This document shows positions 1 to 64,000 of a stretch of DNA of 64,000 bases, in pieces. Location: contig OX326959.1 in NCBI GenBank assembly GCA_946800325.1, positions 53,957,276 to 54,021,275 of the forward strand. Direction: 5' to 3'. Positions within the stretch are counted from its first letter, which is position 1. Each line of letters starts with the position of its first letter. A program made the position numbers and the translations under genes. The DNA is from Luzula sylvatica (lineage: Eukaryota; Streptophyta; Magnoliopsida; Poales; Juncaceae). The notes beneath the pieces were generated by a model that had not been told where the DNA came from, made no database searches, and saw only the letters and a program-made list of their open reading frames with translations.

Positions 1-569
1 GAATTAATGATTTGAAAAGAATAAATATTTGAGGAAGAAGGAATACGCGAAGAAGATGGAAATGAAGAATGAAAATGTAAGTATTTATAGAATTTATTGC
101 AAGTTAACAATTTTTTTTTTTAAAAGATTTTGACATTTGAAAGATTGAATAAAAATGCAACAGTAATATTGACGGTACGGTCGGATAATGTAATGTCTCG
201 ATCTTTCGAAAGCCGAGACGTGTATTTCGATCTTTCAAAAATTGAAAGGTATCATCTGACTTTCAAAACTCGAAACTTTATTAATAGCTGATAACCCCGT
301 CAAAGATTCTCTAATTTGAAAGGTTGATACTTATACAAACATTTGACTTTTCGAAAGTCGAAAGTGTTAAATCTGATATTTACGATATGAACTGGTTATT
401 TTGGAGGTTACCAAATATTTTTATGCAATGTTCAATTCTTTTTCTATAATCAAAATACATGTAAACATATTTAAAAATATATAAAATTGTTGGACGGAAT
501 TTTAGAAATAATGGGCGGTAGAAATAATTTTAGAAATAATGGGCGGTAGAAACAATTAACGGACCCCTA
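1..569. other. AT-rich intergenic DNA with a 28-bp duplication
   Basis: No gene is visible. Positions 180-370 contain several short inverted words built on CTTTCGAAAG. A 28-bp direct tandem duplication containing AATGGGCGGTAGAAA occupies about 498-553, just left of the first MITE. Confidence 0.6.
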
Positions 570-578
570 ATTAATTAA

Positions 579-954
579 GGAAAATTTTCAAATAACTCCC
601 TAATTTTTTTTTGAATTCGTAAAAAATCCACTAAATTTTGGGAAACCCCAAACCCCCCTACTACAAACAAGCTTTCATTTTCAATTACCCCCTATAGAAA
701 TATTTCATGGTGTTACAATTTTTTTGGATTAAAATATCCTTCTTTTTTTATATTGAAATTTATTAAACATCTTTTTGTATTATTTTATTAATTTAAAATC
801 ACCATAATTATTTTTGGAGGTTTTTTTTTTGGAGTTTGTAGGGTTTTTTTTGGAAATGAAACCTTGTTTGCAGGGTTTTTTTTTTGAGTTTTCCAAAAAA
901 TTAGGGTTCTTTTACAAATTCAAGAAAAGTTCGGGGGTTATTTAAAAATTTCCC
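579..954. mobile_element. MITE with long terminal inverted repeats and 9-bp TSD (Mutator-like)
   Basis: The ends are imperfect inverted repeats of about 70 bp: the left starts GGAAAATTTTCAAATAAC and the right, read on the other strand, starts GGGAAATTTTTAAATAAC. The same nine bases, ATTAATTAA, flank it at 570-578 and 955-963. A 9-bp target duplication with long inverted repeats is the hallmark of Mutator-like elements. It has no ORF and is about 376 bp, so it is non-autonomous. Confidence 0.8.
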
Positions 955-1131
955 ATTAATTAATGTATGAATCGAAATGAAATAAAACAAAACAAGGACC
1001 ATTAGTAATATATGATAATTTTGTTCCAGAATCATTCTTCGATTGATTATTTTATTTATTTTTATGTTTCTTCTTAATACGTAGAAATCAATATTAGTAT
1101 TTAATTATTATTGAATTCAATTATTAATTAT

Positions 1132-1665
1132 TGGAAAATTTTGGAAAAATCCCTAGTGGTTTGAATTATCTTTTTTTTTTCCTCCTATGGAATTAAACAT
1201 AACTTTTTTCATCCAATAAATTTGTTTGTACCAAAATACCCTCACAAAATTTCTTTTGATTGTTTTTGTTCAAACCAAAATAATAAATAAATAAAATTAT
1301 ATTTTTCATTTAACAATATAAATATATAAGAACAACAATATAAAAACAATCATAAAACATAATAATAAAATAATATTTACGTAAAAAAATTTATAATTTA
1401 CATAACTTTTTTTATGTATAATAAAATAAATTAATGTAATGCACAAAATAATCATAAAATATCGTTCAAATAATATCATAAAATATTATGTTGAAAACTA
1501 TTTTAATTAATTTTTAATTGAATAAAATAAATATAAAAATGATTAAATGAGAGATATTTTAATTTATATGATTATTGTTGGTTGGAAAAAATTAAACTTA
1601 ACTCCATATTGGATTAAAAAATAATTCAAACCATTTATAAGAGGTTTTTGAAGAAAATCTCAAAA
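1132..1665. repeat. Degenerate inverted-repeat element (MITE-like)
   Basis: The stretch near 1132-1206 is matched in inverted orientation at about 1588-1664, sharing the word TGGTTTGAATTAT and surrounding T-rich blocks. The arms resemble those of the 579-954 element and the 6222-7125 foldback. I could not fix the ends or a target duplication. The interior is AT-rich and non-coding. Confidence 0.45.
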
Positions 1666-1859
1666 GTGAAAGGATTTTTTTGATAATTTGGAAGAGAGTT
1701 TAATGTACTTTATCCCACAGCCGGAGAACTCCAGTTTGGGCCTCGTCAAACTTCAAGTACCAATTCACAATTTCATCTAATTTCAATAAACACCCAATCT
1801 ATACCCCAGGAAGAAAGACTAACAATCAAACTTCGATCAATCAAAAAATTTAACCCAAG

Positions 1860-2308
1860 ATGTGAGTGTCTAAGTTGGTGGTGTGGGCCACATGGGTGGT
1901 TGTGGTGTGGTGGTGCTTCGCCGGCGTGACCGTGAGAGGCTACGGCGGAACGGGCGGAGGAGGTTTGCATGATTCCCCTAACGCTACAAATAGTACCGAT
2001 ATGGAGAAACTCGCTCTGTTTGCCATTGACCAACACAACAAAAAGGAGGTATTAGTCGTATGATATAACTCTCCAATTTTGATTTGATTTACTCTGAATT
2101 TTTCACACAGAACTCCATGCTTGAATTTGTACGTATCGTCAAAGCAAGAGAACAAGTCGTATCAGGCTTAATGTACTACTTAACAATCGAGGCCAAAATC
2201 GGTACCACGACAAACTGGTACGAGGCCAAAATCTGGGTAAAGCCATGGATGAACTTCAAACAGCTCGAAGATTTCAAGTTATCAGATCAGAAAGGCGCAA
2301 CATCATAA
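1860..2308 (+). pseudogene. Phytocystatin-like gene with a stop as second codon
   Basis: Two exons, 1860-2048 and 2111-2308, flank a 62-bp intron with GT and AG borders in phase 0. The reading frame from 1866 gives about 126 residues. It has a hydrophobic N-terminus like a signal peptide, then EKLALFAIDQHNK (the plant cystatin LARFAV-type helix), the reactive-site loop QVVSG and a PW pair near the C-terminus, followed by FKQLEDF. Such proteins inhibit papain-type cysteine proteases. The only ATG at the expected place (1860) is followed directly by TGA, and the frame then continues with GTG. The next in-frame ATG (codon MEKLALF) would drop the signal peptide. So this is either a recent pseudogene, a cytosolic short form, or a base error. 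Its 3' end faces the P450 gene, 181 bp away. Confidence 0.75.
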
Positions 2309-2489
2309 TCAAGGTATATTGATATCAATATGCAACGAATCCATGTACAAAACATTACGCTCGATTTGATTTTACTATCTTCAAATTTGTAATTTGGATT
2401 TCAAAATGTAACATACCATAATAATGTGATTAAAAATAAACATTACAATAAACTCAAAACTAACACAACCAACAAACAAGATCAAACCC

Positions 2490-4409
2490 TCACATCTCGA
2501 CGGGCACGCGCTTGTACAAACTCGTATCATCCAATCTCGGCTTGGCAACGGCACGTAGTGCCGTGTGCATAAACGTGACCATTCCAGGGGCTTCGGTCAT
2601 ATCAACCTCGTTGTTCTTGACCCCCTCAGGCAAACTCCACTCGAAATGGTGCAACAAATGACCCAACATAGACATCACCAAGTTAATCCCCAGCTGAGCC
2701 CCGGGACAAACCCTCCTCCCCGCACCGAACGGCAAAACCCTAAAATCGGCCCCTTTAATATCGATCTCCTCCTCGATAAACCTCTCGGGCCTGTACTCCA
2801 ACGGGTTAACCCAAACTTTCGGGTCTCTCGCCAGAGCCCAAACGTTGACTATCACGTTGGACCCTTTGGGCACGTCGTATCCGCCGAGTTTGACGTTTGC
2901 GGTTGCTTTGTGGGGGAGCATTAAGGGAGTTGGTGGGTGGAGACGAAGTGATTCTTTGACGATCGCATTGAGATAGGGTAGGTTTGAGAAATCGGTCTCG
3001 TTCATGACTCGATTGCGACCCACTACTCGATCGAGCTCTTCTTGCGCTTTTGATTGCACGCGTGGGTTTCTGACGAGCTCTGACATCGCCCATTCGACTG
3101 ATATTACCGTCGTGTCCATTCCTGCCGTTATCATATCCTGTTGAAATAAAATATATTTAAATTTAAATTATATTTATACACGTCACATCGGTTAGATGAA
3201 CCAAACCCAAGTGCCACTGACCAAACACCACCAACCTTCTAGATAGCAACCATTCAACAAATAAAATTATGAAATTACCCATAAGAGGCCAAAGATGGTG
3301 TCATCGCTGAGGTCGTACTGGTCTTTGAGAGTGAGGAGCGCGTCAACGAAATGCTGCTTGGTTTGGCCGGTCTTCTGACGCATCTTGGTGTGTTCTTCGA
3401 GGATTTTGACGGTTAATTTATCGCGCCTCTCGTTGTGGCTTCTGATGAGCTCCTCGTCGAGAGGATAAAGCCACCTCAGCCAATTGATGTATTCGGCTAT
3501 CGATAGAGACGCGCCGATTTTGATTCCTATTGTTATGTTCCAAAACAAAAGTTTGGTTTAGCACCGTAATGTGATTCGATTATCGCTTAAGAGGGTTTTT
3601 ACTTACCGTTGTTGACAATGGCTTTGAATTCATTGCCTTGTTCGTCGATGACACCATTGGAGTCCATGAAGCGTTTTCCAAAGGCGAGTCTTGTGATATT
3701 GTTGAAGGCCACACCAGAGAGATGCTCTCTCACAATTATACTCTTTCCTTCTATAAAGAAAATAAGATTAAAGTCCTAATCATAAAAATTAATGGAGACA
3801 TTAAAAATTACTAAAAACCAACAAAAATAAAGAGGCTTGTGGGATGGAGGAATCAATGGAGTGCCTATTTGTGGACTTGATAAAAGTTTTTTTTTCACTG
3901 AAAAAGGAGGTAAGAATACCAGAATCGGTACAAGATCTGAAGATCGACTCGACCATGGCGGTGATCTCGTCCTCGCGGATCGGCCTGACAAGCTCCAGCC
4001 TCTTCGGAGAAAATAACTCGAGATTACACACCTTTCTCACCTTCACATAGTGGGGACCATAGTCGGCCCAGATCATATCCATCCCACCACGGCTGAACCG
4101 GTGAGTGGTTCGGTTCCTCGGCCGGTCTGCCAATTGTTGGTCTTTTTCCTTGAGGACCTCCTTGGCCAGTTCGGTGGTGGAGACGACAACAGTCAAGGAG
4201 TTGCCAAACCAGATCGACATAATCGGACCGTACTTCTCGGCCCATTCCGCGAAGCATCTGAATCTCACCGGTTTAATGTCGTACAGATTACCCACCACGG
4301 GCCATGGTCGTGGACCCGGAGGAAGCTTGAACCGGAGCCGGTTCAACACTATAAAAGAAAGTACAGCTAAAATTACGCCTACCGCGATGGGTAGTAAGGT
4401 AGAATCCAT
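2490..4409 (-). CDS. CYP98A: Cytochrome P450 CYP98A family (p-coumaroyl ester 3'-hydroxylase type)
   Basis: Four exons on the minus strand: 3920-4409, 3607-3750, 3279-3526 and 2490-3137. All borders are GT-AG and together they encode 509 residues, the usual CYP98A length. Seen in order: N-terminal membrane anchor, proline hinge [12 protein letters not shown] (about residue 30), [15 protein letters not shown], the oxygen-binding AGMDTT (about 299-304), ExxR in [11 protein letters not shown] (about 356-359), and the heme loop [11 protein letters not shown] with Cys about 438. The text [13 protein letters not shown] is typical of CYP98A. Known members hydroxylate the 3-position of p-coumaroyl shikimate or quinate on the ER, in lignin and phenylpropanoid synthesis. 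Some paralogues act on other coumaroyl esters or amides. Positions such as [13 protein letters not shown] look diverged to me, so the substrate is uncertain. No break is seen. Confidence 0.93.
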
Positions 4410-4480
4410 CTTTACAGAGTGAAAGGGAGAGAGCCGAGATCTTGGTAGTGATCTCTGAAGAAGAGAGGATCGGAAAGAGC

Positions 4481-4709
4481 ATTTATATTCATGGCGATAA
4501 GGGAGAGAGTACGGAGGGGTAGGTGGATTTAGAATTATTCAAATTCAGAGCAGTCGGGTCTCTGAAGAATGGGTCTCACATGTCATAATGTATGAAGTGG
4601 AACTGTGGAAGTTGTGAGCTCATACCTACTACTTGTGACGGGGGATTTGAGGGGCGAAATGGATCCACGTGAGAGCATTTGGTCGATGGAAAACAATGGT
4701 TTCCACGTG
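4481..4709 (-). promoter_or_regulatory. CYP98A promoter: TATA box, AC element, two G-boxes
   Basis: On the minus strand, TATAAAT lies at 4481-4487, about 75 bp upstream of the ATG. ACCTACC (AC-I type element, bound by MYB factors in lignin genes) lies at 4518-4524. CACGTG G-boxes lie at 4666-4671 and 4704-4709. The order and spacing suit a plant phenylpropanoid promoter. MYB control is an inference. Confidence 0.6.
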
Positions 4710-4995
4710 TATCCTGTGGGCTGGAGCCTGTACAAGATTAGAGAATAGAGTGGTCTTCTCTGCTCTTCTTCTTCACTTGACCTCAAAAAATATTTGATTA
4801 ATAATATATTTCTCGCGTGGTTTGAATGGTTTTGGTTTGGAGTAGTTGGTAGTGTAATATTATATTATATTTTATTATATACTACGTTGTGTTAAGTGTT
4901 TAGTAGTTATAAATGATTTCGCAAAATTAAATCAAATAATATAAGAGATTTTGCGGTTCTTTATCTAGAGGATTTATGTTTTTTTTTTATTGTAA

Positions 4996-5020
4996 CTAGC
5001 CATAGCTGGCGCAATTGCGC
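4996..5020 (-). mobile_element. Possible Helitron 3' terminus
   Basis: Read on the minus strand, a GC-rich 12-bp palindrome GCGCAATTGCGC (5009-5020) is followed nine bases later by CTAG (4999-4996) and then T. A short hairpin followed by CTRR and a host T is the Helitron 3' signature. The other end was not found. The element body would lie to the right and may include the 249-bp duplication. Confidence 0.4.
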
Positions 5021-5185
5021 GGGTCTCCGTATTTTTTTTACTTGTTTTTGTATAATTTGTTTAAATATAATTTGCGCGGGTACGTCAAACTCAATTAATA
5101 TAATTATGTTTGTCAATATATTAATGTCAATAAATACATTATAATTAATAAATATTCACGAAATTGGTCTATCCTGGATATATGC

Positions 5186-5683
5186 ATTATAATTAATAAG
5201 GATCCATGAAATTGGTCCCTCGTTGTAAAGCCACACCAAATAAATAAAAAATATAACATGTTCTATTTCAAACAAAATGAAATTTTCAAAACTGTGAATA
5301 ATACACATAAAACCGAAATATATATTTGAAATGTCATCCATTAACATACAATATATGATTTTTTTTTTTAAAAACAACACAATTGTAAATTATATCATAA
5401 AAAATTAACAATTGGGCCAAAGTTTCATATGGGAATTATAATTAATAAGGATCCATGAAATTGGTCCCTCGTTGTAAAGCCACACCAAATAAATAAAAAA
5501 TATAACATGTTCTATTTCAAACAAAATGAAATTTTCAAAACTGTGAATAATACACATAAAACCGAAATATATATTTGAAATGTCATCCATTAACATACAA
5601 TATATGATTTTTTTTTAAAACAACACAATTGTAAATTATATCATAAAAAATTAACAATTGGGCCAAAGTTTCATATGGGAATT
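5186..5683. repeat. 249-bp direct tandem duplication
   Basis: Two almost identical head-to-tail copies begin at 5186 and 5435 with ATTATAATTAATAAGG. The difference I noticed is in the length of a T/A run near 5350 and 5608. A degenerate partial copy precedes the first (about 5130-5185). No coding capacity is credible. Confidence 0.85.
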
Positions 5684-5689
5684 ATATAT

Positions 5690-6220
5690 GGAGTTTCAAC
5701 AATACAAAAATAGCATCCTTGATGAGGCGGCAAAAGAGGATTAAGTAGGTTGATTAGTATTATTATTTGACTCAATTAACGATTTAATTGACCATTTTAT
5801 TGAGTTGATACATTAATTAACATTTACTAATATTAACATATTATAAATTATTGAAGTGTTAATTAGACGTGTCAATTAACATTTAATTGAGTCAATTAGA
5901 AATGATAATCAATTCAATTTGTCAACTCAACAAGGACATTGTAATGAGTTTGATGGGCCAACTACATTTTCCTTCTATACGTGGGTACAATTTGGGTTGC
6001 AATAAAAAAAAAAACTGCTGACACGTGTCAGTGTAGGATGAGATGTTCAAAAATAGATCTATAGAAAGATGTCAATTTTAAATTAAAGGAATTCTAAAAG
6101 TAGTAGCAATTTTATTTTGCAACTTTATCTTCTCTACTTTATAGTTTATACCCCTCAACATATTAATGTGTAAACAAATGATAATAAATTCATTAAATGT
6201 TAAATTATATTAAATATATA
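5690..6220. other. AT-rich intergenic DNA
   Basis: No gene is seen. The part at 5740-5930 contains repeated TCAATTAA and TTGAGT words in both orientations, enough to form imperfect hairpins. It may be a worn MITE. Confidence 0.5.
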
Positions 6221-6221
6221 T

Positions 6222-7125
6222 TTCTTTAAAAAAAACCCTTATCTTTTATTGGATATTTAAAAAAACTCCTATCTTTTTGAAAAGTCCAGAAAACTCTCGC
6301 AACCAAATTTTTATTTTTAAATACCCACCTATAGAAGTTAAAACAAACAATGAATGGTGTCAACAAATTATTTGACCAAAATACCCTTCTATTTTAATAT
6401 GTTGTAATTAAAAAAATATTTTTGTTTTTTTTATTAATTTTAAGAAAATTCATAAATATTTTTTAACATGCGATGATTTAAAAATAAATCAAATTATTAC
6501 TTGTTGTGTTTATATAATTTTATCATTTCATTTATTATTCATGAAAAACTAAAATCAGAAAATAATAAATAAACAACAATAAAAAAACACCTGGAAAATA
6601 TATTGATAGAAAAATATATGTTTAAACATTTAGTTTTTATTTTCATTCCGCTTTTACGTATTCTTTTAAAAGTTTCATGATATTTTATTTTTTAAATATT
6701 TGCAATTTGTTTTTTTAATATTGTTTTTCATCTTATTATTATTTTATGTTAGTTTTTCAAAAATAAGTGTAAACATAAGAGAAATTTTATTGATGTTAGT
6801 TTTTCATGAATAACAAATGAAAATTTAAAATTATATAACACAACATGTAATAATTTGATTTTTTAAAATCACTACATATTAAAAAATATTTATGAATTTT
6901 CTTAAAATTATTAATAAATAACAAATTTTTTTGTTTTTATTATTACATATCAAAATAGAAGGATATTGTGGTCAAACAAAATTTTAATATCATACATGGT
7001 TAGTTTTAACCCCAATAACCGGGTATTTGAAAATAAAAGTTTGGTAGAGAAACTTTTTTGGAGTTTTGAGAAAGATAAGATTTTTTTTGCAATATCCAAC
7101 AAAGATAGGGTTTTTTTTTTAAATT
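6222..7125. mobile_element. Foldback-type element with arms of about 340 bp
   Basis: The left arm (from about 6222: AAAAAAACCCTTATCTTTTATTGG) is matched in inverted orientation by the right arm ending about 7125. Similarity continues inward to the words TTAAGAAAATTCATAAATA (left) and their complement near 6880-6900. That leaves only a short centre around 6600-6780. It resembles the 579 element and the fragment at 38672, so all three probably belong to one MITE/foldback family. I did not find a clear target duplication. Confidence 0.65.
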
Positions 7126-7465
7126 CCCAATAAAAAATTATTATAAATTACAAACTGTATCAATTAGGTGATGAATCACATTTATTAGGTGGTAAACCAA
7201 ATTATTAAAAAATAATTTGGTTTATTTATTTTTTATTATATTTAATTTTACACATGATAAGTCATATTTTTTGAACGAAAATATAATTATTTGATCTTCA
7301 ATCTTTTTAAAAACAACGTATTTTCATTTATATTTTGTAGATTTTTGCAAAATTATTATTTTTAATTTCGTTCTTATATTTTGTTAATTTTTATGATAGT
7401 TTTATTTTGTATTTTTTTTTGACAAACTCTAATTTAAATGTGAAACAGTGAAGATGAGTCGTTGT

Positions 7466-7640
7466 ATCCGTTTAACACGTGTTAAACGGTGAAAACGAGT
7501 CATGTGTATCTGTTTAACACATGCTAAACGGTAGATTAATTCTGTCCAATACTTATTTTTTCCAAATTTGTTAACTTAGATTTGATTAATTTTTTTTCAA
7601 ACGACTCATATGCAATCATTTAACACTTGATAAATGGTCA
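7466..7640. repeat. Three related palindromes, the first perfect over 22 bp
   Basis: A perfect 22-bp palindrome is centred on ACACGTGT at 7468-7489. Diverged versions follow about 51 bp later (TTTAACACATGCTAAACGG) and near 7617 (TTTAACACTTGATAAATGG). The repeats are in direct order within otherwise plain AT-rich DNA. Confidence 0.7.
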
Positions 7641-7867
7641 ATTATTCTAGCTCAATAACTTATTTTTCACATTATTAAATTTGAATTTAATTACAAATTG
7701 ATGGTGGTAAATAAAGACAATAAAACATTAAATAAATCAATGATGTGGGAAACAATTGATATTTAGTTCTCTCTCATCATATATAGGATGATCCAAATAA
7801 AAATATTCGCAGTTCATCACTACAATTGATGCACATACTAACACATCAACATCTAGGTAAATTATCT

Positions 7868-7928
7868 ATGTTGCACGATACGGATACAAGTGTCGTATCC
7901 GATCCGATACAGATACGGCGATACGGCA
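7868..7928 (+). repeat. GATACGG-rich repeat block
   Basis: The block starts GTTGCACGATACGGATAC and contains several GATACGG/CCGTATC words in both orientations. A similar block in inverted orientation lies at 12845-12890 and a direct one at 12000-12260. They could be subterminal repeats of one DNA transposon family. Confidence 0.5.
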
Positions 7929-7956
7929 ATTTCAAAATATACACGGTATATATATA

Positions 7957-8184
7957 TGCTAACAAGAATCCGTAAAAAAAATCCAAAAAAAAAAATCCAA
8001 AGACCAAAATATACAATTGAAATTAGCAAAATATACTATTGAAAATGTATTATTTTATTTTCAATTTTAACTATGTTAACATATTGGATTCATCAGTATA
8101 TTTTGCTAATTTGAATAGTGTATTTTGTTTGTTTCATCAGTATATTTTGCACGCGTGGATATTTTTTTTTTATTCTCCTTAGCA
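7957..8184 (-). mobile_element. TA-flanked MITE, copy A
   Basis: The ends TGCTAACAAGAATCC and, inverted, TGCTAAGGAGAAT form terminal inverted repeats. The interior holds repeated GCAAAATATACT words. It lies between a short TA run (about 7949-7956) and a long (TA)n run (8188-8232). Copies B and C at 51909 and 52221 are in the opposite orientation. Confidence 0.75.
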
Positions 8185-8185
8185 A

Positions 8186-8187
<2 letters not shown>

Positions 8188-8232
<45 letters not shown>
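8188..8232. repeat. (TA)n microsatellite
   Basis: An uninterrupted TA run at the right border of MITE copy A. Confidence 0.95.
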
Positions 8233-8233
<1 letters not shown>

Positions 8234-8415
8234 GAGAATGGATCAATGGGCAAATTGTTGGACAAAAAAGTGAACAAGACTTTTTCAATCATTGCTTAAA
8301 CCATGATAAATTGTTGTGACTGATATAACTTTCCACTACCTTCTCATCCAAACATTTCTAACAATTGATATATATTTATGTTCAAATTTTTGTTTAAGTT
8401 TATGTCTATGGTCCT

Positions 8416-8536
<121 letters not shown>

Positions 8537-8757
8537 TTTTAATAACAATCCTGAAAATCTGCAAATATGTGTGTAAAAGAAAATCCTTACAGAAAATTAA
8601 ATATTTGTGACACAAAATTACACCATTCCTTTCACAGAAAAAACCTATTAAAAGGAGAACAAAATTCTACTCATACAATGGACCAAGCCCATCAGCCGCT
8701 TATTAAAGCTCCAAAGCAATATATTATATGTATATTTATAAAGAAAATATAACGATA

Positions 8758-9245
8758 TTTCCATTCTCATCTAATTCCATTCTCTAATTCCATTCTCATC
8801 TAATTCCATTCTCTAGGAACGCAAGAACGATATTTATAATAGACGCCCGTCGGTAATACACCGATCTGTTGTAGTGAAAATCCTCCGAATCCGTAATTTC
8901 GACCAGAGGACTCGTACAGTTCAACATCACAGATATCAAAGCAGATCCGATTAATATCGTTATCGCTTTGACTCCGCTCAAAGCCCGCAAAAGAATTCTC
9001 CCTTTCGCGGAGTCTCTCACTTTACCAATAACGAGGCTTCTAGAAAGTGCATTTAATATGTTAATACACCCTACAAGTTTCGCGGAGTCTCTCATCTAAT
9101 TCCATTCTCATCTAATTCCATTCTCTAGGAACGATATTTGGGAGCATGGAATTTGGTATGGAATGGAATTATATATTTCCATTCTCATCTAATTCCTTGT
9201 TTGGTTGCAAAAACTATTGGAATTATATTTCTCTAGGAATCTTCT
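8758..9245. repeat. Direct repeats of TCTAATTCCATTCTC around an inserted fragment
   Basis: The word ATTCCATTCTCATCTAATTC is repeated at 8760-8815, at 9095-9130 and again near 9180. It surrounds the unrelated coding-like fragment at 8796-9095. The phrase CTCTAGGAACG..ATATTT occurs on both sides. Similar CCATTC/GGAATG-type text at 9130-9250 and 10540-10700 looks like parts of a PIF- or hAT-like MITE that was opened by filler DNA. Confidence 0.5.
8796..9095 (-). pseudogene. Unrecognised coding-like fragment (99 codons)
   Basis: An open frame of 99 codons has ordinary-looking composition in a strongly AT-rich setting. It contains a possible membrane helix (AITILIGSALISVML) preceded by basic residues (KGRILLRALSGVK). 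The segment RDSAK occurs twice (near the N-terminus and at about residue 27), because the DNA word GCGGAGTCTCTC is present at both sites. I do not recognise the family. The setting between direct repeats suggests a captured gene fragment rather than a working gene. Confidence 0.35.
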
Positions 9246-9339
9246 AATTCCACAAAAGTAGCAAATATTGATTCCTCAAATTTGAGGAGTGGCAAGGTGG
9301 AGGAAAAGTTATAATCAAGAAATAATTATATTATAATGA

Positions 9340-9547
9340 TCAAATTTGTATAATTAATATAATATTACATATTATCATAATAATATATAATAATAGTCCC
9401 ACATAATAATTATATTAGATATATATAATTAATATAATACTATATGTATATTTATAAAGAAAATTATTATATTATTATATTTATAAAAATAATATAAAAA
9501 TAACATAGAAATATTATTATTATTATAATATAATTCTTATATATTAA

Positions 9548-9585
<38 letters not shown>

Positions 9586-10079
9586 CAATATTAATATTAA
9601 TATATTATTATTAATAATTAATATTATTATTAATATAATATTAATTAATATTGAAATAATATAATAATAATAATACCAATATTTTATTAATATTATTTTA
9701 ATATGTTATGTAATGTTAATATATTATATTATTATTATTAATATAAATGTATTATTAATATTAATAATATTAATATATTAGTAATATTAGTATGTTAATA
9801 TTATAATAGTATATTATATGAATATGCTAATATAATAGCATTAATATAAAAATATTAATATATTAGTATTATTAAAATATTTTAATATTAATATTAAAAT
9901 TAGTATTATGAATATATATTGTCATATAATATATTATAATTATAATTAATATTATATTATTATTATTATTATTATATTATATTATGATGATTTTATATTT
10001 TAATAATTTTATATAATAATCGTATTATTTATTAATAATAATAATATAATATAATAATAATAACAACAACAACAACAAC

Positions 10080-10142
<63 letters not shown>

Positions 10143-10258
10143 TTTATAACATTATTATAATATAGTATTATAATACCATAAAAACAACAACAACAACAAT
10201 AATAATAATAATAATAAGTATTATTATTACTATAATAATAAGAAGAAGAAGAAGAAGA

Positions 10259-10333
<75 letters not shown>

Positions 10334-10363
10334 TAACAATTAATCATAATAATATTATAACAT

Positions 10364-10419
<56 letters not shown>

Positions 10420-10500
10420 GAAGAAGAATATAATAACATAATAACAATAATATTATAATAATTTAATATTATATGATAAAACTATTATATTGTATTAATT
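9340..10500. repeat. AT-rich low-complexity tract with (TAA)n arrays
   Basis: Nearly pure A/T sequence has ATA/TAA trinucleotide runs at about 9548-9585, 10082-10142, 10196-10218, 10262-10330 and 10368-10420, plus short AAC and AAG runs. No gene is visible. The poly-Leu/poly-Tyr frame at 10079-10339 is a repeat artefact. Confidence 0.9.
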
Positions 10501-10761
10501 TTAATCAAACATTTGTTCTATATTTTCAATAATGAAATTCCAGAATTTTTCTAACCATCCAAACGAAGAATTATATTTTCCAGCATCTTATAATTCGGAC
10601 ATCCAAACAAACTGTGGAATTACAAATTCCAGAACTTTTTTCTCCTCCACCTTATAATCCAATTCCACTCTACTAATTCCGCTTGCCAAACGTTTCTCCC
10701 ATTTTTTTTAGTGGAACAAACATTTCTCCCATTTGTTTTTATTTATTATGCCCCTCATATC

Positions 10762-10800
10762 CCCCCCCCCCCACACACACCCACACACACACACACACAA
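10762..10800. repeat. Poly-C and (CA)n microsatellite
   Basis: A run of C's is followed by CACACACCCACACACACACA. Confidence 0.9.
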
Positions 10801-10835
10801 CATTCCTACACGAATTACCGATTAATTACCATGAT

Positions 10836-10950
10836 GATTAGTAAAAGGACATTCCATTAATAATTAATTAATATTTATTATTAACCGCTAATAGATACAT
10901 AAATTTATTATATATTAATTTACTGTTAATGGAATGTCCTTTTACTAATC
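10836..10950. repeat. Perfect 25-bp inverted repeat, hairpin-forming
   Basis: The 25 bases at 10836-10860 (core GTAAAAGGACATTCCATTAA) are repeated exactly in inverted orientation at 10926-10950, with a loop of about 65 bp. Weaker inverted similarity continues outside. It is probably a small MITE remnant. Confidence 0.8.
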
Positions 10951-11189
10951 ACCATACATATATATTAACGGTTACTAATCAATATTAATTAATTATTAAT
11001 TAAATATATATTTTTAATCACCATGGTGATTATCTATTAATTCTTGATATAGAAGATGTTGGGGATAATTTGGGGAACAGTAGAATTGTCCAAAATATTG
11101 TGTATTTCATGATCCATGTGAGTTGTTTGATTTGTTGTATTTTGAAAGCATGTATATAAATCCCTTGTTTCATTCTTTGGTGCAAAATC

Positions 11190-11790
11190 CATAGTTTTAA
11201 TATTTTAATATTTAATTCTAATTATATAATATAATATTATTTTATATTATATTATATTTCTTTGCATTCTTCATATTATATTATATTATTCGATATTATA
11301 TTATATGATATTTTATAATATTTTATTTATATTATATTTTATTATATCACATATTATAGAATAGAATAGAATATAATAGAATATTAATTTATATTATTTT
11401 TCTTTATATAATATTATATTATGTTATGTTATTTATATTATATTATATTATGTTGTTTTATATTATTTTATATGATATGATATGATATGATATTATTTTA
11501 TTATATATTATATTATATCATATTATATTGGTTTATATTACATTACGTTACATTACATTATATTATGTTGTTTTATATTATATTACATTATATTATATTA
11601 TATTATATTATACTATATTATATTATACTATATTATATTATTTTATAATATATTATTTTATATTATTTTGTATTATTTTAATTTATAGTATTTTATATTA
11701 TGTTATATATTGTTTCAAATTTTGATATATTAAATTATATTATAATACATTATATGATAGTATATAATATAATATAATATAAATCTAATA
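11190..11790. repeat. Degenerate (TATTA)n tract
   Basis: About 600 bp is built from TATTATATTA words with local variants such as GATAT, TAGAA and TTACA. It is most regular at 11540-11660. Non-coding. Confidence 0.9.
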
Positions 11791-11999
11791 TATATTATTC
11801 TCGTTTATAATTTGAAGAAATAATATTATAATGAAATACATGGATAGCTATATCCATGCATTTGAAATACCAAAAGTTTTGTGTGTATAACAATATCCAC
11901 CTTCTAATCCATGATTTCACCAAAATACACCAAATCAAACAATGGATGGATATCCAAATACAACCCACCCTAATCCACCAAATCATGACGTATCTCATA

Positions 12000-12260
12000 T
12001 GTATCAGATACGATACGGATACGGGTCGAAGTTTGAAGTATTCGAGAAACATATTTAATTATAAGGGAGGGAGTTATGTTACGTGGATATTTAAAAAATG
12101 AAGAAATATCCTGAGGATACAGATACGGCTACGATACGGCTCGGATACGTATCGGATACTTCATGTGGCGAATCCGAATATTTTAATATTTTATATTTTG
12201 TGGATACGGCATGATACGACTTGGGATATTTTCAGGATACGGCTGGGATACACAATTTAT
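12000..12260 (+). repeat. GATACGG-rich repeat cluster
   Basis: GGATACGG, GATACGGCT and related words are dense from 12003 to 12250. The same words in inverted order occur at 12845-12890 (CGTATCGGATAC, TCGTATCCGTGC), and a similar block lies at 7868. The stretch between (12260-12840) is AT-rich and holds no gene I can support. Confidence 0.5.
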
Positions 12261-12892
12261 GATATTTCGGCCCATTATATATATTGGCCCACAATATTTT
12301 TAAATAAATTATATATGATACATCTAGGATATTTCTAGATTAGTTCTAGGATACTTTTAGAATAAGTTTATGATACTTATAATTGTATTGTTTGATTGAT
12401 TTTATTTATTTTCATGATATTTAATTTAAAAATATTATTAATTTAGTATTTAATTAATTATTAATTATATATAATATAAATATATTAAAATAATAATTAT
12501 GTAGTTGTATCTGTATTCGTGATTTTTTGAAAATTATCGTGTTCCGATATGTTTGGTTAAGTGAGGTGTCATTCTACGTTATCCATATATTACCTTTATC
12601 ACCGCTTGGGACTCACTAATAGATGTATATTAGTGGTCCCATACTTACTAGAATATGAGGAGTGACTTTCTTTCAACGAATAGGAGTTTGAATAGAGTAT
12701 GCATCTTCTTTCGTCTTTTGCTTATCAAATGAACGAAATATGTTTTTCCAAGTTAGTAAATGGACAAAAGAAGAAATGCCAACCAATATTCACTTGTTAA
12801 AAGAGTATTCTTTGAATAGAAGTACAAACAAGAGTAGATCAATAGGTCATATGTATCGTATCGGATACAATATCCATATTCGTATCCGTGCA

Positions 12893-13060
12893 AAATAGCA
12901 GATTTCGCCGTTATCCAAGGTACCTCAATTGGAGCCTTGTCGCACAACCAGAACCTGCCCATCCATTGGAACACCTTATCGAAAGCGAGATACATGGACG
13001 TCACACCATCAGAACGCTGCTGGAATATATTGACTTCAATAAATTCGCAAACAGGTCGTG
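12893..13060 (-). pseudogene. Possible exon fragment, family not recognised
   Basis: On the minus strand about 50 codons read as ordinary protein (for example SMYLAFDKVFQWMGRFWLC) in locally higher GC, between the GATACGG block and the satellite. No start or full exon structure is visible. It could be a captured exon. Confidence 0.3.
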
Positions 13061-13116
13061 ATTATATTAATTTAGTTCAAATGTGCTATGCGCAATTAAT
13101 ATTTAAACGAACCGTA

Positions 13117-15656
13117 CCATTTATCATTTTTAAGAATATATGACAATTGACCTTTTTGATGGTGTTAGACTTCATTTTTGCATTTTTAAGAAATTTTTGA
13201 AAAAAAATATAAATTTGTGTATGTTAGTCTTCTATTGCGGAGTATTTTTGAGGACAACATGAAAATTAAGAATTTTGATCATGTTAAACTTGAATTTTAT
13301 CATTTTTAAGAAAATATGATAATTGACATTTTTTGAAGGTGTTAGACTTCATTTTTACATTTTTAAGAATTTTTCGAAAAAGAGATATTTGTGTGTGTTA
13401 GTCTTCTATTACGAAGTATTTTTTAGGACAACATGAAAATTAAGCACTTTGCTCATGTTAACTTCAATTTTGACATTTTAAAGAAAATATTATAATTGAC
13501 TTTTTTTGAAGGTAGACTTCATTTTTACATTTTTTATGAATTTTTTGAAAAAATAGATATTTGTGTGTGTTAGTCTTTTATTACGAAGTATTTTGAGGAC
13601 AACAATTAGAAAATAAAGCATTTTGCTAGTGCTACACTTCAATTTTAACATTTTTAAGAAAATATGATAATTGACTTTTTTTGAAGGTGTGTTAGACATC
13701 ATTTTTGCATTTTTAAGAAATATTTGAAAAAATAGAAATTTGTGTGTGTTAGTCTTCTATTACGAAGTATTTTAAGGACAACATGAAAATAAAGAATTTT
13801 GCTCGTGTTACACTTCAATTTTAACATTTTTTAAGAAAAATATGATAATGGACTATTTTTTAATGTGTTAGACTTCACTCTTAGCATTTTTAAGAAATTT
13901 CTGAAAAATAGACATTTGTGTGTGTTAGTCTTCGATTACGAAGTATTTTAAGGTCAACATGGAAATTAAGTATTTTGCTCGTGTTACACTTCAATTTTAC
14001 CATTTTTAAGAAAATATGATAATTTCCCTTTTTGAAGGTGTTAGACTTCATTTTTGCATTTTTATTTTTTTTGTGGAAAAAATAGAAATTTGTTTGTGTT
14101 AGTCTTCTTTTACGGATTATTTTGAGGACAACATGAAAATAAAATATTTTGCTCCTGTTACACTTCGATTTTAACACTTCATTTTTGTATTTTTAAGAAA
14201 TTTTTGAAAAAAAATGAAATTTGTGGGTGTTAGTCTTCTATTACGGAGTATTTTGAGAACAACATGAAAATTAAACATTTTTAAGAAAATATGATAATTG
14301 ACTTTTTTTTTTTGAAGGTGTTAGACTTCACTTTTAACATTTTTATGAAATTTTTGATAAATAAAAATTTGTGTGTGTTAGTCTTCTATTACAAAGTATT
14401 TTGAGAACAACATGAAAATAAATCATTTTGCTCGTGTTACACTACAATTTTTATATGTTTAATAAAATATGATATTTGACTTTTTTTGAAGGAGTTAGAC
14501 TTCATTTTTGCATTTTTAAGAAATTTTGGAAAAAATAGAAATTTGTGTGTTACTCTTCTATTACGAAGTATTTTGAGGACAACATGAAAATAAATCAGTT
14601 TTCTCGTGTTACACTACAATTTTAACATTTTTAAGAAAATATGATTTTGGCTTTTTTTGAAGGCGTTAGAATTCAGTTTTAACATTTTTAAGAAATTTTT
14701 GAAAAAATAAAAATTTGTGTGTGTTAGTCTTCTATTACAATGTATTTTGAGTACAACATGAAAATAAATCATTTTACTCGTGTTACACTTCAATTTTAAT
14801 ATTTTTAAGAAAATATGATAATTGACTTTTTTATAAGGTGTTCGACTTCATTTTTGCATTTTTAAGAATTTTTTTATAAAATGGAAATTTGTTTGTGTTA
14901 GTATTCCATTACAAAGTATATTTAGGACAACATGAAAATTAAGCATTTTGCTCGTGTTACACCTCAATTTTAACATTTTTAAGAAAATATGTTTATTGAC
15001 TTTTTTTGAAGGTGTTACATTTCACTTTTAGCATTTTTAAGAAATTTTTTAAAACATAGAAATTTGTGTCTTTTAGTCTTCTATTACGAAGTATTTTTAG
15101 AATAATATGAAAATAAAGTATTTTTCTCATGTTACCCTTCAATTTTAATATTTTTATGAAAATATGATAATGGATTTTTATTGAAGGTGTTAGACTTCAT
15201 TTTTGCATTTTTAGGAATTTTTTTAAAAAATAGAAATTTGTGTGTGTTAGTATTCCATTACAAAGTATATTTAGGACAACATGAAAATTATGCATTTTAC
15301 TCGTGTTACACTTCAATTTTTTAACATTTTTAGGAAAATATGATAATTGACTTTTTTTGAAGGTGTTATACTTCACTGTTAGCATTTTTAAGAAATTTTT
15401 GAAACATAGAAATTTGTGTGTGGTAGTCTTCTATTACGAAGTATTTTGAGGACAACATGAAAATAAAATATTTTGCTCGTGTTATACTTCAATTTTAACA
15501 TTTTTTTAGAAAATATGATAGTTGACTTTTTTTGAAGGTGTTAGACCCTCATTTTTGCATTTTTAAGATTTTTTTTTAAAATATAGCAATTTGTGTGTGA
15601 TAGTCTTCTATTACGATGTATTTTGAGGACAACATGAAAATTAAGCATTTTGCTCT
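13117..15656 (+). repeat. Satellite array, unit about 174 bp (left part)
   Basis: About 14-15 diverged head-to-tail units. Each unit has three related sub-units of about 57-59 bp: GTGTTAGACTTCATTTTTGC..., GTGTTAGTCTTCTATTACG... and GTGTTACACTTCAATTTTAA.... All three open with GTGTTA and then an ACTTC/TCTTC word. The array is interrupted at 15656 by the Copia element and resumes at 31541 in the same phase. Confidence 0.92.
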
Positions 15657-16609
15657 TGTTGGTTAATTCTAACCTAGAGGGGGGGTAAATTCGGCAATCT
15701 AACTTATACTTAGTTTAGATTTAAACCTAATTTACGGTGCGGAATAAATAATAATTTGGATGATAAAGATGATACCGTACAAACACTTTGACACAAGATG
15801 TTTGTTTACGAAGTTCGGTAGGTGGTTGCTTTGTAGCTTTAACTCACCCTTTACTCGCTTAATTGACCGACTCAATTATTCGCGAGTACCTACGTCTCCG
15901 GGAATGCCTTGTGCCTCTTTTTGGCCTTCGATTGAATTCCAACTCAACTCGATTACAAGGATTTGCCTAGATCGATTTACACGCTTCTATCGATCTATAG
16001 CTTAGGCTCTTTACAATTTGTTGCACTAGCCTATTACACTTTTTCACTAATCGAGCTACAACGTGATCGGTCACGTGAGTGGGATACGATTAGTGGAGAA
16101 TATCGAAAGTAGATCAACGATCTAAAGAGGTTTCTCAAGCTATCAATGGATATAGATAATCACAGCTTAGGGTTTCTCTCTTTTTAGGTTTGAAAGTTTG
16201 AAAATGAGGAGGTGAGAGAGAGAGACCCATGAAGGATTCTATTTATACTCTCTATAGAAATCCTTCAGAAAACTTGCAGTGCGTTCGAACGCATACAGTC
16301 CGTTCAGAACGCACTTGAAGTTTGCACTAGCCGTTTCAAAATAACGTGCAAGTACATCTTGGGTCCGTTCAAACGGACAATGTCCGTTTGTAACGGACTC
16401 AATTATACATAGCATTTTGCGTTCACAGGAACACGAGTCCGTTCAACGCACTGAAAAGTGGGTGAACGGATTCCAGGTTGTCCGTTCGAACGCACATGTG
16501 TGTTCGTTCGAACGCACATATCCCTGTGACATATTTCCGTTCACAGGAAAGATTGTCCGTTCAACGCACTCAGAAGGTGAGTGAACGGATTCTAATTGTC
16601 CGTTCGAAC
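15657..16609 (-). repeat. Outer Copia 3' LTR, part 1 (interrupted)
   Basis: The first 953 bp (plus-strand order) of the 1408-bp LTR. It is nearly identical to the copy at 30133-31540, with one C/T difference near 16330. It is broken at 16609 by the nested element and continues at 24424. The TATA box on the minus strand lies at 16240-16247. Confidence 0.92.
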
Positions 16610-17642
16610 TGTTGGGTATCGGCGTCACTACCGAGCCCCGCGCAGCGGATTGAAGGGCCCGGTCCGACCCGATCCCGAGGACCACGTCGTCGACCCGAGA
16701 GTACGAATCCTAAATCTACGTGCAACTACCTATGAATATAACAATTATAGACATAGATTCATACCACGTGAAATTGGTCACGGTGACGGGTTGAAAGCGT
16801 AGTTGCTGCCTTTTTGTTGCTCCAATCTTCGGTAACACGTGCGTCCCATTCCCGCGCGATTCGACACCTTCGATTGAGCTCCGATTTGTCGTATACAACC
16901 GGATCACATCCGGTTCGTCATCCATCTTGCTCTAGCTTGATCACAATAGAGGATTTCAGATGAAATCCCTCTACCCGTATCCACCTTGAGCCTCGTCTTT
17001 CGGTTACGCGCGATTCCCCTAAAATCGTCGTAAACTTGCTTAAAACCTTCAATCTCTCTAATGGAGTTTTCTCTCTTTTCTTGTCTCACAAGAATTCTCT
17101 TCTCAGATCTGGAATTACCAGAGAGAGAGAAGATCAACAATTGATCTTATATTAACACCATAATTAATGAGGGATTAATGAGTACAAAGAAAAACTGCTA
17201 ATCTGGAATTTGGATCACAGTCCGTCATGACGCACAGAATGGTGCGTCATGATGCACCAGTCACGTTTCCTAGAAACAGCATTTACTATTGGTCCGTCAT
17301 GACTGACCATACAGTCCGTCATGACTGACCATACAGTCCGTCATGACGCACCATATTGTGCGTCATGACTGACCATACTCACAGATTGGTACACAAAATT
17401 CCCTTTGGTCCGTCATGACTGACCAATCTGTCCGTCATGACTGACCATGTTATTTCTGTGTAATCTGACAGATTAACCTATTGGTCCGTCATGACTGACC
17501 AAACAGTCCGTCATGACTGACCATGTTATTTCTGTCAGATTTGCATAATCTTATTATGCATCCAATCGTATCGACGAATGCGTACGTTCGTCTATCCTCA
17601 TGTGTGCAAGCTACTAGTTGATCTATAACTGTATTTCCTTCA
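16610..17642 (-). repeat. Nested Copia 3' LTR
   Basis: It begins TGTTGGGTATCGG on the plus strand and ends CTTCA, so the element-sense LTR is TGAAGG...CCCAACA. It carries about ten palindromes in 17218-17525. The short frames inside are duplicated exactly in the other LTR and are not genes. Confidence 0.92.
17218..17525. promoter_or_regulatory. Array of about ten GTCATGAC-centred palindromes in nested LTR
   Basis: Sites such as GTCCGTCATGACTGAC, GTGCGTCATGATGCAC and GTCCGTCATGACGCAC recur. Most come in pairs or runs with 20-22 bp from start to start (for example about 17291, 17313, 17335 and 17355). In element sense they lie upstream of the likely TATA box. They are candidate sites for a dimeric DNA-binding protein. 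Confidence 0.75.
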
Positions 17643-17653
17643 GTCTCCCACTC
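17643..17653 (-). other. Polypurine tract of nested element
   Basis: On the minus strand GAGTGGGAGAC directly precedes the 3' LTR. This is the usual position of a Copia plus-strand primer. Confidence 0.75.
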
Positions 17654-18779
17654 AGTTTAAGATCCAACTAAAGAATACACCAATGTACATCACATGTACA
17701 CTTATCTTTGAGATTGAAATCAAGCCCGAAATAAGACAGCTCTATGTGTGACCGCGTAGGTTCGTATCAAGCAATGGTAGTAAACTTATTCCTAAGTTTA
17801 CGGGCTCATGAGAGGGATCTAGGAAGAAATCCATCATAGCTTTCCCACGTTGAAAACGAAAAATGATTGTGATCATTTATACCCATCTCGAACGGTGGTG
17901 TTTAGTTCTCTTGTTCGCGATATCCGTCAATCAAAAGGCATGGTAATAGTCATCCTTATGTTTTGATTGACTATACTTAAATTTCGATACCGAATTGAAT
18001 CAACAAATACAATCGATATTAACTATTAATATCATTGACTCTGGCCAGAGATTTCGTTGATTAATTCATCGATAGGCCTAAGGGATATCTCTTTCTCTCG
18101 AAAGGAACAATTTCTATCTTGATGACTCACATCAAATTCCGTGTTTCAGATAATACCCGATTATAATCCCATGACCATCCTGTTACAGATAGTGGAAGAC
18201 TATATCTAAGCATCATGTTACGCACAAAAATTGATCTATGATCATCTCAAGTGTGAAGAACTAAGACCCCATTCGCTACGATTCCATCTACAATGACTAA
18301 ACCATGTCATGGTATCGCACTTTTGGTCAAGTCACAATATGCATAACCTAATGCATATCCATATTCCCGATTCGACAAACTCTTTGTCCTATGATTAGCA
18401 AAACATAATCATCACCTCGGCGAATATGCTAGTGTACACGTTAGTCTATTATCTTATAATAGATATACTTATCACATAAGTATCCTAATCGTGACTAGGG
18501 ACGTTTTTGAAATATAACTTTTGAAATGTGACGGTTTTACTTAACATAATCACGTATTATGTAGACGCTCACACAAGTCATAATTCAAGGTTCGTGTAAT
18601 CATATTACACAACCACACACAAGTTTTCATATAAGTATAAATGCAATTAAAATTTTAAATTTTTTTGAAATGCACTAATATAGAGTAAGTATTGTTTGAT
18701 GCAGCGTTTACACCTATAATCTCTGCTAGGATTATAATCTGCGATGACTATCGGTGTAAGATAACTATACCTCAAATCT
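17654..18779 (-). other. Nested element: 3' non-coding interior
   Basis: About 1.1 kb lies between the pol remnant and the purine tract. No ORF is credible on either strand. Confidence 0.6.
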
Positions 18780-20010
18780 ATTCCTCCTCTAGGTATCTCT
18801 ATACCTATAGTCTTCGCATGACATTCATGCTTAACTAAGAAGAAAGCAGTTTTTGTAAACGGTTCCGCTACGTTCCCGTTAGTGTCAATTTTTGTTAGGT
18901 ATCCAATACCTATTTAAATATAAGTTTGGAGTGGTTATGTTATTTCAGTTTCTTTTGGTTTATGCTATTTCGACCATCGAAATAGATAACCAAAGAATCC
19001 TATTACTTGGGATAATACCAAGTATGATCAACATCTTGATCCATAACGTTTCCATTTCGGCTTCGTAAACCGTATTGAAATCAAATTCCATCGTAGAATT
19101 TTCATTTTAGTTGTTGTGAAACTCTTTCATACAACTTCATTTTTCTTTAAGCAAAATATGTACACATTTCGTAAATGTGTTGCATGTTTGGAGAAATACT
19201 ATCGGTATAACTTTTATCACCGATATATTTTCTTCACCATTTTATATGAGAAATATAATATTAATCCTTTCTAAAAGGATATTGTTTATTAATTTCAATA
19301 CGAATCCGGGTTTTAAATGTTGCATAACTATTATGCATGTGTAAAATATAACCATTATACAACCATATTAAATTGTTTTCGTTCGAACCAACCATATGAA
19401 GTATTCGAAACGAAATATTCTCTGGATTCGATTGATAATTACGACACTTAATATGAACAATATTTAAAGATTAGTACATATCATGGCGTATTTGGAATAT
19501 TCTATTATCGAAATATAAAATATCCATTTTCCTATTTTTCTTTAACTCGATGTCGCACATCGATTCTCAGAAAAATTTCGCCATTCGACATTTGGAAGAA
19601 ATCCGATCTTGGATTTATGTACTGAAAACCATTTTCAGTGTTTTGTCGATGTACATACTTCGATTCAGATCGAGGAATTTTAAATCTATCTTATAGATTT
19701 TTATGCTTATCTCATAAGTTGTCTCGTCTGAATTTTCATAGCGAAACGACAATCGTTTCCTACGAATAATATATCGTTCATATATTTTAATATAAGAAAT
19801 GTATGTGGCTCCCACTAACCTTCACATCTACACAAAGCTTTTCTTTTGCTCTTGATAATATTATAACTAATTATAATTTTATCAGAATAAAATTCCAATT
19901 TCATGAATTATTCTTCAATCCATCAAATGGATCGTTGAAATTTGTATACTTTTCTTGGATTCTTTTGATCGATAAAACTATTAGGTTGTGTCACATACAC
20001 ATCCTTTAAT
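18780..20010 (-). pseudogene. Degenerate Copia pol remnant (RT and RNase H)
   Basis: On the minus strand, broken frames still resemble Copia pol. Near 20006-19920 is KDVYVTQPNSFIDQKNPRKV followed by YKFQRSI and a stop, matching the RT segment before the catalytic region. At 19674-19618 is LDLNRSMYIDKTLKM, the segment after it. At 18886-18782 is NVAEPFTK....KHECHAKTIGIEI, the C-terminal end of Copia RNase H. The gap between the first two blocks is shorter than normal and no YVDD motif is seen, so the RT active site is deleted or destroyed. Frameshifts and stops are frequent. Not functional. Confidence 0.75.
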
Positions 20011-20823
20011 ATTTCCTATCAAGGAATACAGTCTTGTCACCCATTTGTCAAAATTCATAGTCATACTATGTGAAATGACAAATATGATCCGAATGAATCA
20101 AGCGTGATTATTTGTGAAATCTTTTCTTCATGATCATATCATGAATTCTCGAATCTCATAAACATTCTTGCTTTGTAAGTATACATATTCTAATCCACGT
20201 TAGCTTTCACTTTGAAAACTCACTTACATCCTATGGGTCATACCCTATGGAATGTTCAAACCAAGTTCTAAACTTGATGACATGCATGGATTGAATCATG
20301 AATTCCATGGCATTATGCCATGTGAAATTTTTATCCTTTATAGCATCATTTTAGCCCATCGACTCATCATGTATGAGATCGATTCGTTTGTCACATTCTT
20401 TGATAAATTCACAATTTATTGATTCGTGATGTGTCTAAATTGATCTATAAAATCGCTTTGTGACCTTGACTTGGATTCATCAACCTTTGATGAAGTTCCA
20501 ATCATTTCATCAGTTCATATGTCCCATTTCGAGTCTCGAACCTTTCGAGATCGATTCATCTCCCACTAGTTCGTATATATGTACGTGACATTAAGTTCCA
20601 AACTTATGCACATTAAGTCCTCCTCTAAGAAGGTTTCTTTTCGAACTATGAAAATCTTATTTTCATTGGGATATGAAAAATTTAGTATTCTGTAATTTAT
20701 TCAAGAATATTCAATAAATGAACATATCAAATTTGAGATTTAATTTATCCAAAACCAGTTTTCGGATCAAATCTTCAAATCTTACAAAAGATAACATCGG
20801 AAGTTTTTATTAACATTGAACTA

Positions 20824-20858
20824 TTAACGTGCCCGACTTTGGCCTGAAACCACGTTAA
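20824..20858. other. Hairpin 1 with conserved 19-nt core
   Basis: TTAACGTG (20824-20831) and CACGTTAA (20851-20858) pair perfectly around the core CCCGACTTTGGCCTGAAAC. An outer pair, ATCGGAA and TTCCGAT, lies about 30 bases further out. Confidence 0.8.
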
Positions 20859-22174
20859 CCCTCAATTTAATTTCTTTCCGATCCATATCACATATGGGGT
20901 CTTTTGCACCGACTTAGAAGGTATGTGATTAACCTTTGTCTTAAGGGTAAATTTCCAAATCTTATTTGAAAATTTTATTTTGATTTATCATCTATCAAAC
21001 AATGTCCAACAAAGTTTGATTCCACTTTTCGAACACATTGATCTACATTGATGTTCCGAATGAAAATAACTTATGAAACTTTTCCATAAATTTTCAAGAT
21101 GATTATCATACTCATAGCTTAAAATGTTCGTCTCTTCGATCTTATCGAAAGACTTTGATTTTCTCGCTTAGTTGACTTCGTATTTCATTTCGAAATGTTT
21201 TTGAACCATTCAAAATTATGTTTCAAACGCATTAAATAGATATCTTTATATCTACAATAATCGTTGGTAAATATAATGAAATATTTGTAGCCTCCTCTTG
21301 CCTCAGAACTTACTTATTTACCTACATTCAAAATGTTTGGTTTTTGATAAGTCTTTGACCGTTTTTCCAACCTTTGGAATGACACTTTTGTCATCTTGAT
21401 TACTAAACAATTCTTGTACTTGTCATGCGAATCTTATTCGAATGAAACTAGTATTCCATCAAATGGATTGTAGACATGTGTATCGCATACACATAGTCAA
21501 GATGATAATGTCAAAAGAAGCTATTACTATCAACTTTTGGATTAATCCTCCTCGGATTTAACCTTTCTTTTGATATTGGGACAACAACTTGCCCAAATCC
21601 TTGATTGAGACAACGTTTGTCTTAATCACCCTTAGACCCTTGTTTCTTATAAATCCTCAAGCTCCTTTGAAGTTTCGTGTCTTATGTATGTCAACATTTG
21701 ACATACAATATTATTTGACTTCTTCTCAAGTTTGTCAAATTTTTTGCTTTCTCTAATATCGATCATATCGATATGATATTGGTGTTGCTTAAATGATTAT
21801 TCTACATGAATTATGACATTGACAACTAACCGTGCGTACTTATTCTATATGCTTATATGATATGAAATATGTTACTTTTATCAAATCAATAACCCTAATA
21901 TTGATTCGGGATTCTTAATCCAATAACACTTCAAGACCCATATTTCATGATCCTCCCACAAGTGACTTTGGCCGACAAATGGGATCTCACTATTTAGGTA
22001 GAATAAATCCAATCGCATCCAATGCGACTCTTGACCTTTTATAGGATTTCGGTATTGAACCATATCATATATGATTCAAATTCCGTTTGTGCATCCTAAC
22101 TATGCCCCGAACCCCAATCGGATTGGCTTGGACGGTTAAGTCACAACCACATTCACTTATCGTTCAATTGAGCT

Positions 22175-22211
22175 ACAAATGCGCCCGACTTTGGCCTGAA
22201 CCCGCATTTGT
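22175..22211. other. Hairpin 2 with conserved 19-nt core
   Basis: ACAAATGCG (22175-22183) and CGCATTTGT (22203-22211) pair perfectly around CCCGACTTTGGCCTGAACC. Confidence 0.8.
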
Positions 22212-22252
22212 CCCCAATCAACGCTTGCCTCTCATGTTGATACATACAACAA

Positions 22253-22283
22253 TGCACGCCCGACTTTGGCCTGAACCCGTGCA
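22253..22283. other. Hairpin 3 with conserved 19-nt core
   Basis: TGCACG (22253-22258) and CGTGCA (22278-22283) pair around the same core CCCGACTTTGGCCTGAACC. A wider CATGTT / AACATG pair encloses it. Confidence 0.8.
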
Positions 22284-22470
22284 AGGTGTGATGACCAACC
22301 TCGGAGGTTGTGAACATGGAAGGCATTTTTATGACTTAAATATTATGCAGGGATTTATGTGATATAATCTAATTACATCATTGAGCAGGTTTAATTATGA
22401 CGAATGACTTATATGAACATAATTATTAATCATTAGAACCAATATAAAAAATTTCCAGAAAAATTGCACT

Positions 22471-23135
22471 GTCCGTCGTGACTGACACATGGTCCGTCAC
22501 GACGCAAGTATACAGTCCGTCATGACGCATAACATCCTGCGTCATGACTGACCATGCCCATATTAAAATTTTCAGAAAAAATTTTATACTGTCCGTCATG
22601 ACTGACAGTTGGTCCGTCATGACTGACCATGTCCAATATTTCTCCTGATTTGGACTTACTTTGACTTCCGTCATGACGCACAAAACAGTGCGTCACGACG
22701 GACTTCACTTGTCCGTCATAACGCCAGAAGGTGCGTCATGACGGACTATACAAAACAATTTTGTTGTCCAATCCAGGGGCTAATTCGTGTTATGTCCGTC
22801 ACGACTGACCAAATGGTCCGTCGTGACGGAACTAGTTAATACAGTCCGTCATGACGCACAACTTGGTGCGTCATGACTGACCATTATAACTCTCAAAATC
22901 CAACTCTTGGACTGCACGATATATACTGTCCGTCATGACTGACAACCTGTCCGTCATGACGGACTGTACAAAACAATTTTGTACAAACTTCCAGGGACTA
23001 TTTGGGCCACTTCCGTCATGATGCACAACTCTTGTGCGTCATGACGGACAAGTGTAACGCATCAGATCCAACTATTGGATTTCGCGATGAACAGTGTCCG
23101 TCATGACTGACCATCTGGTCCGTCATGACTGACCT
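22471..23135. promoter_or_regulatory. Array of about twenty palindromes in nested element leader
   Basis: The same palindrome family as in the LTR (half-sites GTCCGT, GTGCGT, GTCAGT around CATG) lies between the PBS and the rest of the interior. In element sense this is the transcribed leader. Some sites carry C-to-T or G-to-A changes in the centre (CGTG, CACG). Frames reading SVMTD repeats here are artefacts of the array. Confidence 0.75.
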
Positions 23136-23372
23136 ACTATAAAACTCAATTTTGACAGTAAATTTTTGCTGAAATTGAATCGTTTCGAAAACGATTAATC
23201 ATGAAACATTTTCATGACTACTTCTAGATGCCTTTGATCATCATATGATCAAATTCTAATAAGTTTTCCATGGTCCTAATTTTATGAAACTATATGATTT
23301 ATGTTCTAATTCTACATGATTTTCCGAATAACTTTTATTCGAAATTGATTCGACGATCGAATCGCGACGATC

Positions 23373-23384
23373 GCTCTGATACCA
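23373..23384 (-). other. Primer binding site of nested element
   Basis: On the minus strand TGGTATCAGAGC lies one base from the 5' LTR. It is the standard initiator-Met tRNA complement of plant Copia elements. Confidence 0.88.
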
Positions 23385-23385
23385 C

Positions 23386-24418
23386 TGTTGGGTATCGGCG
23401 TCACTACCGAGCCCCGCGCAGCGGATTGAAGGGCCCGGTCCGACCCGATCCCGAGGACCACGTCGTCGACCCGAGAGTACGAATCCTAAATCTACGTGCA
23501 ACTACCTATGAATATAACAATTATAGACATAGATTCATACCACGTGAAATTGGTCACGGTGACGGGTTGAAAGCGTAGTTGCTGCCTTTTTGTTGCTCCA
23601 ATCTTCGGTAACACGTGCGTCCCATTCCCGCGCGATTCGACACCTTCGATTGAGCTCCGATTTGTCGTATACAACCGGATCACATCCGGTTCGTCATCCA
23701 TCTTGCTCTAGCTTGATCACAATAGAGGATTTCAGATGAAATCCCTCTACCCGTATCCACCTTGAGCCTCGTCTTTCGGTTACGCGCGATTCCCCTAAAA
23801 TCGTCGTAAACTTGCTTAAAACCTTCAATCTCTCTAATGGAGTTTTCTCTCTTTTCTTGTCTCACAAGAATTCTCTTCTCAGATCTGGAATTACCAGAGA
23901 GAGAGAAGATCAACAATTGATCTTATATTAACACCATAATTAATGAGGGATTAATGAGTACAAAGAAAAACTGCTAATCTGGAATTTGGATCACAGTCCG
24001 TCATGACGCACAGAATGGTGCGTCATGATGCACCAGTCACGTTTCCTAGAAACAGCATTTACTATTGGTCCGTCATGACTGACCATACAGTCCGTCATGA
24101 CTGACCATACAGTCCGTCATGACGCACCATATTGTGCGTCATGACTGACCATACTCACAGATTGGTACACAAAATTCCCTTTGGTCCGTCATGACTGACC
24201 AATCTGTCCGTCATGACTGACCATGTTATTTCTGTGTAATCTGACAGATTAACCTATTGGTCCGTCATGACTGACCAAACAGTCCGTCATGACTGACCAT
24301 GTTATTTCTGTCAGATTTGCATAATCTTATTATGCATCCAATCGTATCGACGAATGCGTACGTTCGTCTATCCTCATGTGTGCAAGCTACTAGTTGATCT
24401 ATAACTGTATTTCCTTCA
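23386..24418 (-). repeat. Nested Copia 5' LTR
   Basis: 1033 bp, with no difference from 16610-17642 that I could see. A candidate TATA box on the minus strand lies at 23921-23927. The palindrome array occupies 23993-24300. Confidence 0.92.
23993..24300. promoter_or_regulatory. Palindrome array in nested 5' LTR (U3)
   Basis: The same ten sites as in 17218-17525. On the minus strand they sit about 70-380 bp upstream of the TATA-like TATAAGA, so they occupy the enhancer position. Confidence 0.75.
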
Positions 24419-24423
24419 CGAAC

Positions 24424-24878
24424 GGACATGATTGTTCGTTCGAACGCACACATCCCTGTGACACGTTTGGTTCTAATCAAGCTTTACAGTTTTGATATTT
24501 AGCAAGTCCGTTCTGAACGGACTTTGAGTTCGTTCAGAACGCACTTCCTGCTTGACTGAACTCTTTGTTATTTTGAACATGATTTTACTTGAGTTCTACT
24601 AGGTTTGTACCTATGGTTTATTTGTGGCGTATCCCACTCACGGAAGGCTTCAACATCTTGAGTCTTGATGTATTCCAATGGCCTTCCTTGTGTTCTTCTT
24701 TTCTTGTTTATCTTGAGACTTCATGTCCTGATTCTTGATGTAATCCAATGAACTCCTCCTTCACAAGTCCTCCTTCATCTTCGTATCGTACCTATGTTAT
24801 CCTGCACTTTTTTGGATGTATACATTAGTACTGACAGTGTTTTGAAATAATCAAACTACCAGGAAATTTGAACCAACG
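24424..24878 (-). repeat. Outer Copia 3' LTR, part 2
   Basis: The remaining 455 bp of the LTR, restoring exactly 1408 bp together with 15657-16609. The terminal base next to the purine tract is G where the other copy has A. Confidence 0.9.
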
Positions 24879-25487
24879 AACTCCCCCTTTTGATTAATTT
24901 CAAAACACTGTCGGTTCGGAGAGTTTCATCATTTAGTTGAGAACTTTCCGTACGATCGTTTCTCCCCCATTTTGAAAGAGATCAAAAGGGCCAAGGAGAC
25001 TTCAACAACGGAAGGCTCCCCCTAAATGCGAGCTCCCCCTCAAAGAATGAATTGATGAATGTATGAGCTCGTACATATGATCAAATTCTTTTGTTTTGGA
25101 ATGATGACAATCTTTTCAAAATTTAGCAGATTTTTAAGAAAATATAACAGTTTTTGTGTGTGCGTTCTGAACGGAAAAAGTGATGCGTTCGAACGTACTT
25201 GCCTCTGGACTGACACAAATTTCACAGAATTTATACTGATGAGTGTACGAACACTAAATCAAAATAGGATAATAAAATGAATGCACAAGTTTACTGACAT
25301 AATACCATAATTATTCATCAAACACAATTACTCAATAGACCTAATTGTTCAATCATACCGACACATTTATAAGTTCTCACATACTCTCATGTATACTCAA
25401 TACTTTAGACATAACATAACATAATATAATACGACACAACACACCACAACCAATGTTGATCACACTTCATTTGGCTCGGGTTATGAA
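24879..25487 (-). other. Outer element 3' untranslated region with several purine tracts
   Basis: On the minus strand the purine tract AAAAGGGGGAGTT (24879-24891) abuts the LTR. Further GGGGGAG tracts occur near 24965, 25015 and 25031. Repeated purine tracts upstream of the 3' LTR are a described Sirevirus feature. Two more palindrome-like sites lie at 25150-25200. No gene is seen. Confidence 0.65.
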
Positions 25488-26774
25488 TTAATGGTGCGTT
25501 CCGAACCTGTTCTCAAGATGAACGTAAAGATCGGCAAATTGACGATCCACGTTCTCAAGCATCCGTGCTTCAGATACACGAAACGCATCATGCATTGCTC
25601 TTCCGTGTTGCTCCATGCGCTCATCCATTTCGTCGAGCATTTCCTTCACATAGGCAAACCTCTTATCATCCCGTTCCGTTTGGGCATTTGAGGATTCCCC
25701 CTTCCCCACATTCCTCTTTCGTTTGGGAGCCGGTTCTTCACCGCTTTCATCGGTATTGGTTGGGTCGACGTTGTCCTCTTCCTCATTCAAGGTGTTGCCC
25801 TTCGTCCATCGGGTAGGATCGCGGGGAAGGTGATACGCCACCGCATCCTTTGCGGAGTCAATAATCCATCCTAGGATGCTCGGCGAATACCGATATCCAA
25901 ACCGTCGGAGGTTTGCATCGGATGCGAGGTTGATTGGTGATTTCGGACGAAAATCCCAATCGCTCAGTGGTATCTCAATACCTTGGAGTTCCATCATACG
26001 AGCAATCAATGTTCCGTATGGCAAGGACGCGTTCTTATGACTCATAACACTTTCCATGTGGCTTGTGATGAGAAAGGGCACGTGGATGGGTAATTGATCC
26101 TTGTACCACATGCGATGCAAGAGTATAATATCCCGCTGTTCGAGATTCATCTTAAATTTTTCTGAGGGAGTGAGAATGTTATTACCAATGGCCCAGATAA
26201 ACTGTTCATGGGCGGCCAAGTGAGATGCCCCTTGCCCAGGTTTGATACCCGTGATGGCAGCTTCGAGTCTTGCCTTGCGAGTGTCGTAGATTTTCTCTCC
26301 GCCGTCCCTTAGTCCGAGCAAAACAGTCAAGTTTTTGATAGAGATTTCGACATCTTCACCGAGGATGTATGACGTTACCTTCTCTTCGTCACGGTGGAAT
26401 TCAGCGTTTGCGTAAAATAGTCGCGTGATTACATCATGCGATTTGACGTTTAGGCATGCTAAATTCGCGAATCCCCATGTACGTTCGATTTCCTCGACTT
26501 TGTCGAGGAGGTGATGTATGTTTGGCGGAAACTCGTAGTAGTAGCATGGAGCAATTGGTCTCTTGGATACCCATTCATTGAAGAGGATACCAGCCTCCTG
26601 AGTTCGAAACAGATGCTCGTTGTTTGGGTCAGAGAAGTCATAGTCACTTTGAATGCGTTCTTCAAGAGTAGGCTTCTTTGCCGCTTGCTTCATTCTTCTT
26701 TGAACGTTCGAACTCTCGCCTACTATCTTCTTCCCCTTTGCCTTGGCTTTCGATCTCGAGTTTGAGGCGTCCAT
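25488..26774 (-). CDS. Accessory retrotransposon ORF (putative plant transposon protein)
   Basis: 428 residues from an ATG at 26774 in good context (GCCATGG). The frame stays open upstream to another ATG at 26945, which would add 57 residues. The N-terminus is basic (SRSKAKAKGKKIVG), like a nuclear localisation signal. The middle has the layout of the plant-specific putative plant transposon protein family found in many retroelements (RLFYANAEF, LPYGTLIARMMELQGIEIP). A basic patch PKRKR comes next, and the C-terminus is helical and charged (KEMLDEMDERMEQHG). It lies in the env position, between gag and the 3' LTR, on the element's sense strand. A twelve-site palindrome array lies directly upstream (26970-27500). 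The frame is intact although gag has a stop. Function is unknown; DNA binding or anti-silencing is my guess only. Confidence 0.8.
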   Translation of the reverse strand: MDASNSRSKAKAKGKKIVGESSNVQRRMKQAAKKPTLEERIQSDYDFSDPNNEHLFRTQEAGILFNEWVSKRPIAPCYYYEFPPNIHHLLDKVEEIERTWGFANLACLNVKSHDVITRLFYANAEFHRDEEKVTSYILGEDVEISIKNLTVLLGLRDGGEKIYDTRKARLEAAITGIKPGQGASHLAAHEQFIWAIGNNILTPSEKFKMNLEQRDIILLHRMWYKDQLPIHVPFLITSHMESVMSHKNASLPYGTLIARMMELQGIEIPLSDWDFRPKSPINLASDANLRRFGYRYSPSILGWIIDSAKDAVAYHLPRDPTRWTKGNTLNEEEDNVDPTNTDESGEEPAPKRKRNVGKGESSNAQTERDDKRFAYVKEMLDEMDERMEQHGRAMHDAFRVSEARMLENVDRQFADLYVHLENRFGTHH

Positions 26775-26969
26775 GGCTGTTGTTGAAGGTTTTAGTTTTT
26801 CTGAGAGAGAGAGAGAGAGTTTTGGAAGAGAAACAAGGAGAGAGAATGAAGGGGTGGGGGCTAAGTAACTGAAGAGATCTTGTCCCTTCAGGTCGCGTTG
26901 TAAGGAAAAGGGGCCATCACATCCATTGAATGCAGTCGGTTGCATGTGGACGAAGAGTTATTACGACGA

Positions 26970-27500
26970 GTCCGTTCGAACGCACTTCTCAAGTTCGTTG
27001 GAACGCATTCATGTCTGAGAAAAGGCGCTATTTTGGGTTTTTAAGTTGTATCTAGGAAGTTGTTAAGTCCGTTCGAACGGACTCTTATGTGCGTCAGAAC
27101 GCACACACAACGTAGAAGAGGCGCCAGAATATGAAAAGGCGCGAGGGTAAGGGTTCGAAGTAGATTCGCTGAGTGAGGCATGTGCGTTCGAATGCATTAG
27201 TTGTTCGTTCGAACGCACTGAACACTGTTGACACTAAGAGTCGGTGCCAAAGTATGATCTGGCGCCATAATCCTATAATTCACTTTTCCGTTCGGAATGC
27301 ATTCAGTTGTACGTTCGAACGCACTTAATCCTGGTAGGAAAATTAGATGGCGCCACAGTTTAACTGACTTTGGGTCTCATCGTTCAGTCATCCGTTGAGA
27401 ACGCATTTTAATCCGTTCGACCGGACTTGAGACTGTTAAGAGGGTATTTGGTGACTTCATTTGTCCGTTCCCAACGCACATGTTTTTCGTTCGAACGGAC
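26970..27500. promoter_or_regulatory. Array of six palindrome pairs upstream of accessory ORF
   Basis: Twelve sites of the type GTCCGTTCGAACGGAC, GTGCGTTCGAATGCAT or GTTCGTTCGAACGCAC form six pairs (starting near 26970, 27068, 27182, 27287, 27391 and 27463). The two sites of a pair start 20-23 bp apart, and pairs recur every 70-115 bp. Most intervals between pairs contain a GGCGCC or GGCGC word. The layout matches the U3 region of the LTRs. A CT-rich leader on the minus strand lies between the array and the ATG. Confidence 0.78.
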
Positions 27501-27710
27501 TGGTTCCTGAAGTGTGATCACTGGACTGATATCGTTATTTATTTATTGAGACAAGTGTTCCAATGTACTCCTCTATTAACACATGTGATGTATCTATATA
27601 ATACTCGACCAGTTTGGCTCGAATTCAATTTAGCCCATTTCCTATACTCCCCTTACAAATTTGGTTTTAAGGTGAGGGATACTAAGGAGTATAGTGTTTC
27701 AAATTAGGGC
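27501..27710 (-). other. Gap between gag and the palindrome array
   Basis: About 200 bp with no gene. This is where protease, integrase and reverse transcriptase would start in an autonomous Copia element; none is present. Confidence 0.6.
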
Positions 27711-30065
27711 TTAAGCCCTAGGAGGTCCTATACCAAACGACGTAGAGGGACCCATCGAGTGACGATCTTTACGCATCCATATTGAGTTTGACGTTAATTT
27801 TGGATTGCGAAGATCACAACTTGTTGAGACATGACCCGTTTTGCAACAATAGTTACAAAATGCTACGGTGGGCTTATTTGTGGGTGTGGTACTCTTCACA
27901 AAATAGTCCGAGAGTTGATTCGGATTACTTCTCTTAGGATTTATCGATTTTGGCAATTGATAAAGGTTATTTGATTTCAATTTAGTTTGCTTAAAATTAT
28001 TTTGTTTAAATTGTTTATGTGTGTTGGTGAAATGTTTGGGAGGCCCTTGTTGATATGAAGCTTCGGTGTAGTTTGTCACTTCATAGAAATACCCATTTGG
28101 TCCCCTTTTGAACAAGCAATCGGTTCTTCCCAAATTAGTATGTCTAGATTGTGAATTTTGTGTATAATGATTTTTCTTATAATTATTATTGACACGCTTA
28201 GGTTGATCATTTTTAGCATATTTACCTTTGTTGTAGTCATGGTACATGAAAGCATTTCCATGACTACTTAATTTATTGTTTTCCCATTTAGATTTTTGAT
28301 TTTGAGATATTGAAAAATCGGGTTTATTACCGTTATTTTTCTTATATCCTAAACCGGATTTGTCGTTTGGCTTTTGTCCTATCAATGACAATCTTAAAAC
28401 ATCATCCAATGAAGGAGGACTCAATGCAATATTTGCACAAGCCTTCTTCAGGGATTCATTTTCAACTTTAAGAGTTTGAATTTCGACTTTTAGATGAGAA
28501 ATCTCACCTTTTAGGGTTTGACACTCACACTTTGAAAAACCTTTAAATTCATTTATTTGAGTTTTATATGCCAAAATGGATAGCTCAAGAGAAGCTACCT
28601 TATCCTTGAGAGCTTGTGTTGAGCTCTCAAGTTTACCCTCATTTAGTTGAGAGTTCCCTTCATCTCTAAGAAACTCGTCACATGAGTCGAGTTCTAGTTT
28701 GAATGCGGGAGAAAATTTAGATTTATGTATTGATTCTATGTCACGCAGAGAGTATGTACGTACCTCATGACATTGGTCATGTGTTGAGCAGGTATTAGGA
28801 GTGGATGGTTCCGAGTCCACATCCATGGGTGTGTGATATGTAGTAGTTAGACCTCGTTCAATTCGAATAGATTTGATGGCCGCTTCCACTGCGCTCATTA
28901 GTGGAGGATCGATCCTTACCATGAGTGCACGGTTTGCGGTGTGTCGACTTGACGGACCATCCGGGTCGGATAATGAGCTTGACCCGTCCGTTTCTCCCCA
29001 TCTACAATCGATGTTAGCTTTATATGCCTTTTTCTTATTGATTTCTTTACCTTTGTAGTTTTGACGATTTTCTCGCCCCTTGTCCTCGTATCTTCTTTCG
29101 TATCGGGGCTCTCGCCTTTCCCGATCCTTGTGGTCCTCATCCTTTTTTATCCACCTCGAATTTTCCGGATGGAGAGTCCAGCATGACTCCATCATGTGTC
29201 CAATTTTCTTGCACCAAAAGCAATGGAGCTTTAGCCCCTTTTGTTTCCGATTCTCGTTGAATCGCTTCTCGTCCCTTTGCCACTCTAGGAGTCGCAACGT
29301 GAGATCATCCATTTCATTGTCGTCATTGCTTGCATTCACGGCGGGCAAAGCTACGGTTTTGGAGTGAGGAGAGGGCATGTAGATTCCTTGTTCTTCATCG
29401 AGTTGCTTGAGTCGAATCTCGAAGTTTCGGAATTGACTTACCAATTCTTCAGGCGTGAGGTCTTGTGAAGCTACCGCTGTACCTAAAGCTACACGTAAAG
29501 ATTCCCAACTACGGGGCATAGATTGAAGTAATCTAGCAATAATTCTATCATCAGTAAGAGGTGCATTTTGGGTGGCATATCGAGTTTTTAGTACATTGAT
29601 TTTTGCCCAGATTTTATCAACGGACTCTCCCTCAATCATTCGGAGATTGTTGAATTCTTGTTCAAGTCCGATGATATTAGTTCTTCTCATTTGAGATGTG
29701 CCCTCGTATCTCTCATTGAGCATACGCCACATTTCATATTAGTTATCACAATGATCAACTAGCGATCCAATAGAACTAATTACATTGTTTAGTATTAAGT
29801 TTTGAGCGTAAATGTCATTAGTTCTATCTTCCCTAGTTTGAGAAGGGTAGGTTACATTTCCGTCCTTGTCAACCTCTTGGGCCAAGACAAAGCCTCGTAA
29901 CACTACCTTGTCAAGTCCTTGGAGAGCGAATGCATTTAGCATGCATTTCTTCCAAGAACTCCAATTGGTTCCATCTAATTCACGTGAGTTTGATATATTT
30001 GATTTGGGTACGGTATTTATCGGATTTATCGATGAGTTTTGTACAATAGGATTAATTTCGGTCAT
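27711..30065 (-). pseudogene. gag: Copia gag with one in-frame stop
   Basis: The frame runs from ATG at 30065 to TAA at 27711, 784 codons apart from one internal TAA at 29736-29738 (after DHCDN, before YEMWRML). Seen in order: Copia-type Gag start (LDGTNWSSWKKCMLNAF), core (EQEFNNLRMIEGESV...LLQSMPRSWESL), zinc knuckle CFWCKKIGHMMESC, a basic RE-rich tract, a coiled coil (LKGEISHLKVEIQTLKVENE), and a second knuckle CNYCCKTGHVSTSC. Gag forms the particle and packages RNA. Such a long gag with two knuckles suits Sirevirus relatives. The internal stop fits a single C-to-T change, or could be bypassed in the real source copy. The frame ends without joining pol. Confidence 0.85.
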
Positions 30066-30118
30066 TTGATCGTTAAGTACAAGTTATCCCTAATATTCAA
30101 AGAGATGGTTAGTACCTT

Positions 30119-30130
30119 GCTCTGATACCA
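30119..30130 (-). other. Primer binding site of outer Copia element
   Basis: On the minus strand TGGTATCAGAGC lies two bases from the 5' LTR, matching the initiator-Met tRNA 3' end. Confidence 0.88.
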
Positions 30131-30132
30131 AT

Positions 30133-31540
30133 TGTTGGTTAATTCTAACCTAGAGGGGGGGTAAATTCGGCAATCTAACTTATACTTAGTTTAGATTTAA
30201 ACCTAATTTACGGTGCGGAATAAATAATAATTTGGATGATAAAGATGATACCGTACAAACACTTTGACACAAGATGTTTGTTTACGAAGTTCGGTAGGTG
30301 GTTGCTTTGTAGCTTTAACTCACCCTTTACTCGCTTAATTGACCGACTCAATTATTCGCGAGTACCTACGTCTCCGGGAATGCCTTGTGCCTCTTTTTGG
30401 CCTTCGATTGAATTCCAACTCAACTCGATTACAAGGATTTGCCTAGATCGATTTACACGCTTCTATCGATCTATAGCTTAGGCTCTTTACAATTTGTTGC
30501 ACTAGCCTATTACACTTTTTCACTAATCGAGCTACAACGTGATCGGTCACGTGAGTGGGATACGATTAGTGGAGAATATCGAAAGTAGATCAACGATCTA
30601 AAGAGGTTTCTCAAGCTATCAATGGATATAGATAATCACAGCTTAGGGTTTCTCTCTTTTTAGGTTTGAAAGTTTGAAAATGAGGAGGTGAGAGAGAGAG
30701 ACCCATGAAGGATTCTATTTATACTCTCTATAGAAATCCTTCAGAAAACTTGCAGTGCGTTCGAACGCATACAGTCCGTTCAGAACGCACTTGAAGTTTG
30801 CACCAGCCGTTTCAAAATAACGTGCAAGTACATCTTGGGTCCGTTCAAACGGACAATGTCCGTTTGTAACGGACTCAATTATACATAGCATTTTGCGTTC
30901 ACAGGAACACGAGTCCGTTCAACGCACTGAAAAGTGGGTGAACGGATTCCAGGTTGTCCGTTCGAACGCACATGTGTGTTCGTTCGAACGCACATATCCC
31001 TGTGACATATTTCCGTTCACAGGAAAGATTGTCCGTTCAACGCACTCAGAAGGTGAGTGAACGGATTCTAATTGTCCGTTCGAACGGACATGATTGTTCG
31101 TTCGAACGCACACATCCCTGTGACACGTTTGGTTCTAATCAAGCTTTACAGTTTTGATATTTAGCAAGTCCGTTCTGAACGGACTTTGAGTTCGTTCAGA
31201 ACGCACTTCCTGCTTGACTGAACTCTTTGTTATTTTGAACATGATTTTACTTGAGTTCTACTAGGTTTGTACCTATGGTTTATTTGTGGCGTATCCCACT
31301 CACGGAAGGCTTCAACATCTTGAGTCTTGATGTATTCCAATGGCCTTCCTTGTGTTCTTCTTTTCTTGTTTATCTTGAGACTTCATGTCCTGATTCTTGA
31401 TGTAATCCAATGAACTCCTCCTTCACAAGTCCTCCTTCATCTTCGTATCGTACCTATGTTATCCTGCACTTTTCTGGATGTATACATTAGTACTGACAGT
31501 GTTTTGAAATAATCAAACTACCAGGAAATTTGAACCAACA
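30133..31540 (-). repeat. Outer Copia 5' LTR (intact, 1408 bp)
   Basis: It runs from TGTTGGTTAATTC to TTTGAACCAACA on the plus strand. On the minus strand TATAAATA is at 30716-30723. Palindromes occupy 30755-31205, which is upstream of the TATA box in element sense. Confidence 0.93.
30755..31205. promoter_or_regulatory. Palindrome array in outer LTR U3
   Basis: About a dozen sites are built from GTCCGTT/GTGCGTT half-sites around TCGA, for example GTCCGTTCGAACGGAC (from 31077) and GTCCGTTCTGAACGGAC (near 31167). Several are paired at 19-23 bp. They begin about 30 bp upstream of the TATA box. The interrupted LTR has the same array at 16280-16609 and 24419-24545. Confidence 0.75.
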
Positions 31541-33722
31541 GCTCTTGTTACACATCAGTTTTAACATTTTAGAGAAAATATGATAATTGACTTATTTTGA
31601 AGGTGTTAAGACTTCATTTTTGCATTTTAAAAAAAAAATTGAAAAAATAAAAATTTGTATGTGTTAGTCTTCCATTACAAAGCATATTTAGGACAACATG
31701 AAAATTAAGCACTATACACGTGTTACACTTCAATTTTAATATTTTTAAGAAAAATATGATAATTGACTTTTTTTTTTAAGATGTTGTACTTCAGTTTTAG
31801 CACTTTTAAGAAATTTTTTGAAAAAAATGGAAATTTGTGTGTGTTAGTCTTCCATTACAGAGTATATTTAGGACAACATGAAAATTAAGCATTTTGCTCG
31901 TGTTACACTTCAATTTTAACATTTTTAAGAAAATATTATTATTGACTTTTGTTGAAGGAGTTACACTTCACTTTTAGCATTTATAAGAATTTTTTGAAAA
32001 CAGGAAAATTGTGTGTTTTAGTCTTCTATTACGAAGTATTTTGAGGAGAACATGAAAATGTATTTTGCTCGTGTTACACTTCAATTTTAACATTTTTCAG
32101 AAAATATGATAATTGACTTTTTTTTAAGGTGTGACTTCATTTTTGCATTTTTATGAATTTTTTGAAAAAATTAAAATTTGTGTGTATTAGTCATCTATTA
32201 CAAATTATTTTTAGGACAAATTCACTTCTATTTTAACATTATTAAGAAAATTTAATAATTGGCTTTCTTTTAAGGTGTTAGGCTTCATTTTTGCATTTTT
32301 AAGAAATTTTTGAAAAAAATATAAATTTGTGTGTTAGTCTTTTATTACCAAGTATTTTTAGGACATCACGAAAATTATGCATTTTTCTCTTGTTACACTT
32401 CAATTTTAATATTTTTAATAAAATATGATAATTGACTTTTTTGAAGCAGCAAGAATTCACTTTTTACATTTTTGAAATTTTTTTGAAAAAATAGATATGT
32501 GTATGTGTTAGACTTCTGTTATGGAGTATTTTGAGAACAACATGAAAATAAGCATTTTCATCATGTTACACTTCAATTTTAATATTTTTTAGAAAATATG
32601 ATAATTGACTTTTTTTTATGGTGTTAAACTTCACTTTTAACATTTTTAAGAAATTTTGGAAAAAAATAGAAATTTGTGTGTGTTAGTCTTCTATTACCAT
32701 GTATTTTGAGGGTAACATACATCATTTTACTCGTGTTATACTTCAATTTAAATATTTTTGAGAAAATATGATAATTGACTTTTTTTTGTAGGTGTGAGAT
32801 TTTAATTTTAAGATTTTTTTGAAAAAATAGAAATTTGTGTGTTAGTCTTCTATTACGAAGAATTTTTAGGACAACATGAAAATTAAGAATTTTGCTCGTG
32901 TTACACTTCTATTTTAACATTTTTAAGAAAATATGATAATTGATTTTTTTTAGGGTGTTAGACTTCACTTTTGGAATTTTTAACAAAAAATTTACAAAAT
33001 AGAAATTTGTGTGTGTTAGTCTTGCATTACAAAGTATTTTCAGGACAACATCAAAATAAAGCATTTCGCTCGTGTTACACTTCACTTTTAACATTTTTAA
33101 TAAAATATGACAATTGACTTCTTTTTAATGTATTATAATTCATTTTTGCAATTTTAAGAAATTTTTGAAAAAATAGAAATGTGTGTGTTAGTCTTCTAGT
33201 ACGGAGTATTTTGAGGACAACATGAAAATTTAGCATTTTGCTCATGTTACAGACTTCACTTTTAGCATTTTTAAGAAATTTTTAAAAAAATAGAAGTGTG
33301 TGTGTATGTTAGTCTTCTATTACAAAGTATTTTTAGGACAACATGAAAATTAAGCATTTTGCTCGTGTTACACTTCAATTTTATCATTTTTAAGAAAATA
33401 TGATAATTGACTTTGTTTTGAAGGCGTTAGACTTTATTTTTGCATTTTTAAGAAATTTTTGAAAAAAAATGAATTTTTGTGTGTTAGTCTTCTATTAAAG
33501 AGTATTTTGAGGACACAACATGAAAATAAGCATTTTGCTCATGTTACACTTCAATTTTAACATTTTTAAGAAAATATGAGAATTGTCTATTTTTTCAAGG
33601 TGTTAGACTTCACTTTTGACATTTTTAAGAATTTTTGGAAAAAATAGCAATTTGTGTGTGTTAGTATCTATTACGATGTATTTTGAGGACAACATGAAAA
33701 TAAACCATTTTGCTCCTGTTAC
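31541..33722 (+). repeat. Satellite array, unit about 174 bp (middle part)
   Basis: This is a continuation of the 13117-15656 array with the same three-part unit, about 12 copies with more divergence and some partial units. It is interrupted at 33722 by a hAT-type element. Confidence 0.92.
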
Positions 33723-34592
33723 TAGTGTAGTGCCACGGGCACGGGTCGGGTCCCTAGCACAAACGGGTTGCACGGGCGCGGGTCTAGACGGGCACGGGTG
33801 CACGGGTTTGACGGGTTGCACGGGCACGGGTTTGGACGGGTGCGTTTGGAGGGATGGGGAAAACCCGCCCTTAGACCCGGCGGGCGAGACGGGTCCCGGG
33901 CGGGACGGGCGGGTTGACGGGCGGACGGGTCCCGGACGTGAACAGTGATTTCAAAAAAATATTCAAAAAAATAAATTTTAAAAATGTGAATAAAAATATA
34001 AAAATATTTGGTTAACAATTTTTATTCGAAATAAAAATATGCAACTAATTTTTTACAAGAAAAAAAATTTCAATATGAAAAAAAGTTGAAAAAAAGTTAC
34101 TCTCCTCCTTTATTCCGGGCTTGAGACCGGCTATGTTACTAATTTACCATGTTAAAAAAATAACATAGGCGGAGTTCTAACTTTTTTTTTTGTTAGTAAA
34201 TATTTAGATGACGTATAATAATATTGAATAATTAGAAAAAAAAATTAAAGAGTGCATATATAATATCAAACCTATATTTGTATATTGCGCATTTGTTCAA
34301 TATACCAATGCGCATTTGTTCAATTTCCTAAAGAGTGAATAGTGAATAGTGAATTGTGAACAGTGACGGGTCGGGCGGGTGCACGGGCGGGTCGGGTTGC
34401 ACAGTGACGGGTTTGCCAAACGGGCGGGTTTACACGGGTTTAGTGGTAACCATTGGTTGAAACCCGCCCTTGGACCCGTACCCGTTGACCCGCCGGGTTT
34501 CAACCCGTTTGCCAAACGGGCGGGTCGGGCGGGTCAAAATCCCGGGCGGGTCGGGTCGGGCGGGACCCTTAAGGGTTTTGGCACTACACTAG
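33723..34592. mobile_element. Non-autonomous hAT-type element rich in CGGGT repeats
   Basis: The ends TAGTGTAGTGCCA and TGGCACTACACTA are inverted repeats. Flanks CCTGTTAC (33715-33722) and GCTGTTAC (34593-34600) fit an 8-bp target duplication with one change. Both subterminal regions (33733-33945 and 34365-34570) are dense in CGGGT, ACGGG and CGGGC words in mirrored order. The middle (33950-34350) is AT-rich. Ac-like hAT elements are known to carry such subterminal transposase-binding repeats. No transposase frame is present, and the Pro/Arg-rich frames are artefacts. Confidence 0.82.
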
Positions 34593-35173
34593 GCTGTTAC
34601 ACATCAGTTTTAACATTTTTCAGAAAATATGATAATTGACTTTTTTTTTCATGGTGTTAAACTTTATTTTCGCATTTTTAAATTTTTTTTGAAAAAATGG
34701 AAATTTGTGTGTGTTAGTCTTCAATTACAAAGTATATTTAGGACACCTTGAAAATTAAGCATTTTGCTCGTGTTACACTTCAATTTTAACATTTTTAAGA
34801 AAATATGATAATTGACTTTTCTTTTATGTATGTGTTATACATCACTTTTAGCATATTTAAGAAATTTCGGAAAACATAGAAATTTGTGCGTGTTAGTCTT
34901 CTATTACTAAGTATTTTGAGTACAACATGAAAATAAAGTATTTTGCACGTGTTACACTTCAATTTTAATATTTTTTAAAAAATATGATAATTAACTTTTT
35001 TTTTTAAGGTGTTAGACTTCATATTTGCATTTTTAAGAAATTTTTGAAAAATAGAAATTTATCTGTGTTTATATTCTATTACAGAGTATTTTGAGGACAA
35101 CATGAAAATTAACCTTTTTACTCATTTTACACTTCAATTTTTACATTTTTAAGAAAATCTCGTAATTGACTTT
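34593..35173 (+). repeat. Satellite array, unit about 174 bp (right part)
   Basis: About three further units follow. The array fades at about 35173 into unrelated DNA. Confidence 0.88.
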
Positions 35174-36850
35174 GAGTACGGAAAAAGAACACAAACTATA
35201 TATTAAGTGCGTTGACGTTGATGGAATTAAGAAACAGAAGCTCACGAGGGCAGAACGAATATGAAAAAAACAAATGGTGTACCAAAAAATAATTAAATTA
35301 AATTATATAAAGAAAGTATGTCAATGAAGTTTTAATGGAGCCAGATCCCGCTGTATATTTGTAGGTTTATGACATAATATCACAATGCTTCAAAATTAAA
35401 AAATAATATCATATCATAATGAAAAATATATCTTTTTGTAATTAATAACTAAAACATCACATGTACTCCTACAGATCATTAGTGAAAAAAAGATCCTTCA
35501 GTATTTTGCTCCTGAATTTAACAGATAAAGCTTTTGCATAGGCCACGGAATCCAGATTTTATGCTATTAAATTAAATGACCAATGGGCCGCAATTTAGTG
35601 CTCCGGATGGGAAATGTCCATTGGCGATGATGAGAAAACACCAGTAGTTCTATCACAGAATTATTGTTTTAATTTGAGTTCATAAGGCCTATTAAAAGTA
35701 CTGTAATAGTTATGGGCTTGTTAGGGGTGTAAAATTTGGGTTAAAATTAGCACTGTCAAATTATGCATAAATAAAAAAATTTCTTTGGGATATAAAAAAA
35801 ATGAAAATGTATAATTCTTGAATCTTCTAGTTCGGTTATTTTATTAAAGTCTGGTTCCTGAAATTTTAGAGTGTCAAGTGAAACAAAATGTTAATCAAAG
35901 AACAATTATGTTATGATTATTAAATTCCGAAACTTAATATAATATTATATATTATTATAATAACAAATAATAATTCTATCATATGTATATCATTAATAGC
36001 ATATCATATTTATTACTATCAAGAATATTATTATACTGTAAAAATTTAATTTTATAATACTATAACAATACATCTAATATTATTATAATAATGTAATATT
36101 TGGATATAATTATTATTGAATAATTATTTTATTATTATAATATTATTTATAGTATTAAAATAAAATAATATATTATAATAATGTATTATATAGATATTTT
36201 GTATGTCTATAATTATTGTAATAATATATAACAATAATTATATCCACATTTATCATTCGAAAAATAAAATTATAATATTTACCCTTCCAAAAATCGAGAA
36301 TATCATTTTTACCCTTCAAAAACTTAGAAGATATGATAAATATCCAAATTAATTATAAAAATAATAATAATGGACAATATATAATAATATATAAGTATAT
36401 TTACTTTTTTTGTATTATTATTATTATTATAATATAATATATTATATGTATATAATATAATATTATTTTACACAATAATATTATTATAATTTCGTATTTC
36501 AATAAAGTTATATTGTTCTATTATTATAATAATACAACGCTATATTACATCCATATAATATAATCAATATTTAATTGCTAATTTTACATTAATTTTTACT
36601 ATAATTATTATATCGCTATAATTAATATAATATTATATATTTTATATATTAATATAAAATAATTATTAAATTCATATAATATAATATTATATTTATACAT
36701 ACTAAGTTATATATTATTATTATTATATTATTACAAGGATAGAACAAATATTATTTTTTATCGATTTTAATGCAAAGTTATTTTTATATTTTTAAAAAAA
36801 ATCGGCTAAGTAGGCTCATAATTACATAAATTCCTCATTGTTCCATATTT
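35174..36850. other. AT-rich intergenic DNA
   Basis: No gene, RNA gene or clear mobile element is visible. The part at 35920-36760 is built largely from short TAT/ATA words. Confidence 0.6.
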
Positions 36851-36859
36851 ATATTTTTT

Positions 36860-37110
36860 AAGGGAGGACTTAACCACCTTAGAATGTTATGTATAAATAA
36901 AAACAGAAAAATTAAATCACAAAAATTTACAATATTTATCAAAATTTCACTCATAAATGATTTATCAACAATATTATGTATAAATTAACCACCTTAGAAT
37001 GTTAAACTTTCAAGTATTTTAAATTAATTCTCTCACAAATGATTTATCAACAATATTTATCAAAATTTCACAAGTTAACAAAACAAACTATTTTTTAGTA
37101 ATCATAAACT
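36860..37110. repeat. Diverged direct duplication
   Basis: The words AACCACCTTAGAATGTTA and AAATGATTTATCAACAATAT each occur twice, about 110-120 bp apart. This indicates an old local duplication of about 115 bp. Confidence 0.6.
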
Positions 37111-37672
37111 CTTATAAAATTTACTTTTAAGGCTTAACTTCCTTCCTCAATTATGAATTTCAAAAATTTACAAATTACCTCTTTTAATGACTAGAGAAAC
37201 TTTTCATTTAAAAATGGATTGATTTTAAGATACAATATATATTTATTAATTGTGGAACATTTTTTTTCTGACAATTGAAAAATAATTAATGTAATAGCAT
37301 GTACAAATTAATTGTATTTTTGCATGAAATAATTTTTCTATTAGTATTATATAATCAATCAATAGTTTGCAAATCCCACATACATAATATATGGTTCGTT
37401 ACATTTAGATTTATTATTGCTTGAACTATTCCGAATAACAATGATATGATGATGTTGTCATTTTTTTTGTAAAATTGTATTATATCTCGAATATATATAT
37501 TGATACCTTTGTACAAATATATATAATAATCATGAAAATTATTGATGATCATACTTAGATGAGTTATAAAATATATTGATCTCAATATGGTGTGATATAA
37601 TTTAAATTTGAAATGATATTGTTTTTATCATCAAAAATGGTAGATTCGTATTGAAATGAAAATATATTTACC

Positions 37673-37704
37673 ATACTCGCCGCGTAGCGCGAGTATTATC
37701 CTAG
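37673..37704 (+). mobile_element. Helitron 3' terminus (hairpin plus CTAG)
   Basis: ATACTCGC (37673-37680) and GCGAGTAT (37689-37696) form an 8-bp stem. Four bases later comes CTAG (37701-37704), followed by T. This is the classical Helitron end. The text upstream (37600-37670) is related to that before the 38600 site, so two copies of one family lie close together. The 5' TC end was not located, so only the terminus is annotated. Confidence 0.62.
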
Positions 37705-38519
37705 TATAAAACATAGATCAAATAATATTATTAATATTTTCAGGACAATGATTCTGAAATTTTGTCAAATATATTCGCTTAAAATTTATTTTTATTTTCA
37801 TTTCCTTATTATCATATTTCTAATATAAAATTTTCTCTTGCTTAAATTTGTGAAGAAAATTACGTAAAAGAAGATGTTGCAAAAATTAATATTTACATTG
37901 TTGACTTTAAATATTGTTTTTATTTTATTAGTAGTAAAACTATATTTTCCAAAACCAAATACTGCAATACTAAATAGGTTATAATTGTGATTTTGCTATG
38001 ACATTACATTTGTTCAAAAATAGTAAAAATTAAAAGAGAAGAGTTTACTTATCTAATATTACTTTTATTTTTAAAGGTATAAGTTTTAAATTATCATATG
38101 ATATGACAGAATAATTTCTAATTATGTCCGTGTTTAGTTAAATATCAACATTATTATTCCAAAATGATTTATCTATTAAATATTTAAATGTGATATCATG
38201 CTTGATTTTAATTATCTGTTTGTGTCAAATGCAAAATTTATTAATATTAGAAATCAATGGCATGCGATGCAGTGACTTTATGTGTAGTATGATTCATTGA
38301 TTCCTTACTTCTATATTTGCTATTGTCATAATTATTGTGAATAATAATAATATAATACTTAATGTCATTTTTTATATATAAAAAATTGTATTATAACTTG
38401 ATTATTAGCGCCAATAATATGTGCCCTAATATTTGATAAAATAATAATAAATCATTTGTTAATATCATGTAAAGTATTGTGAAATAAGCATATGACAAAA
38501 TATAATAACATTAATATAT

Positions 38520-38638
38520 TGTATTTGTAATATAATTTAATTTTACAGTAATATTTTTATTATCATCATTAAATAGTAGTTTCATGTTAAAATGAAAAAT
38601 AATTAAAATACTTGTGACATAGCGCGGATATTATTCTT
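38520..38638 (+). mobile_element. Diverged Helitron-like 3' end, second copy
   Basis: Matching words (AATATAATTTAA, TTATCATCA, TAAAATGAAAA, TAGCGCGGATATTATTC) follow the same order as at 37585-37704. The final CTTG replaces CTAG and the stem is weaker. Confidence 0.45.
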
Positions 38639-38671
38639 GTATATATTCGCATTACAGATTGTAAAATTTTG

Positions 38672-38806
38672 TTGAGAAATTTTCAAAAAATTCCCTAATT
38701 TTTTTGGAAATTATAAAAAAACTCGTATTTTTTTGGAAACTCCAAAAAAGACTTTCTACCAAATTTTTATTTTCAAATATTCTTATAGCGGTTAAAATTA
38801 AGCATG
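38672..38806 (+). mobile_element. Single arm of a MITE/foldback element
   Basis: The text (AATTCCCTAATTTTTTTGG, ACTCCAAAAAAG, CTACCAAATTTTTATTTTCA) matches the terminal arms of the 6222-7125 element. No opposite arm is seen nearby, so this copy is truncated. Beyond it, 38807-39740 has no feature I can support. Confidence 0.55.
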
Positions 38807-39744
38807 GATATTTACGGTTCAACAGTATCCACGATATCCACGATATTTACGGTTCAACAAAAAAAAAGATCCTTTTTCTTTATTTTTCATATTTCGTTTT
38901 TCATTCTTTTGCTTTTATGATAGGTTTTCATTCGCCACATATATCTACTATATTCGCTACATGCATGTACCAAACATCCCACTTGCACTTTGAAAACCCT
39001 CGATCGGTACCGGTACACTCGGTATCTGCACGAATACATAATATTCCACAAGTTATAAAAGGAATATTCCTTTTTACGTACCTACCCAATATATATTTTG
39101 TAAAAGTTTTTCTATATTGGGTTCTGCCTCATACTTCACTATTAATTTCCAATTAAGTGGGTCATTGGAACATTAGTTAATTAAGTGGTGATTACGAGCC
39201 GATGATTATTGCCAATCCAACATAATTAGCACCCCAAAATGTTAATGGGTCTTATACTCTTTAGTCCATAACCAACTCTATAATTCAAAGTGTCTTTATA
39301 TATATATAGAAATAGAAGGTGTTTATTGAGACCTTATACCATTTTTTTTTGCTATGATCAATGCATAATCATAACACTGATTTATGTGACATGCACTTTG
39401 TTATTTTGTTTGTACAGTAGCACAATTTAAATACAAAGTTGGTTATTTTTTTATATTCAATATAATTATGTTATAGAAGAACTGGCATGATGAAACGGCA
39501 AAGTGGTATCCTAGTAAGAAAGAGGGCCATTAATTATTTGTGCATTATTGCACTTGCATAATTAAATTAACTTTGGAAATTTAGAGAATATATGCGTGTT
39601 TCTTTTCTAGAATCAAGTAATGGAGCTCTTGAATTCATGCCATGTTTGTGTCTCATGTGATAGGGACGCATGGTTTTTGTCACAAATAAAACTGATTTGA
39701 AATAAAATTTGAAATAATCTTTTTTAAAGATTTAGCAGTTTGTC

Positions 39745-39900
39745 AACGAGTTCATAACTTAGTTGGTTGAGTGTGAAATACAAAAATTCATATATTGTGA
39801 GAGGTTGTGAGTTCGATTCTAATTGACATAAAAAAAAATTGGGTATCAGTATCGAAAACAATCGTTTATCGGATACCATTTAAAAAAATAAAAAAAATTT
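39745..39900 (+). mobile_element. Possible tRNA-derived SINE
   Basis: A box A-like word TTAGTTGGTTGAGTG (about 39759-39773) is followed about 40 bp later by a box B-like GAGTTCGATTCT (39809-39820). The pair resembles an internal RNA polymerase III promoter. The body ends in an A-rich stretch (39877-39898). No clear target duplication was found. Confidence 0.5.
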
Positions 39901-40619
39901 ACCTGTTTAACTTTGCTTGGATTGAATTGGAGGTGATTTGTTAGGCCTAGTTTCATAGTACAAGAATTAATTCTCTCTCTTTATGGCTTCTATTGTAACC
40001 TTTAAAAATCCTTCAATGATATCAAGTACGTATCAGTAATATTAATACCTAGAACAATATACAAGTATTTAGATGTGTTCAAATAAATAAAATATCATCG
40101 TGAATATTTAGATTTGATTTCTTGTAACGTTTTTCATTTAATAAAAGAAAATGGTCTATAAGTAGTAATATATGACTATTTAAAATTTTCTTTATTGATT
40201 AAACAGCTCAATTATAACAAAAAAGAATTGATGTCATGTACAATGACAATTGATAAGAAATGAGACATATTGACTGACAAGAACAAAATATTGATGAAAT
40301 AAAAGGATTAGAACATTCGATGGAAAGGTTATGATTATATTCGTATTGACGTGGAAATATAAAAATGCTAAAGAGAGCTAAGCTATATAGCTAAATTTGC
40401 ATGCATAAGCAAAAAACAGGGAATAATCTAAATGCATGGTGTGTGTCATGTGTGGAGAATCGTTGGAGTTGGGCAAATCACCCGCATTAGTTACCTTTGG
40501 TGCCTCTCTTTATTGAAACTCATTATGGTTGAGGCTAGTGGCGGATTTAAAGTGAAATCAGCGAGGAACCGCGGATAAGTTACCGAAGATTCGTATAATT
40601 TTCAGCATTTTTTTTGGGA
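39901..40619. other. Intergenic DNA left of the gypsy element
   Basis: Nothing beyond short AT-rich words was seen. Confidence 0.5.
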
Positions 40620-40624
40620 GGTAG

Positions 40625-41976
40625 TGATGCGAGGCAAATAGGACATAATTTCAATGCTTAAATTGGGGATTTTAGCCCTTGTGAAGAGCAATTATATATA
40701 CTTTATTAATCATATTTGAGATAACATGAATATTTCTTCACTAAGTGTGTTTTATTGATAAATGCAGGTTTTTGGACGAAAGTTTTGGCATTTCAACAGT
40801 GTAGTTGTCTTCCTCTCCTCGCGCCGATAAAATCGATATATTATACTACCCATTTCGGTACACGTATGAAGAAGGAGGCAAGTAATCTACCACACAAAAG
40901 TCTATACCAAATTCAATACGAAAACCACTCACACTTTAACCACCATTCAGCCCACCTACCTCACCTACAATTACCAAACTATCCTCAATCCTCTCAACAA
41001 TCTCTAGACCAATGAGAAGGCTCCAAATACACTATAAATAGACCCCAAAGGCCCTTGGGGCAGGATTACATTCTCTTCACCATTTTTCTGCCCTCTCTCT
41101 CTCTCTCTCTCTCTTTCTCTTTCTCTTTCCAAGCACTCTCAAGAACTCTTAAAGAACCACTCAAGTCCATCAATTCGGGAATTTCCTTTTTCACCAGATT
41201 CAAGCTTTCTTCTTTCGGTGAAAAGATTTAGCAAGTCGTAAAAGAGACACTCCTCAATCGGACCCGAAGCTTTCTTCAACCAGGAAGGACGTTTCTTCAA
41301 GACGAGAAAACAGCTCAATCATCTAGCTTCCTAGCGATTCGAGCATCAATCGTCCACGATCACAAGGAAGGAGTACCTCTAATCACGTTGAAGCTTCCTT
41401 CTCGTTTTAGGTGTAATCTTTTCTTTTCTCGAATTTGATGTGTGTAAATATAACTTGTTTGATTCTAAAATTCTTATTCTTGCTCTTTTCTTGATCTTTT
41501 CTTTTCTTGATCTTTTTCTCTTTATTTTTCAATTGCTGTATATACTAGATCTGTTAAAATTCTCATTACGTAGATCTTGATTTCTAGTTTCGGGAACATT
41601 TTGAATCGTTGAATTTAATGAAATATTCGAATTGATATGAGTCTTTGAAATCTGTCACTTAAACTGAAAACCTGCTGTTTCCAGAGACTGTTTTTTGTAA
41701 TTCGTTAATAACTTTTTATTCCGTTGTCCAAATTGTTTGAAATTTTAGGATCAATTTGATAATATTCAGAACTCACTGTAGACAAATTTTCATTAATTTT
41801 GGAAACTTCAAAATATTTATTTTAATGATCTAAATCTTAATCATATTTTGACGCAATAGCTCCCTGTGGAACGAATCTATTATTTTCTGCTATACAACCA
41901 TATAATTCACTTGTTTGATATTACGGGACTTTAAAACAACGATACGCTTTTTAGACGTGCAAAAAGACCGCTATCA
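40625..41976 (+). repeat. Gypsy 5' LTR
   Basis: It runs from TGATGCGAGGC to CGCTATCA. TATAAATA at 41033-41040 is the likely promoter, followed by a CT-rich start region (41094-41135). Confidence 0.95.
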
Positions 41977-41979
41977 AAA

Positions 41980-41997
41980 TGGCGCCGCTGCCGGGGA
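41980..41997 (+). other. Gypsy primer binding site
   Basis: TGGCGCCGCTGCCGGGGA starts three bases after the 5' LTR. Athila-type elements use a near-identical site, usually assigned to an Asp tRNA. Confidence 0.8.
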
Positions 41998-42110
41998 GCG
42001 GTTTTTAAGTCAATTACGATTAGAATTTTGAGATTTTGATTTCATAAACTTGTTTAATCACTTCTTTGTTTTCTTGTGACAATTCTCTAGGTGTGAAGGA
42101 AGAGAACTTT

Positions 42111-45100
42111 ATGCACAACACAAGATCACGAAAAGGCGAATTACTTCCATTTGTCAAGGAGATCGAAAGAAGGAGCAAGAGCTCTAAGAAGAGCAAGGAA
42201 CCGACACAAGAAGATCAAGATCGAGACGAGCCTCAACTTCAAACTCAAACTTTTTCTTCTCTCTCTACTCATTTAAATTCAAACATGGGTGATGAAACTA
42301 GGGTTCCAAGACCAAAAACATTAAAAGAATTAGTGGCCCCAAATATCGTAGAAGATAACTACAATTTTATTAGGCCGAATATACCAAACTTTAAAGCCGA
42401 TCCAAGCATCATAGGCTCTTTACCCATCTTTCATGGCAAAGCTACCGAAAATCCACACAAACATTTGAAAGACTTCAAGATTCAACTAAACATTTATGCA
42501 AATTATGAGGCATTTAACGATATTTTACTTCTTATTTTTCCTTATTCACTAGGTGAAGGGCCAAAAGAATGGTTCTACAACCTACGAGGACCCCTCAACT
42601 TCAATGAAGTAGCCGAGCGTTTTAAGGAGAAATACTACTCGCATTCGAGATTGGCGGCAATTAGGCGAGAACTTCTAGCAATCACACAAAAGCCAAACGA
42701 GGCTCTCCACGAGTATTACGATCGATTCAACCGTTTGATGGAGGAGTGTCCAAGCCACAATGTCGCAACCCATTTCCTATACGAGCAATTTATACAAGGG
42801 CTAGGTTACTCGGAGAGCCAATTCCTCAACGCATCCGCAGGGGGAAGTATCGCGAACAAAGATCTCGAAGAAATTAAGAAGCTACTCGAAGTGATGGCAA
42901 CCAATTCTCAATCGAGGCGGAATGTTGAATACCGAGTTAATGCGTGTAGCGACCTCAATGTCGACATGCTTAACAACAAGCTCGAGATCATCATGAAGGC
43001 TTTGGGCAAGGAGGAAACGAAAAAATGTGGGGTTTGCCTCGCAAATACACACCACACCGATGAGTGCCCGAGTGTGATCGAAGATGCAAATGCTGTTTAC
43101 AAGAAATTCGACGCCTCGAACTCGTATAACCCTAATCTCCGCAACCATCCTAACTTTAGTTGGTCGAATCCCAACAATGCTCAACCCGACCCATATCGAC
43201 AATCGGTTACAAAACCGGCAACATACCAACATCCAAATGCAACACAAGCGGTTCAAAAATCGTTTCCAACTCAAGACCCGAATCAAGAAATGAAGCAAAT
43301 GATGGAAGGAATGATGTCAATGATGCAATCGATGAACGGAAAAATCGACAAAAACGAGAAAAACATGGACTCAATGAAGCAAGAGGTTTCGAACACGAAT
43401 CGCCATGTGGGTAACTTGGAGACCCAAATAAATCAAATGGCTACTCGACTCAATGTTCTCGAGACTCAAGGTTCATCTCGATTACAATCTCAATCTTTAG
43501 CACCTCTCGAGCAAAGGCACGTGAACGCAATATCGCTCCGAAGCGGTAAGGAAATCGGTGAGAGCTCGAGGCAAGCTAAGGAAGTGCAAGAAGAAAAGGA
43601 ATTGGAGGTACCGGTACCGAAAGAGAGTCCAACTCAAGCCGCGAAGTTACCAACTCAAGAACTAGAACCCGAATCGACTCAAGTCAAGCCACCTTTCCCG
43701 AGTCGTCTCCCAAAGCCAATCGAATCGAACAACGACTTGCTTGCCATCTTAAAGAAGGTAGAAGTTAATATCCCTCTCATTGAAGCTATTAAAGAGGTAC
43801 CGAGATTAGCAAAATATCTCAAGGACTTATGCACGAACAAGAGGAAACCAAAAGGGGACGAATTGATAAGTGTGGGGGAAAGTGTTTCGGCAATTTTGAG
43901 ACTCCCCCAAAAGCACAAGGATCCGGGGATGTTTGCCATTCCATGCAAAATCGGGCAACATGAATTGCCAAAATGCATGCTTGATTTGGGCGCTTCAATA
44001 AATGTGATGCCATACTCGATATTCAAGACTCTCGACCTAGGCCCTCTTGATGATACTCAAGTTGTAATCCAATTGGCCGATCGGTCCACGACTCGACCGG
44101 TTGGAGTAATTGAGGATGTGTTAGTAACAGTTAATGGGTTGCTATTCCCCGCGGACTTCTACGTTTTGGCCATGAATGAAGGGAATAACGATTCAACCCC
44201 GATTCTCCTTGGACGGCCATTTTTGAAGACGGCACGCACAAAGATCGATGTACACGCGGGAGAGCTCACGATGGAGTTCAATGATGAGGTAATCAAATTC
44301 AATATTTTTGACAAACTAAAGGAACCCATTGTAGGTACACTCAACTTAAGCGCTATGGACGTAATCGACGATTGTGTACAAGAGGTCATGGATAGCTCAT
44401 TCGAAAACCTTCAATGGAGCTCGAACCCACTATTCGAGGAATTTGAAGGATATGACAATCCTACATTCGAGATCGAGCCGGATTTGGAAGAAGAACAAAG
44501 CATAGATCAAGCACTCTTTCTAAGAGACCTCGAGATTCCGATGAAGAGAACTCCACCTTCCACCGAACAAGCTCCAAGGTTAGATCTAAAATCATTACCT
44601 TTTGGACTAAAATACGTGTTTTTGGATGAAGCGGAAACTTTGCCGGTGATAATCGCCTCGAACCTAGCAAAGGAGCAAGAAGAAAAACTCATCGAAGTGC
44701 TAAAAAGGAATAAGAAGGCTTTCGGGTGGACACTCTCCGATATTCCGGGCATCTCCCCCTCCATGTGCACACACCGAATCCTTCTTGAGGACGAAGCAAA
44801 ACCATCGCGCGAACCTCAAAGGCGGCTCAATCCGCCTATGATGGAAGTGGTAAAAAAGGAGGTGATCAAGTTGTTAGATGCGGGGATCATTTACCCCATC
44901 GCCGACTCGAAATGGGTATCGCCAATACACGTGGTACCGAAGAAAACGGGGATGACGATTGTTGAGAACGATGAAGGCGATCAAGTACCGACTCGAGTTC
45001 AAAATGGGTAGCGAGTTTGCATAGATTACCGAAAGCTCAATAAGGCGACGAAAAAGGACCACTTCCCGCTTCCATTCATCGATCAAATGATAGAAAGACT

Positions 45101-47486
45101 CGCGGGAAATGCATTCTATTGCTTCCTCGATGGATTTTCGGGCTATTTCCAAATACCGGTCGCACCCGAAGATCAAGAGAAGACCACATTCACGTGCCCG
45201 TTTGGTACATTCGCGTATCGACGCATGCCATTCGGCCTATGCAACGCTCCCGGCACATTTCAAAGGTGTATGCTTTCTATTTTCTCCGATTATATTTCCA
45301 AATTCATTGAAGTTTTTATGGATGATTTTTCGGTATTTGGAGATTCTTTCGATTCATGCTTAGGCAATTTATCCCAAATACTCGAAAAATGCGTCGAACC
45401 TAACCTTGTCTTAAATTTTGAGAAATGCCACTTCATGGTGAGCGAAGGAATTGTTTTAGGTCATTTAATCTCGGAGAAAGGAATGGAAGTCGACAAGGCA
45501 AAAATCGACGTAATCAAGACGCTTCCGTATCCAAAGACGGTGAAAGACGTGCGATCCTTCCTCGGCCATGCGGGATTCTATAGGCGCTTCATCAAAGACT
45601 TCTCGAAAATCTCGCAACCGATGTGCCAACTTCTCCAAAAAGATGCAAAATTCGAGTTCAATGCAAAGTGCAAGGAGACTTTCGACAATCTCAAGGAAAA
45701 GCTTTGCTCGGCACCAATCATCAAGTCGCCAAATTGGGAGCTACCATTCGAGATAATGTGTGACGCAAGCGACACAAGTGTGGGGGCGGTACTTGGCCAA
45801 AGAGAAGGAAAAGACCCCCACGTCATCGCATACGCCTCGAGGTCTCTCGACAATGCCCAACGAAACTACACCACCACCGAAAAGGAACTCCTCGCAATTG
45901 TGTTTGCATTGGAGAAATTTCGCTCTTATCTTTTAGGTACGAAGGTGATAGTCTTCTCGGACCACGGCGCATTGAGACATTTGATGAAAAAGAAGGAGTG
46001 CAAACCGAGATTGCTTAGATGGATCCTTTTGCTTCAAGAATTCGACCTCGAGATCAAGGACAAAAAGGGAAGCGAGAATCTCGTGGCGGACCATTTGAGT
46101 CGGCTTCCATTGAAGATCGAAGATCTCGTTCCGATTCGCGAGGAATTCCCCGAGGAACACGTTCTCGCGGCCCAAGTCGAAGTGCCATGGTATGCCGACC
46201 TAGCAAACTATATCGTCACGAAGAAATTTCCCCCGAACTTCTCCAAGGCGCAACGCGATAAGATGAAAAGCAACGCTCGATTCTACGTTTGGGAGGACCC
46301 GATCTTATTTCGCATTTGCGCCGATCAAGTAATTCGAAAGTGTGTTCACCAAAATGAGGTACAATCTATTCTTTCTTTTTGTCATACATTTCAATGTGGT
46401 GGACATTTCGGTATCGCACGTACCACACACAAGGTACAAGAATGTGGATTTTATTGGCCGACCTTGCATAAAGACGTTGCAAACTTTATGAAAGGTTGCG
46501 AAAATTGCCAAAAGACGGGGAACTTGAGCCGTAGAAATCAAATGCCCCTCAATTCAATATATGTGTGTGAACCATTCGATGTTTGGGGCATTGATTTCAT
46601 GGGCCCATTTCCCTCGTCTTTTGGCTATACTTACATCTTGTTGTGTGTACATTATGTGACCAAATGGGTGGAGGCGGTACCAACCAAGCATGCGGACTCG
46701 AAAATGGTGGTGGACTTTTTGAAGAAGAATATCTTTCAACGATTCGGCACACCAAGAGTACTAATAAGCGATCGGGGTTCCCATTTTTGCAATCGATATC
46801 TCCAAAGCCTCCTCGAAAAATACCATGTGAGCCATCGAACCTCAACCGCGTATCATCCTCAAACGAACGGCCAAGCGGAGGTTTCAAACCGAGAAATCAA
46901 GTATATTTTGGAGAAAGTGGTGAACCCGACACGGAAAGATTGGAGTACTCGGCTAGGCGACGCACTTTGGGCGTACCGAACCGCCTTCAAAACGCCAATA
47001 GGTATGACTCCTTTCAAACTCGTGTACGGAAAAGCGTGCCATCTACCGGTCGAGTTAGAGCATAAGGCCTTTTGGGCGATAAAACAAATCACATTGGACT
47101 ACCCGAAGGATGCATCTGCTCGAAAATTGCAACTTCTCGAATTGGACGAATTTCGACAAAATGCTTATGATAACTCGAGTTTGTGCAAGGCAAAAGCCAA
47201 AAGATTCCATGATCGAATGATTAAAAAGAAGAATTTTAATGTGGGGGAACGAGTGTTGTTATTCAACTCTCGTTTCAAGCTTTTCCCCGGGAAACTTCAG
47301 TCCCGATGGATCGGCCCTTTTGTGGTCACCAATGTGACTACATGTGGGGTTGTCGAAATTCAAAGCGAAGAAACGAGCAAATCATTCAAAGTGAACGGCC
47401 ATCGACTCAAACACTACCATGCAAACTTCGAAACCGGGTGGATGGAGGAGCAAGCTCTAGAGCCCAACGACACCTCACAATTATGA
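42111..47486 (+). pseudogene. gag-pol: Gypsy Gag-Pol polyprotein with one in-frame stop in RT
   Basis: One frame from ATG 42111 to TGA 47486, 1790 codons apart from TAG at 45009-45011. Seen in order: Gag core (EGPKEWFYNLRGPLNFNEV), zinc knuckle CGVCLANTHHTDEC (about residue 306), protease DLGAS (about 625), RT with WVSPIHVVPKK before the stop and [12 protein letters not shown] after it, active site FMDD (about 1070), RNase H starting [12 protein letters not shown], integrase zinc region (GCENCQKTG) and D-D-E ([21 protein letters not shown]). The C-terminus lacks a chromodomain. The stop sits where the family has Trp (GWRVCIDYR), so it fits a single G-to-A change. Everything else is open, so decay has only begun. 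An alternative is a base-call error. Confidence 0.92.
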
Positions 47487-48190
47487 GCTCGGCCAAGTCG
47501 AGCTCAAGACGTTAAACAAGAGCGCTAGCGAGGGAGGCACGCCCACGCATCAAAGGTTGTATCTCTCTAATTATCCCTCCTTTTTAATTTTTCTATTTTT
47601 TATACTTGAGGACAAGTAATCTCTAAGTGTGGGGGGGTAACGTACAATCTTTGACCTGTATGAGCCCAATTAAAATTTAAAAATCAGGGAAAGTTTGACC
47701 TGTATGAGCCCAATTAAAAATTTGCATAAAATCATTTTTCTTGAACCTAGGAGCCTGCTGAGTCTCAATACACGAATAAATTGCATAAAAAGATTTTTCT
47801 CCACTTCATTGAATTAATTTGTTGGTTTTTAAACGAATTTTCACCGAACCACCATTTTTACTCTCAAAATTTTAATTTTACATAATATTTGAAGAATTTT
47901 TGGTTGAGATCTTTAAGAGATTCTTTCGGGGATTCAAGCCCTAATCAATATTTTCACAAATAATGAGTTTTTGACAATTTGATCAATCCTCGATTTACAT
48001 GACACACCATTTTCAATAAATAAACCCATGTTGAACTTGGAATTTCTAAAAAGTTTTGTTTGAACCAATTTAGTAAGTTTTGCTTGAATCTTAAAATTTG
48101 ACCATTTGCACTTAAAGGGCCCGACCGTTCATGGGGATTCGAAATTACACTAACGGGAACCAATTTGCGCTCAAAACTTGATTCGATGAG

Positions 48191-48259
48191 CTCATGCACC
48201 TTGATTAAGTAATGAGTGGTGTGAGTCATGACCACTTGTTGGCTAAAGGGGTGCATGAG
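48191..48259 (+). other. Gypsy hairpin 1 (loop GTGAGTCATG)
   Basis: The inner stem AGTGGT/ACCACT (48215-48220, 48231-48236) encloses loop GTGAGTCATG. The outer stem CTCATGCACC/GGTGCATGAG (48191-48200, 48250-48259) is perfect over 10 bp. Confidence 0.82.
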
Positions 48260-48280
48260 TCGTAGTAAACCAAAGTAGCC

Positions 48281-48310
48281 GGCTCTTGGTGTGAGTCATG
48301 ATCAAGAGTC
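48281..48310 (+). other. Gypsy hairpin 2 (same loop, different stem)
   Basis: GGCTCTTGGT (48281-48290) pairs with ATCAAGAGTC (48301-48310) over 10 bp with two G-T pairs, around the same loop GTGAGTCATG. An outer GTAGTAAAC / GTTTTCTAC pair (48262-48270, about 48322-48330) adds to it. Confidence 0.8.
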
Positions 48311-48362
48311 GTTGCGAAAAAGTTTTCTACAATCACGGATTAAAGCGCTTTCGATTGTCGAG

Positions 48363-48429
48363 TCCGTGCGATTGATTAAGTAATGAGTGGTGTGAGTCAT
48401 GACCACTTGTTGGCTAAAGATTGCGCGGA
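48363..48429 (+). other. Gypsy hairpin 3 (same loop)
   Basis: The inner stem AGTGGT/ACCACT and loop GTGAGTCATG are as in hairpin 1. The outer stem TCCGTGCGA (48363-48371) pairs with TTGCGCGGA (48421-48429) with two G-T pairs. Confidence 0.8.
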
Positions 48430-48490
48430 TCCTTGGGGTTTTACTAAGTAATGAGTGCTGTGAGTCATGATCACTTGTTATCCCAAAGGA
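48430..48490 (+). other. Gypsy hairpin 4 (same loop)
   Basis: The inner stem AGTGCT/ATCACT (one mismatch) encloses loop GTGAGTCATG at 48460-48469. The outer TCCTTGGGG (48430-48438) pairs with TCCCAAAGGA (48481-48490) with one bulged A. Confidence 0.78.
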
Positions 48491-49036
48491 CACACATGGG
48501 GACCATCGAAAGCGACAACGAACAAAAGAAAAGAAATAAAAAAAAAAGAGAATAAAAGAAAAGAAGAAAAGAAATTAAAAGAATAAAAAGGAAAGAAAAG
48601 GAGTTCAAAAATCGAGCGCAAATTGGGAAAATTTAGTAGAAATCGAGGATGAACCAAGTACTAACGTACCGAACGGTATAAAAGTGACAATTTACATTTA
48701 AGAAACGATTTTTTTTGCAAAACGGAAAAGTTGGTTTTTACTAATGCTTTTTCATGATAATCCTTGTGAATTGTGGAGTGAAAAGAATTGAATGATGGTG
48801 TTTAATCATCTTTTTCGGTTGAGATCATTTGCTCTAGTAACTCTTCGAATGTGTGCAAATTATTGAAATAGATTCTATATTTGATCAACCTCTATCTCTC
48901 TCAATATTAGTAATCATGATGAAATGAGAGTAACCCAATTTGCCTTGTGAAATTAGTTTTTGAACAAAATCTTATGTGTTAGACTTTTATGTTCCAATTG
49001 ATCGAGGACGATCAAGGGTTTAAGTGTGGGGGTATT

Positions 49037-50383
49037 TGATGCGAGGCAAATAGGACATAATTTCAATGCTTAAATTGGGGATTTTAGCCCTTGTGAAGAG
49101 CAATTATATATACTTTATTAATCATATTTGAGATAACATGAATATTTCTTCACTAAGTGTGTTTTATTGATAAATGCAGGTTTTTGGACGAAAGTTTTGG
49201 CATTTCAACAGTGTAGTTGTCTTCCTCTCCTCGCGCCGATAAAATCGATATATTATACTACCCATTTCGGTACACGTATGAAGAAGGAGGCAAGTAATCT
49301 ACCACACAAAAGTCTACACCAAATTCAATACGAAAACCACTCACACTTTAACCACCATTCAGCCCACCTACCTCACCTACAATTACCAAACTATCCTCAA
49401 TCCTCTCAACAATCTCTAGACCAATGGGAAGACTCCAAATACACTATAAATAGACCCCAAAGGCCTTGGGGCAGGATTACATTCTCTTCACCATTTTTCT
49501 GCCCTCTCTCTCTCTCTCTCTTTCTCTTTCTCTTTCCAAGCACTCTCAAGAACTCTTAAAGAACCACTCAAGTCCATCAATTCGGGAATTTCCTCTTTCA
49601 CCGGATTCAAGCTTTCTTCTTTCGGTGAAAAGATTTAGCAAGTCATAAAAGAGACACTCCTCAATCGGACCCGAAGCTTTCTTCAACCGGGAAGGACGTT
49701 TCTTCAAGACGAGAAAACAGCTCAATCATCTAGCTTCCTAGCGATTCGAGCATCAATCGTCCACGATCACAAGGAAGGAGTACCTCTAATCACGTTGAAG
49801 CTTCCTTCTCGTTTTAGGTGTAATCTTTTCTTTTCTCGAATTTGATGTGTGTAAATATAACTTGTTTGATTCTAAAATTCTTATTCTTGATCTTTTCTTG
49901 ATCTTTTCTTTTCTTGATCATTTTCTCTTTATTTTTCAATTGCTGTATATACTAGATCTGTTAAAATTCTCATTACGTAGATCTTGATTTCTAGTTTCGG
50001 GAACATTTTGAATCGTTGAATTTAATGAAATATTCGAATTGATATGAGTCTTTGAAATATGTCACTTAAACTGAAAACCTGCTGTTTCCAGAGACTGTTT
50101 TTTGTAATTCGTTAATAACTTTTTATTCCGTTGTCCAAATTGTTTGAAATTTTAGGATCAATTTGATAATATTCAGAACTCACTGTAGACAAATTTTCAT
50201 TAATTTTGGAAACTTCAAAATATTTATTTTAATGATCTAAATCTTAATCATATTTTGACGCAATAGCTCCCTGTGGAACGAATCTATTATTTTCTGCTAT
50301 ACAACCATATAATTCACTTGTTTGATATTACGGGACTTTAAAACAACGATACGCTTTTTAGACGTGCAAAAAGACCGCTATCA
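49037..50383 (+). repeat. Gypsy 3' LTR
   Basis: Almost identical to the 5' LTR. The differences I saw are scattered transitions, a few transversions (for example near 49890 and 49920), one C deletion near 49462 and a shorter CT run. Confidence 0.95.
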
Positions 50384-50388
50384 GGTAG

Positions 50389-51806
50389 AAGGGACGTTTG
50401 TATATAAAACTTTAATTTTGATGAAAAAATAGTAGTAATAAACCATTTTATATATATTTATCTTAAAATCTTGAGGAGGGGGGAGAGGGAATGGTAAATG
50501 ATACCTTCTCGGGCCCTTAGGGCGTGTTTGCTAGGGCAGTTTTGTATAGTTGCAGGAAACCAATATATAAATATCAGGAAACTATGATAGCATGAATATG
50601 CAAAAATTATGAGTGTAGGGTGTTTAAAAGATGTTTGATGATAAATCATAGGATTAGATATATCAAATGAATAAAATATTTTACAATTATATTATTTCTT
50701 ATGAAATTCTATAAGTATCATATTTATGTCTTAATTATATAAAAATATTATAATTATGTCATATAAATAAATAATACTAATAATTTTAAATTAACATATT
50801 TTAAATAATACAAATGAAAGAAAAATAATTTTAGACAATATTATTTTTTTAATACCATTAATTTTTCCATAATATTTTTTTTAATACAACTATTTTCCAG
50901 AGATTATTGTTTTTTTTATTACGAGTAAAATACTATTTTACCATCTTATGTAAGTAAAGAATTGTTGTCATGTGTATTTATCAGAATAAAATATTTTTTA
51001 TTCAAAAAATAATTTAATATGTTATTGAAAAAGTGATATATTGTATGGGTTTATGATAAGTTTGTGTATGAACATATCATAAAAAAATATTATTTTTTAG
51101 TACCGTTAATATTTTGAGAATATTATTTTTTAATACAGCTATTTTTTAGAGAATATTATTTCTAAATACCATTATTTTTTTGAAAATATTATTTTTTAAT
51201 ACAACTAATCTTTAGAGAATATTATTTTTAAACTAGTCATTGGATAATAAGTTCAATTTTTTGTTGTATCGCTTTCGAGTTTTATTTTTCAATTTAAGTT
51301 ATTATTAATTATTAATTTTTTGTGGAATTCTATGTAATATATTTAATTCATAAATTTAATTGTATATTGTTTATTCCTTCAAGTTATGTTTAATTAAATA
51401 ATTAAATAAACAAAATAAATAAATTGTTTACCTACATTAAAGTAAAGTAAAAGGATTTTTTGTTGTTGAATAAATTAACAAGTTGAGTTGTTTGATGTTA
51501 GAGGTAAGCTCCAATTTCCTAGCTTTTGTGTGTGTTTTTGGTAGTTTCTTGAGTTTAGTCATTCCAACACTTCACTTCCCAATACCCAACCAAACACTAA
51601 AAAAATTTCCCGTCAAATACATTGGATTCTATCAAAACTAGGGTTCAAAACATATCTGTAACGGGCATAGGCTTGTCTATGAGTGAAGTTTTATATAAAA
51701 GAAAGAGGCTATGTACCGTGGCCTTATATTCTCCATCAACATCTTTTATATCACCAATTAATAATTAATTAACATGACGATTAATAAAATAACACAATAT
51801 TAATAG

Positions 51807-51807
<1 letters not shown>
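50389..51807. other. AT-rich intergenic DNA, possible worn MITE
   Basis: No gene is seen. GGGCGTGTTTGCTAGGG near 50520 and its rough complement CCCAACCAAACACT near 51585 could be worn terminal repeats of an element of about 1.1 kb, but no target duplication supports this. The part at 50860-51240 repeats the word TTAGAGAATATTATTTTTAA with variations. Confidence 0.4.

Positions 51808-51809
<2 letters not shown>

Positions 51810-51901
<92 letters not shown>
51810..51901. repeat. (TA)n microsatellite
   Basis: About 46 TA units, directly left of MITE copy B. Confidence 0.95.
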
Positions 51902-51903
<2 letters not shown>

Positions 51904-51908
51904 GGGTT

Positions 51909-52165
51909 TGTTAAGGAGAATCCAAAAAAAAAAATCCAAAAATAATCCACGCGTGCAAAATATACTGATGAAACTAGCAAAATATACTATTCAAATTAGC
52001 AAAATATACTGATAAATCTAATATGTTAACATAGTTAAAATTGAGAATAAAATAATACATTTTCAATAGTATATTTTGATAAATACAAGAATATAATTTG
52101 CTAATTTCAATAGTATATTTTGGTCTTTTGATTCTTTTTTGGATTTTTTTTATGAATTCTTGTTA

Positions 52166-52168
<3 letters not shown>
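51909..52168 (+). mobile_element. TA-flanked MITE, copy B
   Basis: The ends TGTTAAGGAGAATCC and, inverted, TGCTAACAAGAATTC match copies A and C. The body contains repeated GCAAAATATACT and AATAGTATATTTTG words. It lies between (TA)46 and (TA)24. Confidence 0.78.

Positions 52169-52216
<48 letters not shown>
52169..52216. repeat. (TA)n microsatellite between MITE copies
   Basis: A run of about 24 TA units shared as the border of copies B and C. Confidence 0.95.
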
Positions 52217-52218
<2 letters not shown>

Positions 52219-52220
52219 TT

Positions 52221-52464
52221 TGCTAAGAAGAATCCAAAAAAGAATCCAAAAAGAATTCACGTATGCAAAATATACTGATGAAACTAGCAAAATAAACTAT
52301 TCAAATGAGCAAAATATACTGATGAATCCAATATGTTAACATAGTTAAAATTGAGAATAAAATAATATATTTTTCAATAGTATATTTTGATAAATACAAT
52401 AATAATTTTTGCTAATTTCAATAGTATATTTTGATCTTTGAATTATTTTTATAGATTCTTGTTA

Positions 52465-52467
<3 letters not shown>
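52221..52467 (+). mobile_element. TA-flanked MITE, copy C
   Basis: The ends are TGCTAAGAAGAATCC and, inverted, TGCTAACAAGAATC. It is direct-tandem to copy B and followed by another TA run (52468-52498). Confidence 0.78.
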
Positions 52468-52502
<35 letters not shown>

Positions 52503-52944
52503 ATTTTGGTTTGTAGACGAAATAAGTTTGGAAATGATCAAAATAACCAACATAGTTTGATAATTCCTGAAATAACAGATTTAATTACAATTAACAAACC
52601 GAGAGCAACCCTAACTAGCTAGTGTATGCCCGACCTAAATTAGATAACCGACCCAAAAATTAGGGACCGCCCGCCCCTAGCCCTCTGACCGACCCAAAAT
52701 CCGTTGGTTCAGCCCGCCCCTACCCCTGACCGACCCAATCTCGCTTGGTACAGCCCGTCTCTAATATCTTACCGACCCAATAGAACACTTGGGACATGCC
52801 GCCCCTAAACCTGCCACAGACGTACACCCGTGACCCCCTTCTCTCTATTCTTTAATCATTTAAGAGACCTCTCTCTCTCGACAGCCTTTTCTTTCCCCCT
52901 TTTCTCTCCCTCTTTCTCCCTATTTCTCCCATTCTCTCGTGCCA

Positions 52945-52948
<4 letters not shown>

Positions 52949-52996
<48 letters not shown>
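52949..52996. repeat. (CT)n microsatellite
   Basis: A CT run at the end of a longer pyrimidine-rich stretch (52855-52996) resembling a plant 5' untranslated leader. Confidence 0.9.
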
Positions 52997-52998
<2 letters not shown>

Positions 52999-53009
52999 AT
53001 ACCACAAAC

Positions 53010-53800
53010 CAGTGTTGTAAAAAACACCGAAAAACGATGTTACGGTGGAAGACCGTTCCGGTTTTTGCCATAACGTTTCAAAAAACGGTCTAACGTTTTT
53101 CGAACCGTGTCTGACCGTTTTTTTTTTACCGAAAAATGTTTTTAACCCGTTTTACATACCAATTTTTTCTTCTAATTATTTTTGGCCCGGATTTTTAAAA
53201 TTTTTTGGGTAGTTATTTTTCTCGTCACATGATTTTTTTTTCACCGAGTCTCCGCTTTAGTTCTTCTTCATCTTCACGACAATGATTGCGATGCTCCATT
53301 TTTCAGTTCTTCACGATTGATTAAAGGATGATGATGGCTCGGTTTAATTTACGACAAGGGCTGCTCTCTTTTTCTTCACAACAAAGGATAATCTCCTCTC
53401 CACGAATTGTGATTGTGAGTGCTAAGTTGATTTAATTTGTGCAAATTTGATACGACAACGGATGAGGAGAATGTGTAATTCGTCATTAACGAGGGATCAA
53501 CTCCGACGGAATTGGTCCCAAATGATGTTAATGATTTTACGCTTTAGTTTTTTTTTATTTGAATTTATATTTTGATGTTACATTTATATTGGATATTCTT
53601 TTGATGTTACGTTTATATTGGACATTGTTTATATTATTTTTTTACTATTAAAAAATTGAATTATTATATATTTTTTGTTTTATTTATAAATTTTAATTAA
53701 ATTATTACCGATTCCGGCGACCGATTTTTCACCGTTTTACGATATTCTCGTAAAACGGTCCCCGGCCGTTCCGTACCGTTTTCTGTATTTTACAACATTG
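53010..53800. mobile_element. Non-autonomous hAT element with perfect 8-bp TSD
   Basis: CCACAAAC flanks it at 53002-53009 and 53801-53808. The terminal repeats are CAGTGTTGTAAAAAAC and, inverted, CAATGTTGTAAAATAC. Subterminal ACGGT/CCGTT words are frequent on both sides, as in Ac-like elements. 791 bp, no transposase. Confidence 0.88.
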
Positions 53801-53808
53801 CCACAAAC

Positions 53809-53823
53809 ACATGAAGCTCTTCG

Positions 53824-53871
<48 letters not shown>

Positions 53872-54505
53872 CTCTCTCATGTTGGAGATGAAGAGAGAGA
53901 AGAGCAAAGAAGATGAAACCCTAGGACGAACGACGCTGCTGACGGTGAAGAGAAAGAAGGCCAAGAACCTCCGTCGCGACAACCACCATTGCCACAGTTT
54001 CCTCTTCTCTTTCAAGGCTAAGATCCAAGACAAACGGTATTTTTTCTTTTTCAAGACTAAGATCCCTCGCAACAGCCCTAATTTCGACTTTTCGAAGCCC
54101 TAATTTTGATATGATAGATGATTTTAATCCATTTCAGGGCAGATGTGGATAAATTAGCAGCCATGGATGAAAAATACAAAGTCTTTCATGATCGACTCAC
54201 ATACAGGGAGGTAATTATTTCTTTTGCTTTCTAATATTGTGTTGGATAAAGCAATTGATGATAAATTGGATGATATTAGGGTCAAGCAGATTTATCAAAC
54301 AGATTTACCTCCCTGTATCATTAATTTTTTAGGCTCAAACAGATTGATGATAAAATAGATTAGACTCACATTCAGTCCAATTGATGATAAATTGCTGATT
54401 TTTTAGTCTTTCATAATAAACAATTGCACCTAATTTTGACAATTAAATATTATTTTGGTGGCAGGAAATTGTAGATTTTCCTGGACTTTTGGGATGATTT
54501 CCTCT
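53809..54505 (+). pseudogene. Exon-like fragments inside the CACTA element
   Basis: An open frame from ATG about 53888 (EMKREKSKEDETLGRTTLLT..) is Lys/Arg rich. Two further pieces look like exons: AG before 54139 to GT after about 54211 (DVDKLAAMDEKYKVFHDRL), and AG before about 54466 (EIVDFPGLLG). I do not recognise the protein. This could be a captured host gene fragment or a small transposon gene. The first ATG region is interrupted upstream by the hAT. Confidence 0.35.
53828..53868. repeat. (CT)n microsatellite
   Basis: A CT run immediately right of the hAT insertion. Confidence 0.9.
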
Positions 54506-55248
54506 CGGATGGCCAGTTGGTGGCTTCCCGGTCCACAGATAAAATTATATTTTTACCCTTCTAATTAATTACTTATTAGTAAATTAATTAATTTTAATTT
54601 TTTTTGGTTTGGGGGCCATATTATTGCAGTGCGAGGAATAAGGCGAGAGAGAGAGTAAGAGGACACGAGATTGGGAATTGGACAAAATTGGAAGTAGTTG
54701 ACATGAACAAGGTGCCGATCACTATCTGTGCTTAACGGGTCGAAGATTTGTCCAGAGCATCTCATAAAGGTATAACAATAACATTACTATACATTTATTA
54801 ATTATTGTTTAATTATATCTATTTTAGTTAATTAATTTTCAAATTTTTATGATTTATATTAGGCTGGAGCTGACGTGAACGAGGTGCCGACACTAGAAAA
54901 GGAGGCAGTGGAAACACAATAGCTCGATAACTTTGGGTTTATATTAAGCGTCTCTAAAACCCTAAACTCATGAAATAAACGTTTCATTGATTATATAATG
55001 ATATGAATATTTTAATATGAATGAATAGGCATTGCAAGAGGGTCCAAAAGAGGTGAATGTGCTGGTAAAGAAGACAATTTGTATAATCTGTTTGTAAATT
55101 AATTTTCATAATTTCTTTGTTTTAAGTTTTGGAAATACATTTTCATAATTTTTTTTGCTTGTTGAATTACGTTGTTTGTTATAATCTGTTTGTAATAATT
55201 TGGCTTTCTTTCTGCTTAGAAGAGTAGGATTTAATATATATATAATTT
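54506..55248. other. CACTA interior, no gene assigned
   Basis: GTGCGAGG..GAGAGAGAGTAAGAGG and the words GAACAAGGTGCCGA / GAACGAGGTGCCGA (near 54706 and 54878) are repeated, hinting at duplicated exon pieces. I cannot assign a product. Confidence 0.4.
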
Positions 55249-55249
55249 A

Positions 55250-55318
<69 letters not shown>
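55249..55318. repeat. (TA)n microsatellite
   Basis: About 35 TA units within the CACTA region. Confidence 0.95.
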
Positions 55319-55325
<7 letters not shown>

Positions 55326-55926
55326 ATAGATGATACAAATAATGTAAATAATATTTATAACATAATAATATATATAATTTATAATATAATATAATATTAT
55401 TATATAATAAATCAATAATCAGAAACAATAATAATATGTACATAATTTAATAACAATCTTTTGGGGCGGTCTGATCCAAAATCAGGGCGGCCTGACCCAA
55501 TAAATCCTGTCATAAAGGACAGCTGACCCATTAAATCATGTCATATTGGACAGCTGACAACGTACCAGAAATCGTACCACAAAGCTTGTTGGGATTGCCT
55601 GACCCAATAAATAAACCGACCCAAACGTGATTTAGGGGCGGCATGACCCTGTCAGGGTCGCAGCCTTCAAGGTCGGTTTACTAGGGGCGGCCAACCGACC
55701 CAAATTGCGTTAGGGTCGGTTTTGAGAGGTTTTAGGGATGGGCAAAACCGACCCAAATCATCTGAAATGTTGTAGTGGAAGCCATGCAAAATAAAAGGTG
55801 TGAACTTTACCCAATAAAAGGATTACCTCTTATATAGATGTTTATTCCCTGGTTAAATTGGACTGCAAATCACAAAAACTTGAATTCCACAAACCCTGAG
55901 GTGGGATTTGGGGGGGGCTACCGCGA

Positions 55927-55927
<1 letters not shown>

Positions 55928-56004
<77 letters not shown>
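55928..56004. repeat. (GA)n microsatellite
   Basis: About 38 GA units. The Arg-Glu frame across it is an artefact. Confidence 0.95.
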
Positions 56005-56007
<3 letters not shown>

Positions 56008-56820
56008 GCTACAGTGTTCGGTTGGTAAAGGTTTGGGTTTGAGTTTGATTAGTGTTTGGGTTTGATTAGGGTTATTGGGTTAGGGTTTGCTTAGGATTAT
56101 TGGGTTTGAATGGGTTAGGATCCAATAGATAATGGGTTTGGATCTAATAGATTGGATTTTTGCCATGTCATTTTTGAAAGAAAAGAAAAAAAAATTGCCA
56201 TGTCATCGTGCCACTCATCGTGCCACATCAGCAGTTAACTGCTAACTGCTGACTAAGCAGTTAACTGATGGAAGGGACACTAATGAGAAAAATTAAAAGA
56301 TTAGGGGCACTAATGAGAAAAATTAATTAAGTTTCAATTTGTATTAATTAATATTAAAATTAGATTTGCCATGACAAAATTCATATGCGATAGCCCTAAT
56401 TTACGATTTGGTTCCCTCTTTTATTTTTACAGTCATGTGTCTTATCATTCTTTATTTTCTCAGAAATTTTGCGAGAAATTTTAGTATTGATTAATACAAA
56501 TTTAAACTTAATTAATTTTCTGAAAGAAATTTTTCAATAATAAATACAAATTTCATCTTAAGAAGGAATTACGGCATCAAATAGACTCAACATAAAATAT
56601 TCCATTCTTAACATAAAATAATACATTATTATACTCAAAATAATACAAATTTAAACCTAAGAACAAATTCAAACTTAATTGATTAAATCTTTCAATAAAA
56701 AAAATATATATATATAATATTTCATTCTTATACAACAACAACTATACTCACATAAAATATACTCAACATAAAATATCATCAACATAAAATATACTCAAAA
56801 AAATACTGAAATAAAAATTT
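56005..56820. other. Intergenic DNA
   Basis: GGGTTTGATTAGGG-type words repeat at 56030-56110 and CTCAACATAAAATAT words at 56590-56800. No gene is seen. Confidence 0.5.
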
Positions 56821-56825
56821 CCTGA

Positions 56826-56975
56826 ATTTTGACGGAATTACGGATTCCGCCAAATTTACCAACGTAATTAACATGCACCTGCATAACATTAACCTTTCAC
56901 TTAACAATTAAATTATGACGGAGTTACAAATTCCGTCAATTTTAATTTTGCGGAGTTTCAAACTCCTCCAATGTG
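56826..56975. repeat. Three short inverted repeats in series
   Basis: GGAATTACGGATTCC, TGACGGA...TCCGTCA and GGAGTTTCAAACTCC follow one another at roughly 50-80 bp spacing. Each folds back on itself. No function is known; they may be the end of a worn MITE. Confidence 0.55.
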
Positions 56976-57588
56976 TATTTTCCAAATTAAGTTCAAGGCT
57001 TGTGTATTTTTAGAATTTTCTTCAAACTTTTGTGTATATATGAAATCCTTCTACAAACTATATGGTTACTATAAATACGTTCCCGATTTATATAAATCTC
57101 AAACGTGCATTAAATGTTCTTCTCATCAAAGACGTAATCAAAATGTTAGGTTTCTATGATATATCGGTGAAAAGAGAAAGCGTGGAAATTTAGCGAATGG
57201 GATACCAGTGGAAAGAATGGACTTGTATTTCCATGATTTCATCAGAATGCTCATATAATTAAACCTCCACAAAACAAAGGCAAAGCACAACCAAATTTAT
57301 TTAAAGTATAACTCTTCGAATTCATTCGATATATATTCTCAAATTTTACAAGACAAAAAATATATATTCTCAATTTCTCTTTGCTTACTTGATACAAGCA
57401 AAATAAAATTGAAATATAACATACACATCACTCTTTCTTTCAAAAATAAAAACCGAAATAAAGGACAAAAACAAAAGTGTTAAAATTGGGGAATATAAGG
57501 CAAAATACATATTCCAATGCATTTTATTTCTTTATGTCAGAATATATGGTCTCTTCCTTAAAAAGATTGCCACCTCATCAAAGTTAAA
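56976..57588. other. Intergenic DNA and 3' flank of the transporter gene
   Basis: No feature is supported. The part close to 57588 is the likely 3' untranslated region of the transporter gene. Confidence 0.5.
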
Positions 57589-59238
57589 TTAGGCCACTTG
57601 ATTTCCAACTTCCTTTGCTATGACTCCATTGGAATTGGATTTAATGCAATTGGGTTTCTTGCAATCCATCTCATCTCCATTAACTTCTTCTTCAGTGGCA
57701 TAAATGGATTGTCCACTTATTCCATTATTATCTTTATAAGCCAAAGGCAAAGCCATTGATCGAGCCTCTTCTGCATCTTTATTTTCTCTGTATTTTCCCC
57801 ATAAAACAGAGTATAGGCCCATCACTATTAAAACTCCTCCAAGAATCCTAAACGAACAAAAAGGAAATGTCTTCATTAGTACTGATAAGATGCTAAATAA
57901 TATAAGAGAATCATGTATATTAGGGTTTATTAAGGTTTTTGCGTACCCGCCAAGATAAATCTTTTCGGCGAGGATGAAGGAACCCATGATAGCAACAATG
58001 ATCATCATGAGAGGACTGAATGCCGATGCAAATACAGGGCCACTCTTTTTTATCACCAAGCCTTGCACATAATATGCTATACTTGAAGTAACAATTCCCT
58101 ATGAAGATTCGAGAATTTATGTTATTGGAGTGATATATTTGATATACATCTTATAAAACAGATATTAAGAAAATAATGGTGAGAAACTAACTGCATAGGC
58201 TGCGGAAAGGAGGTTCATGTCGAAACCTATCGACCAAGCCGAGGGTTCCCTCTCCATTATAAAGGTGACAACAGTGGCTTGAATTGTACCCACAAAGCAA
58301 ATTAGTGTTGTGAGAGAGAGTTGAGCTGAGTATTTCTTCAACGTATGAGCCTGCACACAAAAACAATTCATTATTAATATATATACTGAGACATATATGT
58401 ATCTCGAAAAAGAATTAACTCACTTGAAGGACGAAAAGAGAGGCCCAAGCTAGGGTTGCTATGATTAGGAACATTGAACCCAAAAACCAAGTTGAACTAC
58501 TCGGATCTGACGAGGATGAGTCAGAGGTATCCGAATGCGTATGTTTAGTCCACGCCATCTCCATAATTGGTCCCTTGTATAACGTCATTAGCATCGCACC
58601 CGCAACAGTTACGAGTGTACCTGCCACTTTCGCTTGACATCTTATTTTCTTCATATCTAATTTCTCCATCCTAAATTCACACAAAATCAATTAGTTTTTG
58701 TTTGAAAATATGAAATAACGGAATTGAGTATTTTAGGATTATGAAAAAAATTGTATGTATACCTAAATATCACTGCCAAGACAAAGGTCATTGCCGGCAA
58801 AATATTGCTCATGGCACAAGAGAATGTGGGAGAGGTGAATTTTAGTCCCATATAATAGAAATTTTGGTCTATTACAGGTCCAAGTAGTGCCAACACAAAG
58901 ATTTGCAAAAATGCTGTCCAAGTCATTTTGGGTCTCACTTTCCTGTTAAAACAAATTACCAAAATATCAATCGACAATAAATACATAAATAGGGTTTTCA
59001 TATGAAAAAAAGATTTAGGTTTTTAATTGAATAAATATGTATACCTTTCAAGGATAAGTGCGAAAGGAGCGATGGAGATTGTTGCGAATGCATGACGATA
59101 TACAACGAGGACATAGTGGCTCATGCCACTATTTAAAGCAACTTTAGTCAGGATATTCATTCCGGCATAGCCGAACTGGAGACATATCATAGAAATGTAT
59201 GGCTTCGCCTTCTCGAACATCTCGGCATAACAAACCAT
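57589..59238 (-). CDS. WAT1-related (UMAMIT/EamA-type) transporter
   Basis: Six exons on the minus strand: 59045-59238, 58763-58942, 58424-58670, 58192-58350, 57947-58098 and 57589-57847. All are GT-AG and they give 396 residues, the usual size. The start ATG at 59238 gives MVCYAEMFEKAKPYISMICLQFGYAG, typical of the family. The frame has about ten hydrophobic segments in two EamA halves. Text such as GMSHYVLVVYRHAFATISIAPFA, AGAMLMTLYKGP, QGLVIKKSGPVFASAFSPLMM and GGVLIVMGLYSVLWGK is diagnostic. Relatives export amino acids or carry auxin across plasma or vacuolar membranes. Which substrate this one moves cannot be told. The C-terminal tail is hydrophilic. No break is seen. Confidence 0.95.
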
Positions 59239-59401
59239 GGTGATGACTGATGAGATCGAAGATATTCTCGAGGAATTAGGGTTAGGGTTAGAGTGCACAA
59301 TTTCAAAGTAGAACTTAGAAGGAGAGCTAACACAAACACAAAGATGTTGTTTGTTGTTTGTTGTTTGTTTGCCCTGAGAGAGAACTGAACATGATGAGAA
59401 G

Positions 59402-59409
59402 TATTTATA
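59402..59409 (-). promoter_or_regulatory. TATA box of the WAT1-related gene
   Basis: TATAAATA on the minus strand lies 164 bp upstream of the ATG. The leader between them contains an AAC/AAAC repeat (about 59346-59370). Confidence 0.65.
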
Positions 59410-60081
59410 AGAAGCACAGGGGCATTATGGTAACTTCACAGTCATGTCCTCAGGGATCTGAATCAAAATGGTGGGACCCTGTGACGTGTGCTAATGCGAG
59501 GCGATGGAAGAAGCACTGAACCAATTGCGCTATGACAAGGCTGATTGGGTCCGGCCTGGTTCGAACCGGATCAGTTTGAAAAATTAATGTGGCATTACTT
59601 AATTAAGAGGGTTGGGGGGGCAAAGGGGGTGTTAGGATTTTGTTGGATAATGTTTCCTTGTTCTCTGCTAAAACCTTGTTTGGTTTTTGTTAGGGTTTGG
59701 ATTTGATAGGCTTTAGGGTTAGCAATGACCTAAACATGCACCCACTCTTTTTATTACTAGGTTTAATTTTGATTTTCATGATAATGGAATGAGATATTTG
59801 CTACAATTATTTCCTTTTTTTTTGGATAACTTTTTGGAGCACACAGTACCATGAGGAAAACTGATTAATCTTTCGTACATTTGAGACATAATTTGGTCAT
59901 AACTTGATTGAATCAATAATTAGATAGTTCAAAGGCATGATTAAATACATATAAGACCCCCGAAGATATAGGAGACTGACCCAAAACTAGCTAGGGTTGG
60001 TTCCCCAAAAGGGCCGAATTGTCATGAATTGACCTCAAAACCTTGATAGATTCAAATTAAGGTCATATATCGATTGATCAC
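59410..60081. other. Intergenic DNA upstream of the transporter
   Basis: Promoter-side DNA with no further gene. Confidence 0.5.
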
Positions 60082-60084
60082 GAA

Positions 60085-60265
60085 GGGTCCGTTCGGCAAG
60101 CGATGGAATAGAGGAATAGGAAATAGTCAATTAAACCATTTTATTCCAACATTGTTCGTCAAAGCTAATGGAATAAGAATGTAGGTTTAAAAAGAATGAA
60201 TGGTGCTAATGACCAAAATGTCCTTATGGTATAACTTAATCTTTTCTCAAATTAAAATCAAATCA

Positions 60266-60303
<38 letters not shown>

Positions 60304-60376
60304 TAATATCACCACCATTACAAAATATGAGCACTAACCAAAATATGCATGAACTATAAATAAAATATTACAAGTA

Positions 60377-60414
<38 letters not shown>

Positions 60415-62872
60415 GATAATATCCTAAAATATTCCAAAGCTAATGGAATAAGAAGTCCATTATTTCTTCTTCTGTTAATTCATCCATGTTGCCTACATAA
60501 TTCACCCAATATTACAAAATCATCATACAAATTACGACCACTAATGTCACCACTCATATTTATTCTTGGTTAATTTACCCAATTAGCATTAGTAATTGAT
60601 AAGATTAACACAATTTAGTTATCTGTAAATTCATATGAAATTCAGGTATTATACTAATAAAAAAACAAATAAAAATTAGATTAACAAATTATACAAAAAT
60701 ACTCGTTAACAAAATAAAAGCTAATTAATTCTTAATTTCAGTTCCATTATAACAAAATAAAAGCTAATTAACCATTACAATATCATACACATAAGACCAA
60801 AATATGCATAACTATATCACCGCTATTACAAAACCAAAATATGCATAACTATATATCAACAAAATACTACGACAACATTAATGAGAGGGAGGATCTTGCG
60901 GGTTAAGCGACTGCCCTGTGCGATGACGATGGATCATATAATCCACGTACCCCTTCAACATGTCATCACTTTCATTCATGAAATATCCCCGGACCCAATC
61001 ATTTTCCAAAATAACGATCATATCATAATAATCATTATGATATGTGGGTTGTTTGGGATCTAATACCGACTTCAACCTATCTATTACTTCCTTTTGTACC
61101 CCTCCATACTTGGGATTTTTTCGCATATGGTCTACCACATTGTTAAGTGATTCATTTCTTGATTGGTATTGGTCAAGAAATTTTTGTGAAATATCAGTTT
61201 TGCTGTTTTTTAAATTGCTCCTTTTGGTTGCTGAAAACTCGGCACGAGTGACTTCATCACTCTTACGTTTCTCTGCAGTAACATTAGCACGTATCGGTTC
61301 TATCTCGACAGGGCTCGAGGAAGTGTTCGCATGCTGCGTTTGGCAAGGGACGTGTCCAGAACCAAGATCTCGGAAATCTGAGAAGAAGTCGAAAGTCTCG
61401 TTAACATCTAAATCGATAGGTGAATTTTGGATTTCCACAGGAGATACATCATCTCCATTACGGTCATCGTCTGAACTCTCGGAATGAAAGTTATGCGCGA
61501 TTGGAACAGACGGGTCCGAACTATGCTGCATGTGTCCTGTTGCTATGCTATTCCCGCATATTTCCTCCATAGCTCTAAACCAAGGAAATGTCTTGTTCCG
61601 AAACGGTTTGTATCGTCTCGCATCCATCTATAACAAAAATATATATTATATGAAGTTGAGAATATAAAAGGATTAATATTGTTATGGAATTCCGTTTTCC
61701 TCACCTTGATATAATCATCCCAAGCTTCTTCAGTAAGATCAGGAATCCCCTTTTCCTCGTTCCATCCATGCCCACTTCTACTTGCTAGGTCTTTGAAAAA
61801 AGAGTATTCCGATCTCAATGTCTTCCATTTATTCTTCAAAGCCTGTTTTTCACGACTTTCTTTCGTGCTTCTAAAATTAAATTGGCTATGAATATAATTC
61901 CACTCTTCAACACTCGGATTAACATTGCTTTGACTATTATCACGCCTTGCTTTTACTCTATCGCCCACTAAGATGACGAGAAGATCAATCTCTTGATTCA
62001 TAAAGTTGGCATTTCTTGGTGATCTTTTCTTCTCAATAGTTTCCTGACTTCCACCCCCCTGACTTCTACCCTTGGCCCCAACCCTTGCAATCGTCGAACT
62101 CAAATCACAATCCATGACCCTGTCCAAAATAATATAAATAATAAATACGCAAAATCACTCAAAAATCATTAACAAATGTGAGATATTTTTTCATATTTAA
62201 GAATCAAACGAGAATTAAGAGCCCTTACTTGTTTTTCTTCAAATAGTTGTTTTCTTTTTCAGATTGAAGATTCGACATAGCTTGAGTTATATTTGAAATA
62301 CATTTGAAATACTGTTAATTGTAGAACCTGAAAAAAAAACTTGAGTTATATTTTTCAGAGCTAAGAACCAAATGAGATCTAAAACCCTTACTTGTTTTTT
62401 CTTCAAATGGTTGTGTTGTCTTTTTTCTCAAATGGGGAAGAATCGGATGAGCACGAGAAAGCTATCGATATGGATGTCTTTGAAAAGGAAAAAGCGAGCA
62501 CAATATTTTGATGTATTTGTACGAGCGATTTAGCCAGCAGATCGACGGAAATAGACCCACGAAATCATTTCTAGGTTTTGTTCTTTAGTTTGGGGAAGAA
62601 GAAATGTTTATGGAGGGAAGAGAAACCTGAGAGAGTAAATAATAATTTTTTATGGCACGCTAGATAAAGAAACAAAATAGGAAGGGGTATTTTCGTCACA
62701 ATTTGTGTGGGGATCCGTGGAATAATTCTATTCCGCCTAAAGTTTGGAATAGCACTTTTCCACATTTCCAAGTTTTTATTCCGAGATATTCCACTCATGT
62801 TCGGTTGGAATAGGGCATTTAATCCGCTCTATTCCTCTATTCCGCCTTATTCCACTGCAAACGAACAGGCCC
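60085..62872 (-). mobile_element. PIF/Harbinger-like element carrying only a Myb/SANT-like gene
   Basis: Terminal repeats: left GGGTCCGTTCGGCAAGCGAT and right (other strand) GGGCCTGTTCGTTTGCAGTG, followed on both sides by GGAATAG..GGAATAG words. The 3-bp flank GAA is at 60082-60084 and 62873-62875. Harbinger elements make 3-bp duplications, although TWA is usual. It encodes the Myb/SANT-like accessory protein but no DDE transposase in 2.8 kb. ATA/TAA microsatellites lie at 60268-60300 and 60381-60411. Confidence 0.75.
60878..62115 (-). CDS. Myb/SANT-like DNA-binding domain protein (Harbinger accessory type)
   Basis: Two exons, 61705-62115 and 60878-61627, joined at AAG|ATG with a 77-bp GT-AG intron; 386 residues. 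The frame stays open upstream, but the first true ATG is at 62115. The N-terminal half has the Myb/SANT-like trihelix layout: NFMNQEIDLLVILVGDRV, WNYIHSQFNF, QALKNKWKTLRSEY, GHGWNEEKGIPDLTEEAWDDY, then the conserved tail YKPFRNKTFPWFRAMEEI. The C-terminal half is acidic, then basic (KRKSDEVTRAEFSATKR), with a conserved-looking end (WVRGYFMNESDDM). In Harbinger elements such proteins bring the transposase to DNA and the nucleus. Related host proteins also exist. The frame is intact although no transposase is present, so it could still act in trans or be co-opted. Confidence 0.82.
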
Positions 62873-62931
62873 GAAGGGACTCCGAGGATATAAAAAATTG
62901 TTGTGTTATAATTAACCCACCCAATCTTAAA

Positions 62932-63595
62932 TTTTTTTTTTTTTTTTTTTGCAAAAATGTCCTTAGGCTATATTAATACAAGGTCACATTATATAAAATT
63001 AGAAATGCGCATAAACCACATGACTACAAATAAATCGGCTTTTTAATTAAAATCCTAGCCTTCAAGACGAAAAAAAACTACCACGAAATGAAAGATTGTC
63101 AATCCGCGCTTGCCGTGCTAGTGCATCCGCCCTCGTGTTATCCTTTCGGGGAATATGATAGAAGTTCCAACCAATTTCCGTCCTCGCCAATGCTCTACAA
63201 TCTTGGAGTTGGAAATAAATTCGCCAATCCAAGTCAAGGATGAAGTTTTTCATGCCTTGAATGAGGGATATATTATCACATAAAATCGAACAGGATTTAA
63301 TTTGTGATGATTTGAGGTAATGGAGAGCTTCTATGCAAGCTTTCAATTCGGCATGAAGGGGAGATATGGCTTGAGAAGGTATGCTCGCGGAAAAAGTGAT
63401 CTCCTCGCCTTTCATCACTATAAACTCTAACCCCGCACCATCAACATTCCAAGAGCCATCAACATGACAAACATCCTCATCTTCTTTTATGCAACCATTG
63501 TTGGTTCCAAGGATATTGATCTCTCGAAATGGATTATTTGCTTGAGTTATTCCATGAACCATGCAAGTTATTGTTGAAGGAGTGTGGCGGATATT
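62932..63595 (-). mobile_element. 5'-truncated LINE fragment with RNase H
   Basis: On the minus strand, a frame of 166 codons (63562-63062) encodes an RNase H domain with all expected acids: D in HVDGSWN, E in HAELKACIEAL, D in ILCDNISLI and D in RKDNTRADALARQA. This type sits at the C-terminus of plant LINE polyproteins. A run of 19 T's at 62932-62950 on the plus strand would be its poly-A tail, about 110 bp past the stop. The 5' part is cut off by an LTR at 63596. Alternatively it is a lone RNase H-like gene, which I think less likely. Confidence 0.7.
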
Positions 63596-63932
63596 TGTTG
63601 GGAATTATCCCGACCCCGGCCCCGCGCAGCGGATATGAAGGCCCGGTCCGGTTCCCATAATCCAAGATCACGCTTCGATATGGAGGGTACGATGCAAAGT
63701 AGGATAGACGATTACCAGCGTGAAATTGATCACGCACGACGGGTTGATCGCTCTCATCCTTTTCTTCTTTCCGTGTCACGTTGGTGACTAGCCCGTACGT
63801 CCCATACCGCACGTCTCCCACCGTTTCGACACGCTTCGGGTTGTCTTTGTGCGTTCCATGCCCGCATGCTTCCACAGCCCGTTACTCGTTTACTTCTCCG
63901 GTTTGATCACAACGAAGAGCCACATGTGTCGC
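63596..63932 (-). mobile_element. Copia LTR fragment related to the nested element
   Basis: It starts TGTTGGGAATTATCC and shares CCCGCGCAGCGG, GAAGGCCCGGTCCG, TGAAATTG.TCACG, GACGGGTTG, CGTCCCAT and GTTTGATCACAA with the LTR at 16610 and 23386, in the same order. It is clearly diverged. It is cut after 337 bp by a second copy. Orientation is assumed from the nested copy. Confidence 0.75.
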
Positions 63933-64000
63933 TGTTGGGGAATATCCTCGACCCCGGGCCCGCGCAGCGGAATGAAGGCCCGGTTCGATTCCCCGATTCC
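63933..64000 (-). mobile_element. Second related LTR, cut by window edge
   Basis: It starts TGTTGGGGAATATCC and shares the CCCGCGCAGCGG block. Only 68 bp are in the window. It is either a nested insertion into the first LTR or a tandem LTR arrangement. Confidence 0.7.

Follow-up and report, generated by a model that had tools for sequence, protein, structure and literature searches.

Palindromic 'repeated motif' (RM) boxes were described in Sireviruses by Bousios et al. 2010 (PMC2829016), and their function was left open. According to the available excerpts of that paper, the boxes are specific to Sireviruses and absent from classic Ty1/copia elements. In maize, the palindromes of Sirevirus LTRs were reported as small-RNA hotspots (Bousios et al. 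2016, via excerpts of PMC5311732 and PMC10760457). The targets of VANC proteins in VANDAL elements are arrays of family-specific short motifs, amplified in non-coding DNA in one orientation (excerpts of PMC5735166). The arrays described here are alike in this respect, whereas VANDAL elements are DNA transposons with non-palindromic motifs and a known binding protein, and the present elements are LTR elements. We analysed a stretch of 64,000 nucleotides of the Luzula sylvatica genome (the window), in which two nested LTR retrotransposons carry palindrome arrays. The outer array is the known Sirevirus repeated motif, as described in the excerpts of PMC2829016.

The outer, Sirevirus-type retrotransposon occupies 15657..31540 on the (-) strand and is flanked by the TSD GCTCT at 15652-15656 and 31541-31545. 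Its 5′ LTR (30133..31540, (-), 1408 bp) contains the TATA box TATAAATA at 30723, the best among four TATA-like strings of this LTR, and its PBS at 30119-30130 is the complement of TGGTATCAGAGC. The 3′ LTR is split by the inner element into an upstream piece (24419..24878, (-), 3 scan matches) and a downstream piece (15657..16609, (-), 11 scan matches, i.e. 10 array sites and 1 isolated weak match), and the insertion (TSD CGAAC) broke one palindrome of this LTR copy. The inner retrotransposon (16610..24418, (-)) has a 5′ LTR of 1033 bp (23386..24418, (-)), identical to the 3′ LTR at 16610-17642, and a PBS at 23373-23384. These TSDs and LTRs confirm the two nested elements of the original prediction at its coordinates; both elements lie on the (-) strand.

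Only two ORFs of at least 130 aa, the gag region (Retrotran_gag_2; 27711..30083, (-), with an in-frame stop at 29739-29741) and an env-like accessory ORF, were present in the outer interval 24878-30132, and a pol ORF was absent from it. The env-like ORF (25488..26774, (-)) encodes 428 aa from the chosen ATG, with another in-frame ATG upstream. Its residues 115-266 resemble Transposase_32 (PF20167) with an E value of 6.8e-11 and 42.8 bits, under the cut-off of 45. Protein relatives were scarce (P0001, P0002, P0003, and P0004), and P0001 showed 64% identity to the env-like ORF over 57%. Searches for loci that encode relatives of the env-like ORF (viral contigs) or of gag (prokaryote and viral) gave no confirmed case. 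The structure model of the env-like product (mean pLDDT 35.8) is unusable as fold evidence. In regards to the inner element, the internal domain contained no ORF of 100 aa, and a Pfam scan of 10 of its stop-free pieces gave no informative match; integrase- and RNase H-like peptides were recognized by eye only.

We located 58 distinct palindromic sites. The outer element has 14 in its 5′ LTR (12-14, two members being weak) and 14 in its interior, and the inner element has 10 per LTR and 20 in its leader. The counts made by hand in the original prediction were roughly right, and the arrays occupy the positions it named, namely the interior of each element and U3, where they precede a TATA-like box. 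The outer LTR array (30755..31206, (-)) consists of 14 palindromes in 7 pairs and spans 334-785 bp into the LTR, with the TATA box 32 bp further on. The outer internal array (26970..27500, (-)) consists of 12 palindromes in 6 pairs and lies 196 bp upstream of the chosen env-like ATG, and a seventh internal pair (25160..25198, (-)) lies between the env-like ORF and the 3′ LTR. The inner LTR array (23996..24297, (-); 3′ LTR copy at 17220-17521) comprises 5 pairs, 10 palindromes in all, and its nearest box edge lies 69 bp upstream of TATAAG at 23927, which is among three TATA-like strings. The inner leader array (22471..23133, (-)) follows the PBS and has 20 palindromes, arranged as 10 pairs. This leader array is downstream of the LTR promoter, in the expected transcribed leader, which is an awkward position for an operator, and no ORF or promoter was seen after it.

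A scan for two 6-mer arms with a total of at most 1 mismatch and centres of 0-8 bp gave 75 places in the element, a number that includes overlapping placements and the sites of both LTR copies; the Markov mean was 1.1 (maximum of 4 across 60 shuffles). The same scan gave 0 places in the remaining 48.1 kb of the window, where no site was found at 2 or fewer mismatches either, and 44 of the 55 GC-rich dyads of the window fell within the arrays. Weak sites at 30893 and 31011 (4 mismatches; outer LTR) and at 27286 and 22711 (3 mismatches) were retained for their position. Isolated matches with 4 mismatches were discarded; the outer 5′ LTR lost 1 of 15 in this way and the outer interior 11 of 25, numbers close to the respective chance means of 2.9 and 9.3. 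The sample is one copy per family.

Exact palindromes occur at only 3 sites, and the others are imperfect. GTCCGT-TCGA-ACGGAC is found exactly at 27067 and 31074, and GTCCGT-CATG-ACGGAC at 22949; the other three of the five 16-mers originally named were never found. A fixed 4-bp centre had also been claimed, whereas the outer arms are separated by 4 bases in 16 of 28 sites, 5 in 8, and 3 in 4, mostly TCGA. The inner family has the centre CATG, and in each of its 30 distinct sites the arms are 4 bases apart. In the pooled half-sites, T-N-CGT is present in 51 of 56 outer and 41 of 60 inner cases, usually with G before it and with position 3 variable in both families; it is followed by TT in the outer family and CA in the inner family. 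The mean identity of the inner boxes was 0.82-0.93 versus 0.24-0.44 for their flanks, a difference inflated by the choice of boxes by motif match. CpG is not enriched in the array of the inner LTR (o/e 0.82-0.92), a point against the operator reading given below.

The 58 sites form 29 pairs, and the centre-to-centre distance was 19.5-23 bp in 29/29. Even in a strict count (2 or fewer mismatches), 50 of 54 sites had a mate at this distance, and the original statement that many sites are paired at 19-23 bp was understated. The gaps between pairs (n = 24) favoured a period of about 10 bp (R of 0.69 at 10.0 and 0.58 at 10.5, phase near zero), and the de-duplicated gaps (n = 16) gave a best R of 0.67 with a Monte Carlo p of 0.001. 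This helical phasing indicates an arrangement at the DNA level.

The facing arms of the two boxes of an inner pair covary: none of 20,000 shuffles was as good, and the p value within pair kinds was 0.003. The two inner pair kinds are perhaps derived by duplication, so their counts are not independent events. Changes in the centre of one inner box are mirrored in its mate at 22471/22492 and 22794/22816. By array, the p values for mate covariation were 0.0001 in the leader, 0.10 in the inner LTR alone, and 0.01-0.05 in the outer LTR, and the outer interior pairs showed none. Mates paired better than shuffled mates, and neighbouring non-mates did not. Covariation of mates is what a hairpin would give and in itself runs against an operator. 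The arms of one inner box did not covary (0.808 versus 0.822 shuffled), whereas those of a single outer box covaried slightly (p 0.048). A hairpin of a single palindrome was rejected for the inner element, where 396 of 500 shuffles were as high for the arms of one box. The rigid 16-bp palindrome with a fixed 4-bp centre, as in the original reading, is not supported as the recognized unit. The inner covariation sits between the boxes of a pair rather than within a box. The conserved unit looks like the pair, a double palindrome of about 38 bp.

We give slightly better than an even chance to the reading that the arrays are cis-regulatory DNA, made of composite operators of about 38 bp for a putative multimeric DNA-binding factor. 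Each operator would join one imperfect palindrome to another that is roughly its reverse complement, and about two turns of the helix would separate their centres. We infer that selection has kept these units and that a protein binds them. The inner arms within a box vary independently, as half-sites do, which supports an operator. In U3 the units precede the TATA box, and the outer element has further units ahead of its env-like ORF, so one factor, presumably a dimer of dimers, could activate the genomic-RNA promoter as well as an internal promoter for env. The half-sites of the two families read as related, GTNCGT with TT(C) after it in the outer family and with CA after it in the inner one, which makes related factors of different specificity plausible. 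The earlier suggestion of two specificities of one protein class fits the shared T-N-CGT and the different bases that follow it, and the class itself stays putative. With the pair as the unit, binding tests can use probes of suitable length and a clean contrast of single versus double and in-phase versus out-of-phase boxes.

In the main rival reading, the same pairs might instead act in the transcript, each as a stem-loop of about 38 nt in the leader or in the 3′-terminal U3 of the genomic RNA. The element could use these hairpins, or the host could process them into small RNAs, as has been suggested for the palindromes of maize Sireviruses. All 15 of the 15 inner pairs fold into one long stem with a short loop, the middles of the inner stems contain two double compensatory and two G-U changes, and the better pairing of mates extends to the outer LTR (0.05 sense, 0.01 antisense). 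The small-RNA hotspots of maize (excerpts of PMC5311732 and PMC10760457) point the same way. The folding z scores were -20 for the leader array (20 shuffles) and -14 for the outer LTR array (100 shuffles), but good folding is expected of any palindrome array, and sense and antisense showed no clear difference. Among 21 departures from the pair-kind consensus, the stem was broken in 14 and pairing was kept or gained in 7. The outer test of paired structure was flat when all pairs were pooled, with 286 of 500 shuffles reaching the observed value; a hint of structure comes from the LTR pairs only, and the interior pairs lack covariation. The helical phasing of the gaps is not expected of RNA either, and we regard RNA hairpins as rather unlikely.

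Template-switch correction of quasi-palindromes would give compensatory changes without selection. Such correction during reverse transcription or replication, together with local duplication, could have produced and maintained the pairs with no function. A duplication of about 118 bp in the outer LTR does repeat two pairs, and the longer matches between the leader and LTR arrays align at about 68-74%. This origin is improbable in our judgement, since the flanks have diverged to near chance and the boxes have not, the boxes of both elements are confined to regulatory stretches, and the top ten 8-mers of the gypsy-type element of the window are only simple-sequence or low-count words. Lower still we place an anti-silencing role by analogy with VANC and VANDAL, in which the outer env-like product would bind its own boxes and keep the element unmethylated. 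The env-like ORF has boxes on either side, its product contains a basic KRKR stretch, recognized by eye, and a C-terminal segment (362-427) is modelled as one helix with block pLDDT of 43-65, and VANC targets are likewise motif arrays. Against this, 4 of the 13 published Sireviruses in the excerpts lack env and also have LTR boxes, the inner element is without an env-like ORF, the poor model offers no fold, and the PF20167 similarity also occurs in a sunflower Athila element of a different lineage (excerpt of PMC11728184). We return to the composite operators as the preferred reading.

Readings as the heat-shock element (TTCnnGAA), bZIP/as-1 (TGACG), MSA/MYB (AACGG), and CHR (TTYGAA) would each cover just one family or some of the sites and were rejected. 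NAC-factor sites have converging T-N-CGT half-sites, as do the outer boxes but only part of the inner ones. The spacers of NAC palindromes are 7 or 8 (excerpt of PMC4081100) or 5-10 bp (excerpt of PMC4106437), versus 3-5 here, and only the eight outer sites with 5 reach the lower limit. Most sites therefore fail the pattern CGT-N5..10-ACG on spacing, with a centre of 4 in all inner and in 16 of 28 outer sites. In the viral contigs, the two 16-mer patterns matched 11 and 6 stretches at one place each, and the paired pattern was not found. An inner-type paired match in a Nostoc contig among the prokaryote genomes was an isolated inverted repeat in a 50-base excerpt and was taken as chance.

The original link to Sireviruses holds for the outer element, and LTR palindromes of this kind were already in print. 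In the excerpts of PMC2829016, the boxes occupy the upper LTR half directly ahead of the TATA box, begin 200-400 bp into the LTR, and recur upstream of the env-like gene. The outer element is alike in all of these, and 12 of its 14 internal boxes precede the env-like ORF; its LTR placement matches 13 published motifs, and the placement upstream of env matches the 9 with env. Like Sireviruses, it has several AGGGGGAG tracts (24881, 25016, and 25033, in 24881..25040, (-), with an additional GGGGGAG at 24962), the terminal one 10 bp before the 3′ LTR (octamer + 2 bp), and an inverted repeat around this PPT, ACAGTGTTTTGAAATTAATCAAA before it and TTTGATTATTTCAAAACACTGT in the LTR (by eye). The attachment site is AT/TG in 20 of 21 published elements, whereas the outer 3′ LTR reads TT/CG; because the 5′ LTR begins with TG, the CG counts as a substitution of the present copy, but the dinucleotide is TT and not AT. 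The Sirevirus signature is CGG-CCG, whereas the outer boxes are ordered CCG...CGG (GTCCG...CGGAC); CGGAC-N3-GTCCG is read across the facing arms of the pair 30839/30858 (CGGAC-AAT-GTCCG). GTCCG or CGGAC occurs in 5 of the 13 published motifs (OPIE-2, PREM-2, Usier, HOPIE, and Osr9). The maize palindromes, like the present arrays, are clustered in the cis region of the LTR with strong predicted secondary structure, and their consensus CACCGGACNNNGTCCGGTG, as given in the excerpts, differs from our boxes, although the outer pair 30839/30858 includes CGGAC-AAT-GTCCG.

At its PPT junction the inner element does not resemble Sireviruses. It has 0 copies of the octamer AGGGGGAG and no AT/TG; the junction is the classic copia-type AGTGGGAG with AC/TG, and two more copies of AGTGGGAG lie more than 2 kb away. 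A G3 to T change is among the commonest PPT changes of classic copia elements in the excerpted literature. This element lacks the Sirevirus PPT features yet holds the most boxes (30 distinct), and its LTR shows the RM arrangement of Sireviruses, with 10 boxes upstream of TATA. It departs in this from the classic Ty1/copia elements of the PMC2829016 excerpts, which are expected to be without RM boxes, and boxes beside a junction of classic copia type would speak against taking them as a mark of Sireviruses only. A double palindrome of 38 bp with covarying halves might even be common to unrelated copia lineages and be read by DNA-binding proteins tuned to each element, perhaps with the Sirevirus env-like product as a nuclear factor, giving each family a private operator code; we hold this to be a long shot. 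Strict pairing and phasing are present here and are not described for the Sirevirus RM in the excerpts of PMC2829016. The pair as a conserved unit and the boxes in a non-Sirevirus group look less familiar than the array layout, which is that of Sireviruses.

The outer element, a Sirevirus-type LTR retrotransposon (15657–31540, minus strand; TSD GCTCT, LTR 1408 bp), is located inside an array of satellite monomers of ~174–176 bp (13169–15705 and 31522–35173, on either side of the nested pair). Its interior encodes gag (PF14223, E 2.8e-14; in-frame stop at 29739) and an env-like ORF (25488–26774, minus strand; PF20167 match slightly below the cut-off) and contains polypurine tracts; no pol ORF was found in this interior (24878–30132). 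With gag and the env-like ORF but no pol ORF, and with only three differences between its LTRs (16328, 24812, and the terminal base 24878), the outer element is a young non-autonomous Sirevirus derivative. Two gag relatives, P0002 and P0003, come from records assigned to a Rhabdochlamydiaceae metagenome assembly and very probably represent contaminating plant DNA.

The outer 3′ LTR is interrupted by the inner element, also an LTR retrotransposon (16610–24418, minus strand; TSD CGAAC). No ORF of at least 100 aa overlaps the inner interior, the longest being 96 aa in a list of ORFs of at least 80 aa, and the two 1033-bp LTRs show zero differences. Identical LTRs combined with decayed coding sequence point to recent mobilisation of a non-autonomous element. 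Its degraded 87-aa ORF is matched by P0004 (94% identity over 89% of the ORF), which shows that this ORF also exists in another record. The insertion point lies within an outer palindrome equal to that at 31074; the centre was hit (16605–16609/24419–24423), and one outer 3′ LTR box is broken. That plant LTR elements weakly favour palindromes as insertion sites has been published (PMC6911290).

We scanned for boxes with ≤4 mismatches summed over both arms. In the outer element this gave 15 matches in the 5′ LTR and 25 in the interior (shuffled means 2.86 and 9.32), and in the inner element 10 in the 5′ LTR and 20 in the interior (shuffled means 0.50 and 1.25). After 12 isolated matches with 4 mismatches each were discarded, 14 and 14 sites were retained in the outer element and 10 and 20 in the inner one. 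The counts in the original prediction (about ten sites per inner LTR, about twenty in the inner leader, about a dozen per outer LTR, and twelve in the outer interior) were thus roughly right. The predicted pairing 19–23 bp apart also held: 50/54 sites with ≤2 mismatches had an equally strict mate at 19.5–23 bp. The figure of 29/29 for all pairs is partly circular, because two outer-LTR members with 4 mismatches were retained for adjoining a strong site. A motif-free count gave 55 GC-rich dyads in the window, 48 within the elements and 44 of these inside the arrays (2.8 kb); a Markov model gave a mean of 1.1 (maximum 4) for the element.

The same scan (≤4 mismatches) of the remaining window returned 33 outer-type matches and one inner-type match, none of either type with ≤2 mismatches. 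A gypsy-type element (40625–49803; near-identical end repeats 8.4 kb apart), presumably Athila-like, served as a control: its ten top-ranking 8-mers include no palindromic family. It has long gag and pol ORFs with one stop between them (45009–45011). Near the end of the window, short stretches at 63619–63650 (94%) and 63959–64000 (84%) match the inner LTR and may belong to an LTR related to it. The window also contains cytochrome P450 gene pieces (2490–4538) and a Myb/SANT-like ORF (61543–62154).

Average pairwise identity was 0.93 and 0.89 for inner LTR boxes and 0.82 and 0.85 for leader boxes, with flanks at 0.24–0.44, and 0.70–0.96 for outer arms versus 0.24–0.43 for their flanks; this contrast is partly built in, the boxes having been picked by motif match, whereas density is not. 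Outer half-sites carried T2 and C4 in 56/56 and inner half-sites T6 in 60/60 and T2 and C7 in 59/60, position 3 being variable in both. The shared GTNCGT is suggestive, the chance of such overlap being a few per cent by hand estimate.

Spacing within pairs is about two helical turns. The 24 between-pair gaps from the four arrays (pair at 25160 excluded) gave R values of 0.69 at a period of 10.0, 0.58 at 10.5 (phase 0.2 bp), and 0.55 at 9.5, and nothing at 8–9 or 11.5–14; the best period is thus closer to 10 than to 10.5. With repeats merged (16 gaps), p was 0.001, although gaps common through duplication may persist after merging. This DNA phasing, the promoter placement, and the independence of arms within inner boxes (1 cell altered on both sides vs 1.4 shuffled, 406/500; no covariation) favour protein binding.

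Folding and covariation between mates favour hairpins instead. Two matched kinds of facing arms cover 15/15 inner pairs (ACTGAC with GTCCGT, n = 8; GC-type with TGCGT-type, n = 7), and the between-box stem had 9 cells altered on both sides vs 3.9 shuffled (0/500 shuffles). Seven of the nine trace to the two kinds, which may be inherited; the others are separate double changes in centres (22471/22492 and 22794/22816). Shuffling restricted within kinds gave p values of 0.003 (energy), 0.005 (Watson-Crick pairs), and 0.04 (with G-U), and the 21 departures from kind consensus comprised 14 that break pairing, 5 Watson-Crick, and 2 G-U. By cluster, p was 0.0001 in the leader, 0.10 in the inner LTR (5 pairs), and 0.05 (sense) and 0.01 (antisense) in the outer LTR. 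Mate covariation was absent in the outer interior (p 0.93 and 0.79), the alignment test over all outer pairs was flat, and non-mate neighbouring boxes paired no better than shuffled ones (74–100% of shuffles equally good). Arms inside one outer box covaried slightly (0.827 vs 0.801, p 0.048). A multimer that recognises the two boxes of a pair together, as a single symmetric site, would account for the protein-binding as well as the hairpin evidence, and is our preferred reading, at little better than even confidence.

PMC2829016 terms the boxes Sirevirus-specific and places them in the LTR and, for 9/9 box-carrying elements with env, also upstream of that gene. The outer array layout is the one described there; the link to Sirevirus LTR palindromes, raised in the original prediction, holds for the outer element. 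By the PPT criteria of that study, the inner element is classed as classic and not as a Sirevirus, a contrast drawn from the junction alone because the inner pol is too degraded for phylogenetic placement. In contrast to the reported Sirevirus specificity, this element, non-Sirevirus by PPT, carries 30 distinct boxes.
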